Source: Artemia franciscana (taxonomy: Eukaryota; Arthropoda; Branchiopoda; Anostraca; Artemiidae). Taken from it: 64,000 nt of DNA. The stretch is taken from NCBI RefSeq assembly GCF_032884065.1, contig NC_088881.1:2228001-2292000 (forward strand). Reading direction: 5' to 3'. A program made the translations under genes and the position numbers. Under the pieces are notes generated by a model. The model was not told where the DNA came from, did no database searches, and saw nothing but the letters and a program-made list of their open reading frames with translations. This document shows positions 1 through 64,000 of this stretch, in pieces; the stretch's first letter is position 1; every line of letters begins with the position of its first letter.

Positions 1-3000
1 TTATCCTATTCAATAAAGACCTTAGGACCAACCTTACTGGGAAATTATGGGACCAACCTGGAATTATTTATAGCCAAATTATCTTGTTTACCACGCCATG
101 AAACTCGCGATTAGTCTATTCAGCAAACACGGACCAACCTTATGGGGAAATTATGGGACCAACCTGGAATTAGTTTTAGCCAAATTATCTGGTTTACCAC
201 ACTTCACAGCTGATAATTAGCCTATTCGGTAAAGACCTTTGGACCAACCTAACTGGGAAATTATGGGACCAACCTGGAATCAGTTGTAGCCAAATTATCT
301 TGTTTACCACACCACGCAACTCGCGATTAGTCTATTCAGCAAAGAGTCTTGGACCAACCTTACTGGGAAATTATGGGACCAACCTTGAATCAGTTGCAGC
401 CAAATTATCTGGTTTACCACGCCTCACAACTCGCAATTATCATATTCAATAAAGACCTTTGGACCAACCTTACTGGGAAATTAGAGACCAATCTGGAATT
501 AGTTTTAGCCAAATTATCTTGTTTACCACGCCATGCAACTCGCGATTAGTCTATTCAGCAAAGACGGACAGACCTTATGGGGAAATTATGGGACAAACCT
601 GGATATTAGTTTTAGCCAAATTATCTGGTTTACCACACCTCACAGCTGGTGATTAGCCTATTCAGTAAAGACCTTTGGACCAACTTAACTGGGAAACTAT
701 GAGACCAACCTTGAATCAGTTGCAGCCAAATTATCTGGTTTACCACGCCTCACAACTCGCAATTATCCTATTCAATAAAGACCTTTGGACCAACCTTACT
801 GGGAAATTATGGGACCAACCTGGAATCAGTTGTAGCCAAATTATCTTGTTTCCCACGTCAAGCAACTCGCGATTAGTCTATTCAGCAAAGACGGACCAAC
901 CTTATGGGGAAATTATGGGACCAACCTGGAATTAGTTTTAGCCAAATTATCTGGTTTACCACACCTCACAGCTGGTGATTAGCCTATTCAGTAAAGACCT
1001 TTGGACCAACCTAACTGGGAAACTATGAGACCAACCTTGAATCAGTTGCAGCCAAATTATCTGGTTTACCACGCCTCACAACTCGCAATTATCCTATTCA
1101 ATAAAGACCTTAGGACCAACCTTACTGGGAAATTATGGGACCAACCTGGAATTATTTATAGCCAAATTATCTTGTTTACCACGCCATGCAATTCGCGATT
1201 AGTCTATTCAGCAAAGACGGACCAACCTTATGGGGAAATTATGGGACCAACCTGGAATTAGTTTTAGCCAAATTATCTGGTTTACCACACTTCACAGCTG
1301 ATGTGAAGTGTATTCACAGTAAGTGTATTCAGTAAAGACCTTTGGACCAACCTAACTGGGAAATTATGGGACCAACCTGGAATCAATTGTAGCCAAATTA
1401 TCTTGTTTACCACACCACACAACTCGCGATTAGTCTATTCAGCAAAGACCCTTGGACCAACCTTACTGGGAAATTATGGGACCAACCTTGAATCAGTTGC
1501 AGCCAAATTATCTGGTTTACCACGCCTCACAACTCGCAATTATCCTATTCAATAAAGACCTTTGGACCAACCTTACTGGGAAATTATGAGACCAATCTGG
1601 AATTAGTTTTAGCCAAATTATCTTGTTTACCACGCCATGCAACTCGCGATTAGTCTATTCAGCAAAGACGGACAGACCTTTTGGGGAAATTATGGGATCA
1701 ACCTGGAATTAGTTTTAGCCAAATTATCTGGTTTACCACACCTCACAATTCACGATTAGCCTATTCATGACCTTTGGACCAACCTTACTGGGAAATTATG
1801 TGACCAAATTGGAATAAGTTGTAGCCAAATTATCTTGTTTGCCAAGCAACTCGCGATTAGTCTTTTCGACAAAGACCTTTGGAACAACCTTATGGGGAAA
1901 TTATGGAACAAACATGGAATCAGTTGTAGCCAAATTATTTGGTTTACCACGCCTCACAGCTGGCGATTAGCCTATTCAGTAAAGACCTTTGGACCAACCT
2001 AACTGGGAAATTATGGGACCAACCTGGAATCAATTGTAGCCAAATTATCTTGTTTACCACGCCACGCAACTCGCGATTAGTCTATTCAGCAAAGACCTTT
2101 GGACCGACCTTACTGGGAAATTATGGGGCACATCCTGGAATCAGTTGTAGCCAAATTATCTGGTTTACCACGCCTCACAACTTGCAATTAGCCTATTCAG
2201 TAAAGACCTTTGGACCAACCTTACTAGGAAATTATGGGACCAACCTGGAATCAGTTGTAGCCAAATCATCTTGTTTACCACGCCACGCAACTCGCGATTA
2301 GTCTATTCAGCAAAGACCCTTGGACCAACCTTACTGGGAAATTATGGGACCAACCTGGAATCAGTTGCAGCCAAATTATCTGGTTTACCACGCCTCACAA
2401 TTCGCAATTATCCTATTCAATAAAGACCTTTGGACCAACCTTACTGGGAAATTATGGGACCAACCTGGAATCAGTTGTAGCGAAATTATCTTGTTTCCCA
2501 CGCCATGCAACTCGCGATTAGTCTATTCAGCAAAGACGGACCAACCTTATGGGGAAATTATGGGACCAACCTGGAATTAGTTTTAGCCAAATTATCTGGT
2601 TTACCACACCTGACAGCTGGTGATTAGCCTATTCAGTAAAGACCTTTGGACCAACCTAACTGGGAAACTATGAGACCAACCTTGAATCAGTTGCAGCCAA
2701 ATTATCTGGTTTACCACGCCTCACAACTCGCAATTATCCTATTCAATAAAGACCTTAGGACCAACCTTACTGGGAAATTATGGGACCAACCTGGAATTAT
2801 TTATAGCCAAATTATCTTGTTTACCACGCCATGCAACTCGCGATTAGTCTATTCAGCAAACACGGATCAACCTTATGGGGAAATTATGGGACCAACCTGG
2901 AATTAGTTTTAGCCAAATTATCTGGTTTACCACACTTCACAGCTGATAATTAGCCTATTCGGTAAAGACCTTTGGACCAACCTAACTGGGAAATTATGGG

Positions 3001-4480
3001 ACCAACCTGGAATCAGTTGTAGCCAAATTATCTTGTTTACCACACCACGCAACTCGCGATTAGTCTATTCAGCAAAGAGTCTTGGACCAACCTTACTGGG
3101 AAATTATGGGACCAACCTTGAATCAGTTGCAGCCAAATTATCTGGTTTACCACGCCTCACAACTCGCAATTATCATATTCAATAAAGACCTTTGGACCAA
3201 CCTTACTGGGAAATTAGAGACCAATCTGGAATTAGTTTTAGCCAAATTATCTTGTTTACCACGCCATGCAACTCGCGATTAGTCTATTCAGCAAAGACGG
3301 ACAGACCTTATGGGGAAATTATGGGACAAACCTGGATATTAGTTTTAGCCAAATTATCTGGTTTACCACACCTCACAGCTGGTGATTAGCCTATTCAGTA
3401 AAGACCTTTGGACCAACTTAACTGGGAAACTATGAGACCAACCTTGAATCAGTTGCAGCCAAATTATCTGGTTTACCACGCCTCACAACTCGCAATTATC
3501 CTATTCAATAAAGACCTTTGGACCAACCTTACTGGGAAATTATGGGACCAACATGGAATCAGTTGTAGCCAAATTATCTTGTTTCCCACGTCATGCAACT
3601 CGCGATTAGTCTATTCAGCAAAGACGGACCAACCTTATGGGGAAATTATGGGACCAACCTGGAATTAGTTTTAGCCAAATTATCTGGTTTACCACACCTC
3701 ACAGCTGGTGATGAGCCTATTCAGTAAAGACCTTTGGACCAACCTAACTGGGAAACTATGAGACCAACCTTGAATCAGTTGCAGCCAAATTATCTGGTTT
3801 ACCACGCCTCACAACTCGCAATTATCCTATTCAATAAAGACCTTAGGACCAACCTTACTGGGAAATTATGGGACCAACCTGGAATTATTTATAGCCAAAT
3901 TATCTTGTTTACCACGCCATGCAATTCGCGATTAGTCTATTCAGCAAAGACGGACCAACCTTATGGGGAAATTATGGGACCAACCTGGAATTAGTTTTAG
4001 CCAAATTATCTGGTTTACCACACTTCACAGCTGATGTGAAGTGTATTCACAGTAAGTGTATTCAGTAAAGACCTTTGGACCAACCTAACTGGGAAATTAT
4101 GGGACCAACCTGGAATCAATTGTAGCCAAATTATCTTGTTTACCACACCACGCAACTCGCGATTAGTCTATTCAGCAAAGACCCTTGGACCAACCTTACT
4201 GGGAAATTATGGGACCAACCTTGAATCAGTTGCAGCCAAATTATCTGGTTTACCACGCCTCACAACTCGCAATTATCCTATTCAATAAAGACCTTTGGAC
4301 CAACCTTACTGGGAAATTATGAGACCAATCTGGAATTAGTTTTAGCCAAATTATCTTGTTTACCACGCCATGCAACTCGCGATTAGTCTATTCAACAAAG
4401 ACGGACAGACCTTTTGGGGAAATTATGGGATCAACCTGGAATTAGTTTTAGCCAAATTATCTGGTTTACCACACCTCACA
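1..4480. repeat. 2733-bp higher-order duplication inside satellite A
   Basis: The stretch 1-1747 recurs at 2734-4480 with an exact offset of 2733 bp (about 25 monomers). Translations of matching frames are identical or differ by one or two residues (349 and 3082; 1001 and 3734). An odd insertion containing GTGAAGTGTATTCACAGTAAG occurs in both copies, at about 1303 and 4036. Similarity stops at 1747/4480, after CCTCACA. The left limit is off-window. A smaller three-monomer period of 330 bp is seen at 5198 and 5528. This implies recent block duplication, probably by unequal exchange. Confidence 0.9.
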
Positions 4481-7400
4481 GCTGGTGATTAGCCTATTCA
4501 GTAAAGACCTTTGGACCAACCTAACTGGGAAACTATGAGACCAACCTTGAATCAGTTGCAGCCATATTAACTGGTTTACCACGCCTCACAACTCGCAATT
4601 ATCCTATTCAATAAAGATCTTTGGAACAACCTTACTGGGAAATTATGGGACCAACCTGATATCAGTTTTAGCCAAATTATCTGGTTCAGCAAACCTCACA
4701 GCTGGCGATTAGCCTATTCATTAAAGACCTTTGGACCAACCTAACTGGGAAACTATGAGACCAACCTGGAATCAGTTGCAGCCAAATTATCTGGTTTACC
4801 ACGCCTCACAACTCGCAATTATCCTATTCAGTAAAGATCTTTGGAACAACCTTACTGGGAATTTATGGGACCAACCTGGAATCAGTTGTAGCCAAATTAT
4901 GTTGTTTACCACGCCACGCAACTCGCGATTAGTCTATTTAGCAAAGACGGACCAACCTTATGGGGAAATTATGGGACCAACCTGGAATCAGTTGTAGCCA
5001 AATTATCTTGTTTCCCACGCCATGCAACTCGCGATTAGTCTATTCAGCAAAGACGGACCAACCTTATGGGGAATTATGGGACCAACAAGGAATCAGTTTT
5101 AGCCAAATTATCTGGTTTACCACACCTCACAGCTGGTGACTAGCCTATTCAGTAAAGACCTTTGGACCAACCTTACTGGGAAATTATAGGACCAACCTTG
5201 AATCAGCTGTAGACAAATTATCTTGTTTACCCCGCCACGCAACTCGCGATTTGTCTATTCAGCAAAGACCTTAAGACCAACCTTATGGGGGAATTTTGGG
5301 ACCAACCTGGAATCAGTTTTAGCCAAATTATCTGGTTTACCACGCCTCACACCTGGCGATTAGCCTATTCAGTAAAGACCTTTGGACCAACCTAACAGGG
5401 AAATTATGGGACCAACCTGGAATCAGTTGTAGCCAAATTATCTTGCTTACCACGCCGCGCAACTCGCAATTAGTCTATTCAGCAAAGACCTTTGGACCAA
5501 CCTTTTGGGGAAATTATGGGACCGACCTTGAATCAGCTGTAGACAAATTATCTTGTTTACCCCGCCACGCAACTAGCGATTTGTCTATTCAGCAAAGACC
5601 TTAAGACCAACCTTATGGGGGAATTTTGGGACCAACCTGGAATCAGTTTTAGCCAAATTATCTGGTTTACCACACCTCACAGCTGGCGATTAGCCTATTC
5701 AGTAAAGACCTTTGGACCAACCTAACTGGGAAATTATGGGACCAACCTGGAATCAGTTGTAGCCAAATTATCTTGCTTACCACGCCGCGCAACTCGCAAT
5801 TAGTCTATTCAGCAAAGACCTTTGGACCAACCTTTTGGGGAAATTATGGGACCAACCTGGAATCAGTTGTAGCCAAATTATCTTGCTTACCACGCCGCGC
5901 AACTCGCAATTAGTCTATTCAGCAAAGACCTTTGGACCAACCTTTTGGGGAAATTATGGAACCAACCTGGAATCAGTTTTAGCCAAACTATGTGGTTTAC
6001 CGCGCCACGCAACTCACGATTAGCCTATTCAGTAAAGATCTTTGGAACAACCTTACTGGGAAATTATGGGACCAACCTGGAATCGATTGTAGCCAAATTA
6101 TCTTGTTTACCACGCCGCGCAACTCGCGATTAGTCTATCCAATAGACCTTTGGACCAACCTTACTGGGAATTTATGGGACCAACCTGGAATCAGTTGTAG
6201 CCAAATTATGTTGTTTACCACGCCACGCAACTCGCGATTAGTCTATTTAGCAAAGACGGACCAACCTTATGGGGAATTATGGGACCAACAAGGAATCAGT
6301 TTTAGCCAAATTATCTGGTTTACCACACCTCACAGCTGGTGACTAGCCTATTCAGTAAAGACCTTTGGACCAACCTTACTGGGAAATTATTGGACCAGCC
6401 TGGAATCAGTTTTAGCCAAATTATCTTGTTTACCAGGCCTCGCAACTCGCGATTAGCCTATTCAGTAAAGACCTTTGGACCAACCTTACTGGGAAATTAT
6501 GGGACCAACCTTGAATCAGCTGTAGACAAATTATCTTTTTTACCCCGCCAAGCAACTCGCCATTTGTCTATTCAGCAAAGACCTTTGAATCAACCTTTTG
6601 GGGAAATTTTGGGACCAACCTGGAATCAGTTTTAGCCAAATTATCTGGTTTACCACATCTCACACCTGGTGATTAGCCTATTCAGTAAAGACCTTTGGAC
6701 CAACCTAACTGGGAAATTATGAGACCAACCTGGAATCAATTGTAGCCAAATTATCTTGTTTACCAGGCCTCGCAACTCGCGATTAGCCTATTCAGTAAAG
6801 ATCTTTGGATCAACCTTACTTGGAAACTATGGGACCAACCTGGAATCAGCTGTAGACAAATTATCTTGCTTACCACGCCACGCAACTCGCGATTAGTCTA
6901 TTCAGCTAAGACCTTTGGACCAACCTTATGGGGAAATTATGGGACCAACCTGGAATCAGTTGTAGCCAAATTATCTTGCTTACCAGGCCTCGCAACTCGC
7001 GATTAGCCTATTCAGTAAAGATCTTTGGATCAACCTAACTTGGAAACTATGGGACCAACCTGGAATCAGTTGTAGCCAAATTATCTTGCTTACCACGTCG
7101 CGCAACTCGCAATTAGTCTATTCAGCAAAGACCTTTGGACCAACCTTATGGGGAAATTATGGAACCAACCTGGAATCAGTTTTAGCCAAACTATGTGGTT
7201 TACCGCGCCATGCAACTCACGATTAGCCTATTCAGTAAAGATCTTTGGACCAGCCTTACTGGAAAATGATGAGACCAACCTGGAATTAGTTGTAGCCAAA
7301 TTATCTTGCTTACCAAGCCGCGCAACTCGCAATTAGTCTATTCAGCAAAGACCTTTGGACCAACCTTATGGGGAAATTATTTAACCAACCTGCAATCAGT

Positions 7401-8037
7401 TTTAGCCAAACTATGTGGTTTACCGCGCCATTCAACTCACGATTAGCCTATTCAGTAAAGATCTTTGGACCAACCTTACTGGAAAATTATGGGACCAACC
7501 TGGAATCAGTTGTAGCCAAATTATCTTGCTTACCACGCCACGCAACTCGCGATTAGTCTATTCAGCAAAGACCTTTGGACCAACCTTATGAGGAAATTTT
7601 GGGACTAACCTGGAATCAGTTTTAGCCAAATTATCTGGTTTATCACGCCTCACAACTCGCAATTAGCCTATTCAGTAAAGACCTTTGGACCAACCTTATG
7701 GGGAAATTATGGAACCAACCTGGAATCAGTTTTAGCCAAACTATGTGGTTTACCGCGCCATGCAACTCACGATTAGCCTATTCAGTAAAATCCTTTGGAC
7801 CAACCTTACTGGGAAATTATGGGACCAACCTGGAATCGATTGTAGCCAAATTATTTTGTTTACCACGCCACGCAACTCGCGATTAGTCTATTCAGCAAAG
7901 ACCTTTGGACCAATTTTATGGGGAAATTATGGAAACAACCTGGAATCGGTTGTAGCCAAATTATCTTGTTTACCACGCTACGCAACTCGCGATTAGTCTA
8001 TTCAGCAAAGATCTTTGGACCAACCTTATGGCGAAAT
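1..8037. repeat. 110-bp satellite array (satellite A), running off the left edge
   Basis: Head-to-tail copies of a unit of about 110 bp run from base 1 to about 8037, roughly 70 copies. Neighbouring copies of the phrase AGCAAAGACC fall exactly 110 bp apart (5811 and 5921). Each unit carries the phrases GGACCAACCTTACTGGGAAA, TTGTAGCCAAATTATCTTG and CAACTCGCGATTAG. Units differ mainly by variant blocks (ATTAGTTTTAGCC against AATCAGTTGTAGCC; CTTATGGGG against CTTACTGGG). The many 60-130 codon open frames are by-products: three units make 330 bp, a multiple of three, so an open frame can persist. I see no coding signal. The array probably lies in the last visible intron of SRPRB, because exon 4 ends at 8707 and no C-terminal exon appears to its left. 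Confidence 0.95.
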
Positions 8038-8706
8038 TTCAATGTAGATGTTGCAATGCTGATACTTCATAGTCAAATTTAAAATTTATAGAAGACAGAA
8101 ATCTATATACTATCCTTGTATTATGTACTTTTCAGTGTGCAAATATAATAATGCCAAAACTTCACAGTCAAATTGCAAACTTTTCAGAAAAAAAACTCCT
8201 TAAAAATAAAAACTTTACATATCCGTCTTTTTTGTGCGCAAATGTAGGAAAAAACTCAACAGCAAAAAAAGAAGAATGAAAAATGTCATTACAGCAAAAG
8301 CAGCAAAAAATCAGCTACTTCAAAACAGAAAATTTCAGACCATGTTCCCTGGAATTAAATTCCTCGAAACATTACCACAATATCTTTCATCAAGCAACGA
8401 TCCTAAGACTGATTTCACAGAGAAATTTTGTGCTTTTTTTATGAATTTCGGGGAAATTTACATTCCTCGCAACGTGATTTATCAGGTTTCTTTTAAAAGG
8501 AAAATATCTTTAAAACAACTTTATGGGGATATTCAAATTCATCGTAACGTGATTTACCACATTTTTCTTATCCAGAAAATATCTTTAGACCGATTTCACA
8601 GGAAGAACTCGAATCTTCTGTGAACAAATTTAACAATGCAGATATTTAAGAGCCAAATAGCGAACTTATCAAATAGCAAATTTATAAAAAAAACTTAAAA
8701 ACTCAC
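8038..8706. other. Satellite edge: degenerate repeats, no gene recognised
   Basis: AT-rich sequence between the satellite and SRPRB exon 4. It holds degenerate repeated phrases (CGCAACGTGATTTA and CGTAACGTGATTTA; AAAATATCTTTA twice; TTATGGGGA) that look like eroded satellite A units. A 129-codon plus-strand open frame at 8234-8623 owes its internal repetition to these units, and I do not believe it is a gene. Confidence 0.45.
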
Positions 8707-29322
<20,616 letters not shown>

Positions 29323-29566
29323 ATTAGTTTCTTAACAATGGGAAAACAAACTGAAAAAAAGTATGAGTTTAGTAAAGAAATATGGCTTAACTACTTATAT
29401 TGTGTATCATACATTCTTGCATACACAGTCGCATCAATTGAGGGGAGTAGGGGACCTGTTCCACTTCCCCTAGTTCCCCCTAGATTTCGAAAATACTTTT
29501 TGTGGTATCATCATTAAATATACCTTTTTTGTATTTTCATTGAACAAAATGGAAAAGCAATAATCA

Positions 29567-30150
29567 TTCTGTGAGAACAGGAAAACTTTAACTAAAAAAG
29601 TTGAAAAAGCATCAAATTTGCTGTTATGACAGGAAAACTTTAACTTAAAAAGTTGGAAAAGCAACGAATTTGCGATAATGACAAAAAAACATTAAATTTT
29701 GGAAAGCAACAAATTTACTGTAATGACAGGGAAACTTTAACTAAAAAAGTTGGAAAAGCAACAATCTTGCTGTAATGATAGGAAAAACTTTAACGTAAAA
29801 GTTTGAAAAGCAATAAATTTGCAGTAATGACAGGAAAACTTTAGCTTAAAGTTGAAAAAGCAACAAATTTGCTGTAATGACAGGAAAACATGAACTAAAA
29901 AGTTGGAAAAGCATAAAATTTACTGTAATGACAGGAGAACTTTAACTAAAAAAGTTGGAAAAGCAACCAATTTGCTGTAATGACAGGAAATGTTTAACTA
30001 AAAAAGTTGGAAAAGCAACAGGTTTTCTGTAATGCCAGGAAAACTTTAGCTAAAAAAGCAAGAAAAGCGTCAAATTTGCTGTAATGACAGTAAAACTTTA
30101 GCTAGAAAAGTATAAAATTTGCTGTAGTGACAGGAAAATTTGAACTAAAA
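29567..30150. repeat. 52-bp tandem repeat (satellite C), about 11 units
   Basis: Units contain GCTGTAATGACAGGAAAACT, TTAACTAAAAAAGTTGGAAA and AGCAACAAATTT with point changes and small indels. The array lies just upstream (5') of SRPRB in the intergenic DNA. Confidence 0.9.
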
Positions 30151-31315
30151 AAAGTATATGTTCAGTCAAGAAAGATAGGTTTGACAGAATGAAAAACTTG
30201 ATTCCCTATGTCTATAGGCAGTGGCAAAGGCGAAATGGAATAAAGAAGTATTTTTAAGGTGAATTTAAAAAAGGAGGAGTTAAAGAATGTAATTCAATTG
30301 AGGGTTAAAAGTTTATCACTTGGGCCAAGAAGACAATGTTCAGAGAGGACGCAGGGGAGGATACTTTTACTGTTGCCCTCTGTGTGAAGACATGAATGAG
30401 AGTATAGGTCAAATGACATGTGAGCATGAGAAATTGAGTGAAATGTGAAAGGAAATGTATAGAGACTGTAGGTTTGATGAAAGATGGCTGGCAAGTATAG
30501 TGAGTGATGGGCTTTGTAAGTGTTGAAAGGTGAGGTCATTTCTCAGGCTAGCAATAAAGCACAGATATAGCTTTTTGTAATGGTATGTTTATGCAGTATC
30601 AATTAATTGAAACTGAATTTTTCATTTTGTAGCCATTGCCTGGAGGCCTTTGGCTTTTAGAAAAATAAAAATTATGATTTTTGTGTCATACCTTCTCACA
30701 TACAAAAGGGAAAGGGGGATGTTTTTGAAGGAGAATTTTTAGCTTTGTACACCCACTCAAAACTTACAGCATTATATATGATGATTTCAAGCCTTGTAAA
30801 GTGGCTGATGAGAAGTTTCAAATTTCCTAGAGGAAAAAGCTTATTTTGTGTAAAAACAAAACAGGTGTACAATATATTTTTTTTTTACTTTTGGTAGATT
30901 TGAACGCAGTTAAACATGTTGGTAGAAAGTTTCAAACAGTGCAAGACGAATTACAAAAGAGTTATTAAACTGGTAAGAGAGGGAACCCAAAGCTGCCTCA
31001 AGAGGATAAAAATCTTTTTTATTTAGCACAGAGCAGCAAAATCATAAAAGCTATTTAAAAAAAAAAAAAACATTAAAATGATGAAAATAGTTTTTTTTTT
31101 TTTACTTCAAATTGGACCAAAGACATTGTAAGATGCAAAATGGATATATGTGTGCACATTATTTTTTATTTTGATAATCATTTTGGGGTAGTTAAATGGA
31201 AATTGGTAAATTGTTTGTTATAAGAGTAAGTTTAGTGTTTTATGCAAAAAAAAAGTAAATCTGCATGAATTTCCAAACACTCAAAAAGCAATAAATTTCC
31301 CATGATTGGTCATTT
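30151..31315. other. Intergenic DNA without recognisable genes
   Basis: AT-rich. An 81-codon minus-strand frame (30294-30539) has no recognisable domain. Several poly-A/T runs occur near 30880, 31056 and 31092. I see nothing further. Confidence 0.4.
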
Positions 31316-32589
31316 CAGGTGCTTATAGCATGGTAAATGAGTTTTTGAAATATGGTGGTTGTGAAACAACAGAAAAATTACTGAAAATAATGAATTTGAT
31401 GTATTGAAAAGGGGAAATATGTAGTGATTTTAGAAGAACTCTAATCAAAATCCTTAATAAGGAAGGTGATAAGAGTGAGTGAGGTAATTACAGAGACATT
31501 GGCATGGTTTCTTTAGTAAGCAAGTTACTTAGCATGATGACATTCATTAGATTAATAGATGCTGTAGATTAAATTTTAAGAGAAGAACACTGAGGCATTA
31601 AAAAGGGTATAGGATGCATCAACCAAAATTTCCCTCTTAAATCAATAATTAGAAAGCATAAACTATCAGTCCCTTCAGTTCTTAGTTTAATTGATCACGA
31701 ACATGCATTTGTTTCAGCTAGTAGAAAAGCTTTAATGAATAATAGGACTATGGATACTATACTATGACTTTCAATGAATGCTACACCAAGATTTTGACCT
31801 AAGTTTTCCAGATAAGTAAAAGCATGACCAGTGAAATGCACAAGAACCATATTGCTGATGTTAAGGTAGGAAGTGAGGTTAGTATTTGGTATGGTGTGGA
31901 ATCCAGGATTAAGCAGGGTTGTGTCCTACCCATACTTTGTTTGAAATATCAATTGGACTATGTCTTAAAAACCTAATAAAGGCTACAGAAAGGCAAAACC
32001 CTCCTTGACTTAAAAAATACAGAAAATATGAGAGTCCCAGAAATAAATGTTAGTAAAATGAATAAATTCTGAAAATTTTGGGGATTCAAAACACAAGAGT
32101 AGCTTCAAAATTAATGCTAAGAAGACTCAATTTCCAAAGCTATGAATAAGTTATGGTAAGAGTTGACATTAGGTATAGGCCTAAAGAAAATTGATCAAAT
32201 GGATAGACTGTATAAAATGAGTAGTACTATAAGCAAAGATCCACATGAAGAGTGTCGATTAGACCCACTTTCTATGGATACAATAAAAGAAAGGTTAAGA
32301 TGGCAAAGACCTATTTTGCAAATAAAGGATGACAGGGTGTGCTTTTTAACCCTTTATATGGAACCAAACAAACAGCAGGTCATCTCTGAATGGGGTGGGA
32401 AAAAGTCATGAGGAAGGATTAAAAGGGAATTGGAACTTCTTGAGAGGGGGTAAAGAGTAAAGCTTTCAAAAAACTGGTGTGGAGTGAGGCAGAGTGGACT
32501 GGACTGGGATAGAGAGGGAGCTTGTGCAGCTGTTTATGCCTAGGTGGCTTGGTACCACCTTATTGAATTGTTAGTAGTAGTAGTAGAAA
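31316..32589 (+). mobile_element. GTA-tailed LINE copy, RT domain to 3' end, badly decayed
   Basis: Recognisable pieces in order: SMVNEFLKYGG, LLKIMN, GNYRDIGMVSLVSKLLS, VPSVLSLIDHEHAF (the FIDYEQAF catalytic block), GLKKIDQMDRLYKMSSTISK, IKERLRWQRPILQIKDDR, and the tail ending GTTAGTAGTAGTAG at 32589. Many stops and frame changes separate them, including TAA/TGA within the RT core and shifts around 31790 and 32160. This is an old copy in the interval between SRPRB and MSRB1. Confidence 0.75.
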
Positions 32590-33246
32590 TTACTTTCTTA
32601 AGTGAAGTTATCATAAGTATTTCAGGACATTTAGGAAACACCATCCGGGCAGAAAAGGAACCATTCCAACAAAAAAAGAAATGTTTGGGGAAACAAGTAG
32701 GTTTTGACCACTTCAAAAGGTACAAGTAGGACCATTTGATTCCTTATTTTACGTCCTTTTCAAACATCTTGTTTACTGTTTCCACCTTCAATATGCTTCC
32801 ATCCCAACCCATCCCCCTTCTTGCTGATGGTGTTTGTTACTACACCAGGGCTATGGGACTGTTACATTTATGGTTTTCCTGTTGTCTGTTTCATCATTCT
32901 TGTAACAAGACAAGAATACAACTGACTCATAAAGTAATGGGTTTGTCTTTTCTAATACTCTGAACTGTTTTCAATAGCCTATTGTTTTCATATAATCTGT
33001 TTTTCATACTAAAACTGTTGTGTTTGCATTATTTTAACAAATGGGAGTGGATGGAATTGCCTCCATCTGCCATTTGCTGAAAGAAATCTGACCCCTCCCC
33101 TCTCAGACACCCTCTACCCTACTTCCCTTTCCCAGCATCTACTTGCCTTACCATCCCACCCTACAAAGTACATTCCCAATTTGACTTCTTCCCATATCAC
33201 CAGGAAACCTTTTCCCCATCCCTTGCACTTTGTTCCCAATGGGTAC
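32590..33246. other. Intergenic, no gene recognised
   Basis: Contains a pyrimidine-rich stretch (33060-33240, many CCCTACC/CTTCCC runs). No splice-bounded coding exon could be supported. Confidence 0.4.
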
Positions 33247-33562
33247 CAGAGGCGCCATTTGGGCCAAATCTTGGGGTGGGCATGGGGCATTTGACAGAAC
33301 TTGAGACTTATGAATCTAACCTACTTTCAAAGTTTACAATGATTAATAGAAAATAGCGTAATTACCCCAAGGGTCGTCAGGTAATTACGCTCTTTTGGCT
33401 AATAGGCGTGCAGTAGTTCAAATCATTTGAACAGAATGGATTATGTTGGACATAATGGATAATTATGGCCGGAAAAAGGCCTTTGTGGTAGAAGCTTGGG
33501 CCCCTTGGAAAATCTGGGCTGGGCACTTGCCCACCCCTGACCCCCCTCAAATGGCGCCTCTG
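33247..33562. mobile_element. 316-bp hAT-type MITE with 8-bp target-site duplication
   Basis: Begins CAGAGGCGCCATTTG and ends with its exact reverse complement, CAAATGGCGCCTCTG. It is flanked by ATGGGTAC on the left and ATGGGTGT on the right (6 of 8 identical, both differences transitions). Inside is a strong hairpin built on GCGTAATTACC/GGTAATTACGC near 33355-33392. No coding capacity. Confidence 0.85.
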
Positions 33563-33699
33563 ATGGGTGTCCTACCAATGTGATTCTGGTTTGAGAGTTC
33601 CTACATGGAAAATAATCCTGTAATAATTAGTCTGCCCCTAAGATTATCCACTTCATCCCACAGCCCAAAATTAAAACCCACCCCAAGTATTACTGAAAC

Positions 33700-36055
33700 T
33701 CATCAACAGTCATGTTTCCCAGCTACTTTAAATTGCCAAAATCTGTAATCCCCAACACCAAAAGCCTCAATTTTGATAAACTCATGGAACTCAAGGTACT
33801 GTCAGAATTTAACCAATCTGATGTTATAGTGGTTACAGAAGTGCAGTCTAATGACCTAAGGTCTCCTTGTTTGCCAAAATATTCAGTAATTATTAAACTC
33901 TGTCCTTTAGATCACCCACTTGGAAAAAAAAGGGGGTGGTATCATGTTTCTACTAAATGCAACCTTTTCCCTAAAATTATTCCTGTTCCTAATTTATCTG
34001 AGAACAATGAAATCCTTTGGCTAAGTGTTAGACCAAAAGTACTCCCCCATCCCTATAATATCATTGCAATAGCTTTCTTCTACTGCTCACCTAATCAAAA
34101 CATTGATGTAAAACATAAAGTTCTCCAGCAATTGCAGACCAGCACTGATTTTGTTATTTCTAAATACCGTAATGCCAGACTTTTTTTTGGTTGGGGACGC
34201 CAATGAGTTTGGATGAATTCAATTTCCTTCTCTGTAAAAGTTAAGCAAATAGTTAAAATACCAAGAACTAGGGGATATACCTCTCTAGATGTCTTTCTGA
34301 CTAACTTCATTAATTTTTACAGTCCTCCTTTAGCTTTCCCTCCATTGGTAGGAGTTATCATAATTCCCTCCTCCTGTCCCCCTCTTTTAATTTTAAGCAT
34401 TCATTCTCAGTAACTTATGGCTCTTACCACCCCCTTCAAAATGCTGACCTTCTTTCTTTTGGAACATGGTTGAGTACTGAGGATTGGTCTGATATTTATA
34501 AATAGGATAAATCTTGATGAAACACTACCTTTCACAAAAACCAACCCATAAAAGCACTAATTAGAAAAAATTGAATCTTTTCAGAAATGGGAATCTGGAT
34601 GAAGCTAATAAATTAAGAAAAGCAATTAAAAAGGAAATACATAAATCTGCCTGATCCTGCTACAAGAATGACGTTGAAGAATTGCTTACCAATAAACCAA
34701 AAATTTGGTATTCCAAGGTAAAAATAGTTATGCAGCAGGAATCTAGCCCAACTTGATCTCACCTACCGGAATACCAGAAGTTACTGCTAACAAGCTTAAC
34801 AAGTTCCTTGCTTCCATTGTCCAGAGCCTTCTGGCATTGTCTTATCAATTACCTACTGATGATCTTCCACTGGCATTCCCCTCCATATCCCTGTGTGAGG
34901 TTGAAAGAAGAATTGGGGAACTTTGAAAAGCAAGTGTCTGCCTTTCACTACCCTGTTTCTGCTTATTAGCGCTTTCAGAAACTTCCTTTCAAAGCTTTAG
35001 TCTGTGCTTTTCAATGAGATTACTGAATCTAGCCATTACCCACAAATTGGGAAACAGGTTTTCATAATGCCCTTGAAAAAGAAAAACAGATAACCCTATT
35101 TGAGGGTGTTTGTCCTATTTCCCTCACTCCTATGTTCTCTAAACTATATGAAGGATTCCTTACAGATTGGGTAAAAGAAAAAATCCTATCCTCTTACTGA
35201 GCTGAAGACAATTCAGGAACCTCAAGCCCACTTCTACTTCCCATTACTTTATTTTTTTTATTGACTCAATTGGGAAGATTCTCAAAGAACTTAATTGCTG
35301 GCTAAATTTAATTTCCATTGACCCTCAAAAAGCATTAGACCTTGTTAACCACAAAATTTTAGTTGAGAAATTTGAAACTGATTTCATCATTGTTTCTTTC
35401 CTGATTAAATTGGTTGCCTCTTTTTTACCAAACAAATCACAAGTGGTCAAATATCAGAATCATTAGAGCTAATGCATCCATGTCTCTCTTCTGTTTTGCA
35501 AAAAAAAAATACAATAATAGACCTTTGCAAGGAAAACATGTTCCCCAAAAGATACTCCCCATCCAGACACTGCCTGCCATGCACTGTTTCTGAACCTGTT
35601 CCTATCTTGCCTCCCCCCCCCCCATCTGTTGCATAGCCTCCAGGCATGAAAAAAAATTTGTTCCCTTCATCACTGATATAATAAACTACTAGTTTTCCCC
35701 TTTTTTGGTACTAATGATACCCAAGCTTCATATTTGTTTGATTCTTTTCTCCCTCCCCCTTTTTATATGTTCTCTTTTGAAACTTTTTAACATATACCTT
35801 ATTTTACTCCTTTTTAATTTTTTTTCAGTTTTTACCTCTTTAGCTTTCTGACATTTTGCCACTCAATATTTTTGACTAATGAATGATTTTGCCATTCTGA
35901 TATTGTTTGTTTTTGGCATTGTTTTGCCAGTTTTTTAGTTTTTTGCTTTATTTGTTTTTTGTTTTTTTTTTGCTTGTATGACTCTGGAATGCAAATTTGG
36001 CCCTTTGGGGCTTGTGATAGACATTTTTTGAAATAAAATATCTTATCTTACATCA
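33700..36055 (+). mobile_element. CR1/L2-like LINE copy, decayed, endonuclease plus RT
   Basis: The endonuclease region reads LPKSVIPNTKSLNFDKLMEL, DVIVVTEVQSNDL, ILWLSVRPKVLPHPYNIIAI, then KIPRTRGYTSLDVFLTN. The RT region is fragmentary: FPSISLCEVERRIG, ISIDPQKALDLVNHKILVEK and FLPNKSQVVKYQ. The 3' end is GGGGCTTGTGATAGACATTT followed by AAATAAAATATCTTATCTTA. Numerous stops and shifts break it. It is a different family from the GTA-tailed LINE. Confidence 0.75.
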
Positions 36056-36942
36056 TATGAACAAACATGTTTGAAGGAGCTGCAATAAAAAAGTGGTTGG
36101 AAACCACTGGAATAGTGGTCTAATTAGTTAGAACTGTTGGAGGTTAAAATTATGCAACAATAGGTGGATAGTATAGGTAATAGCATCTGTTGTAGGTTAT
36201 AGCACTGATTAGAATGTAAATCTTGTACTCACTCCTATTCTTTCTTGTAAACAAGTTTGATTATATTGTTGCTGTTACATCTAAATATTTTTGAAACTTC
36301 TGAAGTGATTCACAAATCTGTTTGTTCACTGCAGTCTAAGGTACAATCCTTCATGCTTTGATCTACATTATCCTGTTCCTCCCCCCTTTGAAAAAACAAT
36401 AGTATACAGTTTCTGGTAGTTGCCTATGAAGTTTGGAAATGGGTGATACAACATTGAGGCATAAAAGCAATGATTTATTAATTGAAGTACCATCCAAGAT
36501 ATAATTATTTACCTAATGTCTCTGATTTGGCATAAATTTTAGTGAACAAAAATTTCTATTATATCATGTATAATTGTTCATTGTCACTTGAGTGTAAACA
36601 AGGTTGGTTAGTGGATTTAGTGGGTCTTGATCATGAATTCATGCATAATTTTCACATGATTTCTTTTTCTATATTTAATTATGGGAATTTATTGACCCTG
36701 TAGTCTTACCTATCATACTCATCAGTTAATGTACTTACTAGATATCATGATTGCATTTCTGAAAATTCATCACTCCCTTTGATTGTCTTATATACCAACC
36801 TAATAACCAATCTTTCTCTCCTGTTTTGGATCCCATAATAATTCAACTTCTTTGTTAAATAAGGTGCTCTGCATTCTTAGCTTGATCAAATCTAGTTTTG
36901 AATGAGCAAATTACAACAGAACAAATTACAATATTGGGAAAT
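36056..36942. other. Intergenic, nothing recognised
   Basis: AT-rich sequence with no convincing open frame, repeat unit or element terminus. Confidence 0.4.
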
Positions 36943-37555
36943 GATAAAATTCTAGTTAATTGACTTCTTACTATCTCAGAAAGGGTTTAGGTTAGGAAAA
37001 TGAAACTTTCAGGGATGGGTCTACAGGCTAAAGTATGTCCTGGGAAGATATTTAAAGTACCCGCCTCCACTCCTTCTCCCTCTAGAGGGCCCTGACATGT
37101 GCCTACATGACAAGTCTATACCTATTGAATTTTGACAAAACAATATTTTACCTTAATTTTCAGTTACTAGTTGCTTTTCTCTGCCTTTAGTTCTGAAAAT
37201 GCAGCTCCACTTATTTGAGTAGAATTTTGAGCCATATCAATTTTTTTTTTCTAAATTTAGGAAGTGTATTTCCATATCTTTAAAACCTTGTAAAATGGAA
37301 TTGAGCAAAGTTATGAAGCTGAAAAAAATTTTGTTGTACTTCAATTAAGCAGAAGATCTATTTTGCAAGGTTTCACTTTTATAACACATATATTTTTAAA
37401 GGTCAGGGCCCTCTAGAGGGAGAAGGAGTGGAGGTAGTTATTTTAAATACCTTCCCAGGACATACTTTAGTCTGTAGATTCATCCCTGAAAGTTTCATTT
37501 TTCTAACCTAAGCCTTTTCTGAGATAGCAAGAAGTCAATTAACTAGAATTTTACC
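36943..37555. mobile_element. Long-TIR MITE (Mutator-like), copy 1, with 9-bp TSD
   Basis: 613 bp. The left arm starts GATAAAATTCTAGTTAATTG and the right arm ends with its counterpart TAACTAGAATTTTACC. The arms pair over about 170 bp and include CAGGGATGGGTCTACAGGC and CCCTCTAGAGGGCCCTGAC. It is flanked by a perfect 9-bp repeat TTGGGAAAT (36934-36942 and 37556-37564). Long terminal repeats plus a 9-bp duplication fit a Mutator-like nonautonomous element. It has no coding frame. Confidence 0.85.
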
Positions 37556-37693
37556 TTGGGAAATAATATTAGCCTAGGCCTATCTGAACTGAAATAAAAA
37601 ATGTGGAAGGAATCATGATAGCCTAGGGCTTGCCTGATTAATTGAAACATGCTGCAGGTTATAAAGTAGGAGTCTTACTGTTTTTATGTTTTT

Positions 37694-38331
37694 GGTAAAA
37701 TTCTAGTTTAGTGACTTTTGGCTATCTCAGAGAGGGGTTAGGTTAGGAAAATGAAACTTTCAGGGATGGGTCTAAAGGCTAAAGTATGTCCTTGGACGGT
37801 AGGCTATTTTGAAGTACCTACCTCTACTCCCTCTCTCTCTCTAGAGGGTCCTAACTTTTGATGACCTTAAAAAATATATGTGTTTAGCCTAAAAGTGAAA
37901 CCTTGCAAATAGATCTTCTGCTTGAATGAAGTAAAACAAAATTGTTTTCAGCTTCACACCTTTGCTCAATCCCAATTTACATGGTTTTTAAGATATGCAA
38001 ATACAGTTCCTAAATTTTGAAAAAAAAAACATTCATATGGCTCAGAATTTTACTCAAATAACAGAAATTGCATTTATGGAACTAAAGGCAGAGAAAAAGC
38101 AACTGGTAACTGAAAATTAAGGTAAAATATTGTTTTTTTCAAAATTTCAATAGGTATAGACCTGTCATGTAGGTGAATTTCAGGGCTCTCTAGGGGGAGA
38201 AGGAGTGGAGGTGGGTACTTCAAATACCTTCCTGGGATATACTTTAGCTTGTAGACCCATCCCTGGAAGTTTCATTTTTTTAACCTAACCCCTTCTGAGA
38301 TAGCAAGAAGTCATTCAACTGGAATTTTACC
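37694..38331. mobile_element. Long-TIR MITE, copy 2
   Basis: Same family as the element at 36943: starts GGTAAAATTCTAGTTTAGTG, ends TGGAATTTTACC, with CTCTAGAGGGTCCTAAC and CTCTAGGGGGAGAAGGAG inside. TATGTTTT occurs before the left end and again about 7 bp past the right end, a probable but imperfect target duplication. Confidence 0.75.
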
Positions 38332-38571
38332 CCCAAAATATGTTTTCATACATATGAAATAAAACACATTTAGGCTTGTATTTTTCACAAATATTCCAAC
38401 AATCATTTCCCCTGAAGGATATCCCATGCCCTCAGGCTTACTAGATATGAACCCACTCATCAAAAATGCTGAAGCTGCACCCATAATCACTTCCCAAACT
38501 CTGAAATACTCTACTTTGAATTGAGACTGCCAAATTTAACACAAGCTAAATATTTCTTCTTCATCTGTTAG

Positions 38572-38639
38572 AAGCTATGACAGCGTTGCCGTGATAGCAG
38601 ACAGCAACAACTTCCATAACGAAAAATCACTAGAAATCG
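38572..38639 (+). other. Orphan exon candidate (68 nt)
   Basis: A good acceptor (TTCTTCTTCATCTGTTAG) and donor (GTAAGC) bound 68 nt, of which only one frame is open: SYDSVAVIADSNNF then HNEKSLEI. Base composition is less AT-rich than the flanks. No partner exon or homology is recognised. It could be part of an unseen plus-strand gene, a 5' non-coding exon of MSRB1, or chance. Confidence 0.25.
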
Positions 38640-39727
38640 GTAAGCCAATAATCTTTTTCCTCATATCTTTGTAAGGTCTGAGGATTCAATAGGATGTCCA
38701 TTCATCTCTTTGAAGTTTTAGGAATACTTTCGCTTGTTATTTGATGTTTCGGACTATATTCCAGAAAATATCTGCAAGTTGACAACAACCAATAATTTGC
38801 TTACAATAGAGCTGCCTATTTAGGATCATTACATCAATCGATAAATTGTGGCTTCTAAATCATGTGTAAGAGGGCTATTAATATGAAAAACAAATGATGG
38901 TCATGTTAATTCATGAGTGATCTTCATTTGAAAGCAGTAATTTCTCGATCTCCTAAAGTCCTCATTTAGTCTAAATGTAAAAAGAACATGTTAAGCGTTA
39001 TAGTATGTCTGTAACTCCTGCATATAGGGGGGCTATTTAAAAGTTAGGCTTCTCAAAATTACAACAACCTGAGGGAACACTTTATACTAACTGAAAGGGA
39101 AAAGAAGAGGGAAAAATAACGCAACTAAACCAAAATATACAAGATGACAAATGAATCCGAGCAAATAAAGTACAAGGTATGGAACAATTTATAAGAAAAA
39201 AGGTTGCATACATGTTATAGCCTTAATAGTATGAAACTTGCTGATCTCCAAAATATTTCTTCAGTCTTTATATGAAAAACCGAAAATAAACTCATGAAAA
39301 TTAAATTTTCCTTGAAACCACAAACCCTTCATTTTTGTCATAAAAATAAAAATTTTCTTGATACCAATGAAAAATTCAAATAGTTTATAAGCCTGGCACT
39401 TTAACTTCATAATAAATGGCCATTGCAAAAAAAAAATCAAAGGTGAAACGTTCGAGCAATCTGATAGTCTGGCATGTTAAGGTTAAAAAAGCATAAAGTT
39501 AAACTTTAAGTGCATCATAACAAAGAATTTCTATTTTTTTATTTATTAATTTCGTATAACAATAAGAAACGCCTTTAGAGCGACCAAAACAAATAAAAAT
39601 TCAAATATTGAAAACCATAATTTATTTTTAAAAACGTAGATTCTCAATGGCAGAAAATGAACAGTTTGAACAACAAAGACCAATCCATGCAATTAAAAAT
39701 AAAGCGCATTGAAAAGATTTTGGAAGT
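38640..39727. other. Intergenic, nothing recognised
   Basis: AT-rich DNA with poly-A runs. A short frame starting ATGGCAGAAAATGAAC at about 39648 stops after 21 codons. No supported feature. Confidence 0.35.
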
Positions 39728-39890
39728 GATGGCATTCCAAAACAAAGAGCAAAGGTTAAAAGACCAGCGACACGAAGAATCGCAGCCAAAGAAGAAAGAG
39801 ATATTCAGTTAGAAAACAAGTGACAGCGAGAACCACAACGAACCAAAAACGAAAGTGAAGAGCAAAAAAAAAATATTCGGTTATATATTT
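39728..39890 (+). other. Fragment of a basic, Arg/Glu-rich repeat-type protein
   Basis: Reads DGIPKQRAKVKRPATRRI, AAKEERDIQLENK, stop, then QREPQRTKNESEEQKK. Stretches like this occur at the N-terminus of Helitron-type or related element proteins in arthropods. The assignment is tentative and the piece is clearly a relic. Confidence 0.3.
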
Positions 39891-41660
39891 TCATCTTATA
39901 CCGTTAGATGAGCCACTGTGTATTTTTTATGTATAAATTCTTCTTTTAAAACGGCTCCATATTTCTTTACTCTGGGATTTTCTGGCTTGAAAAAAGATCT
40001 GGGTAGGTCACGAGTTTTAGAAAATTCATTCAGAGTCTTACTTTTTGCGAAAAAAACGCATATGAGTGACGTCGTAGCTGTATAAATTTAAAAACATTAA
40101 TTATGTCATTTTTCTTTTAGCAGTGGTTGTATCTTTTTTAGTATTTATGACACATAAGAAATTAAACAGGTTAACAAACTCTTCTGTATAGCTAAAGAAA
40201 AAACAATGGAAAGAGAAATAACAGATTTCCATTTAATTGTAATCGGCCCATAGTAACCGAAAAAATTACCTGAAATCCATAATAGAGGCATCATATCCAA
40301 ATAAAATTACATCAATCATTGGAGTTTTCTTGGCCAATACCCCTATCTAGAAAACTTATACTCACTTGTCTTGAATAACAAAGAAAAGCCATTGGCTGGA
40401 AAACTAAGGAAAATTACTTTCTTTTGCATGGACAGCATCTTTTTTCCCGCTTTCCTTCCACTACTATTGGGGTATTAGAACACAATAAGGAGCTGTTTAA
40501 GGCCTCAGTACAAACATTAGTTCTACTCACTTTTGTAATATAAAATTATATATGAATTAGATCAAACTGCAATTTCGTATGCATAAGTAACGCAAAAGTA
40601 ACTTCGATTGAATCCACACAGCTTCTTTAAAGTGCTTGAAAAATGGTCTGAGTTGATGATGCACGAAAATAGAGCCCAAAGAGATTTGTAGCTAGAAGAC
40701 ATATGGTAACAGGTATTGCAACGAAACCCAAATGGAAATAACGGAGGAAGAAATCTGCAGTTGCTAGATATGCGAAAGGGGTGATAACATCGAATCATTA
40801 ACGGGATCTGTGTTCGGGAAATAAGCGACAAAGCAAACAAGAATGCGTCATAGGAGACAACAATCCTATAAAATGATTGATTCTTTGATAAATTTAGAGT
40901 AAGGAGAAATTAAATTCACACCGAAATTCCTTAATTCGATGAATATGCTAATTTGACCCCTCATGACTTAAAACTAATGAATAAAATGAGGACAAACAAT
41001 TAAAAGTTCAAATAGGGATAAGTCTTTTTAATAGACAGTGAAACAAATACAAAAAGTTCTGGATATTTCGATCATATGTACAGTGATCCTGATCAGCAGA
41101 TAGATTAAGTGTTACAGTTGAAACAAAAACTTTCATGCTGAAAAAAAAATTAATCTGCTGTTGACGGTCACTGTATATATGATCGAAATATTCAGAACTT
41201 TTTGTAAGTGTTTCCCTGTCTAGTAAAAGGACTTATCCCCATTTGGACTTTTATTTTCTCGTAATAGAAAGCAATGTGGTCTTTCAAAAAATTTTAACCT
41301 GATGATTATGCTTTCGCGTAACTAGAGAATCAAATATATAAAAGTCTACCATATATTGACTACCCTGGGCCTGGTTTCCTGGTAATGCACAAATAGACAA
41401 ACAATTACCTGTTTAAAAAGAGTGCGTTTACATATACTATCTGTATAATCGAGCAACAATTATATATGTATCTATGTATGTATTTTTTCCCGAAAACGGC
41501 TCCATATTTTTTCGGGAAAATTAGCAGCTTGGGATATTCTGGTCAAAGAAAAGGATATAGATAAGTCAAAGTTTGAAAAAATTTGTTAAGAGTCTTGTCT
41601 TAAGTCTGGAAAAAAATATGTATGTGAGTGACTTCATTTTTATCAACATCAGTATTGCAA
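39891..41660. repeat. Dispersed repeat pair within gene-free DNA
   Basis: About 39895-40090 and 41455-41660 share AACGGCTCCATATTT, GGGATATTCTGG/GGGATTTTCTGG, GAGTCTT and TATGTGAGTGAC-like phrases, as diverged direct copies. Between them a 92-codon minus-strand frame (40562-40840) has no recognisable domain. Confidence 0.5.
41000..41285. mobile_element. Snap-back hairpin element
   Basis: The arms (about 41000-41085 and 41165-41252) pair: AAAAGTTCAAATAGGGATAA with CCCCATTTGGACTTTTA, and AAAAAGTTCTGGATATTTCG with GAAATATTCAGAACTTTTTG. It ends near GCAATGTGGTCTTTC, matching the right-end phrase of similar elements near 25.9 and 53.4 kb. Non-coding. Confidence 0.75.
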
Positions 41661-42026
41661 TGACGCTGTGACACCCGTCAAACTTATGTGTAAAAATTCA
41701 AAATTTTCATGTATGGAAAAGTTTATATTAAATTGCTTAAAGAGTAAAAAACTGGTAGTTGCAAAAATATTTGCATATGTTTTGACAAGAGATTACAACA
41801 ATTGAAAAATCTTAAAAAGTAAATCAAAAGTTGAAGCTTAGTAATAATCATTGTTGGAAATCAAACTTGCTGTAATAATCAAATATCTTTGAGTGGACTT
41901 GAGTATGAAAAGACCTTAAATTGCTTAAAGAGCGGAAAACCGGTAATTGCAAAAATATTTGTATACATTTAACAAAGGATTACAACAATTCAAAAACCTT
42001 AAAAAAGAAAACCAAAATTTTGAACC

Positions 42027-43060
42027 TTAGACCTTAAACTCCGCCTGTTTGGGAGCACAATTCGTGCCTCTCTGCAGCCAGTCCCAAGCCTGGGCAATGG
42101 AGGAGGGCTGGGCAACGGACTTGCAATCCGCTCCCGAGAACCAGAGGAGTACTCTTCTGGAGAAACGTTCTCTTGCAGCTGAAACGTTAAAGAAGAGCCT
42201 CGGATCTGAGCCCCTACTGACGACGACAAACGCCTGCCCCCGGACACACTTTTTAAAAGCAAACAACAACCTACGATTTGGTTTTTGGAATGTCCACACA
42301 ATGTCCCAACTACAACTCGAGGAGATGCACAGATACCATCTAGACATCTTGGCACTGTCCAAAGTAAGATGGACTGGCTCCGGAGAGCAACAACTTGATG
42401 ACCATTCTGCGATCCTCAACAGCAGCATCGAAAGTAGGCATGAACGAGGAGTTGCGCTCACCATGACGAGGGAAACTTCAAGATCTCTCTTGAAATGGAC
42501 TCCCATATCGTCAAGAATTTTCGTAGTACGTTTCACTTGACGACAAGCAAAATTGTCTGTAGTAGTTTGCTACGCCCCTACTAACGTCGCAGAAGTCGAG
42601 ACCAAAGAAGAATTCTACCACACTCTATAGGGAGTGGTCAATATCATTCCGAAAGATGACATCATGTGTGTTCTCGGCGACATAAACGCCATCGTTGGCA
42701 ACGATGAGTCCTACTGCCCAAAGGCACTCAGTAGGCACGGAATGGGCGTACGTAACGAGAATAGAACGATGCTAATCGACTTTGCAATGGCTAATGATCT
42801 GGTGATAGGATGCAGCCATTTTCCTCATAGAGACGTCCACAAGTATTCATGGACCTCCCATGCAGTTAGAAACCATATAGACCACTGTCTTATCAGCTGG
42901 AAGTTCCGCTCTAATATACAATATGTGAGAGAATATAGAGGTTCCGACGTTGGATCAGATCACAACCTGCTAGTAACTAAATTCTCCCTGAAGTTGAAGA
43001 GGAATGAGAAAAAAATACCCAATTCAGAACCCCTATTTGATTCTGGCAAGCTCAAGGTAT
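42027..43060 (+). mobile_element. LINE endonuclease domain, near-complete but broken
   Basis: One frame from about 42049 reads LRFGFWNVHTMSQLQLEEM, LDILALSKVRWTGSG, RHERGVALTMTRETSRSL, then an in-frame TGA (42538) and VVVCYAPTNVAEVETKEEFY, a TAG (about 42628), MCVLGDINAIVGNDESYCP, HKYSWTSHAVRNHIDHCL and GSDVGSDHNLLVTK. These are the EEP endonuclease motifs (N, GDxNA, SDH). The usual catalytic Glu of SEVRW is Lys here (SKVRW). It is a distinct LINE family from the GTA-tailed one, cut off at GKLKVS. Confidence 0.85.
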
Positions 43061-43061
43061 C

Positions 43062-43690
43062 CTAAAATCATTAGGTACTTCCCCTTTTTTTAAAATCATA
43101 TTCATGATCTCAAGTAACTTATTTCTAACCTCAGAGCCACCATATTTAAGAATTCATTTATCACACTATCAGCACCTGGAGCTTTATTATTTTTTAATCC
43201 TTTTAGTATTGTCGCAAATTCTTCCTGACAAAACAAATCTTCCTTCACATCCAAGGTATCACAAACCTTTTTATTTTCATCTATATCTTTTCCTGCAACT
43301 CTACCTCGGTTTAGCACATTCTCAAAATGTTCCGCCCATCTTTCTTTAACTTTTTCTTTATCACTAATTGTGGCCCCATTTCTATCTTTAACTGGGACTA
43401 GTCTGGACTGACTTCTCCCTTTCAATTTATTAACATGCCAGTATAATATTTTACTATTATGCCGTCTAGCTGCATCTTTCAGATCATCAGCAATTTTATC
43501 AATGGCTTCCACTTCACATCTCCTTAGTTCATATTTTAATTGTGTTCTCCACTTTCTTTACAGTCCTTTTGTTTTCATACGATTTATCACTCAGATAATT
43601 CTTGTACAAATCCCTTCTACTCTCTATTAAACGTAAAACCTTTTCACTAATATTCCTAGTTGCACTTTTAGCACTCTTTCCTAAGACACC
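43062..43690 (-). mobile_element. GTA-tailed LINE fragment upstream of and into RT (minus strand)
   Basis: Minus strand, in order: LRLIESRRDLYKNYLSDKSY, then after a shift IDKIADDLKDAARRHNSKI, LYWHVNKLKGRSQSRLVPVK, KERWAEHFENVLNRGRVAGK, KVCDTLDVKEDLFCQEE, LKGLKNNKAPGADSVINEFL, and after another shift KYGGSEVRNKLLEIMNM and KGEVPNDF. It abuts the plus-strand endonuclease copy tail to tail at about 43061. Confidence 0.82.
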
Positions 43691-44499
43691 ATCATTTTAT
43701 ACAATTCTGAAAAAGGGCTATAGCAGCTTTGCCTTTTACTGAGAATATCTGTCTTGGCCCTACTAAATAAGCATCCCAAGTCGTATTTGATAATGCAGAT
43801 ATTAATAAAGGTCTTGATTTTACGTTTGAGCAAGTAGCCTCCCGGTCATCTCCCACGCATTTTGCTTCGTCGAAGCAATCTTGCAATATTGATTTGTCTT
43901 ATCAAACAGAAACCTTTTGTTCTCCACATGCACAATAAGTTTTCCGATAAAATCAAGCTCTTACGCCATTCCATATCTAGACCATTTTCCCACTATCCAC
44001 TCATGTCAAATTTTTTGTCAGTAATTTTGATGTAATCGGTTGAATTGCTGGTGAGTTGACCCGAATCGAACTATTACTAAGCATAGGACTGGGACTCTGA
44101 GACCCATGTGAGCATAGAGTTTCTGCCAAGTCTTAGTCGTAGTTACGACTACGTCTATAACTAAGACCCGTGTGAATGGCCATTACGAATCAGTGTGCCT
44201 GCGTTGAAAACATTAAAAATTCTAGAAAGTTTACTTATAGTACCCACTGCTGCGCCAATCCCGACACAATTTTTTTCTGGCGGAACAGACGTGTGACAGA
44301 ATCGGATGGAGGTTCACAAAGAAACACAGACTTTTGCGTCGCTGCAGCAAACACTAGAAGAATTCAAATCAGGTTCTCAAACTCGCGATCCTTGGTGATC
44401 ACATCGTGATCTTTCAATATAATATGGCCTGGCACGTAACACCCAAAATTAGATTTTCAATCAGCTCCATGACTTTGGTTATGTCTTTTTTTTTTTTTA
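43691..44499. other. Upstream of MSRB1: dispersed repeat, no gene
   Basis: 43695-43820 is the second copy of the repeat at 16310-16420. A palindrome-rich stretch containing TAGTCGTAGTTACGACTACG lies near 44135. On the minus strand AGTTCGATTCGGGTCAACTC (about 44050-44070) resembles a pol III B box or tRNA T arm, but no full tRNA folds. Confidence 0.4.
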
Positions 44500-44706
44500 A
44501 ATCAGAACAAGCAATGCGATTTGTCGTATGAGTTGAAATTATTCAACGCATCCGACATTGCAGCGAAACGAATGATTTTGCGTCGTTTGTCGTACGATTT
44601 GTGTCATTTGGCACAAGTTGCAGGATTTTGCGCGAAATCGCAGCAGTGGGAACCAGGGTTTACCGAAGTGTAAAAATTGGCAGCATTTGAATTGAAGAAG
44701 CCGAAT
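44500..44706 (+). promoter_or_regulatory. CpG-rich region just upstream of MSRB1 (probable promoter/5' UTR)
   Basis: More than a dozen CpG dinucleotides fall in about 200 bp (for example TTTTGCGTCGTTTGTCGTAC and GATTTTGCGCGAAATCGCAG), against very few in the surrounding DNA. It ends at the first MSRB1 ATG. An in-frame stop (TAA at 44671) shows the coding frame does not extend further upstream. No TATA box is obvious. The promoter call is inference. Confidence 0.45.
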
Positions 44707-44830
44707 ATGATTCGTCCTGTTTTACCCCCAATTGCTAAAGAAGTTTTACAAGAAGCTAGCAAAGGCCTTAGAAACATGTCATTTTGTGCTTGGAATTCTG
44801 GAGAGAAGTATCGTGATCATTGGGAGCATG
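44707..44830 (+). CDS. MSRB1: MSRB1 exon 1 (two candidate starts)
   Basis: ATG at 44776 gives MSFC, the conserved start of animal MsrB1, and I prefer it. An in-frame ATG at 44707 adds MIRPVLPPIAKEVLQEASKG then LRN. Both have A at -3. The exon ends CAT-G before donor GTAAGA. If the longer form is made it could alter localisation, but the extension is not a clear mitochondrial presequence. Confidence 0.88.
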
Positions 44831-47800
44831 GTAAGACTTAGTAAACTTGTTAGATGCTTTAGGTGTAGGCTACAGCATTGGCTGATGGGCTCTGTTGCAT
44901 AGTCCAATTTAGAAAAAGGGGAGTCTTTTTCCATTACTTAGGCAGGTAGCGAAAGGTGAACGCACCACTGTAGGTAAGTTATTCTCTTTCCAAATCTAGG
45001 CTACTCATCACTTTCTTTGCAAATTTTATTTAATGCCCTTAAAGTGTCAGCTTGGTCCTGATTAAGCTGTATAGAAAATATTTACCTGAAATTGCAGCTT
45101 GGAGTAACTTAAGGATTATTGGTAAAATTCAAGTTAATTGACTTCTTGCTATCCCAGAAAGGGTTTAGGTTAGGAAAATGAAACTTTCAGGGATGGGTCT
45201 ACAGGCTAAAGTATGTCCTGAGAAGGTATTTTGAAGTACCCACCTCCACTCCTTCTCCCTCTAGAGGGCCCTGAAATTTGCCTACATGACAGGTCTATAC
45301 CTATTGAAATTTTGACAAAACAACATTTTACCTTAATTTTCAGTTACTAGTTGCTCGTTCTCTGCCTTTAGTTCTGAAAATGCAATTCCTGTTATTTGAG
45401 TAGAATTTTGAGCCATATCAATGTTTTTTTTTTCTTCAAAATTTAGGAAATGTATTTGCATATCTTTAAAACCTTATAAATTGGAATTGAGCAAGTTATG
45501 AAGGTGAAAACAATTTTGTTGTACTTCAATTAAGCAGAAGATCTATTTTGTAAGGTTTCACTTTTATAAAACACATATTTTTAAAGGTCATCAAAGGTCA
45601 GGGCCCTCTAGAGGGAGCAGGAGTGGAGGTAGTTGCTTCAAAATACCTTCCCACAACATACTTTAGTCTGTAGATTCATCCCTGAAAGTTTCATTTTCCT
45701 AACCTAAACCCTTTCTGAGATAGCAAGAAGTCAATTAACTAGAATTTTACCAGATTATTTTCTTTAATACTCCAGATTTGATGTTTGGACTGTTTTTGAT
45801 AAAATTTGAGTTTAGCTACTTTTTGCCATCTTGGAATAGGGTTAGCCTTGGTAAGGAAGAGGAAAAGGTCAATGTTCTTTTTACCTGAACAATTGCTTAG
45901 GGTCATGAAATTATTGTTAATAGATGCATTTGAATTTTTAAACATCTTTTCTCTCTTGCAAAACTACTGCAAACTTACTCTTATGGAGTTATTCCAGCCC
46001 AAATATTCTTGTATTTATACATGTAGAATTGCAATCATTTCTGTTTTTGTTGATTGGATATTTGAAATTGCAAATCTGAATAGTTTGCAAACAAATTTGG
46101 GCTATAGGCCTATATTTGCACATTAGGGGGGTGGGGGTAAAGCATAGCATATGTTGAATATGTAAACTAACCATTGCTATATTTAGTATATGCTATGCTT
46201 TACCAACCCCCCCCCCCCCCTAATGTGCAAATATACAATAACTCCATAATGGTGAGTTTGTGGTAGTTTTGCAAGAGAGAAAAGATGTTCAAAAAGTCAA
46301 AAATGCATCTATTAACAATAGTTTCATGACCCTAAACAGTTGTTCAGGTAATAGGAACATTGATCAAGAAAACATTCAGGGATAGGTCTACTGACTAAAG
46401 CATGGGTAAATATTAAGAAGTTTATTATTTATCTGCAAAAAAAGTGAACAGGCAACTAGATGCCATTTTTTATGTTCATTCTGAATATAATAATAGCTTT
46501 TCTTGCTAGGCCTAATTCAATTTAAGCTTTTTTGGATTCTTGAAAATGATTATTCCTTTCTATGTTTTTTTTGTGTATAAAAATGGTTAAAATGTTGGTT
46601 TCATACTTACTATTTCATATAATATTCATTCTTGTTAAAGTTATATAATCCACAAAATTGATTTGTTACAATTAAGTTGGAAAAAACTTCAAAACAATTT
46701 CTCTATTTTTCTATCCACCAAGTTTCTGTTGTCAGCTTTGACATGTGGTGAAACAGTGGTTTTTAAGAAGTCTAACAGAATAAGAAGAAAACAAGGCAGA
46801 TTTGTTTTGATTTTTTTTTATTCAAATTAATCTTGACAAATCAATGTTTCCAAACTATATAACTTTTACAAAATGGATTTATAACAAAATAGTTTGAAAC
46901 AAATGTTATAACCTATTTTTCTGTCCAAAAAATATAGAATAAAATTATTATTTTCAAGGGTCCTAATAGGGTTTGAAATTGAATTTGCAAGAAAAGCAAT
47001 CATTATATTCAGTGATTACTTATAAAATAACATCTAGTGGTATGTTCACTTTATTTGTAGGTCAATAATATAGACTGCTTGATATTTACAGAACATACCA
47101 CTACAGGCAATTTATTTTCTTTCCAAATCTTCTCATCACTTCTTTTACAAATTTTTTTTTAAAGCCCTTAAAGTGTCAGTTTGTTCTGTATTATTTAGTA
47201 AACCTTTACCTGAAATTGCAGCTTGGAGTAATTTAAGGATTATTTTCTTATTTAACTCTAGAGTTGGTGTTTGAACTATTTTTTTTAAATTCTAGTTTAG
47301 CTACTTTTTGCCATCTTGGACAGGGGTTAGCCTTGATAAGGAATACAAAATTTTCAGGGATAGGTCTACAGACTAAAGAATAGGTAAGTATTAAGCAGTT
47401 TGTATTCTTGATCCACAAATAAAGTGAACATATTACTAGATGCCATTTTTATGTTCTTTCTGAATATAATAATTGCTTTTCTTGCATTCAGTTTTCAAGC
47501 CTTTTTTGGTCCCTTGAAAAGAATAATTTCTTTCTATGTTTTTGGTATAAAAAGGATTGTAATGTTTTGTACTTACTCTTTCATATAAAATCCATTTTTG
47601 TTAAAGTTATATAAGCATTGATTTGTCACAATTAAGTTAGATAAAAAATTCAAAACAATTTCTCAATTTTTTCCATCACCATCAACTTTGATATGTTTTT
47701 TCAGATAGGGTAAAGACACCAATGATTCAAAAATTTTTGTAAAAAAAAAACTTTTTCTACTCCAGAAGACTTAATTAGACTTTTGGTTTGAAAAGGGTTT

Positions 47801-50800
47801 AGACATATAGAAAAAAATATCTACAAAGCTAACTATTTGATTAGAAGTTTGAAGTTTTATCAGAAAGAGTACAAAACTCCAATTTTCTTTAGTTGGATTG
47901 TTTCCACCTACAAATTCAACAGAACAAAAAGTTATCTGTTTTTGATGTAAGTTTGAACCCAATTCAACACATGTTGAAAAACTTGGGGAACACTTGTGGG
48001 CAATCCTGGTGGATTCAACATGCCTGTCCTTTTTACTTTATTTCCTTTTCTCATCAAATTTTTTAAATATGTAAATGTATAAAATACTGTTAGATAATAG
48101 AAGCAAAAATCTGAAAAAATTGCCACAAGTATAAGGACAAAATTGGGTAATTGTGTGACCTAGGTCTCTATAATATAGTTTGGGATATAATAGTGTGGTA
48201 TAAGTCTCTTTATAAATGCTACCTGGAATTGCCAGCTTTAAAGATCTAGTAAAGGTTTCTTTATTGTTCACTGTTAAAGTGTTGTCAACATTTGGCCATT
48301 TCAAAGTTAATCTACCAATTTAATCCATTTTAAAAACTCTTGTTTTGACTGTCCTTTGTCTAGAAAGTCCAGAATTCTTGAAATATGCATGTCCTACTTA
48401 AGATTATTAGAAGTTTATGACACCAGAGTTTAACATGTTTTATTAGCATTTTGGGTGGGATAGGAATTGCATGATAATTAGGGAGGGGCTCAGAGAGAAT
48501 ATTTGTAAATTACAGATTAAAATCTATTTGAAAGAAAACATGTATAAAATTTACTAAGAGAGAGTATACTTCAAATCTATTCAGTAATAAATGAATTAGG
48601 GTGTTGTGGTCAACCAGGTCAAATGCTTAAAAATATGAACATAGTATGAGGTCAAGCAGCAGTTCCTCTGATGATAGAAAAATCTAGCATCAAATCAGTA
48701 AAACTACAATTGAAACAATTCAAATGAAATGATGAATTTTTTTTTCATGTGAAATATTATTACAATTAATAATCATCAAAATCTCTCATTGTTGAGAAAA
48801 TACCTGTAATTCAACAACTATGTTTTCATGAGAGGACCCTTTAGTTTCAACACCAATTGTTTCTCATCTGTTTTACATGTTCAGTGAAGTTTCAACAGAG
48901 TCACCTATATTTTGACAGGGCCTGTTGCTGTCTCTTGAAAAATCTGACAAGGTTACTACAAGATATTCTCAAAAGAAATGAATCTCATAATAGAAGCCAA
49001 TATATACATTTGAATTTGGCTGAAGGAACATTTTTAGTCAGTCTGGTATTCCACTACATCAGACAAGAATTTTCAACACTTGGAACATAGTTTTGTCAAT
49101 ATAATATTAGCCACCATTTTAACTTAATTTTTATCAAGAAAAAGGCAATATGGCTACATTTTATAGAAGATCAGATGTATTTTGATGTATTGGTACTGAT
49201 CCCAACTTTTGTTTTGTCAAAAAATACAAGTAAGGATGGTTGGAAAATTACATAGCTAAAAAATTGTTGAGAGCTCATTTTGTGTCAAAAACAGGAAATT
49301 GATTGAATTGAATATTCTTTTCTTATCTGGGTGTATTGGATATAGTGTCCATTTTGCATTGTTGAAATATTATGAAAGCTTCAATAGATGGTGTTCCAAG
49401 TCACAACTAAGCAAATTTATCCTGTTTTGAAAGAAAATTTTGACAGTGGTTCCAAAATTACACTGTCAAATCATTGGTGCCTTTACCCTATTGGTGAAAC
49501 AGTGGTTTTTAAGTAGTCTAAGAGAATAAGAAGATAAGAGGCAGATTTGTTTAAATTCTTTTTATTCAATTTAATCTTAACAAATCAATGCTTCCAGGCT
49601 ATTACAATTTTTACAAAAGGGATTTATAATGAAATAGTAAGCTTGAAACAAATGTTATAACCCATTTTTATATCCAAAAAGTATAGAATAAAATTATTAT
49701 TTTCAAGGGTTCTAATAGGGCTTGAAATTGAATTTGCAAGAAAGGCAATTATTATATTCAGAAAGAGCTTATAAAATGGCATCTAGCAGTATGTTCACTT
49801 TATATGTAAGTCAATAACATGAAATACTCAGTATTTATTAAACACACCACTACAGGCATTTTTTTCTCTTTGCAAATGTACTAATCACTTCCTTTGCAAT
49901 TTTATTTGCAAATGGAGTAAAATTTTTGCTGTAATTTTATTGCCAATTTAGATCCCTCAAGGTTTCAGTTAGGTCCTTATTATAAAATTAAGTAAATATT
50001 TACAACTTATTTCAAATACTAAGCTTTATGACAGATGGCTAGATAAGTTCAATGGATAAAGGGTGAGAGACTGACGAAAATTATATTTCTTGGCCAATCA
50101 TATGTGGCCAAAAAAGATGATTGTCCCTTGGGTGGGAGGAGATTATAAGTAAGGATATTAGGGAAATCAGGTACCTCTTGAAAAGGATACTAGGGAACCT
50201 CTTGGGAGGGTTTAAAAAGCTTTAAATATGCTATATTAGAATAGAGGAGGAGCATACATAGCTGTATTGGGTTTGGGTTGCTTAATGCTACAGTAAATTG
50301 TTAGCAGTAGTCAAATAGTAAATATTGGTATAAACATAGAATTAAGGCTATTGAGAAGGAAACATGTTAAGAAAATAATTCTTACTTCATAATATGCATA
50401 AAATTTGTAGTTAACACATTTTGAGTGTGTTTCCACTTTTGTTTATCCCCAACCTCCCAATATCTAAACATATAGGCTAGCCCAAATTATTTATATTCCA
50501 TGTATTTTGCCATGTATTAATTTAATTCAATTCAAATTCATTTTATTTAAAAAACATGTGATGGACAGAGCCAATTATTAGTTTTTATTGTCATGCACAC
50601 ACAAAAATCCGTCAACAAGTCAAAATTAACATTCACAAAATTATAATATATACAATTAACAATAATAGTTGTCACATATACACGAAAATAAGTTGACAAG
50701 TATACATAAAATTATAATATATACAATTAACAACAATAATCTGGATTAAAAAGTCGACCCAGCATTAAAAAACTTAACAACTTAACAAATTGAATTGAGT

Positions 50801-53800
50801 AGAAGTTTCCATTTAGCATTTTGCTATGATAAAAGAAGAAAGTGAAGAAATTGAACAGGTTCAGAAGAGATCACTACAAATCATCTACAGAAATTTATAT
50901 TTGGTTTATATTGAAGTTTCCATTTGGTATTTTGGCATTTGGCATTCCGCTATGATAAAAAGAAGAAAGTGAAGAAATTGAACAGGTTCAGAAGAGATCA
51001 CTACAAATCATCTACAGAAGTTTCCATTTAGCATTTCAATATGATAAAAGAAGAAAGTGAAGAAATTGAACAGGTTCAGAAAAGATCACAAGAAATCATC
51101 TACAGAAGTTTCCATTTGGCATTTTGCATTTTGGCGTTTGGCATTTCGCTATGATAAAAGAAGAAAGTGAAGATAATAAACGGGTTCAGAAGAGATCACT
51201 ACAAGTCATCTACATAAGTTTCCATTTGGTATTTTGGCATTTGGCATTCCCCTATGATAAAAGAAGAAAGTGAAGAGATTGAACAGGTTCAGAAGAGATC
51301 ACTACAAATCATCTACAGAAGTTTCCATTTAACATTTCGCTATGATAAAAGAAGAAAGTGAAGAAATTGAACAGGTTCAGAAAAGATCACAAGAAATCAT
51401 CTACAGAAGTTTCCATTTGGCATTCTCAAGAAATACAAAAATGCATGAGGAATATATAATTTTGGCTGTATATTTGCCCTTGGAGGGAGGGGTCAGGGAT
51501 AGATTGTATTGCAACACCTTCAAAATGTGTTTTTTGAACTACTTTAAATATTCTAAAACACTTACTTAGCCTATATTGTGATATTTTGGCTGGCCTCTCA
51601 AGAAGAAAGCACAATAAAATTCTCGGTAATATTCTAGTCAATGGGCCTCTTGCTATCATGGAATGTAGTTGAGTTAGGTGAAGGGAACTTTTAGAAATGA
51701 ATCCAGTGCTCAATACATATAGAATACTCGTTGAAATTCACTATATTCAATGTTCAATACATTGAATATTCAATTCAAACATTTCAATACATATAGAAGC
51801 GTGTTTCCAAGCTACTATATTTACCCTTTTCTAATTTCTAGGGCTTAAAAAATTGTATAAATGACAGGTCTATAGGCTACCTGTCTGAATTCTGACTAAA
51901 AAAAAAACATTTTACCTTAATTTTGAGGGTACTCACATTTTAATTCGACCTCAGCAGTAGTTAAACTAATACTAAGATAGCAAAGAAATATGAAAAAAGA
52001 GATTGAAAACCCTAAATTCTGATATAAATGCACTTTATATTTGGTTCAGGATGAAATTCTGATTCTAAAGATATGTTGATTTCTTGCTATATCAGAGTAC
52101 CACTTTGAATTTTTAGTCTCTTTTTCATTTAAAATATGTAGATTTGGATTATATATTCTGCCATTAGAGGGTAGTATGGTACAGTAAACTGATGTACTTT
52201 AGGAAAAATATTAGCATATACTTTAGAATTTTTTAAAGTAGTTTCTAGAATTTGGTAAAGTTCTAGTTTAGGGAATTTTCTTATGAAGTAGGCCTAGTTT
52301 AGCCAGGCAAATGAAACTTGCAGGAATGCATTTAGAGCCTTAATGCAGAATCAAAGCTTAATTTGAGTAACAGTTTTAAAGTTACATAATGAATTATAGT
52401 TTTTTCTCTAGATTATGGGGAGGGGCAAATATCCCCCTCTTTTTTCTCCATGGACTCTTTGTTGAAGAAGTCCTTTGGTTATCTTCTTTTTTTTCGATTA
52501 ATTTCTGTTCGTTTTTAATTTTTGTTGTTCTTTTGATTAGTTAATAAAAGGAATATTTAGAAAGCTTTTTTCAGTTTTTCCCTTAAGAATTAAGATTTTG
52601 GCTTGCTATTTAAATTTTTAACAAAATTTTGCAACAAATTTTCATAATAATTGTACTTTGAATGGATGTGCACAGGGAATTTTATCCAAACCTGGACTTA
52701 AAATCTACATAATTTTTGGACTTCCTGAAACCAGTATGACCCTTATACTCTTGCAATCTTAAGTATAAACAAATATGAATTGACTATTTCAAATAAGAAT
52801 CTTATTGTGTTATATATTGGTTTAGCTGGGTGTTTGTTTAAATAAATACATTTGGAGCTCATTTATAAAAAAGTTCTAATTTGTTGTATAAAAGATAACA
52901 AAGACGTCAAGAATCAATAGAGATATCCAGTTGAGGTTCCACTGGCTCTGAACTTTAATTGGGGTGTCTTCACAAACACTAAAAACAAGAAGAACAATAG
53001 GGAATTTCTCAAGACAGTGGGAAACAAATTAGAATGAATATTTCGGCCCTATGTCCAAGGGCTGTCCTCAGCAATACGAATAAGAAAAAAAAAACAACTT
53101 TCAAGAGGATAGAACTAAAATGAACAGTTTTTCAAAACAGTCCTAGTTGAACCTTGCTGAGGTAAGGATGCCGGGACTGTTTTGAAAAACTGTTCATTTT
53201 AGTTTTATCCTCTTGTTTTTTTTTTCTTATTCATATTGCTGAGGACAGCCCTTGGACATAGGGCCAAAATATTCATTCTAATTTGTTTCCCACTGTCTTG
53301 AGAAATTCCCTATTGCTCTTCTTGTTTTTAGTGTTTTAGCCAAAATATCCATTCTAATTTGTTTCCCACTGTCTTGAGAAATTCCCTATTATTCTTCTTG
53401 TTTCTAGTGTTTGTGATGGAAAGGCAGTGTGGTCTTTGTTGTTGTTGGTGTCTTCACAGTCTGGAATTTTAACCAGATCAAGATTAAACAAAATATTTCA
53501 CACAAAGAATCAATACAACCTAATTTTTTAATGCATTTTGATTTATGAGCCTCCCATGGTCTTGCCAAGTCAAATTTTAGAATCTACTTGCTCTCTCCAT
53601 CCAAGATTCACACAGTTTCAAGGTCCATTAGGCTGATAATTATACCTTTGACCATATATGACATATTGCAGATATCCCCTTTTGACAACCTGAGTGCACA
53701 TATTGTCTTGATTTAGTTTAACATCCCCTTTAACATTTCCAAGATGTTTCAACTTAATGTCTAAGCTGTTCCTAAGAAATTACAGGTATGTCCTTTTGGA

Positions 53801-56800
53801 AACCTGGATCCACATACTGTCTTCTGATTAGGTCAATGTGCTACTCAATATTCTCTAAAAGTCTCAATCAAAGACACTTAGCCACTCCTAACATATTGTA
53901 GACTAACTCTTTTTTGATAGCCTGTAAGACTGAAATGTCTTTTGGTCTAGTTTTACACCTTCCTCAAAATGGCTGGACATTTTTTGCTAAGTACCCTTAG
54001 CTGTTCTAAGATATTGTACACCCTTTTGACAACCTGGATGCGTTTAGTTTCTTTTGGTTAAATCAGCATCTCCTGAAAGTTTTAACTTAATACTCTTAGC
54101 CTTTCATGAGATATGGTTGATATGCTCTTTTTACAATGTATATGGCCTTAGTTTGTTTTAATTTAGCTCAACATTCCCTGAAAGTTTCACCTTTATACTC
54201 TTCATAGTATTCACCTTAATAGTCTTCTGATTAGGTCAATATGCTCCCCAATATTCCCTAAAAGTTTCAACCAAATACACTTAGCCATTCCTAACATATT
54301 ATGGACTAACTCTTTTTTGACAGCCTGTAAGAATGAAATGTCTTTTGGTCTAGTTTTACATCTACCTCAAAATGGCTGGAAATTTTTTGCTTAGTACCCT
54401 TAGCTGTTCTGAGATATTGCATATCCTTTTGACAACCTAGATGCATTTAGTTTCTTTTGATTAAATCAACATCTCCTGAAAGTTTCAACTTGATACTCTT
54501 AGCCTTTCATGAGATGTGGTTGATATGCTCTTTTGACAACCTACATGGCCTTAGTTTGTTTTGATTAAGTTCAACATCCACCTCAACATTCCCTGAAAGT
54601 TTCACCTTTATGCTCTTAGCCTTTTTTGGTGACTCAGAACTCAACTGAACTTAAAAAAAACAATTCAAGGAAAAATTATTATCATATGGTCTCAATATTC
54701 AATTACTGTTAAAGATAGGGCTCAATTCAATTTAGACACTTGTCATAATGATGTCCGAGCTTGCTAATACTCTCTTTAGTAGATTCTGCCCCAAGACCTC
54801 CACCTCTTTTCTGGTTTGGTTGATAGTGGAATCAACTAGATTTACCTAAGCCTAACTTGAAAATAACATTTCATAACTGGAACAAATTGTAACCAAGTCT
54901 ATGGATTAGCGACCCCACTTGACAACAAAGTTGCCAGTCAGATTATTGCCCTTGCTGCATAAATACAAATTTTCATTTTTTTAATTGAATCCGTTTTTTC
55001 TAATCAAATTCGTAATTTGTTAACTGAACGTGTTTCTAACAGAACCAACCTTTTCAGTTAAACTTGACAAAAACTAAGTAGATATTGTCTTTTCTTTAAC
55101 CTGATATGTAGCTTCCAATAAGAGGACGTCATTTAGCCACCTCATTTTTCTTGATTAAAAAAAGGACATCAATAGCTACCTCATGTTTCTTGACAGGTTT
55201 TTACGCATGCTCAAAATGTGAAAACCCGCTATTCTCAAGCCGCACGAAGTTTGCCCACCATTCACCCTGGCCTTCATTTACTGATACAGTTAAACCTGAT
55301 TCATTAAGTAAGGTTCCTGATGGAAGTCCACTAGCATTGAAGGTAAGATATAAACAAGTTCAATACGTTCTAAGACCATACTGGCTATACATGATGTATG
55401 AAACCAAGAAAGGAAAGGATATAATAAATAAAAAAAGTTAAATAGGTGAAAAAAGCAGGATTTTTCAGCTAGTAGCAAAATATGAAGACGAAAATCGAGC
55501 AAATATTTCGACAAGGACTTCCGCCAAGTCGTCCTCAGTGCTAAAAAAAAAACAAAAAAAACAATAAAATCTAACATTTTGAAGTGAATTGTGCAAGTGA
55601 ATTTTCCTCTTGCATAATTGACTTCAAAAGGTTAGATTTTATAGTTGTTTTTTGTTGTTTTTTTGTGCACTGAGGACGACTTGGCGGAGATCCTTGTCGA
55701 AATATTGGCTTGATTTACGTCTTCATATTTTTCTACTGGCTGACAAAATCCTCGTTTTTTCACTTATTTGATTTTTTTTTCATTTATTATATGCTTTCAT
55801 AAGCAAGTTGGTTTCATAAGCAAGTTCAAGTCTGATAATTTAGAAAACTACTGCTACTTGGTTATGGAATTACTATACTGTTGCTTGGTTATAGAATTAC
55901 TACACTTTAGGTTGCTTTCACACTGCACAAGTAAATTGGCTATGTTGTGTGATCAAGTTACACTACGCTAAGTTTAATCTTTCACGCTTGATCAAACTCT
56001 TTCATATTAGCCAACGTGAAAGCTCATAAAACCATAAAAGCTCCTCTAAAATATTAGCCAAAGCTCATAAAACCATAAAAGCTCCTCTAAAATCATCACA
56101 AGTCATCTATTCCAAAATTTTAAATATGGAATTGAGGGTTGGGATTCAAACCCTGATAATGGTCCACTAGCAATGAAGGATTCATTTCCAAAAATATAGA
56201 AAGTTGCTGCTGGGCTGTGGAATCATTACACTGTAAGTGGCTTTCAGACTACTTACGTAATTTGCTCTGCTAAGCGATTAAGTTACGTTAAGCATAGCCT
56301 TTAATGCTTGAGCAAATCCTTACACACCAAGCTAAAGTAAAAACTTAAAAACCATCAGGATCCTTGTCTAAAATCATCATAAGCATGTTCAAAAATTCAA
56401 AATGTGGAATGTTGATGGGGATTCAAGGTCTGGTAATGATCTAGCATTGATGGAACACATGCATTGAAGCTTCTGTTTCTCAAAAAAAAAACTACTGCCA
56501 TCCCAACTTTATATGACTGAAGGGTTTTAACTACACCCTCTATATGGCCAGGCTGGGTATCAGGGTTAATAGTCCTCACGTTCAAAAACAAAATACGTAA
56601 AGATTGTTTCATTGTCAGAAAACATACCCGAGTGCATTCCATAGTAATCATTTGTGAAGTATAATCACATCCGAGACTATTCTTTATCGATTCGAAAATC
56701 ATCGTTTTCTATGAGGATAAGTGACTGGCCCAGAGTGCAACCCTCCTCCTTTATTCCTGGCTTGAGACAGGCTGCTTATCAAGGCCCCAAAGAGCCTGGA

Positions 56801-59800
56801 TCCTTATAGGTGATGCTTAAGTGAAAACAATCAGATTTTATTGACAGATTGGTTATATTTCAGGTGAAATTTACTATTAGTACAAATCTACCATTTTTCA
56901 ACCATCAACGAAGTGAAATTCTTTTTAGCTGCGTTGTTTTCCTCTAATCTCACTTTATAGTTTTACTGGCTATGAGCCTTGCATTTCTGATTACTCGAGT
57001 GCTTTTTCAAGGATTTAAAAGTGTTTTACGCCAATTTACACTGAGTTAGAAACGTTCAGTTCAGGATCCTTGTCTAAAATCGTCATAAGCATGTTCAAAA
57101 ATTCAAAATGTGGAATGTAGATAGGGATTCAAGCCCTGGTAATGATCTAGCATTGATGAAACACTGGCATTTTTTTATTTCTCAAAAAAAACTACTGCTG
57201 CTGGGATGTGGAATTATTGTGCTTTAGTATTTATGTTCTTTCCTCCAAATATCAAGCTCTTTACTTTTTACTTCAAACATAGGCTGTTAAAAAAAGACTT
57301 GGTTCAATCATACTTTGTGGGGCTATAATGAAAAAAGGTTTGTGTGGTTAATCTTTCTTTCTTTCTAATCTTTCTTTGTGTGGTTAACCATCTGTGACCA
57401 AGCGAAAAGCAGGTCATCTCTGAATGGGATGGAACAGCGGAACCCCTGTTCTCAGTGCCATCTGTCTGTCTGTCTCTTTTATTCTATTCTATTGTGTTCT
57501 CTTTGTTTGTTAACTCGTTTTTTAATTGCTATTAGTTTGTTTGTTGGCAAAATAGTATAAACCAAAACAGCATATTGTGTACATAGAAGTGGACATTATA
57601 GATGCATACATGTCCTGATTCTTTGGAAGAGGGGGGGGGGGTGTAATTTTATGTCACTACTATTCTAGGCTAGGTTTTGACCAATCTTGAAGGGCAGACC
57701 CTTCTCTAGAAAACTCTTTGAATTCTCTCAGCAAGTTGTCAATGTAATTAAAACAATCAATGAATAGTAAATACTCAAGAAAATCCCCCTCTTCTCTTCT
57801 CTAACAAAATTTTCAAACAGGGTACTAAGGTAAGCTGTGAGAGAATGCCATGATTTCTAGTTAAAAGCAACAAGTTTCTATGTGCAATCTCTGCTTCAGG
57901 AAGAAGAAAAGCCAGGATCTTTGATCTAGTTCTTATGTTTACAGATATAATTGCTACAGTATATTCTTTTTTAGAAGAATAAAATCTTCTTTTAGACGAA
58001 GAAGAAGTGTTCATATTAAAAGGGTCTTGTTTAAAAAAAATATGGAAATATACTAACCTGTGAATTTTGAGCATTGAATATTTAATTTTGAATATTTGAG
58101 CCTTGAGGCTTACCGCTTCTTGTTTGCCCTGCAACTGACAGGTATGAATTGTAGTTCAAAGACTTTTTAAGCACTGCTTTTTCCACTGATGTAAATAGAC
58201 CAAATGTGTGTAGGCCTTGTGGAGACTCCCAGTGACCACCTCTGTATAGTTATGTCTTGACCGCATTTTAGTCACCCTGGCCAATATTTGCCCCCGACTA
58301 CAGCAGCAATTATCTATCCTGTTCATAATTTATTGTGTTGAGCATTGTCCAACTTTCAAGTATGAAATTTGTGATTGACCAATCAGAATCAAGGTATAAT
58401 TCTTTTGGGAAAGATGGAAGCGTGAAGCAGGGAACAAAATAGTGCTGGCACAAGGTTTTTAACCAATGTCTTGTCATTTTAATGTCCAGCTTTTGTAATA
58501 GGTGTGATACCTTAAAATCAAGACAAACTCCGTTGTAATTTATATATCTTGACTTTTTTTAATCAACAGATATGACTATGGTTTGGCTCCAGCGAGAATT
58601 CTTACAGGAGGAAGCAAATAAATTATGCTGTGTGCAATCTAATTTTTGGCTGGATTTATGCTAATTTTGAAATTAGCCAACTGAAACATTTGTTAGAATT
58701 TAATAGTATCTAAAATTTAATTTAGTTTTGTTTGTGATTTTTTTTTAGGTAGCCTGTGGCAAATGTGGAAACAGTCTGGGTCATGAGTTTGTGAAAGATG
58801 GCCCTGGTGGAAAATCACGATTCTGAATATTCAGTCACTCCTTGAAATTTATACCTCATAAAGGTAAGTAAACAAAACGCCAACCTCTACTTGTCCTATA
58901 TTGGATTAATGCAAGAGCAAAATAGCGAAAATATTTACAACTGTCTTTACTTTTCTAGTAAAGACAAATTTTTTTGGAAATTTTTGTTGAAACTAGTTTT
59001 GCTTCTTTTTTTTTACTCTGGCTTTAAATTTTATGTAAATTAAAGCCTTAGCTCACCTGTATTTTTTTTTTTTTTGAAACTTAGATAATGGAAATTCTGG
59101 GGGAGGTAGCGTGTCACCTCTATTTACGCAAATACTGGCAATGCTTTCCCCTTAAAGTTAAAAGAAGGAAGCTCTAGGAAGTGTTCTGAAAACTAAGATT
59201 TTGAACTGGCTAATTTTCAATAATTAAGAATTTTAGTACAATTAAAATATAATTCAATAAGTAATAAGTTATAATTATAATTAATTATTTATGTATATAT
59301 AATAATTAATTATAATAATTAATTATAATTAATTATTTAATTATATATTATTTATTTATTTTAATTATAATTAATTATAATTATAATTAATAAGTCAATA
59401 AGTTTTATATTTATTTCATAGAGCGTGTTTATCTGTGCTAGGATAAATTAGAAAGAACTGTAATATTGATGACATAGTTTACATACGTTTACCATTTGCC
59501 AAGTATGAGATCACTAAACAAATCATCCGTAACCACAGGGAGTAGTAAAAGAGTTTAGTGGGTACGCGTTGCACCGGAATTTTGTGGTGTTATGCATGCA
59601 CCTGCACCGCTCAAGGTGCAGGTTCAGCATTCATGCAATTGCACCAGGCGGAGGCCAGTCTGGTCAAAATGATAAAAGACTTGAAAATTGGAACTCCGTC
59701 ATCACTTAAAATGTACAACCAGAGAAGCAAGTCACGAATATCTTTCCAAATAAATGTTATTCAAAATATAATTTTTTCTTATATTTTATTATGAATAATT

Positions 59801-61568
59801 TTATGTCTCTTATTACTGTTTAGAGTATGAAGCTAAAATTGTAAAAATAAACACGTTTTGATAGCTATTAAAATACATCCATTTTTTAACTATGTGTAGT
59901 CCAGTGTTATGAAAAATAATAAAATTTAGCTTGAAAATTTATTTTGTTATGAATAATTTTGTGTCTCTTATTATTATTTTGAGTATGAAGCTAAAATTGT
60001 AAAAATAAATACGTTTTGATAGTTTTTAAAATACATCCATTTTTTAACCGTGCGTAGTCCAGCGTTATAAAAAATAATAAAAAGGGGTACACATACCGAT
60101 ATTGTCCGACCGATATTGTCGGGCTGATATGAGGTTCAGTGTCATTATCGGATATTGGCAGGCAAGTCCTATTGGTTATTGGTCGATATTTTTTTATGCG
60201 CAACTTGTCCAGAAGATGGCACCAGATTTCCTAGGGTAATTTTGCTTGTCCAGTCATTTGGAGTGGAGAATTGAAAAGTGAGACATGGCTTTGTATTGGG
60301 AATGGTGATGTTTTTAAGGTGAAAAGTTACTTTAGGTGTTTGTAGCCTACGTGTTTTGACATATTTGACGTGTATTTGACAATATATGGTATATTCTTTA
60401 TTTCGAGAGGAGGGGGCGATTCTCACACGCTCTCCCACCAAGATTTTAAGAAATGCTAACTTTAGGAAAAGCATATTTGCATGAAAATACCCATCACATT
60501 CTTAACATTTATGGGGTGTCAGTTGTCCTTTACAACACCTCGGTTGTCCTTCCCAAGCATGAAGACAAATTTCAAGAAAACATGATTTTTTTTAAATGGG
60601 TCTTCCATTGCAGTAATACATGATATTTCTTGCGATTCATTTAATAGTTCCTATGTGGTTTCAATAAAGCGCTTTAAAAATTATCATAAAAAGTGGAAAG
60701 AGCGGCGCCAAACCATCCTTTATTTATTGTAATTTGTGCTTGCCTGAAGTTTCAACGTTGCTGTTCACTTTCATGTAAAAAGAAAATTTCTTTTTTTATT
60801 CTAGCCCTTTCTTTCCAAGGATTTTTGATATAGTAGACAGTATACTACTACTAACAACTCACTGCATCACCAAGCCTCCAAGACAACTGCGCACGCTCTT
60901 CTTGCACTCCAATCTATTCAAAGCTTCTTTTACCCCATCTTGTGAATTTTAACTTCCTTTAAGTCCTTCATTATGACCTGTTTTCGCCCCATTGGGGGAC
61001 AACGTGCTTCTCGTTTGGACCCAGATGGATGCCCAAAAAGTAAAATTTTTAATATTCAGTAAAACGTGGTCTAAGCTGTCTTTCATTACCACATTTTTGT
61101 ATAGGTTATTGTTTAATAAACAATATGGCTCTCCCAGGGACGTGCAAAGAGAGTGGCGGGGGGGGTGGCGGGGGCTAAGACTCCCCTACCACCAGAATCC
61201 AGACAGTTCATTCAAATTTTCGGCAACTCTTATTCAAATTGTCAAATAAGATTTTTTTTTGTGACTCGCCACCGAACAAACAAATTCGTCCGTACGTGCC
61301 TGGGCTCTCTGAAAATTCTTCATCTCTATTTTTGGGTCCCATAGTTAATGTTATATTTTGGTGTCATTTGCGAGAATATTACAGGCCTTGTGTTCAAAGA
61401 CTAATTAATGTGTCGACGGTTAAAAACTTTATCTTTCACGTTGAAGAAGGTGACCCCTCCCCCTCCCCTAAAAAGAGACATATTTTTCGATTAGTGGGCA
61501 GTCTACTCAACAATCTTTTTTCTGCAGACTCCGCAGATTCTGATATTTTAAGAAGAGTCAAAAATTAG
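44707..61568 (+). CDS. MSRB1: Selenoprotein methionine-R-sulfoxide reductase B1 (MSRB1/SelR), four exons
   Basis: MsrB1 reduces methionine-R-sulfoxide in proteins, in cytosol and nucleus, using a selenocysteine. Exons join 44707 (or 44776)-44830, 55197-55342, 58749-58863 and 61528-61568. Phases 1, 0, 1 agree and all introns are GT-AG. From the second Met the product is 118 residues (human MSRB1: 116): MSFCAWNSGEKYRDHWEHG, FYACSKCENPLFSSRTKF, AHHSPWPSFTDTVKPDS, then ALKVACGKCGNSLGHEF, DGPGGKSRF-U-IFSHSLKF, ending DILRRVKN. Zinc ligands are Cys23/26 and Cys70/73. Sec93 is encoded by TGA at 58824-58826. Cys4, proposed as resolving residue in mammals, is kept. The reading frame continues past TGA for 25 residues with family-typical IFSxSLKF, and a SECIS follows in the 3' UTR, so TGA is decoded as Sec. 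The upstream ATG would add 23 residues. Confidence 0.94.
45121..45751. mobile_element. Long-TIR MITE (Mutator-like), copy 3, in MSRB1 intron 1
   Basis: Starts GGTAAAATTCAAGTTAATTG, ends AACTAGAATTTTACC, with CCCTCTAGAGGGCCCTGAAA and GGGCCCTCTAGAGGGAGCAG inside. The flanks are AGGATTATT (left) and AGATTATT (right, one base lost). An unoccupied relative of the target lies at about 47210-47260 (GGAGTAATTTAAGGATTATT then TTCTTATTTAACTC), which confirms the insertion point and the 9-bp duplication. Confidence 0.85.
45790..46395. mobile_element. Inverted-repeat element with poly-C/poly-G centre
   Basis: Left arm about 45870-46145 and right arm about 46175-46380 are complementary: GGGTCATGAAATTATTGTTA with AACAATAGTTTCATGACCC, CTCTCTTGCAAAACTACTG with TAGTTTTGCAAGAGAGA, and TATTTGCACATTAGGGGGGT with a C-run then TAATGTGCAAATATA. 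It is a snap-back element within a larger repeated block also seen at 47090-47400. Non-coding. Confidence 0.75.
46430..47060. mobile_element. Snap-back repeat element, intact copy
   Basis: The left arm (AAGTGAACAGGCAACTAGAT, TGAATATAATAATAGCTTTT) and right arm (AAGCAATCATTATATTCAG, ATCTAGTGGTATGTTCACTT) are diverged reverse complements flanking a centre with GTGGTGAAACAGTGGTTTT. A second copy at 47415-49815 is split by the transposon at 47708-49488. Confidence 0.7.
47415..49815. mobile_element. Second copy of the snap-back element, split by an insertion
   Basis: Left part 47415-47707 (AAGTGAACATATTACTAGAT onward) and right part about 49489-49815 (GGTGAAACAGTGGTTTTTAA onward to ATCTAGCAGTATGTTCACTT) correspond to the intact copy at 46430-47060. 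Between them lies the TA-flanked element. Confidence 0.7.
47708..49488. mobile_element. 1.78-kb DNA transposon with 20-bp TIRs, TA target duplication
   Basis: Left terminus GGGTAAAGACACCAATGATT. The right terminus, read inward on the other strand, is GGGTAAAGGCACCAATGATT (19 of 20 identical). TA precedes the left end (47706-47707) and follows the right end (49489-49490). The largest frames (minus 48038-48304; 77 codons at 48857) show no transposase motif, so it is probably nonautonomous. The superfamily is not clear; a TA duplication is compatible with a Tc1/mariner-like relative. Confidence 0.72.
50030..50305 (+). mobile_element. GTA-tailed LINE 3' end fragment
   Basis: Reads RKLYFLANHMWPKKM, then an interrupted GRV-KALNMLY region and LGLGCLMLQ, followed by TTGTTAGCAGTAGTC. 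It matches the C-terminal block of the family at 16.7, 29.1, 32.5 and 60.9 kb. Old and broken by stops. Confidence 0.6.
50797..51424. repeat. Second array of satellite B in MSRB1 intron 1
   Basis: Six to seven units with the same phrases as 18095-23145 (GATAAAAGAAGAAAGTGAAG, GAACAGGTTCAGAAGAGATC, ATCATCTACAGAAGTTTCCA), same strand orientation, about 27 kb away. The boundaries are sharp, at about 50797 (TAGAAGTTTCCATTTAGC) and 51424 (TTTGGCATTC). Confidence 0.93.
51425..52970. other. MSRB1 intron 1, AT-rich, diverged MITE-like phrases only
   Basis: GGTAATATTCTAGTCAATGG (51627) and GGTAAAGTTCTAGTTTAGGG (52254) resemble the left end of the long-TIR MITE family, but the rest is too diverged to delimit copies. 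No exon seen. Confidence 0.4.
52974..53450. mobile_element. Snap-back hairpin element with partly duplicated right arm
   Basis: The arms 52974-53146 and 53170-53337 are near-perfect reverse complements (CAATAGGGAATTTCTCAAGA, ATTAGAATGAATATTTCGGC, AAGGGCTGTCCTCAGCAATA, AAATGAACAGTTTTTCAAAA). The outer part of the right arm is repeated directly at 53346-53411. It ends near GGCAGTGTGGTCTTTG. High arm identity suggests a fairly young copy. Confidence 0.85.
53640..54640. repeat. Degenerate tandem repeat, about 100-120 bp units plus a 400-bp duplication
   Basis: Recurrent phrases: TTTTGACAACCTGGATG, CTGAAAGTTTCAACTT, ACTCTTAGCCTTTCATGAGA, TAGTTTTACACCTTCCTCAA. The block near 54070 recurs near 54471 (about 400 bp later) with few changes, and the shorter unit is visible throughout. 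No coding content. Confidence 0.75.
55197..55342 (+). CDS. MSRB1: MSRB1 exon 2
   Basis: Acceptor TTCTTGACAG and donor GTAAGA bound 146 nt. Completes the split Gly codon, then FYACSKCENPLFSSRTKF, AHHSPWPSFTDTVKPDSL and SKVPDGSPLALK. It holds the first zinc CxxC (CSKC), and the LFSS and SPWPSF motifs typical of MsrB enzymes. Phase 0 at its end. Confidence 0.95.
55440..55768. mobile_element. Snap-back hairpin element just downstream of MSRB1 exon 2
   Basis: The arms 55440-55545 and about 55665-55768 pair (AATATGAAGACGAAAATCGA with CTTGATTTACGTCTTCATAT; ATATTTCGACAAGGACTTCC with GATCCTTGTCGAAATATT; GCCAAGTCGTCCTCAGTGC with GCACTGAGGACGACTTGGC). The inner loop also pairs around TAAAATCTAACATTTTGAAG. 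It starts only about 100 bp after the exon 2 donor. Confidence 0.82.
55800..57220. repeat. Diverged repeat units in MSRB1 intron 2
   Basis: Three copies of a block with CATCATAAGCATGTTCAAAA, ATTCAAAATGTGGAATG and GGTAATGATCTAGCATTGAT lie near 56095-56180, 56365-56460 and 57060-57160. Further shared phrases (CTGGGATGTGGAATTATT, GGTTGCTTTCACACTG) are upstream. Confidence 0.6.
56470..56605 (-). mobile_element. LINE endonuclease N-terminal scrap (minus strand)
   Basis: Reads LRILFLNVRTINPDTQPGHI then EGVVKTLQSYKVGMAVV, matching the start of a LINE EEP endonuclease (NVRTM...TQPGHIE). Only the first 40 residues remain. Confidence 0.6.
57380..57440 (+). mobile_element. LINE scrap
   Basis: Reads TKRKAGHL, stop, MGWN, matching the KRKAGRPRLGWED block of the GTA-tailed LINE. 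A similar remnant (KQQVISEWGGKKS) is at 32370. Too short to delimit well. Confidence 0.35.
57441..58748. other. MSRB1 intron 2 remainder
   Basis: AT-rich, with a short G run near 57632 and a CTGT repeat near 57465. A 119-codon minus-strand frame (57775-58134) has no recognisable domain. No exon supported. Confidence 0.4.
58749..58863 (+). CDS. MSRB1: MSRB1 exon 3, contains the selenocysteine TGA
   Basis: Acceptor TTTTTTTTAG and donor GTAAGT bound 115 nt: VACGKCGNSLGHEFVKDG, PGGKSRF, TGA (58824-58826), IFSHSLKFIPHK and G of a split codon. CGKC is the second zinc CxxC and GHEF a core MsrB motif. The residue at the TGA is Sec or Cys in all active MsrB proteins. Coding similarity continues unbroken on both sides, which excludes a normal stop. 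Confidence 0.96.
59260..59410. repeat. TAATTA low-complexity tract
   Basis: Dense alternation of TAATTATAATTAATTATT-type words, without coding content. Confidence 0.85.
59585..59655. other. Strong stem-loop in MSRB1 intron 3
   Basis: CCTGCACC-GCTCAA-GGTGCAGG forms a perfect 8-bp hairpin. Outer blocks GCATG and GGTG also pair across it, giving a long interrupted stem. It is GC-rich against an AT-rich intron. It lacks the ATGA/GA quartet and is not a SECIS. Confidence 0.6.
59790..60081. repeat. Tandem duplication, period about 159 bp
   Basis: ATGAATAATTTTATGTCTCT through GAGTATGAAGCTAAAATTGT, ACGTTTTGATAG and AAAATACATCCATTTTTTAA occur at about 59790-59920 and again at about 59949-60075 with a few changes. 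Non-coding. Confidence 0.85.
60838..60975 (-). mobile_element. GTA-tailed LINE 3' end fragment (minus strand)
   Basis: Minus strand: after decayed sequence it reads VKEALNRLECKKSVRSCLGG, then GTGATGCAGTGAGTTGTTAG and TAGTAGTAT. It matches the family tail seen four times on the plus strand. Lies in MSRB1 intron 3. Confidence 0.7.
61528..61568 (+). CDS. MSRB1: MSRB1 exon 4 (C-terminus and stop)
   Basis: A strong acceptor (AATCTTTTTTCTGCAG) opens 41 coding nt that complete a GAC codon, then SADSDILRRVKN and TAG (61566-61568). This C-terminal tail is variable across the family, so the assignment rests on acceptor strength, phase and the SECIS 124 nt downstream of the stop. Weaker alternative acceptors (59538, 60809) would give different short tails with no SECIS close behind. 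Confidence 0.8.
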
Positions 61569-61666
61569 AAACGCTTGCAGAGATTATAATGACCTTTTTT
61601 CTTGCAGAGGTCAAACAAGTTTCTGGGGGTGAAGAGTAAATGTTTTTTACCGTAACATAGGCACAG

Positions 61667-61764
61667 ATGAACTGCAACATTAAGTGAGGAGATGAAATGG
61701 GAACACGAAAGCCCCCCGTGGATGTGTTCGCGTTGATTGATTATCGCTTTTAAGTGCAGTTTAT
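61667..61764 (+). promoter_or_regulatory. SECIS element in the MSRB1 3' UTR
   Basis: The selenocysteine insertion element recruits SBP2 and EFsec to recode UGA. Quartet: ATGA at 61692-61695 opposite TGAT at 61734-61737, giving the tandem G-A/A-G pairs plus U-U. Helix II: 61696-61706 pairs with 61724-61734, 10 of 11 positions (one G-G mismatch at 61700/61730). Apical loop GAAAGCCCCCCGTGGAT (61707-61723) has the conserved unpaired AA at its 5' side. Helix I: AACTGCA (61670-61676) pairs perfectly with TGCAGTT (61755-61761), extended by wobble pairs and an inner TTAA pair, with an internal loop below the quartet. It lies about 200 nt past the Sec codon in spliced RNA, within the usual working range. 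Confidence 0.93.
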
Positions 61765-61907
61765 CAATTTTGGATTGTTTGTTATGCTTTAGTATTTTAA
61801 TCTTGTCCCAGTTTTGCATTTGTTCCTTGTTGTTTCTAGCAGATATAAAGGTAGTATTTGAACCAACAAACACGAGCCCATCCTGTTTATCATAGCTGCC
61901 CATAGGT

Positions 61908-62272
61908 TAGTCTTGGAGGACGTTATTTGAAGTGATTTTGTAGGATTCATCCCCTCTCCCCTCCTTTCGTGGCTAATAATGCCACGAAAGGAGGTGGCAA
62001 ACTTATCGGATACAAAATCAACTTGTAATGTTTACAGTTGTAGTTGTAGTGATAGGTCTGGGAGGACGTTAATAAATTTGTTTTAGATGATTCACTGAAT
62101 GCTCAAACGAATGATAGAAATGTGCTGGAAAAGGCCCAGTATCTTCTTAAAAATACCCAAGCAGGAACTGTTGATGCCCTGAGAAATCTGGATAATTGAA
62201 TCTGGATAGTCTTGGAGGACGTTCTTTGAACTGATTTTGTAGGATTCATCCCCTCCCCCCTCCTTTCGTGAA
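61908..62272. repeat. Direct repeat pair of about 62 bp
   Basis: TAGTCTTGGAGGACGTTATT, TGATTTTGTAGGATTCATCC and CCCCTCCTTTCGTG at about 61911-61971 recur at about 62209-62270 with about four changes. A partial third copy (GGGAGGACGTTAATAAATTT) is at about 62060. Confidence 0.85.
61960..61994. other. Perfect 14-bp stem-loop in the MSRB1 3' UTR
   Basis: CCTCCTTTCGTGGC (61960-61973), loop TAATAAT, then the exact complement GCCACGAAAGGAGG (61981-61994). The left half belongs to a 60-bp direct repeat, and only the first copy has the complementary arm. Confidence 0.85.
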
Positions 62273-64000
62273 GGTATGTAGACTGGGAACATCAAAAGAC
62301 TAACTACTTAAGTTCATAATGCGAAATTTGAAAGAGGTCTTCAGTAATAGCTACTCATCATTTTGTGTGTGCTCAAAAGTGTCAATTCATGAAAATGTAA
62401 GGAGGGGGGGGGGGCAAATGTATTTGCCAAAATCTAGTCTGGGGCAATTTTATTGCTCTTATACATTTTTTCAAATACCAAAAAAAAGGTTCTTTCAGTG
62501 AAAATGCCAAAAAAAAGGAATATTTCAAAATATTGAAGGGGAGTCTACGGGGACAAAGTCCTCCACCCCTGTGTGTACTTATTAATGTTTTTGAACCGAA
62601 AACTATTTGCCTTCTAATGCTTCAACATAACTAGTTTTCCTTCTAGCCGGTAATTACACACTAAGGTTACACATAAACTCAACCCTCCAAAATCAAATGA
62701 AATTCTCTCTAAAAAAAATGCTTGGGTTTGTGTTTACTGGTATATACCCTTTATTTTTATTTACCATTATTCGAAACACATTTTCAATTATGTTCCTATT
62801 AAGCTCAGTAAAATTCTAAACAAATAATTTGATAATAATGGTAACTTCAGTCAAACACAACACAGACCTTTAAACCCATTTTCGATACCTTGAAAAACCT
62901 AAATCTCCATTATTCTAAACAGGCTCAGAATAGAATGAAGTTTAACTCATAAGGAGGGTATTGATTCGTTGTTTATTCTTTGGTCGCAAACAAATAAAGT
63001 TAATTATTTCAGTAGAATCTAGTAACATAACAACAATTTCTCAAAAACTGTTTTAGCATTGAACTTATTTCGGTTTTGGATGACCTGGCTACTATTGAAC
63101 AGCTGAAGATCGTATACCACAAATAAAAATTTATTAAAATAAAACACACAATAAAACAAAATAGCCCCCATTTACTTATAATGTATACAGAGCTGTATAC
63201 AGGAGTGTGCCCGATTAACCCTCCCCCCCCTTCCGAAGTGTGTCTGATTCGTTCTCATATTTAAAAAAAGGCGGGTATTTTTATTCCCCCCCCCCCGTAA
63301 AAAGCAAGGTAATTACCTGGCAAGGTATTTAAGCAGTTCATACAGTTAGATCATACTCAAAACCGTTAGATATTTAGGGCTGGAGACGGCATTCCACGAA
63401 ATGATGTTTTTGCCTGCGTCTCCCCCTTCCCGCCTCTTCTGCAGAACAAAAATTCTGAATTTGGCTATATACATGTTAACACAGTACAAAAAAAAAGTTG
63501 GATCTAGGTTGTAGTTGCATATGATGTAATCTCAAGATGCGCTTGAACACCTGGAAAGAAGATAAACTTGATTATACTATCAGAGTAACAACTTATTCAT
63601 ATGGCTGCAATCGATGTCTTGAAAACTTTTCTTCATACTACCATTATGTTGGTGGCGCCATTTTCACTCTAAACTTAGGGGTGTATGTACAAATTTGTTT
63701 AGGGGTGGACGAATCATTCAAATATTAAAAATCAGGCACCTAGCCGGAAATACAACGATACTCCGGGCCCTAAAGCCCAATATACATTATGGCTTTATCG
63801 GGCCGAGTGAAAAAAAAAAACTTTTCGTCCGTTCAATTTAATTTGTCATGAAAAAGCTACTTTACATCCGCCTTATTTGTCTTCTGAGTCTTAGGGCGCC
63901 AATGAAGGCGGGAACTGCCAGAAAAAAAAAGAACACTGGTGAAGTGCCCCCTCGAAGATTTTGAAAAATACTAATTTTTTAGATTTTCATCAAAAGAGAT
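62096..64000. other. Downstream of MSRB1: nothing recognised
   Basis: AT-rich DNA with G/C homopolymer runs (62402, 63222, 63285) and only short open frames (60-67 codons) lacking any recognisable domain. No element termini identified. Confidence 0.45.

Follow-up and report, generated by a model that had tools for sequence, protein, structure and literature searches.

Methionine-R-sulfoxide reduction via selenocysteine (Sec) is the established function of MsrB1 (SelR). MsrB2, MsrB3 and bacterial MsrB, which belong to the same SelR family, are of the Cys type.

Selenoprotein MsrB appears to be animal-specific, and shrimp possess many selenoprotein genes (PMC2375036); the Sec position in MsrB1 is Sec95 (PMC2901347). 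A tabulation of selenoproteins from invertebrates has SelR in each of its six columns (PMC3473315); 20 selenoproteins are given for a centipede (PMC4244043), and, among crustaceans, 16 for Daphnia and 17 for Lepeophtheirus, with 0 for two mites (PMC5330540). MSRB1 is listed with the selenoproteins known in other Paraneoptera, with a Cys form in grape phylloxera, and both Sec and Cys forms of MSRB1 are found among insects (PMC7376646); SelR of D. melanogaster is of the Cys type (PMC2500217).

We analyzed a 64-kb stretch of DNA (the window) and found in it what is, with a probability of about 0.93, an intact animal nuclear gene for selenoprotein MsrB1 (SelR), whose UGA would be read as Sec via a SECIS element in the 3′ UTR. 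An animal host is suggested by the MsrB1 subfamily, the introns, an SRPRB exon, and LINE-like fragments judged by eye. The gene shares with mammalian MsrB1 (2kv1, which we take to be the mouse protein, and 3mao, presumably the human one) the SelR domain, both CxxC pairs, a predicted catalytic Sec in the same column, the start MSFC (as in 2kv1), and a SECIS-like element in the 3′ region. It differs from mammalian MsrB1 in the sequence of its short C-terminal tail, in having introns of 10.4, 3.4, and 2.7 kb, a possible upstream in-frame start, and more than one candidate last exon. Similarity to MsrB2, MsrB3, and bacterial MsrB is much weaker (E 4.3e-16 or weaker), and these carry Cys at the catalytic position, whereas the window gene has UGA, the predicted Sec, there. 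The human MsrB1 gene likewise has four exons (PMC2901347), and arthropod MSRB1, likened here by description, belongs to the same family (PMC7376646).

The initial annotation treated a Sec form as informative about which arthropod lineages have kept Sec decoding. Its novelty was overstated, given the MSRB1 of Paraneoptera (PMC7376646) and the 16 and 17 selenoproteins of crustaceans (PMC5330540). Sec-MsrB1 is an already known animal selenoprotein, and the window gene is a further member. Should our reading be correct, the host is a Sec-decoding species; the locus alone does not settle which animal lineages kept Sec, in part because Sec-MsrB1 is already known in invertebrates. The example also illustrates that a small selenoprotein with long introns is recognizable from raw sequence by the combination of an exon chain, a catalytic TGA, and a SECIS. 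Such genes are often misannotated: for vertebrate selenoprotein genes, good annotation is reported in 11% of cases for Ensembl and in 5% for GenBank, while RefSeq, with a dedicated pipeline, has 77% correct (PMC12822975).

Exon chain and identity of the product

The four exons proposed in the initial annotation (44707–44830, 55197–55342, 58749–58863, and 61528–61568) are all present, have GT–AG borders, and join in frame, the coding exons spanning ~17 kb (Table 1). The product had been given as 118 residues long, and this length is indeed obtained when translation starts at 44776 (MSFC...), but the start quoted with it, 44707, yields 141 residues including Sec. As judged from the alignment, ATG 44776 is the more likely start, because similarity to 2kv1 begins exactly at MSFC; an in-frame stop is found upstream of ATG 44707. 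With the last exon in form A of Table 1, the sole stops of the spliced frame from 44776 are the TGA at codon 93 and the terminal TAG at codon 119. Exon 1 is surrounded by three pairs of inverted repeats.

Table 1. Features assigned to the predicted MsrB1 gene, with positions in the window.
Feature	Position	Strand	Signals and matches
Possible in-frame N-terminal extension, 23 codons (MIRPVLPPIAKEVLQEASKGLRN), or 5′ UTR	44707..44775	+	upstream ATG
Coding exon 1 (MSFCAWNSGEKYRDHWEHG)	44776..44830	+	donor GTAAGA, phase-1 junction; tblastn match
Coding exon 2, first zinc CxxC pair CSKC	55197..55342	+	acceptor TTGACAG, donor GTAAGA
Coding exon 3, second CxxC pair CGKC, SRF-U-IFSHSLKFIPHK	58749..58863	+	acceptor TTTTTTTTTAG, donor GTAAGT
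TGA, predicted catalytic Sec residue (codon 93 when counted from 44776)	58824..58826	+	
Candidate exon 4, form A: DSADSDILRRVKN, then stop	61528..61568	+	acceptor TTTTTTCTGCAG
Candidate exon 4, form B: EVKQVSGGEE, then stop	61608..61639	+	acceptor CCTTTTTTCTTGCAG
SECIS-like hairpin	61670..61761	+	descriptor, folding, Rfam SECIS_1 sub-threshold; core 61692–61737
AATAAA, candidate polyadenylation signal, first one 3′ of the SECIS-like hairpin	62071..62076	+	

The Pfam and structure searches were run with the product carrying the 23-residue extension and the form B tail. The predicted product matched the Pfam SelR domain (PF01641) with 79.4 bits (cut-off 24.9) and E 2.7e-22. Among solved structures, the best match was the MsrB1 chain 2kv1 (E 3.9e-41, residues 24–131 of the 138-residue query), followed by 3mao (3.8e-35), MsrB3 (4.3e-16), and then bacterial MsrB, with MsrB2 at 5.5e-11. 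By these sequence comparisons, the predicted product resembles MsrB1 more than it does either MsrB2 or MsrB3. Pattern searches for its relatives gave 29 matches in prokaryote contigs and one in viral contigs, none of which (0 of 29 and 0 of 1) was confirmed, the patterns being such that they demand close matches.

In the tblastn comparison of the 2kv1 letters with the window, the matches to exon 1 (44776–44832, E 0.015, 47% identity to residues 1–19), exon 2 (55187–55345, E 4e-17), and exon 3 (58749–58868, E 1e-14, spanning the TGA) are co-linear and lie on one strand; the remaining 11 out of 14 matches have E of at least 1.8. The CxxC cysteines C23, C26, C70, and C73 (numbered from MSFC) are aligned with CAKC and CGKC of 2kv1, in agreement with the earlier description of both pairs, predicted to be zinc sites, as conserved.

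The in-frame TGA and the SECIS-like hairpin

In the alignment with 2kv1, which has Cys at the Sec position, the TGA falls on this Cys, and its initial placement at the catalytic Sec position of the family stands. The claim that family similarity runs on past the TGA is borne out as well: eight out of ten residues 3′ of it are identical to mouse MsrB1 (2kv1), and the similarity reaches the end of exon 3. As a control, the ten codons after each of the 2546 TGAs on both strands of the window were translated and compared to mouse MsrB1, which gave eight matches at one TGA (58824), four at ten others, and fewer at all the rest. The ten residues before the TGA, compared without gaps, match mouse at four positions, a value tied with other TGAs and hence not distinctive; the ungapped score is weak because mouse has one extra residue in that stretch, and the gapped alignments of the structure search and of tblastn cover the residues preceding the TGA.

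Downstream of the TGA, the follow-up revealed a SECIS-like hairpin that had been absent from the initial annotation. Its stems comprise an outer one of 7 bp (AACTGCA/TGCAGTT), helix I (AAGTGA/TCGCTT), and helix II of 11 nt with one mismatch (61697–61707/61723–61733); in the core, ATGAA (61692–61696) stands opposite TGAT (61734–61737), and the apical AA is at 61708–61709. The features by which eukaryotic SECIS elements are recognized, namely, a UGAN/NGAN core, an apical AA or CC 11 nt further, and helices I and II, are all found here. The resemblance to the eukaryotic SECIS model (RF00031) thus includes the common register of AUGA, AA, and UGAU, both helices, and an alignment over the full length of the model, but the hairpin scores under the cut-off, and its C-rich apical loop could form no more than a weak additional helix. 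The computed fold has –28.7 kcal/mol (z –3.58), and none of 200 shuffles was equally stable. Although the helices are retained in the computed fold, its three standard pairs within the core are shifted by one position relative to the SECIS register; the folding program is unable to draw the non-standard pairs of a SECIS core.

At gathering scores, the Rfam search of the whole window produced no matches, and SECIS_1 was not listed when the whole window was searched at E ≤ 10. The hairpin appeared in the search of 58700–64000 (5.3 kb, all families), where SECIS_1 (RF00031) was aligned at full length with 19.1 bits and E 5.8, below the gathering cut-off of 35, among eight mostly chance matches, two of which scored above it. 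Since Rfam showed the hairpin in this search only, a descriptor and folding were applied.

With loose thresholds, the descriptor gave a great many matches; the tighter thresholds were set with knowledge of the candidate, 21/13 being its own scores. At 18/10, the whole window contains two matches on the plus strand (55585 and 61693), both retained at 21/13, and 0 on the minus strand. Across 60 shuffles of the window, scanned on one strand, the mean number of matches was 0.33 for the 18/10 thresholds and 0.017 for 21/13, and when the 600-nt 3′ stretch was shuffled 2000 times, 21/13 was never reached; these shuffles understate the hairpin background, because a second real match exists at 55585. 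That match, a hairpin in intron 2 (55571–55636), scores 22/15, above the 3′ candidate, and is probably a chance occurrence or a small inverted-repeat element. It was rejected as the SECIS, being 5′ of the TGA and intronic, so that it would be spliced out.

The 3′ candidate lies downstream of both favored stops. If the message is spliced as predicted, the distance from the UGA to the hairpin is 193 nt with the acceptor at 61528 or 113 nt with that at 61608; both values exceed the minimum distance between UGA and SECIS, given as 51 to 111 nt (PMC2901347). As read from the sequence, it is the combination of the hairpin, its location, and the TGA that makes the case for a SECIS.

The top match to 2kv1, the TGA in the catalytic Sec/Cys column, and the SECIS-like hairpin downstream support the identification of the locus as selenoprotein MSRB1 made in the initial annotation. 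From the exon chain, the zinc cysteines, the TGA position, and the hairpin with its SECIS core, all present in the sequence, we infer a gene that is expressed in a host with Sec machinery. The four coding exons over ~17 kb would be spliced together, the SECIS hairpin in the 3′ UTR would recruit Sec factors, and the ribosome would insert Sec at UGA codon 93, translation ending at the stop of the last exon. In the folded protein, zinc would be held by the two CxxC pairs, and Sec would reduce methionine-R-sulfoxide.

Two other explanations of the TGA have to be weighed against this reading. A pseudogene or decaying copy, with a former Cys codon turned into TGA, could be argued from the tandem repeats and the dispersed-repeat copy (45121–45752) that the introns contain; but the spliced frame has no frameshift or further stop, GT–AG is intact at the junctions, the residues 3′ of the TGA are conserved, and a SECIS-like hairpin is placed where a selenoprotein gene needs one, which makes decay highly improbable. 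The UGA might also be a true stop that ends a 92-residue protein, since termination is the default meaning of UGA and any selenoprotein message is expected to yield a truncated product to some extent. Such a protein, however, would be missing the catalytic residue as well as the conserved residues that follow it, whereas the similarity extends to the end of exon 3, and we consider termination as the sole outcome extremely improbable.

Choice of the last exon

The last exon of the initial annotation, 61528–61568, is open in frame and has GT–AG borders, but its choice is ambiguous, since 61608–61639 or, less likely, an earlier acceptor also fits. Applied to the region from 59000 to 61690, a filter of at least 12 pyrimidines out of 17 was passed by nine acceptor candidates (61528, 61537, 61608, 59085, 59422, 59824, 60805, 61025, and 61345). 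The AG at 61537 would merely shorten form A. The six earlier acceptors (59085 to 61345) are rated lower than 61528 and 61608 on account of their distance from the hairpin.

Both form A and form B hold the reading frame and retain the hairpin. Form B, instead of or besides form A, is a real contender to which we give somewhat less than even odds. Its acceptor is as pyrimidine-rich as that of form A (12/17 each), its product, with the tail EVKQVSGGEE, has 115 residues from MSFC, near the 116 of mammals, and, compared without gaps to a provisional mouse tail sequence, it scores +2, with –8 for form A. On the other hand, against the five tail residues KGKEA of 2kv1 form A scores 0 and form B –5. 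Neither tail score is decisive, because the tails of MsrB1 proteins are short and under little constraint. The acceptor at 61528 is favored by the tendency of splicing to pick the first AG behind a good pyrimidine tract; the six further acceptors earlier in intron 3, with a better tract at 60805 (14/17), also weigh against a simple preference for form B. It is a rather unlikely, though conceivable, extension of these alternatives that the acceptors at 61528 and 61608 produce two Sec-MsrB1 isoforms that differ in their tails, with the spacing of 193 or 113 nt tuning the efficiency of Sec insertion, and that the upstream ATG adds a third, N-extended form.

Unspliced reading on from exon 3, which yields just PHKGK and a stop, was rejected as the main form, because the hairpin would then be ~2.9 kb 3′ of the UGA. 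AATAAA, besides the candidate signal of Table 1, is also present seven times within intron 3.

Other features of the window

No tRNA genes were found in the 64-kb window. In a Pfam search of eight open frames, seven gave no match, LINE-like fragments (judged by eye) among them. An open frame of 376 codons at 28008–29138 on the plus strand resembles hAT-type transposases by eye, with no Pfam match at 0.001.

Repeats are found both within and outside the MsrB1 gene. A satellite with a unit of ~110 bp in some 73 copies occupies positions 1–8038, where a second period, 326 bp or roughly three units, was also detected. Outside the gene, a tandem unit of 88/103 bp makes up a large array (18289–23147), and it recurs as a small array in intron 1 (50936–51425). 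The dispersed-repeat segment 45121–45752 in intron 1 is an inverted copy, 87% identical, of 37693–38331, which has another inverted copy (85%) at 36945–37555. Two inverted copies of ~1.36 kb, 96% identical to each other (9701–11060 and 12732–14089), flank a segment that includes an (AT)n array (11081–11292); this pair looks like a long hairpin or a two-ended element.

Upstream of the gene, positions 42032–42111 on the plus strand resemble the type-P1 twister ribozyme (Rfam RF03160, 46.5 bits with a gathering score of 67.2, E 3.9e-7 over the window), with the conserved core largely intact in the alignment as judged by eye. This sequence extends over the beginning of an open frame similar, by eye and with no Pfam match, to a LINE endonuclease (42031–42540 and 42631–43065), and it is possibly the self-cleaving 5′ end of a retrotransposon.

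An exon of SRPRB (signal recognition particle receptor beta) was identified on the minus strand at 24689–25033 (PF09439, E 9.1e-6), and a second SRPRB exon, judged by eye, perhaps lies inside 8703–8882 on the same strand.
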